From Gautieria morchelliformis (Eukaryota > Basidiomycota > Agaricomycetes > Gomphales > Gomphaceae): a stretch of DNA of 64,000 nt. The stretch's first letter is position 1; every line of letters begins with the position of its first letter. The stretch is from assembly GCA_015179125.1 (NCBI GenBank), contig WHVA01000306.1, forward strand, positions 1 through 64,000, in the 5' to 3' direction. Positions 1 through 64,000 of the stretch are shown here, piece after piece. The notes beneath the pieces are model-generated. The model did not search any database and was not told the DNA's origin. It was given only the letters and a program-made list of their open reading frames with translations. The position numbers were made by a program, and so were the translations under genes.

Positions 1-668
1 AAACTTGTGGAAGGAAACGCGTGAACCCTGACAGCCGTGCCTCGGAGATAGGAAAGGGCGTAATTGACCTTTCGTTCGTCGTCAGGAAAGGCATTGGGAC
101 GATCACGGAAGTTGAGTTGAAGCTGGACCAGAAATTGCTGGAGCTTCTTGGGGTCGGAACCGTCGAATTGATCTGGTTCATGGACCTTTGTCTTGGGGCG
201 TGGTGGTGCTTGGGCCGGGCGCTGAAGTTGTCCGGCTAGCATGGCGATGTCTTGTGCAAGATCCGGAACTGGCACGGGTGGAACTGGGTTGGTGGGAATC
301 TGGGGTGGGATTGGAGGTGGAGGACTGCCTGGGGGACCGCCGGGTGGGCCGCCATGAGGGCCACCTGGAGGGCCGCCTGGAGGTGGTCCTGGTGGAGGTG
401 GTGGTGGTGGAGCTGGGCATCGGAATGACGCTGCTGTTTGTTCGCCGCTGCTACTCGTCGAGTTTCCGTCATAGTCGGGATTGTCATCGGGATTAGCATC
501 GGGAACTTCTTCGAATCGTTGCGGAATAGCATCGGAGAGCTCATCGTCAGCACGAGAGCTGCCGGAGGGTTCCGTGTGCCTTGGTGCTGCGGATCTAAGA
601 CTGCCAAAATAAGAGAGAGCTTCGACAGCTCCTGCTCGAGCTGAAGTAGCTGTGGTACGAGGAGGCAT
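1..668 (-). CDS. Gag N-terminal part of Ty3/gypsy family A, copy 1 (runs off or breaks at the left edge)
   Basis: Read on the minus strand from the ATG at 668, one frame stays open to about position 40, giving about 210 residues. It starts MPPRTTATS, passes an acidic Ser/Asp-rich stretch and a long Pro/Gly-rich tract (about residues 95-130), and reaches the start of a retroviral-type Gag core (motif DQFDGSDPKKLQ). It is the uninterrupted counterpart of the Gag that is split in element A (20716 to 12471), so it shows the ancestral target sequence there. Homology to A stops near position 37-41 just after a Leu-Arg-Gly, so the copy is broken or rearranged there. Gag forms the cytoplasmic particle in which reverse transcription occurs. 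The identification rests on the downstream Gag core and zinc knuckle of the sister copy. Confidence 0.75.
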   Translation of the reverse strand, partial: MPPRTTATSARAGAVEALSYFGSLRSAAPRHTEPSGSSRADDELSDAIPQRFEEVPDANPDDNPDYDGNSTSSSGEQTAASFRCPAPPPPPPPGPPPGGPPGGPHGGPPGGPPGSPPPPIPPQIPTNPVPPVPVPDLAQDIAMLAGQLQRPAQAPPRPKTKVHEPDQFDGSDPKKLQQFLVQLQLNFRDRPNAFPDDERKVNYALSYLRGTAVRVHAFPSTS

Positions 669-701
669 AGTGATAGTTATCGGGTGGGAATCAGATAATA
701 C

Positions 702-1361
702 TGTTACGTATCGAGATTTCCGCTAAGTCGGAACTGGAAAGGACAGCAGCTTCAACTTATAGGTTGCACCCCCAATGAACTATCGTCCTAAGTATTTCGG
801 AAATGGGTCGGAAGGCAGAAAGTACTGAACTAGAGGTTGGTCAGGACTTGAGTCGGAACTGAGGCGGAAGGCGGAAGATGGAAGGCGGAGAGACTGAGGT
901 CTTGCTAGACTCGCTGTGCTAAGAACAGGAGATGGAGCGGAGGAAATCAAGTATCGAAGGTGATTATCTGATTGCAGAATAACAGACATACATGACAGGC
1001 TTTTATACAAAGAGCTGAGACAACAGGTAATGGGGTAGTACTAAGCAAATTCCGGGGGAAGCGGAAGTCGAGTAGACAATGTGTGGGAACTAACTAATTG
1101 GGAACAATGGGACTACAAGGGGGGTTCAGGGTAAGGTAAAACAATGGGAAAGGACAAGGGGTCGGGAAACATGTCTGACAACGAACTACAAGGGTGACCG
1201 GATAAGTGATCTTGATGAACGATGAAGCGGGTCCGGTGGGTCCAAGTAATAGAGTCGAAAGAACAAGGGAATAGAACAATGGGCGGAATGTCGGAAATAT
1301 CGGAGGGGCAGAAAGTGTTGCGGAACTGAAGGTCGGAAGTTGGAAGTGAACGGTCGTAACA
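702..1361 (-). repeat. LTR of gypsy family A, copy 1 (5' LTR, minus orientation)
   Basis: A 660-bp block starts TGTTACGTATCG and ends GTCGTAACA. It matches the LTRs at 4813-5465 and 20750-22118 along its length. It abuts the Gag leader at 701, so in the minus orientation it is the 5' LTR. It ends inside the decayed antisense gene of family C, so copy 1 inserted into that gene. The flank after 1361 is CTCCT; the partner target-site duplication would lie outside the window. Confidence 0.9.
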
Positions 1362-3008
1362 CTCCTCTGACCTCTCCACCAACTCCTCCATCCTCTCCTC
1401 GCCGGCCAGCGTAGACATTCGGGTGCCTTCGGAGGTATCTGAGAATCAGCCAAGATGCTCGGAAGGAGGGCACAACAGGCTTACCAAGGACGCCCTTCGA
1501 CGAAATTGAGGACGGACCCGTCGTCGACCCTTTTTCCTTCGCCTTCCCCTTGCTCTTCCCCCTCGACCCTCGCTCTTTCACCTCCGGCTCTTGACCATCC
1601 TTCTCGTCCTTCGCCACGTATTCTAGAGGAGGAGCAAGGACTCCACATGAGTTCGAATGGTGTAGGAGGAATGGAAAAGGAGGAGACTTACCCTCTGCCG
1701 CAACACAGCCCTGGCGATCACAAATGCATCGCCCACACATCTTCCCCGCCTCGCCACTGCAGGTGTGACCATAGCGAAGGCATCGCCCACACTTCGCAGG
1801 CCTCTTCAGTACCTCGTGCTACGGAGAAGCACACAGTCAGCGGGCGAATTACTTCAACAAAACGATGCTGCTTACCCCGTTATAAATCAGCCAGCCGAGC
1901 AAATACACATGCTCGGGGTAACCATGTTTCATCACCAATTGTGGGACCTTGTCCGATTTGCTAACCAGTGCATTCGCCCGACCCTTGCAACCATGGGCAG
2001 GAGTTGGCTCGATTGCGATGATCTCTGGCGTAGGACTCCGAGCGCATTCCTTCAGAGCCTTCTTCGGTGTTTGGGGTATTTTCGCCTTCGTCTTCGGACG
2101 ACAGGATCATGGGCCACCGGTTTGTGCGCATGGGCTGGACTGTGGCCAATTGTCCAGGTGGTCCAGCAAAAGGCTCAGCTGCACGAGCGAGATCTTCAAG
2201 AGGACTTCGAGTCAGGATGGCTAGCGAACAAACATGTATCACGTACTTTCAGGCTCCCTCATACTGTCCCCCTTGACTCTGGGCTCCTTCGCAGCATCCC
2301 CCACTACCTCGGGTTCCTTCGACGGGCCTCGTGACGCTGTTGGCTCTGGCACCGCGTTCATATCGGCATCGAGGAACTCAGGGCTAACTAGGAAACCTAC
2401 ACTCCCAAGCCACTCTTTCGCTTCCTTCACCTCCCTCACCAGGTCATTGTCAGGGGACACCCTGTTTTCCATTTACAGTTCCAACACCACACCCAGTTCC
2501 AACTCCATTTCCGACTCCTCTTCCGGTTCCGATTCCATCTCTGCCTCCGCTTGTGGAAATGATTCTGCTTCTGGGAGAACTTCCACCAGTTCTGTTTGCC
2601 TTGCCAGTTCCACTCCAATTTCTGACTTCCACTCTCAGAACAGTGTCAGAAATCAAGCGATTCGCGTAATAGGTGGCATCAAGGGTCGATCAAGGGTCAG
2701 GGAGGTCAGGGGGATGCAGGGTTGATGGCGGGTGCCAAGTGTTGTCCCTGGCTGCGCAGCATAGTATAATACGGGCTCGCTGACATTGGGGTCCTTAGAC
2801 TTTTCTCTTTGGATTTCCAGCTCGGCCTGTGATAGAGGTTTCAGCGAAACGCTTGATAGGGGAGCTCTCTTACCTGGAGTTCTTCAGCCTCAGCAACCCA
2901 CTGCTCCACCTCTTCGCGCAAGGCTCCCCGAAGGTCAGGACGAACCTTCAGCTTGACCCACGTTCACTCGATGAGCACAGAGAGGGAGGAAGACTCGTTA
3001 GAGGCCAT
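1362..3008 (-). pseudogene. Decayed antisense accessory gene of LTR family C (double Cys-knuckle protein)
   Basis: On the minus strand an ATG at 3008 starts MASNESSSLS, followed by an early TGA. The same frame then continues through a helical Glu-rich stretch to a GTAAGAG donor, and resumes after a CACAG acceptor. Further on come an acidic Glu-rich tract (about 2630-2470), a TPKKALKE-type segment (about 2060), and a cysteine module near 1800-1700 in which CGRC, a Cys six residues later, CGRC and CDRQGC can be read. Stops and frame changes are frequent, and the gene is cut at 1361 by the family-A LTR. A TATA-like TTTAAAAG lies upstream of the ATG (about 3060). It sits just inside the family C 3' LTR on the strand opposite that element, the same arrangement as the 5585-6958 gene in element A. 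The biochemical function is not recognised; the Cys pattern suggests metal binding. Confidence 0.5.
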
Positions 3009-3175
3009 AAGGAGTCGAATAGTGGAATGAACCTGTCGCCTCACATCGCAATGCCTTTTAAAGCCCAGGGCTGAGCCGTGCATGGACCAAGCGGTGAGAG
3101 ATCGTATCGGGGGCACTATTACGTCCTCAGACTCGTCCCCCACCCCAAAGCACTATGTCGTTGGACTCCAAAGCT

Positions 3176-3186
3176 AGGAGGGGGGT
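3176..3186 (+). other. Polypurine tract of LTR element C
   Basis: AGGAGGGGGG lies 2-3 bases before the TGTCATGAC start of the LTR at 3189. Plus-strand DNA synthesis in retrotransposons is primed from such a tract next to the 3' LTR, so the element C interior lies to the left and the element runs on the plus strand. Confidence 0.7.
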
Positions 3187-3188
3187 AC

Positions 3189-4460
3189 TGTCATGACGCG
3201 TTTATTTCCCATGCTCAGATGCCCTGTTCTCCCATTTCTCACTCCACCTCCGTGTTCGTTCCGATTGCCCTCGCCGTGTTCAGCAACTGATCTTCGCTGT
3301 TCGCGCCGTTTACCATGGCCATGCCGCCAAAGCATGATCGACGTCTTTGGACTGACTTGGCAGTCATCTCTGGGCCTATCACCTCCTCTGCGCAACCCTC
3401 TTTCAATGATGTTCCTATGATCGGATTGTCATGACTTGTGTATTTCCTGCACCTTGTTATCCCCATTTCCCCTTTCACCACTCCTCCCCTGTGTTCGCTC
3501 GGCTTCGCCCTCCACCTCGACCCCTCCTGCCCTATGTCATCTCCGTTAGCCCTTCCTCACATTTCGCTGAACAGCCATTCGCTGCTCACATCATTCGCCA
3601 GCAGGCACACCATCAAATCACGATCGATATCCCTACCCGGCATGATGGCTCGTCAGTAGCTCCATCAGCTTCTCGGTCCAACCCCCTTTTGGTGTTCATA
3701 TGAGCAGGGTGCGCTCGTGGGACGTCCTACCCATAGGTCATGTGGGATCAACCCAGAAGATGAAGAACCCATGCAGGGCAGTGTATATGCGGGCCCCAAG
3801 ACATGATTTCATACATAGGTGCCTTCGCCACCTTTACTCTCCGTTGTTTCATGTTCGCACTCTTCCCTCACTCTATTGTATGTTTATTCCATCTACTTAG
3901 TATCATGACTGCGCACCCCTATCCAACCCTGACTCACGACAGCCTCTTTCCTATTCGCTGATACCTTATGAGCATTCGATATAAGTAGTTTACATTCGCA
4001 TGTATATTCTCCAGTTCAATTATCATACGTCGTCCATCTTGTGCAAACTTGACCTCACTGTGATCATCATTTTGAGCCTTCTCCTGGAGACTTCTATCTT
4101 CAACCAGAAGAGGACTTAGGCATCACTGGTGAGTTCCCATACTTCATCTTTGTTACCTTAGCCTTCAAACTATTTTCTGTGCTGACGGCGAAGGGCTCCG
4201 AAGGAGCACCTTTGCCGGTGAAGGGATTGTCGCTACTTAGACAACCCTTCCGTGACACCTTGCACATTACATCATCGAGTGCCACGGGCTATTTCGCTAC
4301 GACTGTAGATAGGGCGAGTTCTGCTCAGGCAGCCCTCTTATCTTGTGAACACCTACTTGTTCACCTATTCGCCGAACGGCATACTTATTCGCACAAGTCA
4401 TTCGGGCATTCGCTGTGTTCACTAATACACGATATTAACGCCTAAAAACCAATCTTGACA
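3189..4460 (+). repeat. 3' LTR of family C, with duplicated first ~240 bp
   Basis: The block starts TGTCATGAC at 3189 after a polypurine tract and ends AATCTTGACA at 4460. It matches the solo LTR at 22556-23569, but the TGTCATGAC start occurs again at 3427, so the first 238 bp are partly duplicated in tandem. At 4460 it joins directly to an RT fragment of element B with the flank GCAAT. The other end of element C is not in the window, so its target duplication cannot be checked. Confidence 0.8.
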
Positions 4461-4812
4461 GCAATAATCCTGGACCAGGTGCAGCGATCCATCCTTCTTC
4501 TTGATGAAGAACACTAGGCTGGCCATAGGCGATTTCGAGGGGCGAATGTGGCCAGTGTGCAGGTTCTCCTGCAGGAATTCATCCAGCTGTGACTGTTCAC
4601 TGGGGGCAAGTGGGTAAACCTTGCATGCAGATGGCTTGGCTCCTGGCTCAAGCTCAATTGCATGGTCCCATGTCCTGCGTTCAGGAAGTGAATCAAAGGA
4701 CTCTTTAGCAAAGACATCCTCAAAGTCACGGAGGTATGGAGGGATGAGTTCCTTTTCCGCTAGGGGTACACTGCGAAGGGCCTTCTCAGCTAGCTGCTGT
4801 GAAGTGGTTGTG
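4461..4812 (-). pseudogene. Reverse transcriptase fragment of older gypsy element B
   Basis: The minus-strand translation from 4807 reads the linker and N-terminal RT region of a Ty3/gypsy Pol, with the recognisable motifs IPPYLRDFEDVFAKE, WDHAIELEPGAKP and VFFIKKKDGSLHLVQDY. The reading is open over about 115 residues. It stops where LTR C begins. Its upstream half is the protease fragment at 22124-22550, and the two were separated by insertion of element A. Other open frames over this interval are shadows. Confidence 0.85.
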
Positions 4813-5465
4813 TGTTACGTATCGAGATTTCCGCTAAGTCGGAACTGGAAAGGACAGCGGCTTCAACTTGTAGGTTGTGCCCCCAATGAACTATCGTCCT
4901 AGGTATTTCGGAAATGGGTCGGAAGGCGGAATGTACTGAACTGAAGACCCGTCGGAACTTGAGGCGGAATTGAGGCGGAAGACGGAAGGCTGAGAGACTG
5001 AGGTCTTGCTAGACTCGCTGTGCTAAGAACAGGAGATGGAGCGAAGGAAATCAAGTATCAAAGGTGATTATCTGATTGCAGAATAACAGACATACATGAC
5101 AGGCTTTTATACAAAGAGCTGAGACAACAGGGAATGGGGTAATACTAAGCAAATTCCGGGGGAAGCGGAAGTCGAGTAGACAATGCGTGGGAACTAACTA
5201 ATTGGGAACAATGGGACTACAAGGGGGGTTCAGGGTAAGGTAAAACAATGGCAAAGAACAAGGGGTCAGGAAAACATATCTGACAACGAAACACAAGGAG
5301 GGCCGGACATATGGTCTTGATGAACGGTGAGGTGGTCCGGTGGGTCCGAGTAATAGAGTTGAAAGAACAAGGGAAATGAACAAGGGGCTGGATGTCGGAA
5401 ATATCAGAGGGGCGGAAAGTGTTGCGGAACTGAAGGTTGGAAGTCGGAAATGAACAGTCGTAACA
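4813..5465 (-). repeat. 3' LTR of element A
   Basis: The 653-bp block starts TGTTACGTATCG and ends GTCGTAACA. In element orientation the bases just before it (minus strand 5480-5466) read AGAAGGGAGATAC, a polypurine tract very like that of element C. The LTR is intact and lacks the insertions seen in the right LTR. Confidence 0.93.
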
Positions 5466-5584
5466 GTATCTCCCTTCTAAGGTCAAGCCCCGCGAGACCA
5501 CAAGTCGGATCACGTGACCTGTGAACAAACGCATCGGAGTTCGAAAGATAGGCAGGAAGCAAACGCGTCTCGTCTTCATCCAAC

Positions 5585-6958
5585 ATGAGCTCCCAACCTG
5601 ATCTCGCTAAAATGTCCAGCGCCGAAATGCAGAATTATTTCGACGATCTTCTTGCACAGAAAAAGCTGGCGGAAAAGCAAGCGGCCGACGAAGCTGCGCA
5701 GAAAGAGAGGGAGCGACTGGAGGAGGAGCGCAAGGAGAAGGAGTGCAAGGAACAGGAGTGGAAGGAACAGGAGTGGAAGGAACAGAGTGGAAGGAACAGG
5801 AGTGGAAGGAACAGGAGTGGAAGGAACAGGAGTGGAAGGAACAGGAGTGGAAGGAACAGGAGTGGAAGGAACAGGAGTGGAAGGAGAGGGAAGAAAAAGA
5901 CCGTAAACGACGTGAGGAGGTGTCGCGCCTCCACGAGGAACAGCGGAAACAGGACGCGGCCAAAAAGGCTGCAGAGAACAAGGCCACGATGGAAAAGGCG
6001 GGGAAATCCCGGGTGAGTCGGCAATGTCCTGTGGTGTTTTTCCGGTGCTCACAGAAAAAACTGCCAGAGGGTCATAGAATCCGAGGGGGAGTCGGAAGCG
6101 GAAAGCTCTGCGGAAAGCACGCCGCCGCCAGAGGGCAAGGGGAAGCAAAAGGATGTTGCTCCCATGCCGAACGTTGTTGCGGAGCGCAAATGGAGGGCGG
6201 ACGAGTTCCAACAGGCTCGGAAAGACAAGATGGCCCGGATAGTGGAGTTGCGGGAGTTGGGGCCGGAGAATCCCACTACGAGAAAGCGGAAAACGAGGGA
6301 TGATGACGAGGAAGAGAAGGCCCCGTGCGACCCATGCAAAACCAAGGGATTGGATTGTGTGTGGTCAAAGAATCCGCGGGAGACCTCCTGCGAGCAGTGC
6401 CGAGAAAAGAAGAGGCGCTGCGTCGTGGACGGTTGCGCCGCGAGGGTGGAAAGAAAAAGGCACAAGGTCGAGACCGAGGGGCCTGAAACCCCCAAGTCGA
6501 AACCGGGACCGAGCGGAAAAAAGGCCACGGAAGGATTTCCGGTGACCGGAAACTCGGAGACAGCAGTACTCAACCGCTTCTCCATGGTGTCGCCGTTATT
6601 CGACATCGCCGATTCGTTGAGGGGCATCCGGAAAACCCAACGCGGGATCCGGAACCTCCTTGCGGAGATGGCGGTGGTCCAGGAACAGCAGTTGCTGTCG
6701 TTCCAAAACCAAATGACTGTCATGTCAACAGTTTTGGAGCAATTTAAACGGGAGTTCCGGTGGCGGAACGACATGCTCCGGGATCACATGGAGGTGCGCA
6801 TGCAGGAGCAGGTGAACAAGGCGGAAGTGGGTCCAGGCGAGGGGGTGGAAACGAGGGACAGGGTAGCGACCGAGTTGGTGAACGTTAAGGTGGGACATGC
6901 AGAAGAAGGGCCAGAAGCGGAGAACGAGGGCAAGGGGGAAACGATGAGGGAGGAGTAG
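5585..6958 (+). pseudogene. Antisense accessory gene of element A: Lys/Glu-rich coiled-coil protein with double Cys knuckle, one frameshift
   Basis: Exon 1 runs 5585-6012, starts MSSQPDLAKMSSAEMQ, and is a charged coiled coil followed by an EWKEQ repeat array. Intron 6013-6067 (GTGAGT..CTGCCAG) restores the frame to exon 2, 6068-6958. Exon 2 has a cluster CDPCKTKGLDC..CEQCREKKRRC near 6330-6425, resembling a binuclear-type or knuckle Zn motif with basic residues. A predicted amphipathic helix region follows (6600-6830). A one-base deletion in the repeat array at about 5785 shifts the frame, so this copy is broken unless the array is misread. The gene starts 120 bp inside the 3' LTR and runs opposite to gag-pol; an E-box palindrome ATCACGTGAC lies at about 5510 upstream. 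DNA or RNA binding is an inference from the Cys pattern; the family is not recognised. Confidence 0.6.
5741..5885 (+). repeat. 15-bp tandem repeat (GAGTGGAAGGAACAG, about 9.5 units)
   Basis: In-frame units encode EWKEQ. Nine near-identical units can be counted from 5741. The fourth (5786-5799) is only 14 bases, which causes the frameshift in the surrounding gene. Such arrays vary by replication slippage. Confidence 0.9.
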
Positions 6959-6968
6959 GTGTCGAAGA

Positions 6969-7394
6969 TGTTGGGTGCATTTATGCTCCTGCACCAAAAT
7001 CAAGCATAATATATCCAATTTGTTGTGTGGTTTCTCAATTTCTTCTCATTTTGTTCTTGTATCATGCATCCATTTCTCTGGTTATTTTCGAAATTTTCCA
7101 CTCACTCCCTGTCTCTCCATTTCATCTTGTTATTTCTATTTTCACAAGCGGCTGCACCCAGCGGAGTCTGAAATGACTTCGACGCGCGAACTCTTGGGCG
7201 CTAAAGGGCCGGGTAGTAGTACATGCACAGTGAAACATTTTCCCCCTCTCTCAGTGACAACTAAATTCACTGAGAGAGGCAAGTAAATTAGTCTAGCATT
7301 CTTTCGATTTATTAACCTAGAAATCCTCTGTAGTGAATTGTTTTCTAGGTAGTGTATAATATATTTAGAGTGACAACTAAATTCACTGAGAGAG
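6969..7394 (+). repeat. Repeat-like block L1 with hairpin and 26-bp direct repeat, between pol and antisense gene of A
   Basis: The block opens TGTTGGGTGCATTTATGC and later shows GGCGCT..GGGCCGG..AGTACATGC..AGTGAAACA. It ends in a hairpin with an 11-bp stem CTCTCTCAGTG/CACTGAGAGAG (7246-7256 and 7268-7278). A 26-bp stretch over the hairpin (7253-7278) recurs exactly at 7369-7394. The same series of motifs occurs in the same order at 24059-24320. No coding potential is seen. It could be a small non-autonomous element or a retained piece of one; the class is not assigned. Confidence 0.45.
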
Positions 7395-7588
7395 TGAATT
7401 GTTTTCTAGTCTATTCTTTTGAGCAACAAGTCCATACCTACTGCCTATAATTCCTGTCCTCTACAAAAGATACTTGTAATTAATTTCTTGAAGTGTCGGA
7501 AAATTGCGTAACGGAAAATTAATCGGATTTGACATATGACTTGAGAACTAAGAATCAATGGGGGTATCGGAAGTGGGATCGGAAATGA

Positions 7589-10500
7589 CTAGGGCATGGA
7601 AATGGGGCCAGGCTTATCAGGATATGACTTGTGAAAATCAGAGACGAGGTCAGAGGTGTGATCTAGTTCCGTGGCGGAAATCCAGGAAGTCTCTTTGTCA
7701 GTGTTTTCATAGCCTGCCCACTTGACTAGGTACTGGAGTTGGCAGCGGTATCGTCTGTCAAGCTTGGAGTTGAGAATTTCCGAGATCTCATATTCCGGTT
7801 CTCCGTCGATGATGACTGGCGGAGGCGGAGGTTGATCTCGATTCGGAATTGTATTCGGAACTGCTGGCTCAAGCATGGAGACATGGAATACCGGATGTAC
7901 TGCGCGCATATTGTCAGGAAGTCTGAGAGTGAAAGAACGACTGCCGGCCTTAGCGATGATCTTGTAAGGGCCAAGGTATTTTTCAGAGAGCTTCTTCAAG
8001 GGGCGAGTGGTGCGGAAGTTTTCAGCTTTGATGAAGGCTTTGTTGCCTATCTCGAATGCCGGTTGCGGAAGTCGTTTCCGATCGGCGGAAGTTTGGTATC
8101 TCTTTTGTGCAGCGGAGATGTTCTCTCGGAGGTGTTGGTGAAGGTCATTGAGTTCCACAACGAAATCTCAGGCTCTTGCAGAGGCGAGGTCGCGTTCAGG
8201 GTGGATGGCGAGATTCGGGTGGTAGCCCTTGTTGGCGTAGAAGGGTGAAATTCCAGTGGTAGCGGAAGGCGCATTGTTGTAGGCAAATTCCACAAGGGGA
8301 AGGAGGTTGGACCAGTTGCTGTGTTGGTAGTTGCAATAAACGCGGAGATACTGCTCAAGGGTCTGATTAGTACACTCTGTTTGTCCATCTCCTTCGGGAT
8401 GATAACCGGAAGTGAAGTGGAGTTTCATGTCAAGAGCCTTGCCAAGTGTGCGGAAAAAGGAGGACACGAATTCTGATCCACGGTCGGAAGTCACATGGGA
8501 AGGAATTCCGTGCTTGGAAAAGACGTGGTGCACGAAGAGTTGTGCGACCTGGGCGGAAGTGATGGTGTCGTAGGTCGGAATAAAGATGGACTGCTTTGTG
8601 AGGCAGTCAACGATCACTAGAATGGTATCATAGCCAGATGACTTAGGAAGTTTCTCAATGAAATCCTTGGATATTGAATTCCACAGTTGTTCCGGGATCG
8701 GAAGTTGCTTCAGGAGGCCGTAGGGTTTGTGACGTTGAGGCTTGGCTCGCATACAGGTGGTGCATGACTTGCAGTAGTCTTGGACCATCGTGCGGAGGAG
8801 AGGCCAAGTATAGGTATGTCGGATTATGTCGAGGGTCTTGTTCTGGCCTTGGTGTCCTGAGAGTGGATGCTCGTGGCTTTGCTGGAGTACGCGAAGTCAT
8901 AGATCATTGGTATCCGGAACGTAAATCCGGGACTTGTACCGGAGAAATCCATCGGAATCGAGGGACCATCCAGGACTGGTTGGGTCATCAAGGTGGGTTG
9001 CGGAGATGGGATCGGAACGAAGTGCGGAACAGATGTCGGAATGGAGAGACTCGGTGTCCATAATAATCGAGGCGCAGAGTAGCGGAAACTGCAATGCTGT
9101 GGCACGCAGGGACGATGCCAGCTGCTCAGTCGAGAATACTGGGCAGAAATTGTGCGGATTAACGCTGGCATAGTCGCTACTTCCCTCTTTTGGGTAGACG
9201 TCCCAACGTCTAGTGAGTGCGTCGGGTTTTGCTCCGAGCTTTCCGGGGCGGAAGCGGATCACCATGTTGAACTGTGAGAGATATTCAGACCAGTGGACTT
9301 GACAGTGAGTCAAAATCTTAGTAGTCGCGAAATACTCAAGGTTCTTATGATCCGTTACAACGACGATCGGATAAGTTGGACCTTCGAGGTAGTGTCTCCA
9401 GATTTTGAAGGCTTCAAAAATCGCAAGTAGTTCCTTATCATGGACGTCGTAGTTGAGTTCCGGGGCGGAAAAGGTGTGGGAATGAAAGGCGATCGGATGA
9501 ATTTCTCCGTCGTCAGGGGAAATGATGGAAAGAATGGCGGCTAGCGCGTAGTCGGAAGCGTTGGTTTCGAGTACAAGTTGGGCATCAGGAATCCAGAAAC
9601 CGAGTATGGGAGCCATAGTGAAGGCCAATTTGAGGGCTTCAAATGTGGAACAGCATTCCGGAGTGAAATTCCATGGGGCACCCTTCCTGGTGAGACGCGT
9701 GAGCGGAACAGTAATGTCGGAAAAATTATAAATGAAACGCCGGTAAATTTGGCGAAGCCAAGGAAAGACTGCACATCCTTAACACGTCGGGGTTCTGGCC
9801 ATTCTTGAATTGCCTTGACCTTGTCCTCTGCCATGGTAAGACCCGTAGGAGAGAGGATGTAGCCTATGTATTCGACTGTGTCGCGATGCCATTCGCATTT
9901 CTCTGCTTTTGCGTAGACGTGGTGTTTGCGTAGGCAGCGGAGTACTTCGCGGACATGTTCCCGATGTTTTTCCAGTGTATCGGAATAGATGAGGATGTCG
10001 TCAATGTAGACTAGGATGCATACGTCAAGGAGGTCGGAAAATACATCGTTCATAAAGCGCTGAAAAGCGGTGGGAGCATTGGTTAGGCCAAAGGCATGAC
10101 AACCCACTCAAAAGCACTGTAGCAGGTGCGGAAAGTGGTTTTCCACTCGTCACCTTCCCGGATGTGGACAAGGTGATAAGCGTGCCAGAGGTCAATTTTG
10201 GTGTAGATCTTCGCCCTGTGGGGAGTGTCGAGTAGGTCGGAAATGCGTGGAAGCGGATATTTGTCCTTCTTAGTGAGGGCATTGATTCCGCGGAAATCGA
10301 CGCAGAGGCGGGGAGATCCATCCTTCTTCTTGAAGAAAAGGACCGGAGCGCCATGCGGAGACAGCGAAGGGCAGATGAAGCCCATGTTGAGATGTTCATC
10401 GACGAACTCGCAGAGAGTTTGGAGTTCACTTTGCGAAAGGGAGTAGATCGGTCCAAGGGGCGGAGATGCTCCTTCTTCCAAATCTATCTTCAAATCGTAA

Positions 10501-11280
10501 GGTCGATGTTCAGCAAGTTTATTGGCTTTGGCCTTATTGAACACATCTGGGAAGTCACGATATTCTTCCGGGACTGAGCTCATGTCGACCGGAGCGGAAG
10601 TCGAGGCAGAACGAGCCTTGACTGAAGCCGAGTCAGAAAGGTGAAGCTGGAAAACGGTCGTATCTTCTTGCCATTGCAATAGGCGGAAAGCGGTGGCGGA
10701 AACGAGCGCAATTCGAGGAGCTTCGAGGGACGGAGGTGCTAAAGCGGGACCGGAGTGCAGAACTGAATACACAAGCGGAGTTGCAGAAGAGGCCTGAGCC
10801 ATCTTTGCGGACGACGTTGGAATAGACAGAAGATGATCTGGGGTACGGAACTGTATCTGACCCAATGCCCAATTAATCGACGGATTATATCGGGTGAGCC
10901 AATTGTGTCCTAGTACAACGGAACAGCTAGCATCTAGCGGAGTAACGTAAAATGTAACTTCATGGTTGTCCCCAGTAGCGAAACAGATAGACAGGTCCAC
11001 GACTTGGGAAATTGCCATGTCAGAAGACCCATCGAAAAGGCGGAGTGGAATTGTCAGAATATTGCGAGTCGGAAGTTTATGTTTCAAAACAAAGTCGGAA
11101 TCGAGGAAACAATGAGTCAAGCCGGAGTCGATCAATGCTGTAAACGGGGGTGCGGAAATGGTGTCAGAAGTGAGCGGAACGGAGAGGGAGTCGGAGGACG
11201 AAAGAGCGGATGCGTTGAGTTTAACCTCGTTTGTTGCACGAATGGGGTCAACACAGCCCTCAGCTCGTGCAGAGGCCAGA
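7589..11280 (-). pseudogene. pol: Pol polyprotein of element A: protease, RT, RNase H, integrase, chromodomain (2 frameshifts, 2 stops)
   Basis: Domains in order on the minus strand are as follows. Aspartic protease has DSGLTH near 11130. RT has IYTKIDLWHAYH at about 10200-10170 and the catalytic YIDD at about 10000. RNase H has ETNASDYA, with Asn where Asp is usual, near 9560. Integrase has HHCC zinc (HEHPLSGH.. CKSCTTC, 8850-8740) and DDE residues in VIVDC, TSDRG and GQTECTNQ (8600-8360). A C-terminal chromodomain (YEISEIL..YLVKWAGY) ends at 7589. RT is broken twice by loss of one T: before FGLTNAP (about 10093) and in KF-YRRF (about 9743). CGA to TGA stops lie at about 8896 and 8169. Chromodomains steer chromovirus integration to modified chromatin. 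This copy cannot make intact Pol without correction of those lesions. Confidence 0.93.
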
Positions 11281-11290
11281 GGACTGCTGA

Positions 11291-12470
11291 CTATTTTTTT
11301 GCATCCGTAGCGGGAGTCGCTTTGGATTTCTCTTCCGTCTTCGCCGCACGGCCCTTGGCCTTAGTAGCGGAAGCGGAAGCTCGGGTGCAATCGCGAGTGA
11401 CGTGACCGCCTTTGCCGCAGAAAAGGCAAAGGTTGTTGTCCATGCAACGCTGGCGTTCTGCGGGGGTTAGTTTTCCGTCCTTCCCAAGTTTGTCGGAAAG
11501 GTCCGGAGTGCTCTTCCAGGCGTTGGTGTTGGAACCAGAGGCCTGGTTGTTGCGAGGGGTGGAGTTGTTGTTCCGGTTGCCGGAGTTGGAGCCGGAACTG
11601 TTGTTGTTGTTGTTGTTTCCGGAGTTGTTGTTTCTGGAATTAGTCTTCTTCTTGTCTTTGTCAGACTTCTTGTCGGAAGACTTGTCGTTCTTGCTCTGGG
11701 CGGAAGTTTCGCAAGCGATCTCGGAATGTCTTTCCCAGTAGCGCGAATCGATGGATTGGGCTAAATTGCAAAGGTCGGTAAGGGTGGCGGGTTTTCCAAT
11801 GCGGGCAATTTCATCCTTGATCTGGGATGGCAAGCCCATGTAAAACTGGCGTCGGAGTGCGGCTTCTCCCCATTGGACTTGAGGAGCGAGCTGCTGGAAT
11901 GTGACAATATATTTAGCTATCTTATGAGTGTCTTTCATATGAAGCTTATCGAGTTCATTTTCCGCATCGGCTTCCATATCAAATTGTCCGATGCGGAGTT
12001 CAGAAACGAAGTTGTGATAATCGTCGGCCCAGTCGACAAGAGCGAACAGATCCATGAGGGCAGGTTCGAAGTAGTCGAGCGCCATGCCTCAGAGATAGGA
12101 AAGGGCGTAATTGACCCTTCATTTGTCATCGGGAAAGGCATCGGGACGATCACGGAAGTTGAGTTGAAGCTGGACCAGAAAACGCTGGAGCTTCTTGGGG
12201 TCAGAACCGTCGAATTGATCTGGTTCGCGGTTTGGTCTTGGGGCGTGGTGGTGCTTGGGCCGGGTGCTGAAGTTGTCCGGCTAGCATGGCAATGGCTTGT
12301 GCAAGGTCCAGAACTGGCACAGGTGGAACTGGGTTGGCGGGAATCTGAGGTGGGATTGGAGGTGGAGGGCCGCCTGGAGGTGGTCCTGGTGGAGGTGGTG
12401 GTGGTGGAGCTGGGCGTCGGAATGACGCTGCTGTTTGTTCGCCGCTGCTACTCGTCGAGTTTCCGTCATA
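11291..12470 (-). pseudogene. gag: Gag of element A, downstream part (nucleocapsid with CCHC knuckle)
   Basis: A clean frame from 12085 to 11291 encodes the Gag core (MALDYFEPALMD..), a Ser/Asn/Lys-rich linker, and a zinc knuckle CLFCGKGGHVTRDC near 11440, which binds RNA during packaging. Upstream, to the insertion point at 12470, the Pro-rich part can be read. Compared with copy 1 it has lost a base near 12230 and has TGA codons, including CTC-TGA-GGC where copy 1 has CTC-CGA-GGC. The first ~66 codons of this gag lie 8 kb away at 20716-20519 because of the A+T-rich insertion. Confidence 0.9.
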
Positions 12471-13117
12471 GGAGGATGTTCACATTGACAACAATGTACA
12501 TTCTTCTAGGATATATTAGATATCTTTTAAAATATCAACCCTAACTGAATTCATAGTCCATCATTTTGAGCAACTTGTATATTGTGGACATTCTAAATTG
12601 TTTTGAATGTTCTGATATTTTAAAAATATGGTTGTATGTGCTAAAGCATGGTGTGTATTCAGATAACAGAGCAATTTCAGAGAGGATGTGGATGACTATA
12701 TATTAAAAGTATATATGACGCTTGTTACATGTATGATGATAGAATGTAGAGGCAAGTGTGGACTATATGAGTATATGTTAGAAGTATATATGAAACATGT
12801 TAGATGTACAATCACAGAATATAGAAGCAAGTATGGACAATACCTGTACTATATTATTATATATGGTTGAGAGATCTGATTAGAAGGTATGTTTAAAATA
12901 ATATGCATGTATAGTACAAAGATATATAACTATTGATGTTTAGACAATAGGGTATACAACCTTTCCTGGGGGAGCAGCAGACTGTGAGAAAGAACTTTAG
13001 GGCTAGGATTAAGCATGCCTTACAGGTGCTGGCAACTGCCTCAATTTTGATATATTTTATGGAATATAGATGATCTAAGCTATATATACATATATATGAC
13101 ATTTATAAACATCCCCC
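12471..13117 (+). repeat. Left terminal direct repeat of the 8-kb element
   Basis: 647 bp from GGAGGATGTTCAC to CATTTATAAACATCCCCC. It is about 99% identical by eye to 19872-20518 and in the same orientation. Its own two ends are imperfect inverted repeats (GGAGGATGTT / GGGGGATGTT), so it could once have moved by itself. TA lies directly outside both of its ends. No ORF of note. Confidence 0.93.
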
Positions 13118-13152
13118 TAGGAAAACATTTTAAAAAGTATGAATACTATATT

Positions 13153-14156
13153 CTAAGGCTCTCCTAAAAAGAATTGAGGTTCTCCTTTTATTCCAAGATC
13201 TCTTTTTATTGTTTCAAATATTTCAGGAAACGTACTTAGTATCTTATTCACATCTACTTCTCCTTTTCTCTTAGGACCTTCATATATTGTCAATATGAAA
13301 GGGATATCTTTACCTTCTTCTTTTCTGTCTTCTTGTCTTTCTAAAGAGAATCTTACTATAGGACAGTCAAGACCTTTTATGACTCCAACTAGCTTACTGA
13401 GATAATTGGAATCGTTTTCAACATCTTTCATTCCTAATCTAGTACATTGTTCCATCATCTTTTCTTCTGTTACCTTCCATCCTACTATAGTTCTGAAGTA
13501 CATATCTAATATCCTTTTAAAGAATTGTAGGTATATCAATTTGTCATAACCAATCTTTTCAACTTATCAAGATCCTCCTTATATGTACCCCTGTAAATAT
13601 CAAAAGGTCCATATACTTGTACTATTTTTACTACCTCTACTTTTTTACCATAACTCTCACTATCCCAAGAACTTCTAGGTTTTTGGGGTTTCTGCTTATG
13701 ATTTAAATTTTTATATTTAATAAGTCTCCAATATTCCCCTATAGCAGCTATACCATATACACTTTCATAATTGGTATCTAGGAATAGTACTGTCACCTGA
13801 TTTATCAGTTGCTCCTGAGTATCCTTGAAGATCATTTCAAGTTCTTCTGTAGCTTTAACACTTCTTTTTAGTTCCACTATTAAAAATGTAGTACTATTTA
13901 TAGTGTTATTATTCTTAGTATATTTAGTAACAGTAAAATCAGGGATTAAATGTCTTACATTATCTTCTCCATCTCTATTTTCAACAGCATAAACAAATGC
14001 ATGTTGAGGAGTTATTATCATAGTATTGGCAAAGCAACCCATGAGAATTATGGTCCAAGGAGCATACCAGTAACACTCCAAGTTATTGGAATTAGTATAC
14101 TGGTCTATAGCAACTTCAATAGAGGTTCTTAGAAGAGCTTTTATATCCATCTCCAT
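13153..14156 (-). CDS. PD-(D/E)XK-type nuclease-like protein (two overlapping frames)
   Basis: The ATG at 14156 opens 206 residues. IPDFTV (Asp73) and FLIVELKRS (Glu95, Lys97) give the PD..ExK spacing of restriction-type nucleases, followed by a Gln-rich helix (QEQLINQ) and a VYGIAAIGEYWRLIKY strand pair typical of this fold. The frame ends at 13536; a second frame, overlapping it, continues (VEKIGYDKLIYLQFFKRIL..) for about 130 residues to 13153. An intron or a one-base frameshift probably links them. The gene ends 36 bp from the left terminal repeat and reads toward it. The role is inferred: DNA or RNA cleavage in transposition or defence. Whether it is active is unknown. Base and codon use are strongly A+T-biased compared with host genes. 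Confidence 0.55.
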
Positions 14157-14322
14157 CTTCTAAAAACACTCTACTCTTATCATTCAATATATTTTAAAAA
14201 TGATACATATCGTGATAACATTTTATATAGCTTATCACCTACAAAAATATAGTTGTATAAAAGGGATTTTAAAAGCTCACCAATCTGACAATTTTTTTCT
14301 TTTCTAGTATATAAATAGCTTG

Positions 14323-14526
14323 TCAATTATCTTCTACTTTTGTTAGTGCTGCAAAAGGAAGAGATACCGGCAGCAGCATTATATAAGGTGGGATTTTCAC
14401 TCTCTTATATATGATGATTGCTCTCCCCAGGAAGTCATGTACTTCTTTAACATCACCCTTGATCTCCTTCCCAGTCCTTGGATGTTTACATGTCACTTTA
14501 TCTCCTGCTGTAGGGATATATGTCAT
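14323..14526 (-). CDS. Small 68-residue protein, unrecognised
   Basis: The ATG at 14526 gives MTYIPTAGDKVTCKHPRTG and runs to a stop at 14323. The pattern of a turn, GDKV and KEIKGDVKEV resembles a small beta-barrel (SH3/KOW-like), but the length is short and this is only an impression. It lies upstream of, and on the same strand as, the nuclease-like gene, with a 166-bp gap. It may be spurious. Confidence 0.3.
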   Translation of the reverse strand: MTYIPTAGDKVTCKHPRTGKEIKGDVKEVHDFLGRAIIIYKRVKIPPYIMLLPVSLPFAALTKVEDN

Positions 14527-15126
14527 TGTCAATCCAGCTTGTATATTATATTAAACTCAGTTTGTATTCACTTTTTGTTTTGACAGGATTCAGCTCCTAC
14601 CCTCTATTAGTTATAGAATCATATGATTATTATCTACAGTCGCAGAATAGACTTGACTCTTTTTTGAATGCCTTTTGCTATATATTTCAGCTTGTAAGTA
14701 GCTAATTATGAGATCAGTCAGTGAAGAACCTAAAATTTTGGACTGACATTTCTTATAAATCGTGGTAGTCCTCTTTTCCTGAGGTGGAGGAATACGTGAT
14801 CCAACGGCAACGATATCAAACAGTAAGACACTGTCATGTTCAGTTACTGTATATGTGTTGGTGTCTGCTGATATGTGTAAGGGTTTCTTTCTTATCTAGA
14901 GTTCATTAACATACCTTTTTGCATGGCCTTGTTTGATAGTAAAGAGTATCTTAGTGCTGTAGATAATATTTGTTTAGTGCCTATTATCACAGAATGACAT
15001 AATATTATACACTAAGCGACTATGGGCATGTAGATAAATAGATAAATGCATTTCTACCAGGTTATAACTAGAACTACATAACATGCTAAATAAAAACTGA
15101 TTTCACAAAGTTGTCAATTCACATAG

Positions 15127-15780
15127 ATGAAGGAGATGATGCTTGCTATAAAATGGATTATCCGTAAGATATCTGCCTTTTTTGGTAATAAAGGCAGTAC
15201 ACAAACCTTTGAACTAGATAATTTTAACAGGTCTGTCATTGAAATAGGATCTTTGAAAATAAACACAGAAACCATCTTGTGTGATAACATATATGATTTC
15301 TTGGAAAAATGGTCAGTTTTTTCTTGTGGACAACAGCTTTTCCTTCCAGAGGACTATAGTCCTGATGGGCTGTATAGATTAATAATAAAGAGCATCTCAG
15401 ATTTTACAGTTTTGCAATGGGTGGTAAGTCCTGATTGCTTTTGTACAATGATTGGAAAACTCACATTAAATGGTAAAACAAAGTATCCTTTAGTTGTAGG
15501 ATATGGTACATGTAATGAATGTTATATATATAATACTCTAATAAGGAGTATGATGTTTGCCTTATATCCTAAATGTCAATCACAAGAAAAAGTCACAGTC
15601 TATGGTGTACTTATACTACAAGATGGAAGGATGAAGGTTTATAAAGCAAAAAATGTAGAAAGCGGTCCAACTCCGATTACTTTATATAGAACCTTAAAAA
15701 TCACAGAAGATTCATCAGAGGTCTGTGAAATTGTCGAATATATGTTTCAGTATATACTCAAACATATTACAGACCTCTGA
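15127..15780 (+). CDS. 217-aa unknown protein, possibly a degenerate nuclease fold
   Basis: A clean ORF opens MKEMMLAIKWIIRK. The middle holds SPDCFC (Pro102-Asp103), a charged turn, the hydrophobic strand YPLVVGYGT (120-128), a helix, and then VYGVLILQDGRMKVYK. This order resembles the PD-(D/E)XK core of the neighbour at 13153-14156 (PD, strand, helix, VYGI strand pair). The expected E-x-K is replaced by GYG, so if related it would be catalytically dead. The similarity is my reading, not an alignment score. Its stop lies 14 bp from the tRNA-like sequence. A+T-rich codon use matches the rest of the 8-kb element. Confidence 0.5.
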   Translation: MKEMMLAIKWIIRKISAFFGNKGSTQTFELDNFNRSVIEIGSLKINTETILCDNIYDFLEKWSVFSCGQQLFLPEDYSPDGLYRLIIKSISDFTVLQWVVSPDCFCTMIGKLTLNGKTKYPLVVGYGTCNECYIYNTLIRSMMFALYPKCQSQEKVTVYGVLILQDGRMKVYKAKNVESGPTPITLYRTLKITEDSSEVCEIVEYMFQYILKHITDL

Positions 15781-15793
15781 TAGAATTCTCTAT

Positions 15794-15864
15794 TAACCAG
15801 ACCAGGGTTCGAACCTGGGACCCCGTTAGTATATAGGGTGCTTTACCAACTAAGCTATTTGGTC
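15794..15864 (-). tRNA. tRNA-like sequence, probably degenerate (anticodon not assignable)
   Basis: Minus strand, 71 nt. Acceptor GACCAAA pairs with TCTGGTT (one G-T, one A-C). T8-A9 are present. D stem GCTT/AAGC has loop AGTTGGTA. T arm CCAGG-TTCGAAC-CCTGG is perfect and the discriminator is A. The A box (TAGCTTAGTTGG) and B box (GGTTCGAACCC) of the Pol III promoter are intact. The anticodon arm is about 2 nt short and pairs only CCC/GGG, so no anticodon is clear. No T-run terminator follows closely. It is either a pseudogene or a tRNA-derived part used by the element. Confidence 0.6.
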
Positions 15865-16378
15865 TATTACATTTTACAACTTGGTGAGGTAATCTATGAG
15901 TCATAAGATAGTGTACAAGCTTTGTTTAAAGCTTAATTTCTACAGTTTTGATATTTATCATCAAGAATCTTAATAGAAACATTGCTAAATATTATGATTT
16001 TGACTCTTCATATAGAATGACTTATATAACCAATACATTCACTTTCATGACTAGTAATTATACTTTATTCTATCTCTAACATCATAAGATCTGATATTCG
16101 TAGAAATACATTTATATATCAGTTACCATGGAATATGATGATAATTCCAGTACTTGAATTAGTATTTAGAAACAAACATGTATGATACATAATTCATCAA
16201 TCTAATGGGATTTAAATTCAACTTCCCATTTAAAGTGGAGAGTGGATTCAGATTCAATGATAATAATACCATCTTATGTCTTTATACTCTATGGGTCATT
16301 TGGAACTTCAGCTTATATGCTGTTCCAAATTTTTATATCAATGGATGGAAAAGGTTCCCGGACTCACAAATGTAGAGG

Positions 16379-18063
16379 TCACAATACCTCATCTTCTAGG
16401 ATTATTGGTGGGCACCTATCTTGAAGAATATCTAACATTGATCTCTCATTATTGGAATCTAATCTATTCTGCTTGCATATCTCATCATCAATCTCAAATA
16501 TTGATCGAGTATCGATATTTCCTTTCTCATCAAGAGTATCAAATGTTGAGATCTCAGCTAGTTTTGATCTAGTTTTACTCCTTTGAAGAGACTTATTTAC
16601 TAAACTATCCTTTGTACTATTCTTATCTTGTTGTTTTGTTAGGAGGTTTATTTGATTATTATCATTGACCTCACATGATACCAGATAATTACGTGCATAA
16701 TATGCTGTCAAAATGGATACTTTTTTTCCATCCATATATACATCCATGTCTGCTAAATCATAGTAATTACCTTCTGAATCGTGTATTCTACAACTTGGTG
16801 TTATTCTTTTGATATCTCTAGCATGATCCAATTTATCTGGTTTTGCTGTTAGCAAATTTATTTGATTATTATCATTGACCTCATACGATACTAGATCATC
16901 CTCTTCATCATATGCTATTAAAGGGGATATTTCTTCTCCATCTATAAATACATCCATGTCTGCTAACTCAAAGTAATTATCTTCTGAATTATATACCCTA
17001 CAATTTTCTGTGATATTTTTGATATCAAATTTAATGTTTCCCAAATTGATTTCTTTTTCAAGAGTATCAAATATTGAGATCTCATTGGGAGTAGATTGCT
17101 TTGGCTTCTTATCTGGTTTTGATCTAGCTTTACTCCTTTGAAGAGACTTATTTACCAAACTATCCCTTGAGATCTCAGCTAGTTTTGATCTAGTTTTACT
17201 CCTTTGAAGAGACTTATTTACTAAACTATCCTTTGCACGATTCTTATCTTGTTTTGTCAGGAGGTTTATTTGATTATTATCATTGACCTCACATGATACC
17301 AGATATTTACGTGCATAATATGCTGTTAAAATGGATACTTTTTTCCCATCCATATATACATCCATATCTGCCAACTCATAGTAATTACCTTCTGAATCAT
17401 GTATTCTACAACTTGGTGTTATTCTTTTGATATATCTAGCACGATCCAATTTATCTGGTTTTGCTGTCAGCAAATTTATTTGATTATTATCATTGACCTC
17501 ATACGATACTAGATCATCCTCTTCATCATGTGCCGTTAAAGTGGATATTTCTTCTCCATCTATAAATACATCCATGTCTGCTAACTCAAAGTAATTATCT
17601 TCTGAATTATATACCCTACAATTTTCTGTGATACTATTGATATCAAATGTAATGTTTCTACCGCTTATTTCTTCTTGAGTAAGCTGAGATTCCTTTTGAG
17701 CATGAACCATTGGTTCTGGTTTGTGGTGTTGTTTTGTCATAAAATTTATTCGATCATCTATGATATCATATGATACCAGGTCTTTCTTTTTACGGTATAC
17801 TGTAGACAACTTGCGATAAAGACATGCATATCCTCTAGACTATAGCAATTATCTTGTGAATCATAAAATATAAAACATCCACCAATCTTTCTAATTCGCA
17901 ATCCTACATGCTTATTATTTTTGATCTGCTCTCTTAATTCTATAATCTCTCTACGTTGTTCCATAGATATCTGTTTGAGATTTGATATTATCCCATCTTT
18001 TTCTTCGATCCATTCTATGATTCTGTCAATCCTTTTAGAGAGCTTGACAATCTGGGATTCCAT
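16379..18063 (-). CDS. Tandem-repeat protein with N-terminal coiled coil (two frames)
   Basis: The ATG at 18063 (MESQIVKLSKRIDRI) opens a charged coiled coil of about 45 residues. A first copy of a ~60-residue module follows (FIFYDSQDNCYSLEDMHVFI), then the frame breaks near 17815. The next frame continues with four more modules alternating two types: NITENCRVYNSEDNYFELAD.. and ITPSCRIHDSEGNYYELAD... Each is followed by an acidic stretch ending in a VNDNNQINLLT-type strand. Two two-module blocks (about 17690-17105 and 17050-16560) are nearly identical at DNA level, a tandem duplication. Lys/Arg/Ser linkers separate the blocks. The break may be an intron or a one-base shift. No known domain was recognised; an oligomeric scaffold or DNA-associated role is a guess. 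Confidence 0.5.
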
Positions 18064-18492
18064 GGCTACTAGACCCAATTTACAATTTCACAGAATCAAT
18101 TTTCAATACTGACTCATCTAATCTGGTTTTATAATTAAATTGTTAACTAGGTCCTTGTCATTGCTAGCACTGTTGTTTAAATTACATATCATCACAAAGA
18201 CTGTTATTATAATTGTGCTTGCTAACTACAAAGTTTGGTTTGATTGATTTATCTCTATCTGTTAGTGTATATGTCATCACTTATTGTGGAAGGTAATCTA
18301 GACCAGTAGTTGAGAATATAATTCCAGTAAAATTCTATATTCCCTTTATGTTGTTTATGGTTTTATTTAGAGAGTTGAATAGTGAATGCAATATAAAATC
18401 GAAATATATAAAGTCCTCATCTTATCAACGAACTCAACTATACAACACTCTTTTTTCCAACTCATAGTTGTAGCTGAGAACTTTCCTTTATA

Positions 18493-19872
18493 ATGAATGA
18501 GTCACTCCTTGAAGAATATCAAATGTTGATGAATGAACATTGGGGGTTTCTTGATGAAAAATGGCCTTTGTTGAAGCCAACTAAATTTCATCGAACAGGA
18601 CTAAAACCTGTTTCTGAAATAGATCTCATCAAAAAAAGAGTACTAGAGAAACTTGGACCAATACCAGTGTTCTTCTTCCTAGTAGTGGTATTTCCATTCA
18701 AGCACCACCCAGGTCCATATCGAAATGTAGAGAAGGGACTATTAATACTCTATCATCTGATTGAAGGTTGTACATTTGATGATATGAACAGATTTATACC
18801 TGGGAGTACTTTTCATGCGATCCATCAGAGTTTTTTTGGACATGAAAAGGACCTTAATAATGACTTAAATGACAAAGTCATTGATTTGTTGGCTCATATG
18901 TTTTCCAACATAAGGATTAGAATATTATCTGCAAAGGATAATAATAAGGAAGAACTATTCAACACAATAACTTTATTCCTTGATGGTCATGACACAAGAG
19001 GAACAGAAATAGGAAGATCATCTAAAGTACAATGGTTACATAAACACAGAAATTCTGGAATGAGAACTCAAGTAATTATTGATTTTCATGAGATGGCTTT
19101 GTTTGTTTCTGATTCATTGCCATGTAGCCACTCTGATGGAGCAATGTTCACAGAAATGAACTTAAGAGATAAGATGGATAAGGCAGATCGTATGGCTCTT
19201 GATGGAGGCTATACACTATTTGTGAAACAAGTAGTAAAGCAAGGTAGATTGAAAGACATGAATTTCTGCCATCCAATTAGGAAGCAGAAGAATGCTGAAC
19301 TATCAGATATAGAGAAGCACTACAATGAAAGATTTGGTAGTTTCAGATCAAAGATGGAAAGCTTCTTTGGAGAGTTAGGAATGACATTTAAGAAGTTAAA
19401 TAATCAGAAGCCTGTCCAAACATCGAATCCTAAGATATTCTCTTTGCAGTTTAGATTAGCATGCTTGCTGCTTAATATCAAACGGTTTGTTAAATTAGGA
19501 GAGCTCCAAGCACAACCTAATCATATGTCATGGATGGAAAGCCATTTTGACTATCCATCAATTGATACCCTCGACTTTGAGTCACTGAGAATCTCAACTC
19601 TAAAGGATATTACAAAAGATGCAAAGAAAATGTCTAAGTATCAAGCACAATTATTAGCAGGTACAGATACAAATGAATCTGACCAAGATATAGAAGATAC
19701 ATATGAAGTGAACAAAATACTAGATCATAGGACAAAAGGAAAGAGAAGAGAATACTTAGTTCAATGGAAAAACTATGAAGATCACACTTGGGTAAGGGAG
19801 GAAGATTTTGATACAAGGCAGTGCATAGAGGATTACATTAGACGTCAAAAGAAGAAGGGTAGACGCTACTAG
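18493..19872 (+). CDS. Harbinger-like DDE transposase with C-terminal chromodomain
   Basis: 459 residues from ATG 18493. The catalytic triad is visible: Asp164 in LFLDGHDTRG, Asp237 in ALDGGYTLF, Glu289 in SKMESFFGELG, the spacing and context of the DDE_Tnp_4 (PIF/Harbinger, IS5-related) family. An acidic linker (390-402) leads to a chromodomain at 404-450 with the aromatic-cage candidates Tyr404, Trp425, Tyr428 and Trp433. The enzyme would cut and join the element ends; the chromodomain could bind methylated histone tails and bias insertion. All key residues are intact in one unbroken ORF. The stop codon TAG (19870-19872) straddles the junction with the right terminal repeat, so the 3' UTR lies in that repeat. 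Chromodomains are well known on chromovirus integrases; on a Harbinger-type transposase this is unusual to my knowledge. Confidence 0.85.
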   Translation: MNESLLEEYQMLMNEHWGFLDEKWPLLKPTKFHRTGLKPVSEIDLIKKRVLEKLGPIPVFFFLVVVFPFKHHPGPYRNVEKGLLILYHLIEGCTFDDMNRFIPGSTFHAIHQSFFGHEKDLNNDLNDKVIDLLAHMFSNIRIRILSAKDNNKEELFNTITLFLDGHDTRGTEIGRSSKVQWLHKHRNSGMRTQVIIDFHEMALFVSDSLPCSHSDGAMFTEMNLRDKMDKADRMALDGGYTLFVKQVVKQGRLKDMNFCHPIRKQKNAELSDIEKHYNERFGSFRSKMESFFGELGMTFKKLNNQKPVQTSNPKIFSLQFRLACLLLNIKRFVKLGELQAQPNHMSWMESHFDYPSIDTLDFESLRISTLKDITKDAKKMSKYQAQLLAGTDTNESDQDIEDTYEVNKILDHRTKGKRREYLVQWKNYEDHTWVREEDFDTRQCIEDYIRRQKKKGRRY

Positions 19873-20518
19873 GAGGATGTTCACATTGACAACAATGTAC
19901 ATTCTTCTAGGATATATTAGATATCTTTTAAAATATCAACCCTAACCGAATTCATAGTCCATCATTTTGAGCAACTTGTATATTGTGGACATTCTAAATT
20001 GTTTTGAATGTTCTGATATTTTAAAAATATGGTTGTATGTGCTAAAGCATGGTGTGTATTCAGATAACAGAGCAATTTCAGAGAGGATGTGGATGACTAT
20101 ATATTAAAAGTATATATGACGCTTGTTACATGTATGATGATAGAATGGAGAGGCAAGTGTGGACTATATGAGTACATGTTAGAAGTATATATGAAACATG
20201 TTAGATGTACAATCACAGAATATAGAAGAAAGTATGGACAATACCTGTACTATATTATTATATATGGTTGAGAGATCTGATTAGAAGGTATGTTTAAAAT
20301 AAAATGCATTTATAGTACAAAGATATATAACTATTGATGTTTAGACAATAGGGTATACAACCTTTCCTGGGGGAGCAGCAGACTGTGAGAAAGAACTTCA
20401 GGGCTAGGATTAAGCATGCCTTACAGGTGCTGGCAACTGCCTCAATTTTGATATATTTTATGGAATATAGATGATCTAAGCTATATATACATATATATGA
20501 CATTTATAAACATCCCCC
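19872..20518 (+). repeat. Right terminal direct repeat of the 8-kb element
   Basis: 647 bp, GGAGGATGTT to CATCCCCC, same orientation and length as 12471-13117. I count about 7 substitutions (for example AACCGAATTC against AACTGAATTC) and no length change. It is followed by ATA and the resumed gag sequence. Confidence 0.93.
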
Positions 20519-20716
20519 ATAGTCGGGATTGTCGTCGGGATTAGCGTCGGGAACTTGTTCGAAGCATTGTGGAATATCATCGGAGAGCTCATCATCGGCA
20601 TGAGAGCTGCCGGAGGGTTCCGCGTGTCTTGGTGCTGTGGATCTAAGACTGCCAAAATAAGAGAGAGCTTCGACAGCTCCTGCTTGAGCTGAAGTAGCTG
20701 TGGTACGAGGAGGCAT
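20519..20716 (-). pseudogene. gag: Gag start of element A, cut off by the 8-kb insertion
   Basis: The ATG at 20716 gives MPPRTTATSAQAGAVEALSY and runs about 66 codons to the junction at 20519, matching copy 1 codon for codon with a few changes. The next codons of the gene continue at 12470. The leader between the ATG and the 5' LTR (20717-20749) should hold the primer-binding site; next to the LTR it reads GTATTATCTGATTCCC on the minus strand. I could not match that to a tRNA. Confidence 0.88.
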
Positions 20717-20978
20717 AGCGATAGTTATCGGGTGGGAATCAGATAATACTGTTAAGTATCGAGATTTCCGCTAAGTTGGAACTGGAAAGGACAGCGGCTT
20801 CAACTTGTAGGTTGCGCCCCCAATGAACTATCGTCCTAGGTATTTCGGAAATGGGTCGGAAGGCGGAATGTACTGAACTGAAGACCCGTCGGAACTTGAG
20901 GCGGAATTGAGGCGGAAGACGGAAGGTGAGAGACTGAGGTCTTGCTAGACTCGCTGTGCTAAGAACAGGAGATGGAGC

Positions 20979-21151
20979 CGTACATAATATACCTTCAATG
21001 ATAAAAAAAAAACCAAAGAACTGTGTCAAATTTTAAATTTGATTTGAACTCATCATAAGATATATATGAATCAATATCTTTTAAAAAATAGATCTAGAGA
21101 TAGAAGACGGCGCATCATCCCTTTCCTGCTGAGCCTGCTGAGCCTGGTGAG
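20979..21151. other. 173-bp A+T-rich insertion in the right LTR of A
   Basis: It interrupts GGAGC|GAAGGAAATC of the intact LTR. It contains a short palindrome (CAAATTTTAAATTTG), an A-run, and a tandem GCTGAGCCT near its right end. No inverted ends or clear target duplication is visible, so origin is unknown. Confidence 0.5.
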
Positions 21152-21416
21152 GAAGGAAATCAAGTATCAAAGGTGATTATCTGAATTGCAGAATAACAGA
21201 CATACATGACAGGCTTTTATACAAAGAGCTGAGACAACAGGGAATGGGGTAATACTAAGCAAATTCCGGGGGAAGCGGAAGTCGAGTAGACAATGCGTGG
21301 GAACTAACTAATTGGGAACAATGGGACTACAAGGGAGGTTCAGGGTAAGGTAAAACAATGGCAAAGAACAAGGGGTCGGGAAAACATATCTGACAACGAA
21401 ACACAAGGAGGGCCGG

Positions 21417-21953
21417 TGTAAGAACCCGGCCTTTGGCCGGTTACTTACCGGTAAAACCTTCTTCCAAGCCCGAGCCTTGTGATATTCGTGCCCGAGTACA
21501 TATGATCCTTATCCGCGCCCGAGCCCGAGCTTGAGCTCATATCCAACCTTGAACCCATGACTGTAATCCCTTAGTTACTGATTCCGCTCCATCACGCATC
21601 ATTCATATATTACCTCGCCCTGACCTCGGCCCCCTGACCTCGCCCTGACCTCCACTAATATGTTTGCCCCTGACTCATACCCTCGCTCGTATATAACCCC
21701 CCTTGTATGCATTCCTACTCCTCAGTCTGAAAATCAACTATCGTATCCCTTTGATCCCTAGCTAGTTTCTAAGCCTCGCCTCTTATTCGTTTGCCTCCGA
21801 AGTTGGGACTCTTGCGTAGGGTCGGCGCAGCACATAAGCTGAAGCCAAGTCCCTCTCCGACTTCCCCATCCAAACCTCGCCCCGTAACCTCGGACCTTAC
21901 CTCGGGTTTCACTCCCGACCTCTGTCAACCTTACGACGGATCGTATCGTAACA
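21417..21953 (+). mobile_element. Solo LTR of a fourth LTR-retrotransposon family (D)
   Basis: A 537-bp block from TGTAAGAACCCGG to ATCGTAACA with TG..CA ends. It is flanked by GCCGG (21412-21416) and GCTGG (21954-21958), a 5-bp target duplication with one change. GTATATAA near 21690 is a TATA candidate on the plus strand. It lies wholly inside the right LTR of element A, so it is younger than A, and arose by LTR-LTR recombination. Confidence 0.85.
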
Positions 21954-22123
21954 GCTGGACATATGGTCTTGATGAACGGTGAGGTGGGTCCAGTGGGTCC
22001 GAGTAATAGAGTCGAAAGAACAAGGGAAATGAACAAGGGGCTGGATGTCGGAAATATCGGAGGGGCGGAAAGTGTTGCGGAACTGAAGGTCGGAAGTCAG
22101 AAATGAACGGCTGTAACATTGTG

Positions 22124-22550
22124 GTGGCTGCGATAATGGGTACAGGTACATTGGGCATGGACACAGTCGCAAACAGGCGGTCGCCTGGCTCCAGAAGGGG
22201 CTCAACATCACCTGGCTCACCTCCTTCTGTGTCGCCCTCTTCCTCTTCCACCATCTGAGGCAGGGGGCCCATGTGGCACGCACGTATCCTCGCCTCCTCT
22301 CTCCGCTCTTCCCACAATGTTGCTCTGCAGGTGTGGCACTGCGCAGGGCATCTATTCAGTGTCACCTCCTGCCTTCGCCAGTTAACCTCTGGGTTGTGCT
22401 CCCGGAGCCATGGATAGCCAAGGATCATCTTGTGCTTCCCAAGGTTCGTAACAGCAAAGACAGCACGTTCAGAGTGGTCATGGAATCGCAGGATGACATC
22501 AACAACATTGCAAATTGCTCCACCCTCATTGGGAGTGCTACTGCTGGTAG
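22124..22550 (-). pseudogene. Aspartic protease region of gypsy element B
   Basis: The minus strand reads GAICNVVDVILRFHDHSERA and then the retropepsin-end motif MILGYPWLREHNPEVNW, followed by a Cys-containing linker (CPAQCHTCRATLW) and an acidic stretch. It continues across element A into the RT fragment at 4812-4461. It is truncated to the right by the solo LTR C at 22556; the protease active-site part is not seen beyond that LTR. Confidence 0.8.
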
Positions 22551-22555
22551 GCAGG

Positions 22556-23569
22556 TGTCATGACCCGTCTATTTCCCTTACCCTGCTGTCTCTCTGTCAC
22601 CTCTCATCGTTCCTCCTGCATCTTCGCCAGAGTTCGCCATACCCTCCAACCACTTCTCCCCTATGTTCGTTCCATTCGCCGAACGACCATTCACTACTCG
22701 CATCATTCGCCAGCAGGCATGCCATCAAACACGATCGACACCCTTTACCCGGCATGATGGTTCATCACTGGCCCCATCATCTTCTCAATCCAACCCCTTT
22801 AGGTGTTCATATGGCCGGGATGCATTCGTGGGACACCTTACCTGTAGGTCATGTGGGATCAAACCAGCAGACGAAGAGACCATGCAGGGTGGCATATATG
22901 CAGGTCCCAAGGCGTGTTTTCATACATAGGTGCCTTCGCCCTCTTTCCTCTCCGTCGTTTCATGTTCACACCCCTCTTTCATTCTATTGTATGTTTATTT
23001 CATCTATTTGTATCACCACTGCGCACCCCTATCCAACCCTGACTCATGACAGCCTCTTTCCTATTCGCTGTTACCATACGAGCATTCAATATAAGTAGTT
23101 TACATTCGCATGTATATTCCCCAGTTCAATTATCATATGTCCATCTTGTGCAAAACTTGACCTCGCTGTGACTATCATCTTGAGCCTTCTCCTGTAGATT
23201 TCTATCTTCGACCAGAGGAAGACTTAAGCATCACTGGTGAGTTTTCATACTTCACCTTCATTACCTTAGCCTTCGAACTATTATCTGTGATAACGGAGAA
23301 GGGCTCTGAAGGAGCGCCTTTGCTGGCGAAAGGATTGTTGCTACTTAGACAACCCTTCCATGACACCTTGCACATTACACCATCAAGTGCCATAGGCTAT
23401 TTCGCTACGACTGTAGATAGGGCGAGCCCCGATCGGGTAGCCCTCTTATCTTCTGAACATTTATCGGTTCACTCTATTCGTCGAACGGCATACCTCTTAG
23501 CACAAGTTATTCGGGCATTCGCTGTGTTCACTAATACACAATATTAACGCCTAAAAACCAATCTTGACA
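22556..23569 (+). mobile_element. Solo LTR of family C
   Basis: 1014 bp from TGTCATGACCCG to AATCTTGACA, matching the LTR at 3427-4460. It has a perfect 5-bp target duplication, GCAGG, at 22551-22555 and 23570-23574. No internal sequence remains, so it is a solo LTR inside element B. Confidence 0.92.
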
Positions 23570-23574
23570 GCAGG

Positions 23575-24058
23575 CCAGATTTACATGGCGCTCATGCTCC
23601 CATTCACCCCCTGTTGACATTCCGCCACACGTGCACACACCGTAGCGAGCAGCTGGGTGTGATATTATCAATATAGTTTTGCCGCCAGTCACGTGCAGTA
23701 AGGAATTCTCATATCTGCTCTAAGTTTATGCTGAGCTATAATAGATCAGCCATATGAATCTGTCAACCATAATATGGACAGTACGGTACCTGTACCATAC
23801 CGTCAGAGGGGTGAGGTGTTGATCTACAGACAGTATACAGTCTGCCATATCTGTCGACTTGCTGTACATTATACGGCCGTAGCTGTAATACGGATGGTGT
23901 GCAGCCCTAGTTGCTCATGGCCTTCATGTTCACAAATTCACATGATCCCTCTTTGACAAAATCATTGAAGCCTCTGGCAAGCATGACTTTGGCTTTACTG
24001 CTAAGTATGCAATGTCAAGGGATTGCAGAGCCATTACACTGAATATATTTCAATGAAT
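23575..24058. other. A+T-rich noncoding stretch with short palindromes
   Basis: No gene is recognised. There are short inverted repeats near 23782-23805 (ACGGTACCTGTACCATACCGT) and near 23830 (CAGACAGTATACAGTCTG). From about 23940 a short open stretch reads DKIIEASGKHDFGF, which looks protein-like but was not assigned; it may be another gene fragment. Confidence 0.4.
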
Positions 24059-24320
24059 TGTTGGGTGCATATGTGCACCAGACTTCAAACCCAACATTGT
24101 GTTCTGCATAACAGGTGCCTAAATTATGTTCCTATGCAATCCCATTGCCTGACAGGCGCTTATATAAATGGCCGGAACCAAGTATATGCGAGTGAAACAG
24201 GCCCGTGCGCAGCCTCCCCTCCTCAGTGTTGACTATCACTGAGGAGGTGAGTTTATTAGTGTATCTTCGTAAAATAGGTAGCTTTCCCTTATATTACTAG
24301 TGTTGATTATCACTGAGGAG
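24059..24320 (+). repeat. Repeat-like block L2, related to L1
   Basis: It opens TGTTGGGTGCATATGTGC, as L1 does, and later shows GGCGCT..GGCCGG..AGTATATGC..AGTGAAACA. It ends in a hairpin CCTCCTCAGTG/CACTGAGGAGG (24218-24228 and 24237-24247). The hairpin's right part recurs at about 24300-24320. The order of blocks equals L1 at 6969-7394 although the sequence between differs, so the two are likely members of one family of short elements. Confidence 0.45.
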
Positions 24321-24394
24321 AACACTAATTAGTCTCCTGAAGGTTCCATCCATTGAAATACTGGTCTATAATATTCCACTGTGTCCATACCGAG

Positions 24395-24726
24395 TTACTA
24401 CATGAAATGCTGAACCTATCCATGTATCCAAGAACATACCAAGCACCAATGGGAATCTTGATAGGACCTCCAGGCCAAAGCAGAAGCATATTACCTCGCT
24501 ACAGTATTGATAAACCTGTCCCATAAACATCAGTATGCATTGATCGAAGGCTAGCATAAGAGCACAGATGTCTCCTGTAGTATACCCTTCTGTACTTCAA
24601 GCTCCTCCCTACAATATTTGAACATGGTGGCAATGCTAGTCATTCCTCCCATACCACCAATACTGGACACAACTTCAGAGGGATGAACATATTTGTACAG
24701 CTTATATGGGTCAGTGATCCTGGACA
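24395..24726 (-). pseudogene. Decayed fatty acid synthase alpha-subunit (ketosynthase) fragment
   Basis: The minus strand reads ITDPYKLYKYVHPSEV, GGMGGMTSIATMF, VQKGILQET and, after frame changes, FINTVAR and NMLLLWPGGPIKIPIGAW. These track the conserved block of the fungal FAS2 ketoacyl synthase domain (DPYE.YKYVHVSEVG..GMGG.. VQ.DILQE.FINT.. SSSGPIK.PVGAC). The catalytic Cys of VGAC is Trp here and there are several frameshifts. FAS2 makes long-chain fatty acids in the cytosol; this is a dead fragment only, lying among mobile elements. Confidence 0.75.
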
Positions 24727-24830
24727 TAATCAGTACATATTACATGTATGGGTGTTTCTGCCTTTTTTGGATGAACATGTCGTGTTGTCTTCCTTGTGTC
24801 AGGTGATTTATGTACCACAGCATGTGGTGT

Positions 24831-25228
24831 CACTGGAGGCATATGAAGATTTTCTGGTCTGAAAAACTGTTCAAAAAACTGTAAAGTTATTCCAATTTTT
24901 TTTAGTGTTTTTAATGTAAAAAAACTTTAACAAAATTATGTGTTTTTGTAAGAATTTGTTGAGCAAGAAAATTGTAAAAAAGTTTAAAGTTTTTTGCAGG
25001 GTTTTTTATGTCTTTTTATAAGTTTCTTTGTGAAACCACAAAGAAACCCATAAAAAACCCTGAAAAAAACTTTGAATTTTTTTACAATTTTCTTGCTCAA
25101 CAAATTCTAATAAAAACACAAAATTTATTATAGTTTTTTTTACATAAAAAACACTAAAAATATTTGGATAATTTTTACAGTTTTTTCAACAGTTTTTCAG
25201 ATAAGAAAACTTTTATATGCCTGCAGTG
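24831..25228. mobile_element. 398-bp foldback MITE with CACTG..CAGTG ends
   Basis: Almost the whole element is one long inverted repeat with its centre near 25030. The left arm CACTGGAGGCATATGAAG mirrors the right arm CATATAAAAG..GCCTGCAGTG. TGT flanks both sides (24828-24830 and 25229-25231), the 3-bp duplication typical of CACTA/EnSpm-type elements. It has no ORF, so it is non-autonomous and would depend on a transposase elsewhere. Confidence 0.82.
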
Positions 25229-25680
25229 TGTTGGCATATTTTCTGCTTTGTCAGCAGTCTTACTGCCACACCTTCTCATCACCTCGTGTGGGTGGCTTTA
25301 CCATGCGGCTGCTCCTTGTGGTGGTGTACTTAGCCATACCAGCAGCACCTAGGTGCATTACCAGCAACACAGACACCTCAGTTCTGGTCTGGAGGGGCTG
25401 GCGGCTATGTGGGGGCCGTGAGGCCCATGCTGGTATGTTGTCTTCATGAACATACTGTTCTGAGAGCAGAAGTGGCCAGATGGGAAGTGGAAGCAGAACT
25501 GGAGAGGAGGGCATCCCCTGATAAACCTTGCTAATCTATCCTAGCACAAATACTGAGCTGACAAACACACTATTCATTGCACCATCACATAAAGCATCAT
25601 AAAACAAGTATGCTGTACAGTTACACATTATAACAACAAATATTGTCACAATGTTACTACAGCAGGATATTTATTTTTAC

Positions 25681-26657
25681 AAATACCTTGAATGTGTCAT
25701 CCAGCCATCACAATGATCTGCAGTAATGGTGGCAAGGGCACTGTGAAAGAACAATAGTACAGAACCTTGGTATTTAGCATCAACCGCCTGCCGAAAGGTA
25801 TCCCCATGACGCCTGGGGTAAGATTTCAGATATGAAAAGGCTTCTTCAATTGGATTGAGGTCCAGTGAAGGCAAGTAGTATAGCCATACACCACTGTTAA
25901 AATGCTTAGCCTCCATTGAAACATAAAAGACAACAGCAAATGACTTACCGCTCCTGGCAAATTTCTGAGACTTCGGCTGCATGGTGAATAGCGGAATAGC
26001 CCATCCATTCAGACGATATGTGGTGCGACAATCAATACGGCTCTCATCGATAAACACAAGACGCTCCGGGGACTCATGACCAATTTTGAAACCAAATAGA
26101 GTGTGCAAATTTTCATTGCGCTCGGCAGTGACCTTGGACAGCTGTGGAAAGCATGAATAGACTAGAAGAGGGCAAAGCATTAGAACATACCTTTTTGCGG
26201 GTGAGACCAAGGTCTGTCATTGTGTCCCATAAGGTGCTGATTCCAACTGTTATCCCATACAGGCGCTGCATGATGGTTTGTATCTCGTCCAAGTATAGGT
26301 CAGGGAACTGCTCTGTAAGCTGAAGAAGAAACTACAGTAATATACAAAGTGAGAAAATATGATCATCTTCACTCTGTAGTGGAATTGCTTACCTCCATTC
26401 CCTCTTCTGGAGTCATAATCTTCCTTCTATTTCCCGTCTTTCCATGTCCCTGCACAACTACCTCACCAGTAGTACGCCACAATTGGAGGATGCACTCAAC
26501 AACATGTTTTGACATGTTCAGATCAAGTGCAATGTCATCGATCTTCTTCTCCCGCATGAACCGTTGGTAAATTACATGCTTCCGGAGGTCTTCAGAGTAT
26601 GTTTGACACTCCCTTTGGTGTTCAGGCAGGTAGCGAGGCATCCAGTACAAGTACAAG
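25681..26657 (-). pseudogene. Fungal DDE (DDE_3, Tc1/mariner-like) transposase gene, catalytic core deleted
   Basis: Exon 1 (26656 to about 26389) encodes an N-terminal helix-turn-helix (RKHVIYQRFM..IDDIALDLNMSKHVV). Two introns are readable: after EEGMEV (GTAAGC..TGTAG), and after GLTRKK (GTATGT..CCACAG). The last exon has RLVFIDESRID (first Asp), TTYRLNGW, and then jumps to GVWLYYLPSLDLNPIEEAF (final Glu). The usual middle segment with the second Asp (VMDNA-type) is missing between FYVSMEA and GVWLYY, so the enzyme would be inactive. The terminal inverted repeats of the element were not found. Confidence 0.8.
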
Positions 26658-27189
26658 TATGTAATATCACGTGAGCATCACATGTTACGTGTCAAAGAGA
26701 ATAGTGTGTGCAGAGATAGGAAGTCTAGGTAGGCGTGAAAAAATATGTCACATGCACTTATTGTAAATATACATTATATATGATAATTTAGATGGTTACA
26801 ATCAGCATTTATGGCCTTGTAGAAAGCTAAAAGGCTGGAAAGTTGCTCAATTAGTATACAGTCCTCTCCCTTCCCTAAACCATTCAGTATACAATTCCAT
26901 TAGTTTTCAAACATTTATACATGTATATTACTCTAGTCTGAGAATGCTACATCCTCTGCTTATGCTACATTGGTATCATAATGGTGCATATAAGCCTATT
27001 TTTTTCGATTATTAGAATCTGCATAATAAGCTATAGATTTGTACTGAATGGTAGATACTATATCATATATAGTTCTTACAAAATATCAGGTCTTATTATC
27101 CACTACTTATCAAGATATACATGTTTCTTTCTGAACGGCTGTCACGGAGTCAAAATTCAGACTCCACCTTATGTACCTGGAACAGCTGT

Positions 27190-27683
27190 AAAGGGTGTAT
27201 ACCCTATTGTCTAAACATCAATAGTTATGTATCTTTGTACTATAAATGCATATTATTTTAAACATACCTTCTAATCATATCTATCAACCATATCTAATAA
27301 TATAGTAGAGTTATTGTCCATACTTGCTTCTACATTCTGTCATTGTACATCTAACAAACTTCATATATACTTCTAACATATACTCATATGGTCCATACTT
27401 GCCTCTACATTCTATCATCATACATGTAACAAACTTCATATATACTTTTAACATGTAGCCATCTAAATCCTATATGAAATTGCTCTGTTATCTCAATATA
27501 CATTATGTTTCAGCACATACAAACATATTTTTAAAATATCAGAACATTCAAAAAATTTTAGGATATCCACAATATACAAATTGCTCAAAATGATGGACTA
27601 TGAATTCGTTTAGGGTTGGTATTTTAAAAGATGTCTAATATATCCTAGAAGAATGTACATTATTGTCAATCTGAACATCCTCC
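27190..27683 (-). repeat. Truncated single copy of the 8-kb element's terminal repeat
   Basis: The reverse complement begins GGAGGATGTTCAGATTGAC at 27683 and tracks the 647-bp repeat to about 27190, losing the final ~150 bp with the CATCCCCC end. It has more differences than the two terminal copies. TA lies directly outside the GGAGG end, as at the other copies. No transposase or cargo is next to it, so it is a solo or non-autonomous relic. Confidence 0.85.
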
Positions 27684-27785
27684 TAATTATACCAGTAGCA
27701 CACACTGCCTTAAGGGCAATGCAGGTAAATAGGGTATTTACACACAGCCAGGTGAGCAGATACGCAATGACATTGTTTCCACATT

Positions 27786-28000
27786 CCACCTCTATCGCAC
27801 ATGCAGTTTGTGAACTTGAAGGACAGACGCTGATGTCTCTTCCCAGGATATGTGCAGACTGTCAAGGGTGAAGGCATGCCCTTCTATGATGGTCAGGGAC
27901 ATGGAGACCTGTACATGGAGTGCAGTGTTGTGCTCCCATCACAGCTATCACCTCAGCTTCAAAAGAGTACACATGTAGACATTCATATGCATATTCCATC
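27786..28000 (+). pseudogene. Fragment of a DnaJ-type (HSP40) chaperone gene
   Basis: After HAVCELEGQTLMSL comes a CCCAG splice-like junction and then GYVQTVKGEGMPFYDGQG, HGDLYMECSVVLPSQLSP. These match the C-terminal substrate-binding domain of DnaJ class proteins of the Scj1/ERdj3 kind (VKGEGMP..GDLYVE..VVLP). No J domain or rest of the gene is present, and the reading runs into the TA-flanked element at 28032. It is therefore a host gene remnant or captured fragment, not a working gene. Confidence 0.7.
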
Positions 28001-28031
28001 TGACTATGTGCAAGCTTTTGCTCTCAGAATA

Positions 28032-29038
28032 AGATAGAGGACGCTCTAATAGGGCACCCTTATGTAATCTCTAACCCTAACCCTAAAAAGTGGCCAAAAT
28101 CCTGAAGTTGAGTTTGAAAAAAAAAACTACTCATCAGATTTCACATCAAGGATGCCTCCCCACTCATAGTCTATGTATTGTAATGTATCAAGTACCTCCA
28201 GATCAATAATGAAGTGCTATGCATAGGCAGCCTTTGCTTTCTCAGCCATCCAAAGTCTGGTGTCCATGATACCTTTGGTTTTGGTTTGCCCAGGCAGCCA
28301 TTGAGCCAGAAAAGCCTTGTGAGTATGCTGAAATGAATATTGCAGATTGATTTGCATAGCTACTCCGAAAAAGATAATAAAGATAAAAATAAACAATGAG
28401 TAATCCATATTCAGATGATGGACTTGGAAACCACTGACTGCTGAATTTTAATCAATGGGATATCATCAAAGCAAGCAATCACATTGCACTCCATGGCATC
28501 TATATCTGTCGTTTGTGCACTTGACCTGTATTGGAACTTGACTGCACCCCAGTATTGCTCAATAAAGTTGAGCTCACAATGAAATTTTGGATAAAAGTCA
28601 TTCAGGGCACCTTTTCTCAGGTTTTCGAGGCATGCCAATCACACTTTAGACTTCCAGCCCATGCTGGATGCTCTAGGTATAGAGATGTGGTTGGTTCAGC
28701 CAGCTTTTCTTCAATTTTCGCACTCCGCTGAGGTCACGTGATTGATTACATAAGCGACCAAATGTCCTTCGTCATCCTTGCCCCAAAATTTTCTGAGCAT
28801 GTCCTTGCATCATACAAGTGATTTCCTGCACATTTGTAAAATTCAAGTTTTTTGTCTATATGCAGCTCAATTTTTATTCAAATAATATTCTGTTTCCTGG
28901 GACTCATTTCTAGAGGTTACTTGCATGGATTGTAGGAGGCAAAGTGGTGAAAACGTGACCGTGTGAACATCTATTGAGCTCAAAATATTGGGCTAAAGTA
29001 GATTATGTAAGGGTGCCCTATTAGAGTGTCCTCTATCT
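28032..29038. mobile_element. 1007-bp TA-flanked DNA element with ~35-bp inverted ends
   Basis: The left end AGATAGAGGACGCTCTAATA.. and the complement of the right end AGATAGAGGACACTCTAATA.. match over about 35 bp. TA flanks both sides (28030-28031 and 29039-29040), a Tc1/mariner-type duplication. The interior holds a transposase C-terminal remnant and otherwise noncoding DNA, so it is a deleted, non-autonomous copy. TAACCCTAACCC at about 28073 is only two units and is not a telomere. Confidence 0.85.
28411..28638 (-). pseudogene. C-terminal remnant of a DDE transposase
   Basis: The minus frame contains [20 protein letters not shown], which is the region of the last catalytic acidic residue (Glu of NFIEQYW) in a DDE family common in Agaricomycete genomes, followed by the helical tail LIKIQQ. 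The first two acidic residues are absent, so it is non-functional. It lies inside the inverted-repeat element at 28032-29038 and indicates the source family of that element. Confidence 0.75.
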
Positions 29039-29040
29039 TA

Positions 29041-29565
29041 TGTCCTTTCAGCTTCACAAGAGGCCACCATCCCTTTTGATCTCAAGCTTTCACTCTTGCT
29101 CCCAAACTCTTGCTCTTTCTGTCAAGCTCTTGCTCTTGCTCCCTAGCTCAAGCTCTCATTCTTGTACTTGGCTGCTCTAACCATCACACTTGTACCCCAC
29201 CTTGTCCTTTTCTAATTTGTGCTCGCCCCTGTGTGAGTGCTGCTTATACTGCTCACATTCAACCCTCATCACTTTCATTATATTCCTGCTCTCGCAATGT
29301 CAATGATGTGTGTACCTAAAAAGTAGTTCTGAATGTCCTTTTTATTAGTCCTAAACAAGCTAGAAACAAGTTCTTTTTGAGCTAAAAAAACAGTGCAAAG
29401 TGGCACATTTTCACTACTAGAAATCAGTTCGTGGTCAAAGGGGCTGAGAACGCTTTGGGAGCTAAAAATCATTGCTCAAGCACTGTTTTCTAGCTGGTTT
29501 TTTACTGAAACTCAAGTTCCGTTTCATCTGAACTTGAGCCGGCGCTTCCTGCAGTGCTTACTTCT
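29041..29565. other. Intergenic stretch, no gene seen
   Basis: The first half is rich in CTCTTGCTC-type repeats (29090-29160). The rest has no recognisable ORF, RNA or element end. Confidence 0.4.
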
Positions 29566-29780
29566 CACGCAGAGAAATCATATCGAATTCTCGGATCCAG
29601 GCCAATCCAGGATCAAATCTACAGTATGCCAACTATATGGCTCGTATAGATAACCCCAATCCTGAAGCATCCAATCTCGGCCAAAGCCAGACAACGAAAG
29701 GGTGAATGTCATTCACAAATCACCACCGAATTTCCCCGCCTCAGATATCATTCCAACGGTCTGGGGTCGTGTTTAGCGAT

Positions 29781-31386
29781 TCAAACCTGAGGTAATAAAT
29801 ACGGCCAGTGTTGTTGAGATGGCGCGAACGGCTGCGTTACCGGACCGTATAAGGGTATATCATTGGGACCATAATCGGGACCATCATCGGGTACGGCTCC
29901 ACGGAGGTTAAGGAGAATGCGCTTTATCAGGACTGCGTGCAACAGTACCTGCACTCTGAATGTGATGGATAATCAACTATAGACACAAGAGTCGATTAAA
30001 TGTACGTACCCAGTGAGGATAGTGGCTGACTACTAACGAGTCAAACTCTAGATGCACCTTATGATAGTTGGCGAACTTACAAATGCCACCATTGTGACGA
30101 TATTGAATACAGAGAAGGCTGTGGATTCCGTTAGCCGTCCACGTTTAGTAACCTAGACTTAACGCACCGAGCATATATATGTAATACAACATCCCTGCCG
30201 AGAGAAATAGCTTTAAGACGTCCGCCGTCGACTGGCTGAAGAACAGATCAATTCTCACCATCCCTATATAGTGACAACAATGTTTGAGGAGCTAGTCCTA
30301 ACTGCAAACAGGTGAGGTTTTAGTGCAGATAATGGTTGCGAGTCACGCACAATGCTTTCTCCCGTGGTACATAGTCATGCCTACGATGACTACGTGAGTA
30401 TGGAAAACGTAAGATATTGATCGGAATGCCGTCAGAAACAAATTACGGCTCACCAGAATCTATGCCTGTGAATATTATGAAGTCCACAAAAATATAGCGA
30501 CCCGCTCCTTCAATTAAAAGGCTGCCTTGGCTGCCAGGCGTCGGGTCTGGAATGTCTACAAAAGGGCCTCGATAAGACTCGTGGAGAAAATCCTGAGATC
30601 AGACATGCATTTCATTTGTTCAATACCATAAATCGTGATTGAGAGAACCACGACAATTGTGGCAGCCGAGGATAAAGTAAGGCCTATGCCTAACATTTTC
30701 CGTCGCCCAAATATTACCCATGTCCTGAAGATGAGGACTACTGTGGGAGCCAGGTCAGCGTCGGAGGCCTATGAGAGATTGAGATGGTGTACATTCTCCA
30801 ATACACATGAGGCAAGCTAACAGCACTGGTGAGATGGTCAAACGGAATATCAGTAAAAGATGTTGGTCCAAAAAACTCACTTTCGCTAGCTTGCGCAGTG
30901 CCCGTACAACTTGAAGGATGGTATAGGATACCAGCATCTGTGAATAAATAATTTAGTTCATGCGAATATGTAAGTCGAAAGGGGAACAGACGGCTTCCAG
31001 ACATGACTATAGATGCCGAGAAACTTAGGTACGCCACCATGAGATATAGTACTTTGGCCACACTCCACCGCGCCGACCAGATGAAGCCAACTTCAACATC
31101 CAACGTCAAGATGTGGTCGTAAGTCTATTATAATAAATTAGTGAGTGCCAGTATTCTTCTAGGCTGTATGCGTACCAACAGCACCGCGCCTGCCACTGAC
31201 TCGGAGCCTGGTGATTAGCGCATTGACAAGGTACGACATTAAGCCACCACACCATTAAAATACTGTTGCCATGAACTTTAGCATGGACTTCAAGCTTCCG
31301 AGGGTGACGGTGTGGTGTTTACTCATATCAGGTAACACGTGCCGTTTGAGACTTGAAGCTATAAAGCTGGACAGTTCCGCATCCAT
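29781..31386 (-). CDS. DUF6533 membrane protein, tandem copy 1
   Basis: The gene starts MDAELSSFIASSL at 31386. A GTGAGT/GTAAAC-type donor context ends exon 1 after about 20 codons (here the sequence reads GATATGAGT rather than GACGTGAGT, so the donor may be lost). The DUF6533 motif DH-LTLDVEVGFIWSARWSVAKVLYLMVAYL is at about 31110-31020. Hydrophobic helices follow, then LIFRTWVIFGRRKMLG near 30700 and the tail LLHAVLIKRILLNLRG ending at a TGA at 29781. The family is multi-pass (about 7 helices) fungal membrane proteins of unknown function. It is the oldest-looking or most divergent of three neighbours in its splice donor. Several introns were not fully placed. Confidence 0.7.
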
Positions 31387-32311
31387 CGTATAAAATATAA
31401 AGACTTAGACCGTCAATGTAAGAATTCAGAACTATTGGAATGCGCAACGTTCGTGATGTTGAAACCGCACTTACGAGGTTAAATAAAAATACGACGTCAA
31501 ACATACTATTCAAGAGCTGCTTACTTTTATATCCATCGATTCTATAGTTTAGATCCGAATCGTGAGGGGCCCGTTCGACAACAATTCGTGCCAGTACTAT
31601 TGGCACGAATTGTAGTAGTAGTTGCAACCTAAGCTCGTTGTCACCGTGCTCACCACGAACCGATCAGTAAGGTTGCATTCGGTAATTTTATTCTGGTGGT
31701 GCCACTTCCAGGGCAGAGGTGATTAGTATACCTTTGCGGTTAGGCACTGACAGGGTCCATCAGTGTGGGTCAAACTCAAAGTCGTCAGCAGCGATCGGTT
31801 CTCGGTGCGTGAGCAACTCACTCGCCGGTGTGCTACGTACCAGCTAGGCGCTTATACTTTACGGCCGCAACTGCGGACCATCATTGGGGTTCTCGAGTCG
31901 GATTCAAGTATGTGTTTGCAGCTCGAGACCTAGTCCCGGTGCAGTCGAAAAAGCTGTACTTTCCAATCAGCGGCCTCTCATCGTGTATTCGCGAATTGAA
32001 TGCTTCTTGGGTCACCGGTGATGACTCATCTTTGGAGACCGGTGACGAGCCATGTACAAAAATTTTGCAATCACTGTTGTATAACGTACTTCAACCGCAG
32101 GGCGACTCGGCGAGGGCAATTGTGACTTGTCACGCAGAGAAATCGCATCGAAGTCTCGACTCCAGGCCAATCCAGGACCAAATCTACAGTATGCCAACGA
32201 TATGGCTTGTATAGATAACCCCAGTTCTGAAGCATCCAACCTCGGCCAAAGCCAGGCAACAGGGTGAAAGTCACTCACAAATCACCGCCGAATTTTTCCC
32301 CGCCTCAGATA
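31387..32311. other. Spacer between DUF6533 copies 1 and 2
   Basis: Upstream DNA of copy 1 (31387-31640) resembles that of copy 2. The block 32130-32250 resembles the downstream DNA of copies 1 and 3 (29570-29690 and 34575-34700). The middle, about 31640-32130, is unique with no convincing gene. A hairpin lies at 31582-31612. Confidence 0.5.
31582..31612. other. 12-bp-stem hairpin
   Basis: CAATTCGTGCCA and TGGCACGAATTG flank a 7-base loop GTACTAT; the pairing is perfect. It lies upstream of DUF6533 copy 1. Function unknown. Confidence 0.7.
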
Positions 32312-33967
32312 TCATTCCAACGTTCTGTGGTCATGTTTAGCGATCCAAACCTGAGGTAGTAAATAGGGCCAGTGTTGTTGGTGAGATGGCGCGAACGGCT
32401 GCGTTACCAGACCGTATAAGGGTATATCATTGGGACCATAATCGGGACCATCATCAGGTACGGCTCCACGGAGGTTGAGGAGAATGCGCTTTATCAGGAC
32501 TGCGTGCAACAGTACCTGCACACTGAATGTGATGATAATCAACGGTATAGGCACAAGAGGTAGATTAAAATGCACGTACTCGGCGAGGACCATGGCTGAC
32601 TACTAACGGGTCAGACCCTCGATGCACCTTATGAGGAGACACGAGTTGGCGAACTCACAAATGCCACCATTGCGACGATATTGAATATAGAGAAGGCTGT
32701 GAATTCCGTTAGCCGCGCCCATTTAGTAACAGAACCCAGACTTGACGCACCAAGCATGTAAATGTAATACAGCATCCCTGCCGAGAGGAATAGCTGTAAG
32801 ATGTCTGCCGTCCGGCTGGTTGAAGAACAGATCACTTCTCACCATCCCTATATAGTGTGACAACAATGTTGGAGGAGCTTGTCCTAACTGCAAACAGGTG
32901 AGGATTTCGCGAGGATAATGATTACGAGTCATGCACAATGCTTTCTACCGTGGTACATAGTCATGCCTACGATGACTACGTGAGTATGGAAACCGTAAGA
33001 TATTGATCGGAATGCCGTCAGAAACAAATTACAGCTCACCAGAATCTATGCCTGTGAATAGTACGAAGTTCACCAAAACAATGCGACCCGCTCCTTCAAT
33101 TAAAAGGCAGCCTTGGCTGCCAGGCGTCGGGTCTGGAATGTCTAGAAAAGGGCCTCGATAAGAGTCACGGAGAAAATCCTGAGATCAGACATGCATTTAA
33201 TTTGTTCGATATTATAAATCAAGATTGAGAGAACCACGACGGCTATGACAGCCCAAGATACAATAAGGCCTATGCCCAACATTTTCCGTCGCCCAAATAT
33301 TACCCATGTCCTGAAGATGAGGACTACTGTGGGAACCAGGTCAGCGTCAGAGGCCTACGAGAGATTGAGATAGTGTACATTCTCCAACACACATAAGGCA
33401 AGTTACCAGCACTGGTGAGATGGTCAAACGGAATATCAGTAAAAAATGGACGCAAAAAAACTCACTGTCGCAACTAGTTTGCAGAGTGCTCGTACAACTT
33501 GAAGGAAGTGGGCTACCAGCAGCTGTGCACAAGCAATTTAGTTCATGAGAAAGTGTAAGTCGAGAGTGGAACAGACAGTTTCCAAATATGAATATAGATG
33601 CCGAGAAACCTAGGTACGCCACCATGAAATACAGTACTTTGGCCACACTCCACCGCGCCGACCAGATGAGGCCAACTTCAATATTCAACGTCAACACGTG
33701 GTCGTAAATCTATTATTAAAATTTCGTGAGTCCAAGTATTCTAGACGGTACGTATATCGTACCAACAGCACCGCGCCTGCCACTGACTCGGAGTCTGGTA
33801 TTTAGCGCACTGACAAGGTACGACATTAGGCAGACACACTTGTAAAATACTGTCCCCATGAACTTTAGCATGGCATCAAGCTGCAGAGGGTGGTGGTTTT
33901 TACTCACGTTAGGTAGTAGGTTCTGTTTGAGATTTGAAGCTATAAAGCTGGACAGTTCTGCATCCAT
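32312..33967 (-). CDS. DUF6533 membrane protein, tandem copy 2 (extended C terminus)
   Basis: The start MDAELSSFIASNL is at 33967 and the DUF6533 segment LTLNIEVGLIWSARWSVAKV is at about 33690. Membrane helices follow, with WARLTEFTAFSIFNIVAMVAFVSS near 32700 and VLLHAVLIKRILLNLRG near 32470. At the position where copies 1 and 3 have TGA after LPQV, this copy reads TGG and continues 14 residues (WIAKHDHRTLE) to a stop at 32312. Exon 1 ends AACGTGAGT. It is the same family and strand as copies 1 and 3, so the cluster arose by tandem duplication of a ~2-kb unit. Confidence 0.72.
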
Positions 33968-34059
33968 GGTATAAAATATAAAGACTTAGAGCGTCAAGGT
34001 AAGAATTCAGAACTATTGGAATGCCCGAAGTCCGTGATGTTCAAACCGCACTCACGAGG

Positions 34060-34570
34060 TTAAATAGAATACACGTAGATTCTTGAGATTAATCACATCA
34101 GCGTTACACTGTTTGAATCATTACACGAAACACTGGTTATCTTTGCAAAGGCCGGAATCGTACATAGATGATTGATCCATTGCCATGCATGATTCTATGG
34201 CATGGATTGATTGATGTTTACCTAGAAGACATAATATTAATAGCAGCGTGCATGTTATGCTTCTGTTTGTTCATCGAGAAGCTGAGATCAAACATACCGT
34301 CTAGCTAGTAGTGGGCTCTTAATACAGACCACACGCCAAGCAAATTCCCAGTCAGTTAGTAGCTAGGTTCTTTTGATACACATCACGCTGGCACCGTTGG
34401 TTGAAATCTGCCCTGTAGGGCCCATTCATGACAAGTGGGAGATATGGATGGATTTCATGACGTACTCTGAGCCACCCTGCGTTCCGGAAGTGAATCGAAA
34501 GACCGGTAACCAGACTATTCTATATAAATAGATTTGTTATATTTGGAAGGCTGTACGTAAACCACACGAG
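34060..34570. other. Spacer between DUF6533 copies 2 and 3
   Basis: Unique sequence with no recognisable gene or element. Conserved downstream sequence of copy 3 begins at about 34575 (GAGAAATCGCATCGAATTC). Confidence 0.4.
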
Positions 34571-34789
34571 GGCAATCAGAGAAATCGCATCGAATTCTCG
34601 GATGATCCAGGCCAATCCAGGACCAAATCTACAGTATGCCAACTATATGGCTTGTATAGATAACCCCAATTCTGAAGCATCCAATCTCGGCCACAGCCAG
34701 ACAACAGGGTGAAAGTCATTCGCACATCACCGCCGCATTTTTCCCCGCCTCAGATATCATTCCAGCGGTCTGGGGTCATGTTTAACGAG

Positions 34790-36400
34790 TCAGACCTGAG
34801 GTAAATACGGCCAGTGTTGTTGTTGAGATGGCGTGGACGGCACCATTACCGGGCTGCATAAGGGTATATCATCGGGACCATAACCGGGACCATCATCGGG
34901 TACGGCTCCACTGCGGAGGTTAAGGAGAATGCGCTTGATCAGGACTGCGTGCAACAGTGTCTGCATTCTGAATGTGGTGATAACCAACGCTGTAGGCAGA
35001 AGAGGTAGATTAAAATGCACGTACTCGGTGAGGACCATGGCTGACTACTAACGGGTCAGACCCTCGATGCACCTTATGAGGAGACACTAGTTGGCGAACT
35101 CACAAAGGCCACCATTGCGACGATATTGAAGATAGAGAAGGCTGTGAATTCGGTTAGCCGCGCCCATTGAGTAACGGAACCTGGACTTAAACGCACTAAG
35201 CATGTAAATGTAATACAGCATCCCTGCCGGGAGGAATAGCCATAAGATGTCTGCCGTTGGCTGGTTGAAGAACTGATCACTTCTCACCATCCCTATATAG
35301 TGTGACAACGATGTTCGACGAGCATATCCGGACTGCAAACCGGTGAGGATTTCGCGAGGATAATGAGTACGAGTCACGCACAATGCTTCCTCGCGTGGTA
35401 CATAGTCATGCCTAGGATGACTAAATGAAAACTGTCAGATATTGACCGGAATGCCATCAAAAAAATTTAGAGCTCACCAGAATCTATGCCCGTGAGTATT
35501 ACGAAGTCCACAAAAGCAATGCGACCTGCTCCTTTAATTAAAAGGCAGCGTTGGGTGCCAGGCGTCGGGTCTGAAATGTCTACAAAGGGGCCTCGATAAG
35601 ACTCATGGAGAAAATCCTGAGATCAGACATGCATTTAATTTTTTCGATACTATAAATCATGATCGAGAGAACCACGACGGCTATGACAGCCGAGGATACA
35701 ATAAGGCTTATGCCTAACGTTTTCCGTCGCCCGAATATTACCCATGTCCTGAAGATGAGGATTACTAGTGTGGGAGCCAGGTCAGCATCCGGAGGCCTAT
35801 GAGACTGAGATAGTGTACATTCTCCAACACACATAAGGCAAGCTAACAGCACTGGTGAAGATGGTCAAACGGAATATCAGTAAAATGGATGCAAAACACT
35901 CACTTTCGTTAGCTTGCAGATTGATCGTACAAGTTGAAGGAAGGTAAGGTTTAGCAGCATCTGTGCACAAGTAACTTAATTCATGAGAAAATGTAAGCCG
36001 AGAGTGGAACAGACAGCTTCCAAAAATGACTATAGACACCGAGAAACCCAGGTACGCCACCATGAGATACAGTACTTTGGCCACACTCCACTGCGCCGAC
36101 CACATGAAGCCAACTTCAACGTCCAATGTCAACATGTGGTCGTAAACCTATTATTAACATTTCGTGAGTGCCAGTATCCTTCTAGGCTCTATGTATATCG
36201 TACCAACAGCACTGCGCCTGCCACTGACTCGGAGCCTGTTGTTTAGCACATTGACAAGGTAAAACATTAAGCCGACGCACTGTTAAAATACTGTTGCCCA
36301 TGAGCTTTAGCATGGGGGTCACGGTGCGGTGTTTACTCACGTCAGGTAATACGTGCTGTTTCAGACTTGACACTATGAAGCTGGACATGTCCGCATCCAT
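34790..36400 (-). CDS. DUF6533 membrane protein, tandem copy 3
   Basis: Exon 1 starts at 36400 (MDADMSSFIVSSLKQHVLPD) and ends at a perfect GACGTGAGT donor at about 36341. Exon 2 opens after AATAATAG with YDHMLTLDVEVGFMWSAQW, the DUF6533 signature, and continues through VAYLGFSVSIVIFG (helix) to SYLCTDA. Later exons hold LIFRTWVIFGRRKTLGIS (about 35740), WARLTEFTAFSIFNIVAM (about 35140) and LLHAVLIKRILLNLRSGAVP, stopping at 34790 after LPQV. It is probably the best preserved of the three. An integral membrane location is inferred from the hydrophobic segments; function is unknown for the family. Confidence 0.75.
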
Positions 36401-36554
36401 TGTATGAAATATAAAGACTTCAACGAGTGTGTTGGGATTTAGTATTGGGTGACTAAGCGTAGCACCGTGCAGGATCGCGTCCGCAGCGGTCGGTTAGGCT
36501 AAAAGCTTTTAAAGGACATTAGTAATCTCGGTCAGGTATGACCGGTGCAGTCGC

Positions 36555-36610
36555 CTCCCTCCTAACGCATACCTCTTGGGATAGCCCCGGAGGTATGCGT
36601 TATTAGGGAG
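36555..36610. other. Long hairpin upstream of DUF6533 copy 3
   Basis: CTCCCTCCTAACGCATACCTC pairs with GAGGTATGCGTTATTAGGGAG with one or two mismatches around a 14-base loop. It could be a regulatory structure or the relic of an inverted-repeat element. Confidence 0.65.
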
Positions 36611-37773
36611 TATGGGGTGTCGGTTCGAGAGAAGGCATATTGGCGCCGATCTTATTACGACGATTTGCAAACGCCACGCATCACGTGACCTTTGAGTCGC
36701 CTGTCGTCACGCATCACGGCCCCGTCACGCGGCAGAGACTGGCCTGGATCTGTGGCCGGAATTCAGGTTTGATATTCAGCAACGTCACGCCATCTACCCG
36801 CCATTGCGCCTAGGAAACCGGCGCGTCACGCTAAAAGGCCGTGAGCAATACCACAGCATGTCAGAAGACCTCCAAAGTCCGTATCAGCTCATCAACCCAT
36901 CAGGCCCTGACGTACATGCCACCAACCGCGCCTCGCGAAAAACACTATGGTATATGGAAGGGGATTCGTAAAATATAAGTAATGTAAATTATATACAAAG
37001 AAAAAGAACATATTGGACTGTATCTCACAATCAATCTTGTCAGAAATTATGTCGAATCTCCAGTCAGGATTTTCAATGGTCCAACAAGCCCGGAGAATCA
37101 AAACAGATGGGGGACTGACTTGGACCCTCACCGCCGGACTAAGTAGCAATTCATGCAAATTAAAAATTAAACAGATCTCCACTGCTGGTGAGGCGGGGCC
37201 TGGGCCCATATTGCCAGGAGAGAAGAGGGGTGGATTAAAAAACCCTCTAATCCTCGTAATAGGGGTTTGGGACCCTACTCGTCTTCAAATATTCAATGAC
37301 TTCCGGACGATTCGACTGATCATTGCTCATGCACATGAAATAGCAAAGGACGCGCATCATTCCTATACTTAATAGCATGACATGTTAAATGAACAAAACA
37401 CGTAAAGCGTCGGAAATAGTACAGAAGGCGTGTATAGTCTGCGAGTAGTCAATACGGGCGAATTCTCGTGTCTCAGTGGGAAGATGAGTTGAAACAGGGA
37501 AAAAACATGGCCGTCGGACTCAGGGTGGAGGCTTTGGTTAGTTTTCGTTATACAATTGACGTGTGCGGTACGGGAGATGGTATATTTTGGACGTGATTGC
37601 GAGGGAGTCGGTGTTGCTATACAATAAACGGGAGCGGCGCGGGTGAGTCAGGGAGCCGCGGATGCATGGGGAGGGTGGATGTGAACGGGTCACGTCGCAG
37701 CATACAAGCTGGGGAGTACTGTACAGAGGCTGACGAAGCGGACGAGGTAGCCCTTTTTTTTCAAGTTCAGGTT
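36611..37773. other. Intergenic stretch with CRTCACG cluster
   Basis: Between 36680 and 36835 the motif CATCACG or CGTCACG occurs at least six times. After that I see no convincing gene. The plus-strand open stretch 37013-37372 has no family resemblance and no good start context. Confidence 0.4.
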
Positions 37774-38981
37774 TCAGATGGTCCTCTGAAAGTAAATTGT
37801 GATGCAAAAGTGAAAAAAGCGAATCAGCGGTATTTCTCGAAATATCACAGATAAGGCGAGTGGCACGTACCTTGACAACGGACCACTGCACGATAAGGGT
37901 ACGTATACGTTCCTGCAGGGCCCCGCGACACTGTTCGCACCAGAGTCTTTCGCCAAGGGGGCTTAACGCAGATTCAAGGGTGCTCCCCGGCATATCTGCT
38001 AAGCGTTAGCAGCGTCTGCTACTACAGATCCACATGGACGGCACTCACCAGGCCGAGCATCCCACGCGAGATATGCAGATGCGAGTGCCCACGCACGGGT
38101 GAGCTTTTTCTGCTCTACAAAATCGCAGTCAGGAGTGGGGGGATGAGGATGGGGAGGGGGAAGGAGGAGACGTTTGAGGGCATCGGAACGGCCGAGATGG
38201 AGGAAGAAAAGGCGTTTGAGGTAGACGGGGCCAATTTGTTGAACGACGTCGTCGGTGAGAGTGGGGAGAGAGAAGGAGAGGAGGTGGGGTGAAGCTGACA
38301 CGGCGACCTGGTGAAGATCGTACTCGGCTGCGAGTGCGTAAACCTCGAGAGGTGAGGCGGGGGCATGGGAGAGAAGAAGGTTGAAAAGCGGAGTAGATGG
38401 GGAGATGTAGGAGGAAAGGCAAATACCGTATCTTTTGAGGGAGAGCAGGCTAGCTGAGAGATTAGCTATGCTAGGAGAATAATGGGAGCACGACAAGTTG
38501 TAGATGGTGTGGAGGACGACGTTAAGCACTTGGGAGGATTCAGGGACAGGGACAATTGCCTCGGCGTCGTGAGTCATGGATTCAGCAGGGAGGAGGTGGT
38601 TGAATGAATTTTGGGAGGCGGAAAGCAGGACATGAGAATGTACATAGAAAAATACAGAATCTGCGGATAACCTGGGGGGAAATGGGTGAACGCGTTGCGC
38701 ACACGACTACTTGACGCGGCTACATACAGAACAAGGTCGCTCGGCGATGAGTTATTTTGTGCGCCAGGAAAGAACGTTGTTGATATAGAAATGAGGGTGT
38801 TTTCTGAAAGCTGAGGGGGAGATATCGACGAAGGCGAGTCCTGTTTTCAAGCTCTCAGCGTGGAACTCATTGCGCAGAGAACGGTGATACGCACTGGAGG
38901 GGTTATTAGCGGACTGGGAGGTATGATGTCCCCGAGTTCCTTCCATTTCTTTTCGCTGATAGCAACTGGGCTGTCGCTCAT
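37774..38981 (-). CDS. BTB/POZ-domain protein, 5 exons
   Basis: Exons on the minus strand: 38981-38895, 38840-38728, 38671-38049, 37995-37871 and 37785-37774. All junctions are GT..AG and keep frame, giving 319 residues ending SVVKRTI. A Ser/Pro-rich N terminus (MSDSPVAISEKKW) precedes the BTB core, SPSDLVLLSADSVFFYVHSHVLL, where the protein would dimerise. It continues with LLHTIYNLSC, PLEVYALAAEYDLH and KKLTRAWALASAYLAWDARP. The latter segments are typical of a large BTB-protein family in Agaricomycetes, of unknown individual function, perhaps adaptor or regulatory. The start could also be the in-frame ATG 12 bases upstream (38993). A Pro/His run (PPPHPHPPTP) follows the BTB region. Confidence 0.85.
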
Positions 38982-38993
38982 GGTGGTCAACAT

Positions 38994-40003
38994 TGCGGTA
39001 GACGTATGGACCTGAAAAAAGCCGCCGAGTGTTCCAGTTCCAGGGTTTAGGTGCCCCTCGTCGATCCTATAAGCCCAGGTTAGGAATTGGGAGGTGCTTA
39101 TCTGACGGGCGTATGACGTCACTGACGTCACGCCCAGCGCGCAACCTCCGCATGCCGCAATCTCGTGAGTGCTAGCAGCTCCCACATTTCTCTCGTATCA
39201 TCAGCTGGCTCACAGAACCTATTCGCGACGCCATGCTGATTATGGGTTGCAACTAATTCCAGTCTCTTTCAGTTAATTAGGCTGGCCGTCCCAAACATCA
39301 GCCCCGCCACTTCAGCCAATTTATTATCATGCAAACTCAAACACACGTCCCTCGGCGATATCGCTAGATCCACATCTAAAGCTCAAGCGATTCCACAAAG
39401 AGCTTGGATTCATAAGAATTCCGGGTACATACAGTAAGTCGGCTTCACAACTGGATGGGATAACGTCACTGTCGTGTCGGATTTCACCTTTGTGAGCCCC
39501 AGATCCATATACTCCCATGACTATCTTTTTGGCCTCGGTATATCTGTGGCTGGCATCGTTCATGGCGACATACCTTAGACCGATGTCCCGACCCGGGCTC
39601 GCCGTCTGGCCTGTCAATGTGAACCAGTGCCGGTCGATGAGGCACCGGCCAATATAGATTGACTTGGTGCTGTGATTGCTGTCCGCCGTCGACCTTGTTT
39701 ACATAAGCCTCGTCGCCATTCCCGCTGGGGCCTGGCAGGTATTGAAACTCTCAAATTCCACCTCTCACAGGTGGGAGTCAGATCTTGATTGCTCTTAGCC
39801 TGAAAGGCGACTAGACGTTAATGCGCCACCGGTAACTAGTCACTGAGTACGGGGACCTCGCTTCGCCATTACCGGTTGGAATAAAGCGAGCGGATTAGTC
39901 ATCCTGTCTCCTAGCTAGTTCGTTAACCTTTGCATGTGCTCGTCGAAATACCTATCCTTCGTTTACCCTCGCTGACCGTTCGATACCCTCCATTGTCTAA
40001 GCG
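38994..40003. other. Intergenic region between divergent BTB and coiled-coil genes
   Basis: The minus frame above the BTB start remains open to 39185 but has no family match. A 96-codon open frame at 39327-39617 (minus) starts MTGQTASPGRDIG and cannot be assigned. The region probably holds both promoters; there is a pyrimidine-rich stretch before 40004. Confidence 0.4.
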
Positions 40004-43000
40004 ATGATGGCGAGCACGCTAGCAGCGAGCAGCTCACGGGCCTCGACGCCAGAGTCGCCACTTGCCAAGGCAGCTACCACCATCGACGATCTCACCGCTG
40101 CACTATCCAACTTCTCTCGAGCTCCCACACCGGATCCGGCTATCATATGCTGTTGTCGCAGAGACGACTGCGAGTCGTCGTGTTCCTGGGCCAGCTTCAG
40201 AGCGAAGCTGGAGAGCAGGCTGGTTCTCAGCGCCGGTTAGTCTGCGCTGTTGTGCAAGCGGCCCACTCATTCAACCGTGTTTTGAGAGAGCAGAGGTTGG
40301 TCAGGCGCTGCTGCAACGACATGAAGCCTATGTTCGCAGGCAGGACACAGCACTCTCGCGTGAAGTTAGTATGCTCCTTCGTCATTGGTTGGCAGCGTGA
40401 ATGATTGTTTCCAAAGGCCAGTTTGATTATTGACGTAGACGAACCATCGTCTTCAAGACAGCATGTCGAATTTTTGACAAAGAAGTTGGACACGGTGACG
40501 GAAGAGAATACCCTCATGGAATCGGTGAGCTCGCCACCGTTTCGCGTCGCTCATCCCGCTCGACCTCTCTCCAGCGCATCAACGAGCTATTAATCAAACA
40601 TGAGGCGTCGGAAGCATCAAATAGAACTATCATGCGCGAGCTCCAGGAAGCACGCGCCACACTCAATCGTTTGTCAGCTCAACGCACTCGTTCTATAGGC
40701 TGGGAGATGCGTCTCTCGCAGCAGACGCAAGAGAAGGAAGATATGCGTCAGGAAAGGGACAGTGAATCTCACAGAGCCAGAGTCGCCGAGTCGAAAGCAG
40801 CCGCCTTTGTGGAGAAATGCTGTATGCTCATTTCTCACATTGTATCGGCGCAGTGTTGACAGCCATCTCGATTCCAGCCAAGCTACAGAATGAAGTGCAT
40901 GCGCTCCGCGAAGAAGTGCACAACTTCCGCGAGTCGCGTGCGGCCTTTTCGAAGAACGTACTGCAGGAGGCGCGCACGCGTCTCGAAGCACTCCAACATT
41001 CGGTTCGCGCTTTTACGCGATGCAGTCACGCATAACTGATCAACAAGAATGGGTTTACAGCTTGGACGTGATCAAACGCGTGAAGACCCGGAAATCACGC
41101 GTGTTCTGGAGTCGCTCGTGGCTGACAACGAGACGCTGAAGCGCGACACCGCCGAACTGCAGAATCTGCTCCTAGAATCCCGGGATGACGTCCGCACGCT
41201 TCGCGAAGAGCTGGAGGAGCATCGTGCTCTGGCACCAGCTTTTGATGGCAAGTGGTCTGCGGCATATAGCTGGAATTGATGTATATTGACTGTTGACAGA
41301 TATCACTACGGTGGGAACACCGCCGCATACAGCAACATATCTGCCACGATCGTCTGCCTACGGCCGTGCCCGAGGCCATCATCCGTCGAGCAGCATGGTT
41401 TCAGCACCCTCAATGCTGCTTGGCCTGCCTCACAGCCCAATGCAACATGCCTCGCCACACATATCCGCTTCCAGCTTCAGACAGGATCCAATATCTCTCA
41501 GCGGAAATGCTCATTTATTGGTATGGCGGCCCGGCCTTGAACTTTGTCTGTGCATTCTCACCAGAAATCATTTCAGGGGGACGATGCCATAGCGGAGTGG
41601 CGTGACGGTCAACACGAGCGTTTACTGTCCTCAGTCATATTGAATACACCCTCCCGGCATAGCGGTGACGCGGATATCGATCGGCAGCGCACACCCTCCC
41701 CTTTTTCTCTTGATAAGTACAGGGCCAGCGTCAAGTCTCCCCTACCCTTAAACCGGTCGCGTGGTGTACAGACGGACCCCCAAGCGCAAGTCATTCCCAG
41801 TGTACCTTCTCCGCGGCCGTCTACTCTAGGAGTTGAACGGGAGAGCCTGTCCACGCACGCCCAAGAATCTCGCTCTGACACGTCGTCGATCAGCCAGCAG
41901 CTGGAACCACGGGATCAGGGCGCCGTCGCTGCCATAGTTGAGAAAGTAGCAGCCTTACTGGTCAGAATGCTTCAGGCGGACGTGAGGACACTCACCAATC
42001 GCCTTAAGCGCCAGCATTTGCTTCCCCCTGGTGGTGATGCACGCCACCTTTCTCATTCGACAATCAGCAGTATCGTTACCGAGGTGGCAAATCTCCGTCC
42101 TCCTCCGGTTTCAGGACGAGACGATGCTGCGTCGAACTCGTCTTTGCTGACTGTGACAAGGGCTGATATCAAAGCTTTGCTAAAGCTGTTCAAGGACGCC
42201 TTCACAGAACTTGGGGTGCTCCGGGAACAAATCAATGAGGTTGTCTTCGATCCGTCTGTGGCGCATAAGATCAGGAAGGAAGCCGGAGAACCGGAAGGCG
42301 TCGACGGAGAACCGAGATCCCCTTCTGCTATGGGAGGCTGGATTGCGCCGATTCAGAAACTCTTCACAAATCAACCCGCTGCCCTGTTATCGACTTTGGA
42401 GTCAGCTGCGTCTGCCGCTGGAACGAGCAAACCCGTTCCGGAGGTGGGGCGCGGTAAGGCTCCGCCTCGCGTCGTGCCCAAGCTTGCGCCCGCGATTGCT
42501 GCCAGCTCCACCACCGTCAACGTCGAGTTCGCCAGCAGCGGCGTGAGGAAGACGGACACATCTGATGGAGCATTGCGTGTTTCGTCGTCTGCTGGTGTGT
42601 CGCCCGGCTCACAGCCACACGTTACTAGACCGCCTGCTTTCATAAGACCTGTACCATTGCCGCTTTCTTCGTCACGGAACCTCATGGGTATCTTCGCTGG
42701 CGCACCACAGTCCAGTGCCGGTCCCGCACCCGGGGTGCAGAGGTGGGAAATGCCCCCAAAGAGCGACAGGGAGCGGGTGCGGCAGATCAGAGGCGCAGTA
42801 TCCACCGCGCGTCTGCGGGAACCCAGCGGCGGTACAGCGACGCTGGGACGTTCTGCCGCTGCGCGTACCTCGAACCGGCTCTCGCGCCACGTGGACGCGG
42901 TGATTGACCAGAAGGACGACCAGATCCCCGACTTCCGCGAGACGCTCCTGGGGCGCACGCTCCGCCCCCGTGGCTTGTCAGACTCCTCCATACATACGAC

Positions 43001-43349
43001 GTTCTTGAAGGACATGATATCATCAGCGCCAGAGAAACACCCAGAGGGAACCGGTGGCTTGCTGCATGGCGCCCCCACTGATGCCTCGTCATCGTCGTCG
43101 ACGGGGTCGCAGCCAGGTTCCCCACCCAGGGTCGTGGCTCGACCCTATCCCACTGCTGACGCCGACAGTGCACGATCGCCAGCTGCCCGACTGGGGCGGC
43201 ACTTGGCATCTTGGGCGACTGCGGCGACTGGTGGACACTATAATGATGTAGGTCAGGCTGAGGAGTTTTTCTTTGGAAGCCCGCGTGAAGATGCAAATTT
43301 ACCCCACCCTGCCTGGACTCGGAGAGGCATGGAAGGGAGGGATATTTGA
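40004..43349 (+). CDS. Large coiled-coil and disordered protein, unrecognised
   Basis: The start is ATG 40004 (MMASTLAASSSRASTPES). Exons include 40004-40235, 40294-40364 (EVGQALLQRHEAYVRRQ), about 40417-40528 (ASLIIDVDEPSSSRQHVEF) and about 40580-40820 (RINELLIKHEASEASNRT). Further coiled-coil exons run to about 41250 (LVADNETLKRDTAELQNLL), and a last exon from about 41577 reaches a TGA at 43349. The first ~400 residues are heptad-rich coiled coil. The middle has Ser/Pro-rich disorder, then a helical block (ALLVRMLQADVRTLTNRLKRQ; TRADIKALLKLFKDAFTELG), and the tail is disordered. A Cys cluster (CCCRRDDC) lies near residue 50. It looks like a structural or spindle/cytoskeletal scaffold, but this is a guess from shape only. 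Confidence 0.7.
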
Positions 43350-43555
43350 GGGTACCTGTGTTTACGTTTATTGCTTGACCTTCGTTATCATTTGATTGTA
43401 ATCTATTGCATATACTATCATCCCTTGAGCTGCAAAGTATTCATCGTCGAAAGGGTAAATAATTTCTAACCAAATCATAAGGAAGGTATACAGAAGCTTG
43501 ACAGCACAACATTTGGAAATAATTTACGTGTTAATTATGACGACTCCCCTCTTCA

Positions 43556-46500
43556 TCAATCAATAATAGCGTCCACCAGCTGCGGGATCCATTGTAGAAC
43601 TTTCGATGCGTCGCCTTTAGGTAAAAATGTTAAGGTCCCCGATAGAGAGTGCATGTCCAGGTCTTCCAGAGCTTTGTAATGCTGTGTTCGTTGAGCTACC
43701 AAAGCCTCCTCTCCTTGGCCAACCACCGTTGAGGAAGCTGCTGCGCTCCATGCGGGACTGGTCATCGCAACCCGAAACAGTACCTGTACCGCAGACGCTG
43801 TCTCAGCGGACCCAACAAATGTCTCCGTCAAATTGCTAAGTAACCATTCAGATCTGAAAAGATAAACGCTTATTATCTTGCAGGACAGAGTCCAGTGAAC
43901 TTACCTCGGATTGGTTAAATAGTGAACGACAGCTGATGCACACCACTCAGGAAATAATGTTGCGAGCTGCGCTAGTAAACCAAATAGAAATTCTTTCTCT
44001 TTTTCTGACCCTTGATAAGAGTTGAGCATGGCGAAAAGGAACGAGATGGCTAGCAGGGGCGTTGTGCTATCTTCTGCTGAAAATCCGAAGAGTTCCGTGC
44101 TTACGGTGGGAACTGAAGGTTCATACTCTTCGTCATCCTGAGATGACAGCGGAAACCACCGTGTACTGATTCGGGCGTCCCGTAAGAGCTCGCGGTAGGA
44201 ATCCGGGGTAGACGTGAACGGAAGCAAGGCCAGGAAGTAACCCAAGAGGTCATGATCCAGCGGAATCGGCGTCGAAGTATCCAAATCCACGTCCGTTTGG
44301 TCACCCGAAGACCCCGCTGCTGCTATGCGCAACACGGTCTTGAGCAAGGCCTTGGCGATAGGACGGAGCCCGGGTGGGCGGACTCCGCGGAAGATAATCG
44401 ATGCTAAGGAAAACGAGAAGCCCGTGTCGAACGACAGCCCCATTATGTCATCTAGCTGGGTAGTTATGTCTGACAACGGTATGCGTGCTTCAAGGAGCAC
44501 AGTAGACATTCGACGGTTTCTGAAATATCCTTGATGGGCCATGGCTTCGAGGGTGACCTCGAGCAGACGAGCCGCTTCCTCGTAAAGTGGGAGATATGTC
44601 GATTGCAACAGAGCGACGGCCAACCAGAAAACTTGAGGAAGATATCGCGAGTCTGAGTTTAGCCCTGGGATAACTCTAGAGATACACCGCAACATGCTCA
44701 TAACAGCGGCGGGGTCATTTTCCCCAGAAGACGCTAGTGCGTGCTTGAACGCGACCAACATTTGATATAGGAGATCATCGTCCACTTCTGATGCGTCTGA
44801 CCACGACGCCAACAAACCCAAAACGACAAACGCCCGATACTGGATATAGGGACAGACCTGGAAAGCTGTTGACGTAACGAGACTCATCCAGCGTCCCCGC
44901 CATACATTTAAAAGGCCTGGTGACAGATTGCATGATCAGCATCTATACATAGGGATGATCCAAGCACCCACCATTGCTTTGTGCACCAAGGGTTAGCGCC
45001 TGGATCAATAGTTGCGTGATACCTTCCAAGGCCTGTATTGGAATCTGATCTGGAGGAAACTCGATGGCGGTATATTCACTACTGGGGTATGCGTGGACCA
45101 ATCCGAAATTCTGGAGCACGTCGTGACGAGATGCCTCGTCCAATAGTCTCTTCAACTGTGAAGCAGACCCATCCTCCTCACGGGCAATGTGTAACGACTG
45201 TATCAAGTTCATCGCTATGCCGTATATAGTCGTCTTCACGGGTAAACTTCCAGTGGCACACAGCATCGTTGTGAGATGCGCGATCTCAGGCACGAAGAGC
45301 TGGTTTTGCACAGCCAATCGAGAAGAATACCCTGCAACAAGCGCCAAACGAGCTAAGGCCGAAATTTCGCTCCACAAAGGACTGTTACTCAAAGAACGTG
45401 TCGTTTTCCCAGATGCTTTGAAAAGTACCTGATCAAAGTGAACTGAATAACGAAAGGTAATAGCTTGTCGCGAAAGCTTACTCGTCGTAGCTTCATCAAG
45501 ACACGTGCTCGGACATTGATAGAGGACATTGCAATGAGCGTATCAGCAACCTGCTCACAACGACGAGATCCCAGTCCACCATCAACGGCCGCCCGGACTA
45601 ATTCTTCCAAGGCGATGTTAAGAAGCAAGCTATCATGCTTGGCTAACTCGGCCCACACGGATCGTTGCAAACTGGGATAGACCTGATATGTTTCAAAGAT
45701 TAGTCCTGGCTCTCGTATCGGTTCTGCGCACATACGTCTGGGAACTTTACAGTTATATCAACCAGCGTGCGAATGCTTTCCTTCAGTTTGCCACCTGTAG
45801 GTTCGTAGAAATTATGCGTTGGGGTTGCAAACAAAACAAGATTCTTGATCCATGGATTCAGATATTGTAAGCAAGTAATCTTTTGCGCCGTGGACGCTTT
45901 TTCGAACCCAACAGAAAACTCGGCAATCAGGTCTAAGGTTAAGTGTGGGACGAAGTTGGCAAGGCGTTCGCTAAAGGGAAGGATGAAGGCCGCAGTATTT
46001 GACGGTATGAAAGGGCCTATAACAACAGATCATCAGAACTCCTGTGCCTACAGGGTTATAATGTTCATACCTCTCAAGGGGACAAGAGGGTTGGCCTCAT
46101 AATTTACGTACGCGCAAACGGCAAAGAGCAGATCATACGCCGCGCCTCTTAATAGCTCATCCTCGTCACAAACATTGAGGAGGCCAACGTTGAGCAATGC
46201 TGCCGATACATCGGAGAGACGTGACCGCTCCGCAGGAATAAGCGGTCTAGCCGTCTTCAAACGGTTCTTTGCTGCACGTATGGCCTTGAATTATAATACC
46301 CCATGATATATTCAATTAGCTGTCGAAAAATCACAATTAGATCATACCTCCACAATCCTGTCCCTATCGGCAGAGGAAAACGATATTGTGTTGCCGTTGA
46401 CGATGCGACGAATGACAAATTCTGTTCCGTCAATCCGCGACACCACGGGCGAGACATCTCCGATATCAACAAGAGGGACAATCTCGACAGTTTTGCAGGA

Positions 46501-49500
46501 CAGTGTGGGATAAATGGACTGAGTTTTGACCTGAATTCACTGTCAGCACCAGAACGAACTGACATTTACTGTCAACTTACCGAGGTGATGCGGATGTGAG
46601 AGGTTGCAACGTGCATGTGTATTGGAATTCTTAATTGATTTCGCACGTGTTGGTGACATGGGAATGATGTATGCATTTCATGTTCCAATGCCGCTGGTAC
46701 CTCATCAGTTATCGCTCTGGTCAGAAGTAAGTTGTGGGGCGCACTCACTGGTATATGGCATTGACCCAGGATGAACGTACACAGCCAACTCGGCGATTGA
46801 AGATACAGCAATCACGTGGTTTGCGTATTTGGAATCTGTAGCTGTGGTTTGAGTGGCAATGGACGAAGGCTGTCTACTGTAGATATCGTACCTGAGCATA
46901 CATGGTACAGCTTGCGCAGGAACTTCTGAGCAGCCGGGTTTGAGTTAAGAATGTAGGCAACTTCAAAGCGCTGGCGAAGGTCCGAAGGTAGATGCTCTAA
47001 GTAGAGCTTACACCAAGTGATGGGAATTTCAGAGGCGGTTGTGAAAGCTGTACAATCTATAATAACGTCAAATGACTGCTCGAAGGCAGTCTTGTCCTTA
47101 ATAGTCTGTAATACGAATATCAACAAATTTCGTCAACATTAAATCATTTTGTTACCTTGAAAATGTGGCACATAAGCAATTCAAGATCTACAGTCTCTAC
47201 ATTAATTTTAGAAAGCGTAAGAATGAATAAAGGACGCTGATCCTAAGTGATAAAACGGACAAGTCAGCGCAAAGCAAGGCGATGGCAATAGGAAGGACTA
47301 CCTTTGATGGCATAGTGTTCTGGAAGATCTCACGAACAGAGTCCGTGTTACGATGACCGTTCTTTGCCATAAACATGCGGAAAGCCTGATGTTGGCTGGA
47401 AGGTTTGTCAATGAGAGTTGGTGGTTCCAAGGCTACACCCATTTCCACGAGGAGTGTACAGAAATTATCCCATGTGCGTTTGCCGCTCGCAGCCACAGTG
47501 TCATGGCTATTGGTCACCCTTGAGAGGCTAAGAAGGACTTTGCCGACTTTGTCTGCATGTTTCTGAAAAAACCGATGTAAAACGATGGTGTCAGTCTCGT
47601 CATACGATGTGCCGAGCCATTCCTCCGGGTTCGGTGTGGCTTCTTCTGGTATTGGTTTCTGACGTCAGAGAATAGAAAGTCATGATCTAGCATGTAACAG
47701 CTTAGTCGGCAGCTTACTAAAAGGTCGCTGTGAAACCGAGCGAGCGGAATAATATGAGCTTCTAAGAAGGAATTGAGCATTGTCACTGAAAGTGTCTATG
47801 AGTTACAGAGGAAGAGGCGTCCGTAGATGACGCACTATGAGCTTCCTTCCCGAACATAATGTTGTTTGCGAGGTTCTGGATAATCTTAGCGACCAAAAGT
47901 AACCCGCGGCGCATGGTGGATGCGCGAGGCTCAGTCCGGGGCATCTCAATGTCAACCGTTTCTGGCGCCACTATAGCGGGAACCTAGTAATGGTGTCAGC
48001 TCAATATAATCGCGGAATACGAATGACCCACAATGAACCGAAGAAAAATAAACGCTTGCACTGCGGCATATCGAGAATCAGGCCAGACCGTTATGCTATG
48101 AAGCACAGTTCGGTATGAGTCAGTTACGCCAATATCCACCGACGATCGTGTAACTTACACAGCATCTTCGATGTATCTACAGACTTCTCGGATCAGTCTG
48201 AGTGGACAAGTCAGCGACAACACAGCTCCAAAATGATGTACAATGCGTACGGGGGAATAACAGGAACCGAGTCGGAGATGACATTGAGGAATGCCTTGGT
48301 GATCCTTCGAAGATTTTCAACGTTCTCTTCTTGTGTCTCGCCAGGTCGAAGTTTCGATGGGTCAAGCTCGTAACCGCTACCCACAGGAAGTTCCGTCATG
48401 AGTGCAATTAGAGGTGAGAGTATAGAACGCAAGTAATTATAGCCGTGAAGTCGGGCAAACGCTGAGAGGAGTCTGCTACACATGTCGTTGGCACGGAACA
48501 GGTCAGTATCGTTACCTATGGGAGGACTGCTGAACAAACAAAAAGCTAAATATGTCATAAAAACTTTACTTATGGTGTCAACCTGTCGCTGAATAACCAT
48601 CTTCAACAAATTCAGCAATGTTCTGTATGTCCACATCTGTCAACAACGACTCGAAAGAGAAGACGTTACGGACCTCCTGGTGTCATAGATGTTGAGGAGT
48701 ACTGGCACAATAGTGTCGATTTCTGACATTGGGCAGATATCAATGATAGCCTGAGCAATTATCTAGAGAGTTTTGATTAAAAATGGAGAAGCAGCATCCA
48801 GACTAGTTCGTATCACCTCCGACTCTTTGACCATCTTTACAAAATCCATGAGAATCGCCAACAATGAAGGAGTTGTGCAAAGCTTACCTCACAGAGTTTG
48901 CTCTTTCGGTTGTTATGGGCAAGACCTTCCAGATAATGGTCGAACTTTGTTCCTCGGCTCAAAACACGGCAGAACACATGGGCAAATATGGCGCGCAAGC
49001 GTGGGTCGTCCTTGTAGCCAAGTGATAGAACATGTTTGGTACCCGAGTCTGTGTTCGCATGAAGCATGTTCGCGATTCCCGACACAACCAACTCTTGGAT
49101 GAGAGCTTCATGCTTTCCCCCGGGTATGCTCTGTATCAATTTGGGTTACTGTAGGTAGAAACAACCGTATACCGTACAGTCTGTACTGACCATCTGCGTA
49201 CTTCGATCATGATCTATACTAGACTGTGCCATATCGAATGATTAGCTTGAAGACTGACGAGTGCGCGATTCTTTATACCTCATTAGGTCGTGGAGAAAGT
49301 GCCATGGTGAAGATGGTGAAATATCGGTGAAAGAGGCGCGAGACAACATGTGACGTGTCAGAAGGCGTTGCACCGTCGTTGGCCTGAAGACTCAAATTCT
49401 CCAACAGAATAACACATGTTTTTAATGCCGCTAAATTAGAGTCACGCTGGGCGCGAGAGGTCTCGTTGCGGCCAAGCTCGTCCTCTGGCCATTCCTGGAA

Positions 49501-52500
49501 ACTCTCTGCTTCAGATACAATATACAGCTGGGAGATGAGGATGAGATTGAACGCACATTGGCTTGCTCAAGTATCCAGTCAGCGATGATTTCAAGAAGGC
49601 TATTGCGCACCGCCACTTCTTGGCGCATCCGTAGGGCCTCGCGTTTTTGTAAAACAATGTCAATCAAGGCACAAAATCGGGCTTTGATACGAAATTCGGA
49701 GGCTCTCTTGGGGCTTTGATGTATGAAGCGAGCAAGCGAGTAAAGATTCTCGCCTATATCGATCTTGATCAGTATCGCATCTGTATCGCCAATCCTGTCC
49801 ATGATTAGCTTCAGAATCGAGGTAGCCTGGTCCGCAAAGAGAGCCTTTTTGTATTGTTCGGGGGGAGTCGGCCTATCATCAGTCGAACCAAGGATCTCCC
49901 GGATACGTCTGTTCCCCAAACGAAATGCTCGAGCAAGGATCAATAAAAGCTAAAACAAAGCACACGTACAGGTCAAGAATTTCGAAAAGAATATGGAACA
50001 TTTTCGGGGTCAGCTCGGTTCCTAAGGCATCTCTTGCAACGAGTTGTGCGGGGACCCAGGGATGACCGATCAGATTGGTAAGTTCAACGATGAACTTCCT
50101 GACCAATTCAGAAGGTTTTTCATCTGATATCCCTGGGTGAAAGGGAATCCCATATTCCTGGGGAGGGTTTAACGTAGGGTCGTCACTCAGACAGGCGTTT
50201 GCAGAGCAGGCAAGGATCAGAGTTAGATTCTCCCATGCCATTTGGCTTTCCTGTGTAACAACATAAATAAAGGAAATTACTGGAAACAAGATTTGAGTTT
50301 GTCATTTGACTTACCTCCGGAGTTAAACCCCCAAAGGACACATGTGAACTTACTCCAACAAGAGGATCTGTTGACGACCGAGTAGCATGCCCCGTTACAA
50401 TAGGTGTGAGAGTTATCCACCGATAATATAACTCCCTCCACACGGCGAGGTGCGTGGTGCAAGGGAATGCACATGGAGAGATAGCGAGACGAACTCTCTT
50501 TTGAAACTCAACTCTACCCAGAACAACAATCTTGGGATCCCCTATCATCTCGAGAAAGGGTCCACGTAACCTCCACTGTTCATTGGTGTACTCTTCAGGT
50601 GATGCCTCATCAGGGTCTTCTTGTTCGACCAAAGTCATGAGCCGAAGACCACGCGCTGCCAGAGAGCATACTTCTAAGCTCGGTGATGCCAAAGCTGTGT
50701 TGAGTGCCGCATCTGCAACTGCCAGCGCCGTAAGGCGCTTCTCATTCAGTTTCCAAGCCTTGTGTCGCTCCTGTCAGTTTGAACAGATTCAAGCAGTGCC
50801 CCGAGGGATGAAGATTGTGTAGACAAACCGTGCTTCGGTCAGTAAGCTGAGTGAATACTGCAAGAATCAAGTTTATGAACAGTGTGTTTTCTGCCAAGTC
50901 ATCTGCGACACGTAGCACACTTTCCGATGCAGTATGCAACAGTATGCAGCTTCGTCACATGATTTCAGTGGCGGAATCAACATATGATAGCGGCGGACGA
51001 ACCTAGCATGATACAGAAACTTATTAGCGGTGTCCGCATATTCATCCATTGAGTTATCAAGCCTTGACACAATCGCGCCAAATGTTCTGAACGAGGAAAC
51101 TTGGACACCTTCATCTTTAGGTGGTTGAAATACCTTGAGGTGGCCCGCAACGAGAGGGAGATATTCTTCATCCATCATGTTGCTGATGCAAAACCCTACA
51201 TCAAGGCGGAACAATGACTGGAGAGCGATGAACAGATCCCTGCGATCATCGGCGGGTTGGCCGACTCCATCTCTCACGGCTAGCGGGCGAGACGCTGAGT
51301 GACCGGTACGTTCGGCGAAATCCTACAACATCACTCTCATTCAACAGTCATTTGCATTAAAGGAACAGAAAAACAGACTAGAGCGATAGCTCGAAGTTTC
51401 GGTGCCACTAAATTAAACATGGTCTTATCCAAAGGAGATTGCCAAGGGAATCTTGGTCCCTGCAGACGCCATCAGTGGCATCACAATGTCGAACGGAAAA
51501 CTCATACTTCAGTAACGAGCATAGTTAAAGCCCGTATAGCACACATCTTGACCGCAGCGGAGCGTTCGGCTTCTAGGCAAATCGGCAGAATATTGACCAG
51601 CGCTACCATGGGATGAAAGCGCAAAATGGTGACTAGCGCATTCCCATACAGAGTAACATCGATGGGTTCAAGGGAATCATAAAATGGCCGAGAGGGCGGG
51701 GGAGGATTCATCAGCCGAGTCTAAATGAGAGTCTCAGGTTTTTAGTCAGGACGAAGTCTTAATACATACCTTGAGATCGTCTGCTAACTCAGGCGCCAGT
51801 GAACGCAAGACATTGTCTCCAGCCGAAGGAGGAATGTAGAAAGCGGCACGACAGATGTCATTGTAACACATGATAGCGGCTTCCCCAAGTTTCGAATGGG
51901 TTGTCAAGGCTTGTTGTAGTTGCTCCAAATAGTTGTTGTACTGCGCAACCCAACCGCTTAGCCAATAATGTGGATTCATCGTCGCACAAACACACCTTCT
52001 TGCCATACCTGAGAGTCCCATTCATTGCAGCTTCGGCAGCCGCGAGTCGTTCGGGACTTGCAGCCATGAGCACAGCGAGCGTTGGCCATAACAGGCGCCT
52101 ATTTCCCGTGTCGATAAGCTGGTATAGCAAGTCAAACACGCGCTCCGGCTGTCCGTCTAACCGTCGACGGGACGACAGTACTACGTCGATAAATTCATCT
52201 GTGAACGTCTCTATCCAGTTCCAAATAACAGTGCGCAACGCGACAGCGACAGCGCCTTGTGATTCCGGCTTCATATTAACGAGGAGTGACGAAAGTTCTA
52301 CACGCATGATAAGAAACCGGCAGGAACTCATGTTGATAGCGACTCACCTTGCAACACCTGCACCAAGCGATTCTTGTCAATGACGCAATACGTCACAAGT
52401 CTCAAGTCAATGATGTCCTGCCCTTCCTCTGACATATGAGCCGCAAGAAAATGAATCTTATTCCGTATACGAGAGAAAACAATTGACCAATTTGTCGCCG

Positions 52501-53672
52501 AGAGCCGATGAATTACTCTTCCTGCACTAAAACAGACCCGAAATCTTGTAGCGATGAATTTGGTAATCAAGAGACAATTTGCGTACAGATGTGTGACGGC
52601 CATTGTGGCAGTCGCTGAGTGAGCGGATGTCCGAACCGCCATAGCCGAAGGAATGTACAGGGCTAGAGAGGACGTCCCGCCCCCGCCTGATGCCAACGAC
52701 GAAAGAGACTGAGAAGCTTGATATCGTCCAGATGAACTAGATCCCTGAGATGTACCTTTGCTGGGTGGAACGAGACTAAGGTCGGCCCTAAGAGGCAAAT
52801 AGCGCCCCGCATGGAGTACGGCCACGTCCATGTCAAATTTGTCGGCCTCGTGCAGCATCTCGAGCGCATCAACCCTGTCATTCACACGCACGTTATCTGC
52901 CTTGGTGGGCCCGCATCGACGAATGAATGTAAGCATAGCCACAAGGGCATACTTGGCGACATTGTCTTCCAGTGCGGGGGGGTCATCCAAGACAGCCCAT
53001 CGATTGGATCTCAAATTTTCGTCTGAGTATTTTTGAGGCAGGGCTGGCGTAGATTTCCACGTTTCCTCAGAGCCCATTACACGCTCCTCTGTTGAAATAT
53101 TCCAGTGAAATGTTAGTACTTCGATAAGAACTTGAACCACGTAAAACTCCGAGTCCAAAACCTCGGAAACGTTCTCTGGTGAGGTGTTAATGAATTTCTG
53201 TGCCAAAGTCAGTGCAAACTCATCCGGTATATTTAACCAAACACGCCTTGGAAAGCTTGTCAAGTATCTCACAGAGAGACCATACGATAATATTAACACA
53301 GTGACGTGAGAGTTGCAGCAGAGCTTCTATGACCTGGAGGGAAGATTTGTCAACCTCGAGTTCGCTAGCCCGGACACCGGAATAGCATGGCAGCTGGTTA
53401 GAAAAGCTTCAGAAGACACGATATCGCAACTGCTGAGACTGACAGACCTTGGCATTCAGCTTGTCCACTAGGTTCTTGACTATACGTTCCTGCGCAGATA
53501 TCCCGGCCGCACTTGCCGAACCCAAGCTTGGAAGAGACGGGTTGGAATGCGAGGTGTGTTTAGCATACTCATTGATTCTTGAGTATTGACCTTCAGGGGA
53601 AGGAGAGGAAAAGTTGATGTTGCCAGACGAGGAGTGCGGTGTCCTTCGAGCCTGCTTAGACCTACTGGTCAT
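43556..53672 (-). CDS. Neurofibromin/IRA-type Ras GTPase-activating protein, ~10-kb multi-exon gene
   Basis: It would speed GTP hydrolysis on Ras and so damp Ras-cAMP signalling at the membrane. The start is MTSRSKQARRTPHSSSGN at 53672 and the end is at 43556. N-terminal helical repeats run from 53.3 to 49 kb. The RasGAP domain is at about 48640-47780: TDLFRANDMCSRLL with the likely arginine finger (codon about 48495-48493), SAFARLHGYNYLRS, then FLRFI and VPAIVAPETVDI across an intron, and GLLLVAKIIQNLANNIMFGKE. The Sec14/PH-like module follows at about 47130-46260 (FDVIIDCTAF, ITWCKLYLEHLP, FVIRRIVNGNTISFSS). A long HEAT-like C-terminal part follows. This domain order is that of NF1/IRA1/IRA2 and the size agrees (about 2700-2900 residues after small introns). 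No internal stop was noticed in the exons, but not all junctions were placed. Confidence 0.9.
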
Positions 53673-54930
53673 TATGAGACCCTGTCCTGTACAACGTTGC
53701 GCTCAAAGGCTGTCAAGTTACTTTCAAGTTGTTTGCGACCCCGGTTAGCTTAGGCATCAGGTGTCCATGGGCGTCCCTAGGATTACATAACGCCGGAGCA
53801 TCTGATGTTCGCTTTCTTCCTCTGATTTACTTACTTAGTGACGAAAATGGTTAGCTCGCCGACACGCGTCTGCGTATCCTTTTCCGATTGCTACCATGTT
53901 TATGGGGGAGTGTGAAGGTCAAGGTGTTTATTTTCTCCTACTTACTCGTGCACGTCAGGCTTAATGATAACAAAAAGTCCCGAGGTATTGCTTGGTAGAG
54001 GGCTGCGCGTGTATATATGGGCTTAAGTGGCTGAAGGACGACACCCCAACCAGTGACCTTCGCATCATCCTCTCGAGCTTCTGCAGTTCTTTTCCCGATC
54101 CCACGTTTCTGTCCAGCATCGTTGGCGCAGAGTGACAAGGCCATCGTAATGGGACGACAGCAACCTTCAACTAGTATGTACCATGAAATATAGTCATCTG
54201 ACATCTCGTCATTAATCCCATTACTTCGATGTAGGACCGACACCTCACCTCAGTATTTATTACATGGGAACTAACCCAGCGAAGCGATAGAATCGCACCC
54301 TGCTCTGGGGTCTGGTATCGCTCATCCAGGGTCACTTATCTTATGTATTCCCGCCATTTGAAAGGACCGGACAACTGCAGGTTGACGGACGATGTGGCGT
54401 GGAACAGCGATTCACGGACTCATCTGGGGTTTGATGGCATCATAGGTTGCGCTGTTTCAAGTATTGCTTAGGGCGAGAGCAATATTTCCCTCTACTCACA
54501 GCTCGATCGTCGTCCTCTTACCATGTCCACAGGCAGCCATCACACAAAAGTTGACCATAAGAGTTATAGCGCGATACAACTTTGCGAGTGCAGGTTAATA
54601 TTTCTCAGCTAGAGCTACCCTAGCCGTATCAAGTACTACGCCGGACTACAGTATACTTAGTAACTTAGATTTGTTAAATAAATAATTAGAGAGCCTTCTC
54701 GAGCCTCTGTTTATGTAAGTGACCAGCCTCTCTCACGCACAACCTCCTCATCCGAGCATGTGAATACTTAGTTCTTATATACATACTCCTCAAGCTCTGA
54801 CTCTTTCGATGATATGTTTGAGGCAGCCGCTGTCTTCGTTCACCCGTTGTTACAGTAACCGCTGCTACTTACACATTGTGGAATCGAGTACAGTGCCCCT
54901 CGAAATACAAGTCCTTCAAACTTGAAACTC
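53673..54930. other. Intergenic region between NF1-type and EVE genes
   Basis: Promoters of the two divergent genes should lie here. No RNA gene or element was found. A 101-codon minus frame at 53938-54243 has no recognisable features. Confidence 0.45.
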
Positions 54931-56246
54931 ATGGCAACGGAATCTCGAGGTGATGACACATCCACATATCCTCTATCAGATAACATTCTGCGTATCACTG
55001 AACTCTCTGATACCACCCTTGACAGATGCATCACCAGTGCCCTTTTATCTTATGAAAGCAGAACCCGACTCCAGGATCGTAAAAGGCAAGGACGTTAAGG
55101 TACGCGTTTTTTAACGTATCATAGCGGCCACCAACACGTATTTCACGTCTCCTCCACCTGCCTTGCGTTTTGATCGTGTTATCCTTCTGGTTGATTACAA
55201 AACGCGCCCAAAGTTCAGCGTAGATGATTTCGAGAGTGCTCAAAACACTGCATGGGAAGGAGTAAGAAACTATGAAGCGCGGAACATTATGCAAGGAATG
55301 AAGGTCGGGGACAAGGTGTGCCTCAGCACTAAGTATATCTGCGGGCTCTGTGTGCATCTGCCAATACGGGAGTTTTCTTTAGGTGCTCTTTTATCACTCC
55401 AATACCAAGAATCCAGGTTTGTTTATTTAATTGGCGCGCATATATATGTAACCTTTGATGGGCGAACAGGTGTTGCAGCATATGCTGAAGTACCCTAATT
55501 CCTCCGAGCCGTCTCATTTCTCAATCTGCTAAAGACGCATTTGCTAGGTTTCCAAAGAAGCTTACCCAGACCGTACGCATGCATATATATGTACGCCATC
55601 TCACCACTTACACAGCGTTTAAGATACCGCATGGGATAAGTAAGGATACTTCAAACTAGCCGATGGCTTCTGGGGATTCACATCTGCACCGTAGAACGCA
55701 CCCGTATTATGACGCCAAATCGGACGCTGCATCACCCAAATGGCACATGGTGGAACTTCGTTTCGTGTCGCGCGTTCCACACTTCATACCGCTGGCACTC
55801 CTGCGCCACCTCTCCACGCTCTCTGAGGCGCCAGCAGAGATGAACTATCTAAATAGTAACGATCTCAAAGTGAGCTCCCGCCCCCAAGAATATATTGTTT
55901 CATGGCAATTACGTCTGGGTAGGGGATCAGGGACATGGCGCTGCTTAATAAGGGAAGGTTGAGCGTTCAGAGAGTAGAGAAAGAAGCGTGGGCGGCGCTC
56001 AGCAAGATCGCATGCGAAGGCTACGGTGATATTGACTTCAGGCCCCAAAACAAGGCAAAGAAAGTCGCAAAGGGGAAGGGTAGGCGCGCAGCCAGGTCCA
56101 CAAAGGACGAAACACATGTCAGTGAGTCGGATGAAGGAAACAGCGACGCAGGCGCCACAACAGATAAACGAAAGCGGAAAAATGTTGCCACGGAAGCAGT
56201 GAAAGAGCCGGTCGAGACGAGAAAATCCAAAAGGATGAAGAATTAA
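54931..56246 (+). CDS. EVE-domain protein (THYN1-like) with basic tail
   Basis: Exons that join in frame: 54931-54949 (MATESR), 55026-55099 (PVPFYLMKAEPDSRIVKGKD), 55214-55315 (FSVDDFESAQNTAWEGVRNY), 55383-55416 (VLFYHSNTKNPG), 55470-55489 and 55548-55572. Then an exon with THPYYDAKSD..PKWHMVELRFV, and a last exon after CTGGGTAG with LLNKGRLSVQRVEKEAW, stop at 56246. YLMKAEPDSR, WEGVRNYEARN and LFYHSN are hallmarks of the EVE fold, which binds modified nucleobases such as 5-methylcytosine derivatives. The join near 55573-55720 was not resolved. The tail (K/R-rich, RKSKRMKN at the end) looks like a nuclear localisation and nucleic-acid-binding extension. Confidence 0.88.
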
Positions 56247-57508
56247 AATGGAGGGTTGAATCTGTATGCGGATAACTTCAAGGGACGCTCGCCTTGGCAA
56301 TGCGACGTTCGTTGAAAATGCCTGCGCAATCCCCAACTACTACCTGTTAACCTTCTCGTCCAATCATATCATGGAATGCTGTCCCGAGGAGTCTTCATGT
56401 AAGCATTCCATCCAGCAATCCAGAAGACTGCAAATTCCAGCGCGTCTTCCACTGTTCCATTCTCATCAACTGCAAGACCAACGTTCGATTCAGCAGAGGC
56501 AAGAGAGTCCAAAGGCATCAATAAAATCGGTCGCCAAGGTGTTCAATGCTGAATGCCTGTCCAACTCTTTCTCATTCATTTCTTGTGCATCGAAACATGG
56601 CTACATGGCTCTCCCAACCGACGGAGGCCGTTGAACGTGACCTTAATACCAGTCGCAGGGTCGCTAGATCATGGCCGAGTTTAATCTCGCGCCTCAATCG
56701 CAGACAACACATGCAAGGGACAAGTAATAGCGCTCAGAGAATGTCTCGCATTTGTCACCCCCTTAGGAGCGGGAACTGGCACCGATCTTCCGAGGTCCCC
56801 TTCGCCGATTCAGGAGGATGAGGTGCAGCAACCATTCGATCGATAATCGATGGTTACCAAGAATAATAGAAAACATACAGTATACTGGATATTCCAGACC
56901 GACGGAGAGAGACGAAAAAGGGTAAGTTTCAATCACAAGTTGCCAAGCTAAGCGCACAACTTATTAGGCTGTGTAGGTCCAGCTTTGTCTCGGCCGTGGG
57001 TTTCATGGATCGATGCCGTTGTACCCCACACAAAGCTAATTTCGTCTTTGATCTTTGCAGTTGCCCGTCGCAAAAATTGACTCATGTGATACTCATCATG
57101 TTGACGATCCCGAAAGACTCGGCCTGCGTGATGATGATGGGAGACGATAGGGGACGAGACCGACGGCGATCGACAAGCATGCCGAAAGGATGACAAGAGA
57201 TGAGGGGGTGGGGACACATTATTCCAAGCAGACACCCCTTACCGAATATAGGATAGCGGTGTACAGTGGCCGCCGAAATCTTGAGGGGTTATGGTTCCGA
57301 CCACGTTCACCATTTCACTCTCTCAACCACCATCCCCTTGAGCGTCGTCCCTGGCTTCCTCGCTCTCTATTCGTCTAGCTGCTGCTCTCTATTACTCTTT
57401 CTCTTTTTCGTTGTTTGCTATCTCGTTGTCGTCGCACGTCCTTGTTTCGCTTTCCAGCAATACTTTCTCCATCGTCGCATTTGAAAAAGTTATAAGAGAG
57501 CAAGAAAG
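56247..57508. other. Intergenic region and 5' UTR of the RNA-binding protein gene
   Basis: No gene recognised. Pyrimidine-rich tracts at 57380-57480 (TCTCTATTACTCTTTCTC) suit a fungal core promoter and transcript leader. Short open frames here lack family features. Confidence 0.45.
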
Positions 57509-60500
57509 ATGGCTTCTCGCACGGAGTCTAGTGGGTGGTCATATGGGGGAAGTGGGTCCATATGGCAAGGTAACAATTCTCCCTTGCCGCGGCGTAGCTT
57601 TGACCACGACGACCCAACCTGGCGCGGTTGGCAAAGTGCCACCGAACATAGTCACGAATCTAAACGTGTAGACCAGCGACCTCCCTCCGTCCCCTCCCCT
57701 TTGCAGCCACCCGATTCTGACTCAAACACTCTTTATATGGGCAACCTCGAGCCGTGGATGGATCACGAATACGCCAGTCAAGTCGTTCGCTTGATGGGTT
57801 GGGATCGTTCCTCTACAGCCAGCATCAATCAGAACAGCCCAGTTACGATCAAAATTCCACCAGCCCCTCCTGACGCTATGCCACAACCCAACAACCCCGG
57901 GTATTGTCTGCTCACCTTCCCAAGTGCAGCACAGGCGGCTAGTGTACTCGCGTCTTTGCATTCTGGTAATAACAAGGATCCTGCCTCTGCTCCTCTCCTG
58001 ATGCCCAATTCGTCGAGGCCATTCAACCTCGAGTGGGCTAGCCCCTCGCACTTCCCCCCTGCGAGCACAGGGGCAGTGTTTGGAGGGTCCTCCCAGAACG
58101 CACCCGTCTTCAACGGTGCCGCCATCCAGCCTGGGTCTACGACTCCTAGTCAAGGGCCGCAACGCGAGTTCTCCATTTTCGTCGGCGATCTCGCCCCCGA
58201 AACGTCCAACTCGGATCTGGTGGCGGTCTTTAGGAATCCGGTCCTGGGACTTCGAAACGATAAGTAGGGGTAATTCTCATCATGCGTGTAAATGCTGTAT
58301 GTCTGACTTGCCCTCAGGGGGCCTAAACGCGTAGACTCATTCGATAGTTGCAAATCCGCAAAGATCATGCTAGACCCTGCGACGGGTGTCAGTAGAGGCT
58401 ATGGCTTTGTCCGGTAAGTCATACATTTCGAAACATCATATCACCACGCATATATTGGTTTTCCCATCCGCGCCATAAGAATCTAGAATTGGGGTCACCA
58501 TAGAATCCGGACTAACGATTGCCTTCTTTGGTTTCCAGGTTCACCGACGAGGCTGACCAACAACGTGCACTCAGGGAGATGAACGGCCTCTACTGTCTTT
58601 CGCGTCCAAGTGTTCAACGTCTCCTTCCTGTATTACCAAACACTCACCTGAGCTTTTATAGTGCGCGTTTCTTCTGCAACAGCCAAGTTCAAGCCAAACC
58701 CAGCTACGACCATTCCCACCCACCCAGCCTCCGCCCCCTCAGCCCCCCTGAATCTTATCACTAAGGTCTCAACACCGGAAGGGGCTGATGAGGCTGGTAG
58801 CAGCGGTGCCAATAGCAGCAGAGCTCCCAGCCTCGTGACGAGCGTATCGTCGCCGGTGGCAGCAGCTTCTTCTGCTAATTCATCTACCGGCATGGGTAGT
58901 TTTCCCAGCTCGTCCTCTATGTCTAGTCAGCCACCTCCATATTCCGGTCAAACTACGATACTTGGCACAAACGGGAGTGGAGCTGCGCTAAATGGTGGAG
59001 GTGGTGGTGCACTAAATAGAGGAGATGGCGTGTATGATGAAGCATGGACGCATCAGGCGCAGGCCAGAGCGATACTGGGTAACCTGATCGGTCCGAATGG
59101 AGAGCAGCTCACGAGCACTGACCCTTATAATACGACGGTGTGTTGTGCGTCCTTTGTGGTGGTTAGAACCAGACTGATGTATGCGCCTCGCTAGGTGTTC
59201 GTTGGGGGCCTGTCACCGCTTATTTCCGAGGAAACCTTGAGGACATTCTTTGCTCCGTTTGGCGACATACATTATGTACGCTTTCTTTTGTCTCTTGGTT
59301 GTCGACATTTTGCTCATAATATTCGTTGAATTTATTTCTCCACTTTTATGGTCGGTACTCTAATTGCAGGTTAAGGTACCTCTCGGAAAACATTGTGGTT
59401 TCGTCCAGTTTGTTCGCAAGGCAGATGCAGAGCGTGCCATTGAGCGCATGCAGGGATTTCCTATCGGCGGTAGTAGGATCAGATTGAGCTGGGGGCGAAG
59501 CCAATGTGAGTGTATTCTCTTAGGCTTTGCCTATACCGCCCTTATTGTCCCTACTTATTTTCGCAGATAAAGCCGCTCAGGCAGCTGCGCAGGCAGCACA
59601 AGCAGCTCAGGCAGAACAGGTAGCCAGATTCACTGCTGCTGCTGCCGCCGCCGCCGCCGTGAACGCACAAAATCCATCCTCAGTACATATAACGCCTGAC
59701 CAAGCTTTGCAGCTCCTTCAAAGTATTAACTATAACGTGACCACTGTGCCATCTTCTCTGTCCGGCGACGGGGCGCCAGGTTTTTCAGCTCCATCACCGT
59801 TCAACAATGGTAATGTTCGCCGTGGAAGCGCATTCAGTTCATCCGACAACCACGAATTTACCAATCCTGTCCTGCCGTCCGAGCAAGCACAGCATTCTAC
59901 GTTCTCGCCTTTCTCCCCCGCTTCCAACACATTCACAGGTGGTGATGAGCACCAGCGACAGTACCCATTGATGACACCTTCTCCCTCTCAACCACTCCCT
60001 CATCCATCGCGAAATTATGCACCTGGATTCGGCAGCTCTTCTGTCCATTATAGTGACACTCATTCGCCTCACTCCTCCTCCACAGAGTCGTCCTCCGGAT
60101 CGAGCAGTGTTCGTTTCTCCGGCATCGGCAGTGGAAGCAGTGGATTTCCCAGCGCGGCGTTCCTCGAAAATCCGAGCGGCTCGTTTCAGGTCAACGACCT
60201 TCTGCGTCGTGACTCGCAGGCTCTTCATCCGCGTGTCTCCTCGTCTTCTTCGCACCCCCAAGAATCATCGTCAATCAGGACGACACCTCCCCGACTTCAA
60301 CAAAGACAGCAGAGTCATACTGGTCTTCATTTGAGAGACGATACCACCGGCAGCGAGTTCATGCACGACCTTAATGGCACCCTTGCAAGCCTCGACTTGG
60401 GAGAGCGATACCCTCGCGCTGCCATCGGCAGCGAGATGTTGACGAAAGATGGGTATACTGGAGAAACCAGGCCTCTGAGCAAGTCTATTTCAGCGCCGCT

Positions 60501-60555
60501 GAACTCGTTTGTGAATCCTAGGCCTAAATCAGGAGGTTCGCCTGACAGCACGTGA
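57509..60555 (+). CDS. CSX1/NAM8/TIA1-like RNA-binding protein with three RRMs
   Basis: It starts MASRTESSGWSYGGSG. RRM1 begins NTLYMGNLEPWMD (about residue 73) with a long insert. RRM2 is EFSIFVGDLAPETSN..., continuing over two introns into SCKSAKIMLDPATGVSRGYGFVR and FTDEADQQRALREMNG. RRM3 is VFVGGLSPLISEETLRTFFAPFGDIHY plus VKVPLGKHCGFVQFVRKADAE. The RNP1 motifs (GYGFVRF, CGFVQF) and RNP2 motifs (LYMGNL, IFVGDL, VFVGGL) are intact. An Ala/Gln-rich stretch (AAQAAAQAAQAAQA) and a Ser/Pro-rich tail follow, ending at 60555. Introns include about 58262-58317, 58412-58540, 58610-58660 and ones near 59140-59195, 59278-59368 and 59505-59567. Relatives act in mRNA stability and 5'-splice-site choice. 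Domain calls are secure, the exact orthologue less so. Confidence 0.9.
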
Positions 60556-62191
60556 AGAGTTGAGGTCGCCGCTTATGTCGCCACCATTCTTGAAAAGCTG
60601 TCACGCACGCTCTTGGATATAGGAACTACCCCTCTTCGGAAATTCTTCCAATAGACCTTTTGTCATCCTTGGATCATTCATACGCTATAATCAAGACGAT
60701 CTCGCAACGCACCCCGCCTTAATTGGCGTCATTACATCCGTAATGCACTGTTTCACGCAGAACATTTGGGTTTTCTCCACTCATTTCTCGTTTCTTCTTT
60801 TGCAAACCATCCTAGTACTAGCAATGCATTTTGTCGTTCGTCACTCGCAGTTATGTACGCCCTTCATTGTCGCTTCGTTTTTGACCCGTTTATCGTCATG
60901 TACACACCTGACTGTTGTTTGAGCTTCCCCCTCAGTGTCTAGTCCACGGATATGCCTTTGTTTCCAGATTCTATGTGAATAGGATTTCACCCCGACTCTA
61001 AGGAAAATGCAGACTACATCTCGATGTTCAATTGTTTCCGTCCCGGTATAAATATTACATAACACCTATTTGACCGCATAACACCGATCGATCCCTGAAT
61101 TTCCTCAGATGAGATGATAAGTTAGGGACTCGGGGCGGGTGTTTGATCTGAACTTCTTTTCCCATCAAACTCGATTGTTTACCTGCTGCGGAATTGAAAC
61201 GATTAACACGCCGCTTTTGTTCTCAAACAGTTAACCCGTCGCTATCATAGGATCTTTCTTCCATTGTGCCATTCATCAGAAGTGAAGGCCAAGAAAATCT
61301 TTATGAATACTTAGAGATAATCATTTCTGGACCTACAGTATATAGCAAAAATTTGTTTATTGATCCATCATCGCCGTCCCACTAGACCCAGTGAAACTCT
61401 AGCCAGATAATATTCAGTGTGCAGTCTAAATGAGTGCAGTCTAGTCTAAATGACTCCCCGTATGCCCGATGTCGCCAGATAACTGAGACTATACCAACTG
61501 AGCGAAAACATAGATCGATACTTTGTACACAGTACAAATTGCATGATCAGAAGAGACTGGTCACAATATCCGGGCAGCGTATCAGTACTCTATCCGCGGG
61601 CCCATATAGCTCATGACATCACCTCTGAATTAGTACTCGAGGACACAGTAAGCCGAAGGTATCTTAATTAGGATCGGTATGTGCAGAGAGTACTTACATG
61701 AGTTTGTGAAAGGAGAGTCGGGTACGTCTCAGACCTCAATTTTTGGTCTTCGATTCCCACTTGTTGACCCTCGAATAACGATACTATATAGAAGAGTGAA
61801 GCAACTAGTAAGTAGTCGAGGGTCTTTATGAATTTATTAAATGAGAAATTTGGAAGAGTGTGTTGTTAGCTTTGGACTGGCGAAAGGTGTGCTCAATGCC
61901 TCTTTGAAGCATGTGCTGCTTAACGATACTGTACCATGGTCAAGGAAAATCCTGCTTTTACGGCCGTCGCGCGTATGTTTGTCAGCGAATGCCGGCGCGG
62001 AATTCAGCAGTTTTCTAAGATCAGAATAAGCAGAGAGTATGGGTAGGGCGCTGCCGCTTTCCGGTATCAGTGAACATTGAAACATTGGATATTTGTCAGA
62101 TAGTCTCTGCAGTGTACATGGTTTAGGTTGGTCGGAACGTATAAAAGACACCCAACGTATCTAGAAACCGACCACTTAGGCTCAATGGCTT
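60556..62191. other. Intergenic region, no gene seen
   Basis: It covers the 3' side of the RNA-binding gene (to about 61000) and the 3' side of the hydrolase gene. A small duplication lies at 61423-61452 (GTGCAGTCTAAATGA, GTGCAGTCTAGTCTAAATGA). The 104-codon minus frame at 61837-62151 has no family features. Confidence 0.45.
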
Positions 62192-63475
62192 TCACAAGTA
62201 TTTCTTGATCCATGTGACTGTTTCCGCGAAGCAACCTTCCTTTCCAGCTTTCACCGTCGGGTTGTTCTGTCCGATCACCGTTCAGTTTCAGTGCATGTTC
62301 CGAGAAAAAGACACTCAGTTCTGACCATATCGCCTCTCACCTGTGCCAATCAAAAAACGAACCACAATGAGCAAAACTGCCACTCATTTGCATTGGACTT
62401 ACTGCAAATCCATGGTTGCATCCGTCCCAATGGACTCTTTTGTACCCAGGCGCGTACTTTCCATCTCCAAGTAACTTATCAGCAATGGCACAGGACTCCG
62501 CCGGGAATTGTTGATCATTGTCGCACGAGTTGATCAGGAGAGGGGCCTTCGATTGGGCGAAGAGTTTCTCAAGGTCTCCAGGCATCTGGAGCAAGGACGC
62601 GTGTGCAACAGCACCGACCTTGATCACATTGTCTTGCGCGAGATTGACAACATACTTGCCTATTCGCGATTTTCAGAAGTCTGAGATTAGTCCCACTGGC
62701 ATGCCATGACGCACCGCCGAAGCAGTAACCAGTAGCGCTGAACTCAGTGATGCCACGACCTTTAAGTTCCGTGATCACAGCATCTAGGAGAGGACGCGTG
62801 ACCTGTTCATTGTGTTTTCCAATCCAACCCATGAGGTCGAAGGTAGCCTGACCAACAAGACTCAGTAATTCGGGGAGTGCCAAAGACTATCATGCTTACA
62901 CTGCCCAAGGTTGCTGCCGGGACTGGATCCCCTTCGAAATAGTCGATCATATAGGTCTGCAAGCATTCAAACATAAATCAGGATAGCCCACACCCACTAG
63001 TGTTTCAGTCGTGTACTTGCCTGAAGCCCATTAGCGGCAAAATCGTCGGCCTGATGATGGCAAGTCAAACAGAGAGATAATCTTCCTTGGCACAACATAC
63101 CATTAACTTGAGGCAGGTACATAAATCATACTGTGATACTCTTGCGATATGGATCATGGTGCAAACTTACCTTTCCGTTGTTGAGGGACACGCCGAGAGC
63201 ATCTGTTGCAATCAAGACAATTAAACCATGGTGGCCATCAGACTCTGAGCGATTTGACCTGGAAGGAATAACAACGCTTTGTCTTTCGCATATTCTCCAG
63301 TAGGGATCGCCACGTATACTTCGACTCCGCCAAGTTTCTCGAATTTTCCGGTTGGTGTACCTATTGTCGATGATGAGGATTGCTCAGTGCACAAGGAAAG
63401 AGCATAAATGACATGCGCCTTGCCTTCGTGACGCACGCCAGATATACAGTCGGGACACAAAGTGGGGGCACTCAT
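62192..63475 (-). CDS. Dienelactone hydrolase family protein
   Basis: The alpha/beta-hydrolase starts at 63475 (MSAPTLCPDCISGVRHEG) and ends TWIKKYL at 62192, with several short introns. Segments in order: GVEVYVAIPTGEYAKDKALLFLP, DALGVSLNNGK, LQADDFAANGFQTYMIDYFEGDPVP, LLDAVITELKGRG, FSATGYCFGG with the nucleophilic Cys (about 62725), NSCDNDQQFPAES with the catalytic Asp (about 62500), and WDGCNHGFAV with the catalytic His (about 62415). The Cys-Asp-His triad and DDFAANG/FEGDP motifs are those of cytosolic dienelactone hydrolases, which open lactone rings in aromatic catabolism. Many fungal members have unproven substrates. Confidence 0.9.
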
Positions 63476-64000
63476 CGTGGAATATGCTAGAGATGCAATA
63501 TCATTCCATTGGGTTAAATATGACCAAACCGGACAGTTAAATCCGATTATATGTTATTCCGTATCAAGTCGGTACTCGTCGCATCAGCTAGCTGCCTTGC
63601 CCCGCAGGTTTCACGTGATCCCGAACACATCAGGCCTGAGTCAGGCGGTCGGCATTCCTTAAGTATGACTTTCCTCCCCGCGTGAGGAATTCGAGAAGGC
63701 ATAATATTATACTTATCCCAGGAATACCAATTGTTCACACCACCAAAAATAAGTACAGTACCGGAGTTGAACGTTGAACATTGGCATTAATCTTAGAATG
63801 GTGTTTCACGCTTGCGTTTTCGTGGCGTTTTCGTCGATATTTTCACGACGTTTTTGAGGCGTTTTCGGAAAATGCCCTAGAAAAACGTGAGTTGCAAAAG
63901 CGCCGCCGGAGGCCCTTTCGCCGCGTTTTTGATCGCATTTTCCATGGCGTTTTTCAGGCAATAGAAAGTTCCCTTACGTGTATTATATAATCAATGTAAC
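63476..64000. repeat. Terminal intergenic region with degenerate GCGTTTTC repeats
   Basis: From about 63810 to 63960 the core CGTTTT(C/T) recurs about eight times at spacings near 10-30 bp, both as GCGTTTT and as its complement (AAAACG, AAAAGCG). The short open frame over it is a by-product of this composition. Confidence 0.5.

Follow-up and report, generated by a model that had tools for sequence, protein, structure and literature searches.

An inserted element of about 8 kb lies at positions 12471-20518 of the window, by which we mean the whole 64,000-nucleotide stretch of Gautieria morchelliformis DNA analysed here (contig WHVA01000306.1). The host is a basidiomycete, and one gene in the window is matched at 100% by G. 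morchelliformis. Repeat comparison shows two long terminal direct repeats (R; 12471-13117 and 19872-20518, both on the forward strand) enclosing an interior. Each R is 647 bp in length, and the two are 98.9% identical, with seven differences and no gaps. The left R contains two internal 75-bp units and has ends of its own, GGAGGATGTT...AACATCCCCC, which are also the inverted outer termini of the element. The trinucleotide ATA is found on either side (12468-12470 and 20519-20521). When the flanks are joined they align through the junction with a sister copy at 34-869 of the window (87% identity, gaps included); at 464-480 on the forward strand this copy reads CCGTCATAGTCGGG, with a single ATA (471-473) and the element absent. 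The G+C content is 31-35% inside the element, compared to approximately 50% in the left flank and 35-60% in the window outside the element. The first-pass annotation had described the 647-bp repeats, the inverted termini, a probable ATA duplication, an empty site in the sister gag copy at about 460-490 and an A+T-rich interior, all of which are borne out. A third R, identified by sequence match on the reverse strand (27190-27683), is truncated to 494 bp, 91.5% identical and without an interior. The longest stop-to-stop frames within R are 67-69 codons.

The gene adjoining the right R (18493-19872, forward strand) encodes a DDE transposase, as had been proposed; the right R starts on the final base of the gene's stop codon. 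The protein matches Pfam DDE_Tnp_4 (E 4e-12) and, weakly, DDE_Tnp_1 and the NCBIfam IS5 profile, and it carries a C-terminal chromodomain. Its catalytic residues (D165-D238-E290) are conserved, and the surrounding region can be aligned with the catalytic region of PHIS/IS5 transposases. At least seven full-length frames without a stop occur among the places listed. Between this family and a second one described below, the dN/dS ratio of the transposase is 0.15, with dS saturated. All 29 of the species-named entries among 120 listed relatives belong to Mortierella- or Mucor-type fungi; the closest relatives, which carry no species name, are 56-66% identical. No relatives were found in one viral-contig scan or among phage records, and PHROGs gave no useful match. 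A horizontal origin was considered in view of these relatives and the A+T-richness of the element. We make no such claim, because transposons are often masked in annotated mushroom genomes and Gautieria itself is absent among the listed relatives, though the host carries the gene.

Most of the remaining interior genes lie in the opposite orientation. The first (13153-14156, reverse strand) comprises two overlapping frames, 13536-14156 and 13153-13563, which are probably joined by an intron, the splice being a predicted one. The former contains a PD...ExK motif, invariant in three copies of the frame, and it is from this motif that we surmise a putative nuclease. The nuclease-like gene announced at the first pass is thus seconded by the motif and not by homology: there is no convincing Pfam or NCBIfam match, and a search with the frame 13539-14153 by itself, covering 50 candidates, gave no homologue at E ≤ 0.001. 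The gene is absent from two other units (C771 and C284) and is therefore dispensable for some copies. It is followed on the same strand by a frame of 75 codons (14323-14550), which unit comparison reveals in five other units at 46-99% identity, and one of 94 codons (14611-14895), which is frame-shifted in the other copies.

The further gene that had been suggested corresponds to a 217-amino-acid protein (15127-15780, forward strand), open in five of the six units compared and interrupted by a stop in C284. Structure models of this protein and of the nuclease-like protein have a mean pLDDT of 41, and Foldseek returned nothing at E ≤ 0.001. The tRNA-like sequence was recovered by ARAGORN on the reverse strand (15794-15864), the call naming no anticodon; it is 95-98% conserved in five other units of the same family. 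The predicted repeat protein is likewise present, as a gene at 16379-18087 (reverse strand) with an open frame of 486 codons containing internal DNA repeats (16379-17839) and a second frame (17758-18087) for the N-terminal part. To the eye this N-terminal part looks coiled-coil-like. Eight interior frames were scanned for other domains. No Myb match was obtained at E ≤ 1, a scan in which exons may be missed, and no match to reverse transcriptase, gag or a His-Me finger nuclease was found in the same frames.

The arrangement recurs elsewhere in the genome. Junctions from R to the interior were found at 25 places and from the interior to R at 32, with none in the controls. In the window unit and in five further units, an R stands at each end and both point the same way (the right R of C245 was partly read). 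Of the five units whose outer ends could be read, the window unit (ATA) and C284 (AAG) have exact duplications; the flanks of C448 and C771 agree at two of three bases, and those of C701 at none. One dimer junction, in which two units share an R, was seen at C202. An LTR retrotransposon or a derivative would likewise display terminal direct repeats, solo repeats and a dimer junction with one shared repeat, but we give this reading next to no chance: neither reverse transcriptase nor gag was matched in the eight frames, the enzyme is of the DDE_Tnp_4 type, and the repeats end in GGAGGATGTT...AACATCCCCC.

A second family has the same layout, with a 553-bp repeat (R2) at both ends of its interior. 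The transposases of the two families are 50% identical, and both interiors begin and end with TAG...CTA. R and R2 agree at 12 of their first 14 bases and are otherwise unrelated. These data bear on the proposal, made at the first pass, that the element is a composite of two small elements around a cargo. In its simplest form an older Harbinger-like element would by chance have come to be flanked by two miniature elements that inserted beside it. R does occur alone at many places, the paired R are not mutually closest in four of the eight units compared, and the number of 75-bp units differs between the mates of some units. Against this, identical junctions recur at the 25 and 32 places given above, and the second family repeats the plan and the interior ends with an unrelated repeat. 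A single ATA duplication and an empty site, moreover, belong to the window unit as a whole, and R stands at each of the six further left borders of the interior that were read. Such a chance composite is very improbable, the proposal being at odds with the recurring junctions and the second family. Nor is the interior passive cargo, since it encodes the transposase itself.

The anticipated solo repeats and 3-bp duplications are plentiful. Of 30 loci read, which are the best matches to the window R and not a random sample, 24 have no interior inside 1.5 kb, and exact 3-bp duplications flank 16 of these 24, versus 21 of 552 mismatched flank pairs. A broader survey covered 122 distinct R places from five listings, in each of which 40 of 506-508 candidates were scored. 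Ninety-three have no interior match within 500 bp; subtracting four that touch a junction leaves 89 that touch neither, a count in which decayed interiors would be missed. For R2, 2902 candidates were obtained at first look, 40 of which were scored, each matching at 94% or more; an exact duplication is present at five of ten solo R2. Interior-2 matches were found on only about 11 contigs.

We consider, with a probability of about three in four for the model as a whole, that these elements form a lineage of IS5/PIF-Harbinger (PHIS) DNA transposons built as R-interior-R, in which R is 0.55-0.65 kb in length and has short inverted ends. The Harbinger-like character noted at the first pass agrees with the IS5/PHIS-type transposase and with long terminal direct repeats having inverted ends of their own. 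Most likely one transposase can mobilize the whole unit or, as a miniature element, a single R. The enzyme made by the interior would recognize the ends of R. If the outermost ends were paired the whole 8-kb unit would move, and if both ends of one R were paired that R would behave as a non-autonomous miniature element and move by itself. Some of the solo R, and the dimer, would come from recombination among copies of R, which would sometimes also homogenize the two R of a unit. More speculatively, the nuclease-like protein may cut, and so promote, this recombination, as has been proposed for KolobokP.

Movement of R alone is the part of the model that we deduce indirectly, as recombination between mates would also yield solo R with duplications. 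It could be that in the same transposon solo R arise only in this manner, as solo LTRs do, and that R never transposes by itself. Solo R can be close to the R of units (C460 is 99% identical to the right R of C497), the C202 dimer is evidence of exchange between copies of R or of a circle route, and an exact-pattern search for interior-interior junctions, a possible trace of R excision, gave no match; R is likewise retained at all six of the further left borders. On the other hand, solo R exceed units, as seen in the 89 of 122 listed places, and as recombination products the 2902 first-look R2 candidates (40 scored) would require equally many former units, whereas interior-2 is found on about 11 contigs. 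We therefore think it unlikely that recombination is the only source, and favour a transposase that also moves R alone.

What is new is the long-terminal-direct-repeat plan with another type of transposase and in a fungus; the plan itself is already known from KolobokP. Now that it is found in an unrelated lineage of a different kingdom, the plan is no peculiarity of a single lineage, which calls for a common reason for the upkeep and length of the direct-repeat ends and for the role of the companion gene. A simple source of highly abundant miniature elements is suggested as well, R2 being at the same time the end repeat of a low-copy unit. Unrelated DDE superfamilies, Kolobok in animals and the IS5/Harbinger type in fungi, might independently have evolved ends that are themselves mobile as miniature elements, and have acquired unrelated nucleases, so that a transposon carries its own MITEs as ends and is rebuilt by recombining with solo repeats of the genome; we put this tentatively, at somewhat short of even odds.

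Among known systems, bacterial composite transposons, which PMC9587614 also discusses, are similar in that two copies of a possibly self-mobile unit bracket other genes. In those transposons the flanking unit encodes the transposase, whereas here the frames of the bracketing R reach 69 codons at most and the enzyme is encoded between the repeats. With PHIS elements, as described by Han et al. (2015, PMC4482050) and in PMC12730594, which treats fungal TET transposons, the present families share a DDE_Tnp_4-type transposase, short inverted ends starting with GG, 3-bp duplications (in most PHIS groups) and short miniature relatives. Long direct repeats are, however, not described in the main text of PMC4482050, and the 16 exact solo-R duplications fit none of the group consensuses given: TWA, expected of PIF/Harbinger proper, occurs in 2 of 16, and ANT (Pangu), CWG (NuwaI) and TNA (NuwaII) in 2, 0 and 2. 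The Myb/SANT partner expected of PIF/Harbinger and Nuwa likewise had no match in the frames scanned.

The first-pass annotation knew of no described family with this set, a statement that overlooks KolobokP, which is built on the same plan and belongs to a different superfamily. KolobokP is the only system with this architecture among the matches listed in our search of the open-access literature. According to the account of Kojima and Bao (2022, PMC9587614), KolobokP represents a "long terminal direct repeat" plan in seven animal phyla, which its authors set apart from all other DNA transposons, and its nuclease is proposed to promote repeat recombination by cutting. As there described, it resembles the present element in that long direct repeats, each with short inverted ends of its own, enclose the genes for a DDD/E transposase and a nuclease (the latter putative here), and in having solo repeats with duplications and units sharing a repeat; multimers are described for KolobokP, compared to the one dimer junction seen here. 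The repeats are of comparable length (about 660 or 450 bp, versus 647/571 and 553 bp here). Unlike KolobokP in that account, the present element has extra genes and a tRNA-like sequence. The transposases, Kolobok in the one case and DDE_Tnp_4/IS5-like in the other, are separated by their Pfam and NCBIfam profile matches; the nuclease is of the His-Me finger type in KolobokP and a putative PD-(D/E)XK-like one, by motif, here; and the hosts are animals and a fungus, respectively.

The element occupies positions 12471-20518 of the window, exactly as placed by the first-pass annotation, and lies in contig C345 (139470 bp) of a genome assembly of 122 Mb and 1113 contigs. A host protein encoded at 38002-38706 is 100% identical, over 88% of the query, to one from Gautieria morchelliformis (Gomphales, Agaricomycetes), and those remaining named matches listed whose names were recognised come from mushroom-forming fungi. 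It is bounded by direct repeats of 647 bp each (R; 12471-13117 and 19872-20518), which differ from each other at 7 positions; the outer termini are GGAGGATGTT and AACATCCCCC, with ATA on either side. A sister retroelement copy at 34-869 of the same window is without the insertion, and this empty site, together with the ATA duplication, reveals that the unit of repeat, interior and repeat moves as a whole. The G+C content of the interior is 31-35%, that of the left flank about 50%. Each R of the element carries two tandem 75-bp units (12692-12849 and 20093-20250), many R of other units having a single one.

The window has further repeats, including a segment of 2.4-2.6 kb in three tandem copies, 60-97% alike (29551-36500), and an inverted repeat at 24831-25228 with 185-bp arms, 85% complementary, and a 28-bp spacer, representing another miniature element or a hairpin.

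A search of the genome with R returned 508 candidates, 40 of which were scored, each with at least 95% identity. Thirty places were read with 1.5 kb per side, these being the best matches to the window R rather than a random sample; the interior adjoins R at six and is missing from the remaining 24 (solo R). Five more units (on contigs C701, C771, C448, C284 and C245) possess R at both ends in equal orientation with the interior between, the right R of C245 being read in part only. Over the whole genome, the R-to-interior junction pattern occurs 25 times and the interior-to-R pattern 32 times, with no occurrence of the reversed-pattern control, and R was attached at all eight further boundaries read (six left, two right). 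Left and right junctions lie 4-9 kb apart on eight contigs, not counting C202; on two of these, C497 and C204, they are found on opposite strands, so the copies there have been rearranged. Contig C202 carries interior-R-interior, the middle of a dimer with one common R, demonstrating that there is also recombination or a circular form; an exact-pattern search of the genome for an interior-interior junction gave no match. Five R searches together revealed 122 distinct R places among the matches listed, 89 of which touch neither an interior match nor a junction.

Exact 3-bp duplications flank 16 of the 24 solo R, compared with 21 of 552 mismatched flank pairs. Just two of these 16 follow the TWA pattern; the middle base is A or T in 15. 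Among the five units with both outer ends fully read, the duplication is exact in the window (ATA) and C284 (AAG), matches at two of three bases in C448 (GAG/AAG) and C771 (TAG/TAA), and shows no match in C701 (TAA/ATC). The two R of one unit, its mates, are mutually closest among 50 R compared in the window and C448 (98.9% and 99.0%). In C284, mate identity is 99.3%, a tie in the case of the left R, and the right R has a closer match elsewhere; the mates of C701 and C771 differ (93-95%), with two 75-bp units in one R and one in its mate. In place-only searches, the mate was the closest R among the matches listed for C260 and not for C133 or C497. Mates are thus clearly closest in three of eight units, nearly so in one and not in four, which fits recent whole-unit insertions or mate-to-mate conversion, in combination with subsequent swapping of R among units.

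A second family is represented by a stretch of contig C279 (L066), whose transposase is 50% identical to that of the window. Directly left of its interior is a 553-bp repeat (R2; start GGCGGATGCTCACA, end ATTATCCTCC) that is unrelated to R, although 12 of the first 14 bases are common to both. C279 retains the left R2 only, and C538 has the final 95 bases of an R2 past a deleted stretch. Contigs C695 and C248 have R2 at both ends in equal orientation; because their right flanks are identical (L068/L072 and L069/L073) they were counted as one insertion, perhaps two haplotypes of it, or a duplicated segment. The interior of either family opens with TAG and closes with CTA where it meets the repeat. 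Additional transposases 48-51% identical to the window's are located at C179:115127, in C175 and at C451:70751. The R2 search gave 2902 first-look candidates, of which 40 were scored with at least 94% match each, plus four weaker or shorter pieces; interior-2, the interior of this family, has DNA matches on about 11 contigs. Ten solo R2 had their ends read, half with an exact 3-bp duplication and half lacking an exact one.

The transposase gene (18493-19872) encodes DDE_Tnp_4 (E 4e-12) and chromodomain (E 2.3e-9) matches, and a weak match to the IS5 model, far under its cut-off. Its stop codon (19870-19872) overlaps the start of the right R by one base. Across 26 aligned sequences, residues D238 and E290 never vary and D165 is almost invariant; a full-length frame without stop is present at seven listed places, including the window, and dN/dS between families is 0.15, with dS saturated. 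At E <= 0.001 the relatives comprise 123 proteins, with 66% identity for the closest match listed. A remnant of another transposase, with a weak DDE_3 match under the cut-off, is found at 25680-26216.

R and R2 have a start motif in common, and each is found solo with duplications as well as flanking a transposase gene. This is most simply explained if the interior-encoded transposase acts on the R ends. Pairing of the outermost ends would then move the whole unit, and pairing of both ends of a single R would move R alone. We infer the latter from the counts and the duplications, because a solo R flanked by a duplication would result from recombination between mates as well; it is best supported by the surplus of solo R2 candidates relative to interior-2.

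In the nuclease-like frame (13536-14156, minus strand), three copies share P72-D73 ... E95-x-K97 and Q114 without change; we take this motif to be of the PD-(D/E)XK type. The product is plausibly a putative PD-(D/E)XK nuclease; its dN/dS is 0.26-0.41, no convincing family match was found among Pfam and NCBIfam profiles, and none of 50 candidates was a homologue at E <= 0.001. The gene is absent beside the left R in C771 (L062) and C284 (L064), its place being taken by some 420 bp of different sequence, and is thus dispensable for some copies. The module (13118-14156) is 86% identical between the window and C279, whereas the transposases of these families are 50% identical; the synonymous distances are 0.42 and 2.5, respectively, so the module was probably exchanged between the two transposon families. 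A 217-aa protein has a dN/dS of 0.8-0.9 between sub-clades, weakly suggestive of constraint. The tRNA-like sequence (15794-15864, minus strand), with a B-box arm that looks intact by eye, occurs in each of the six family-1 units compared, 95-98% identical to the window, and is more conserved than its adjoining gene (80-88% alike in C448 and C771). It was not found in C279, and is possibly a promoter or module border.

The transposase type and 3-bp duplications resemble those of PHIS, the assemblage of PIF/Harbinger and relatives, but in the passages covered the duplications match no listed group's and there is no description of long direct repeats (PMC4482050, PMC12730594). The interior frames scanned contain no Myb partner. 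The Gautieria element shares its plan with the KolobokP transposons of animals, in which a DDD/E transposase and a nuclease lie between direct repeats that carry inverted ends of their own, and which also form solo repeats and multimers (PMC9587614). Beyond these, a literature search outside Repbase and subscription papers revealed no other element of such a plan among the papers listed. Membership in KolobokP is ruled out by the DDE_Tnp_4/IS5-like transposase, the 3-bp duplications of no fixed sequence and the nuclease-like gene without a His-Me match. We rate the Gautieria element as a case of the known KolobokP plan, carried by a transposon lineage unrelated to KolobokP and from a different kingdom.
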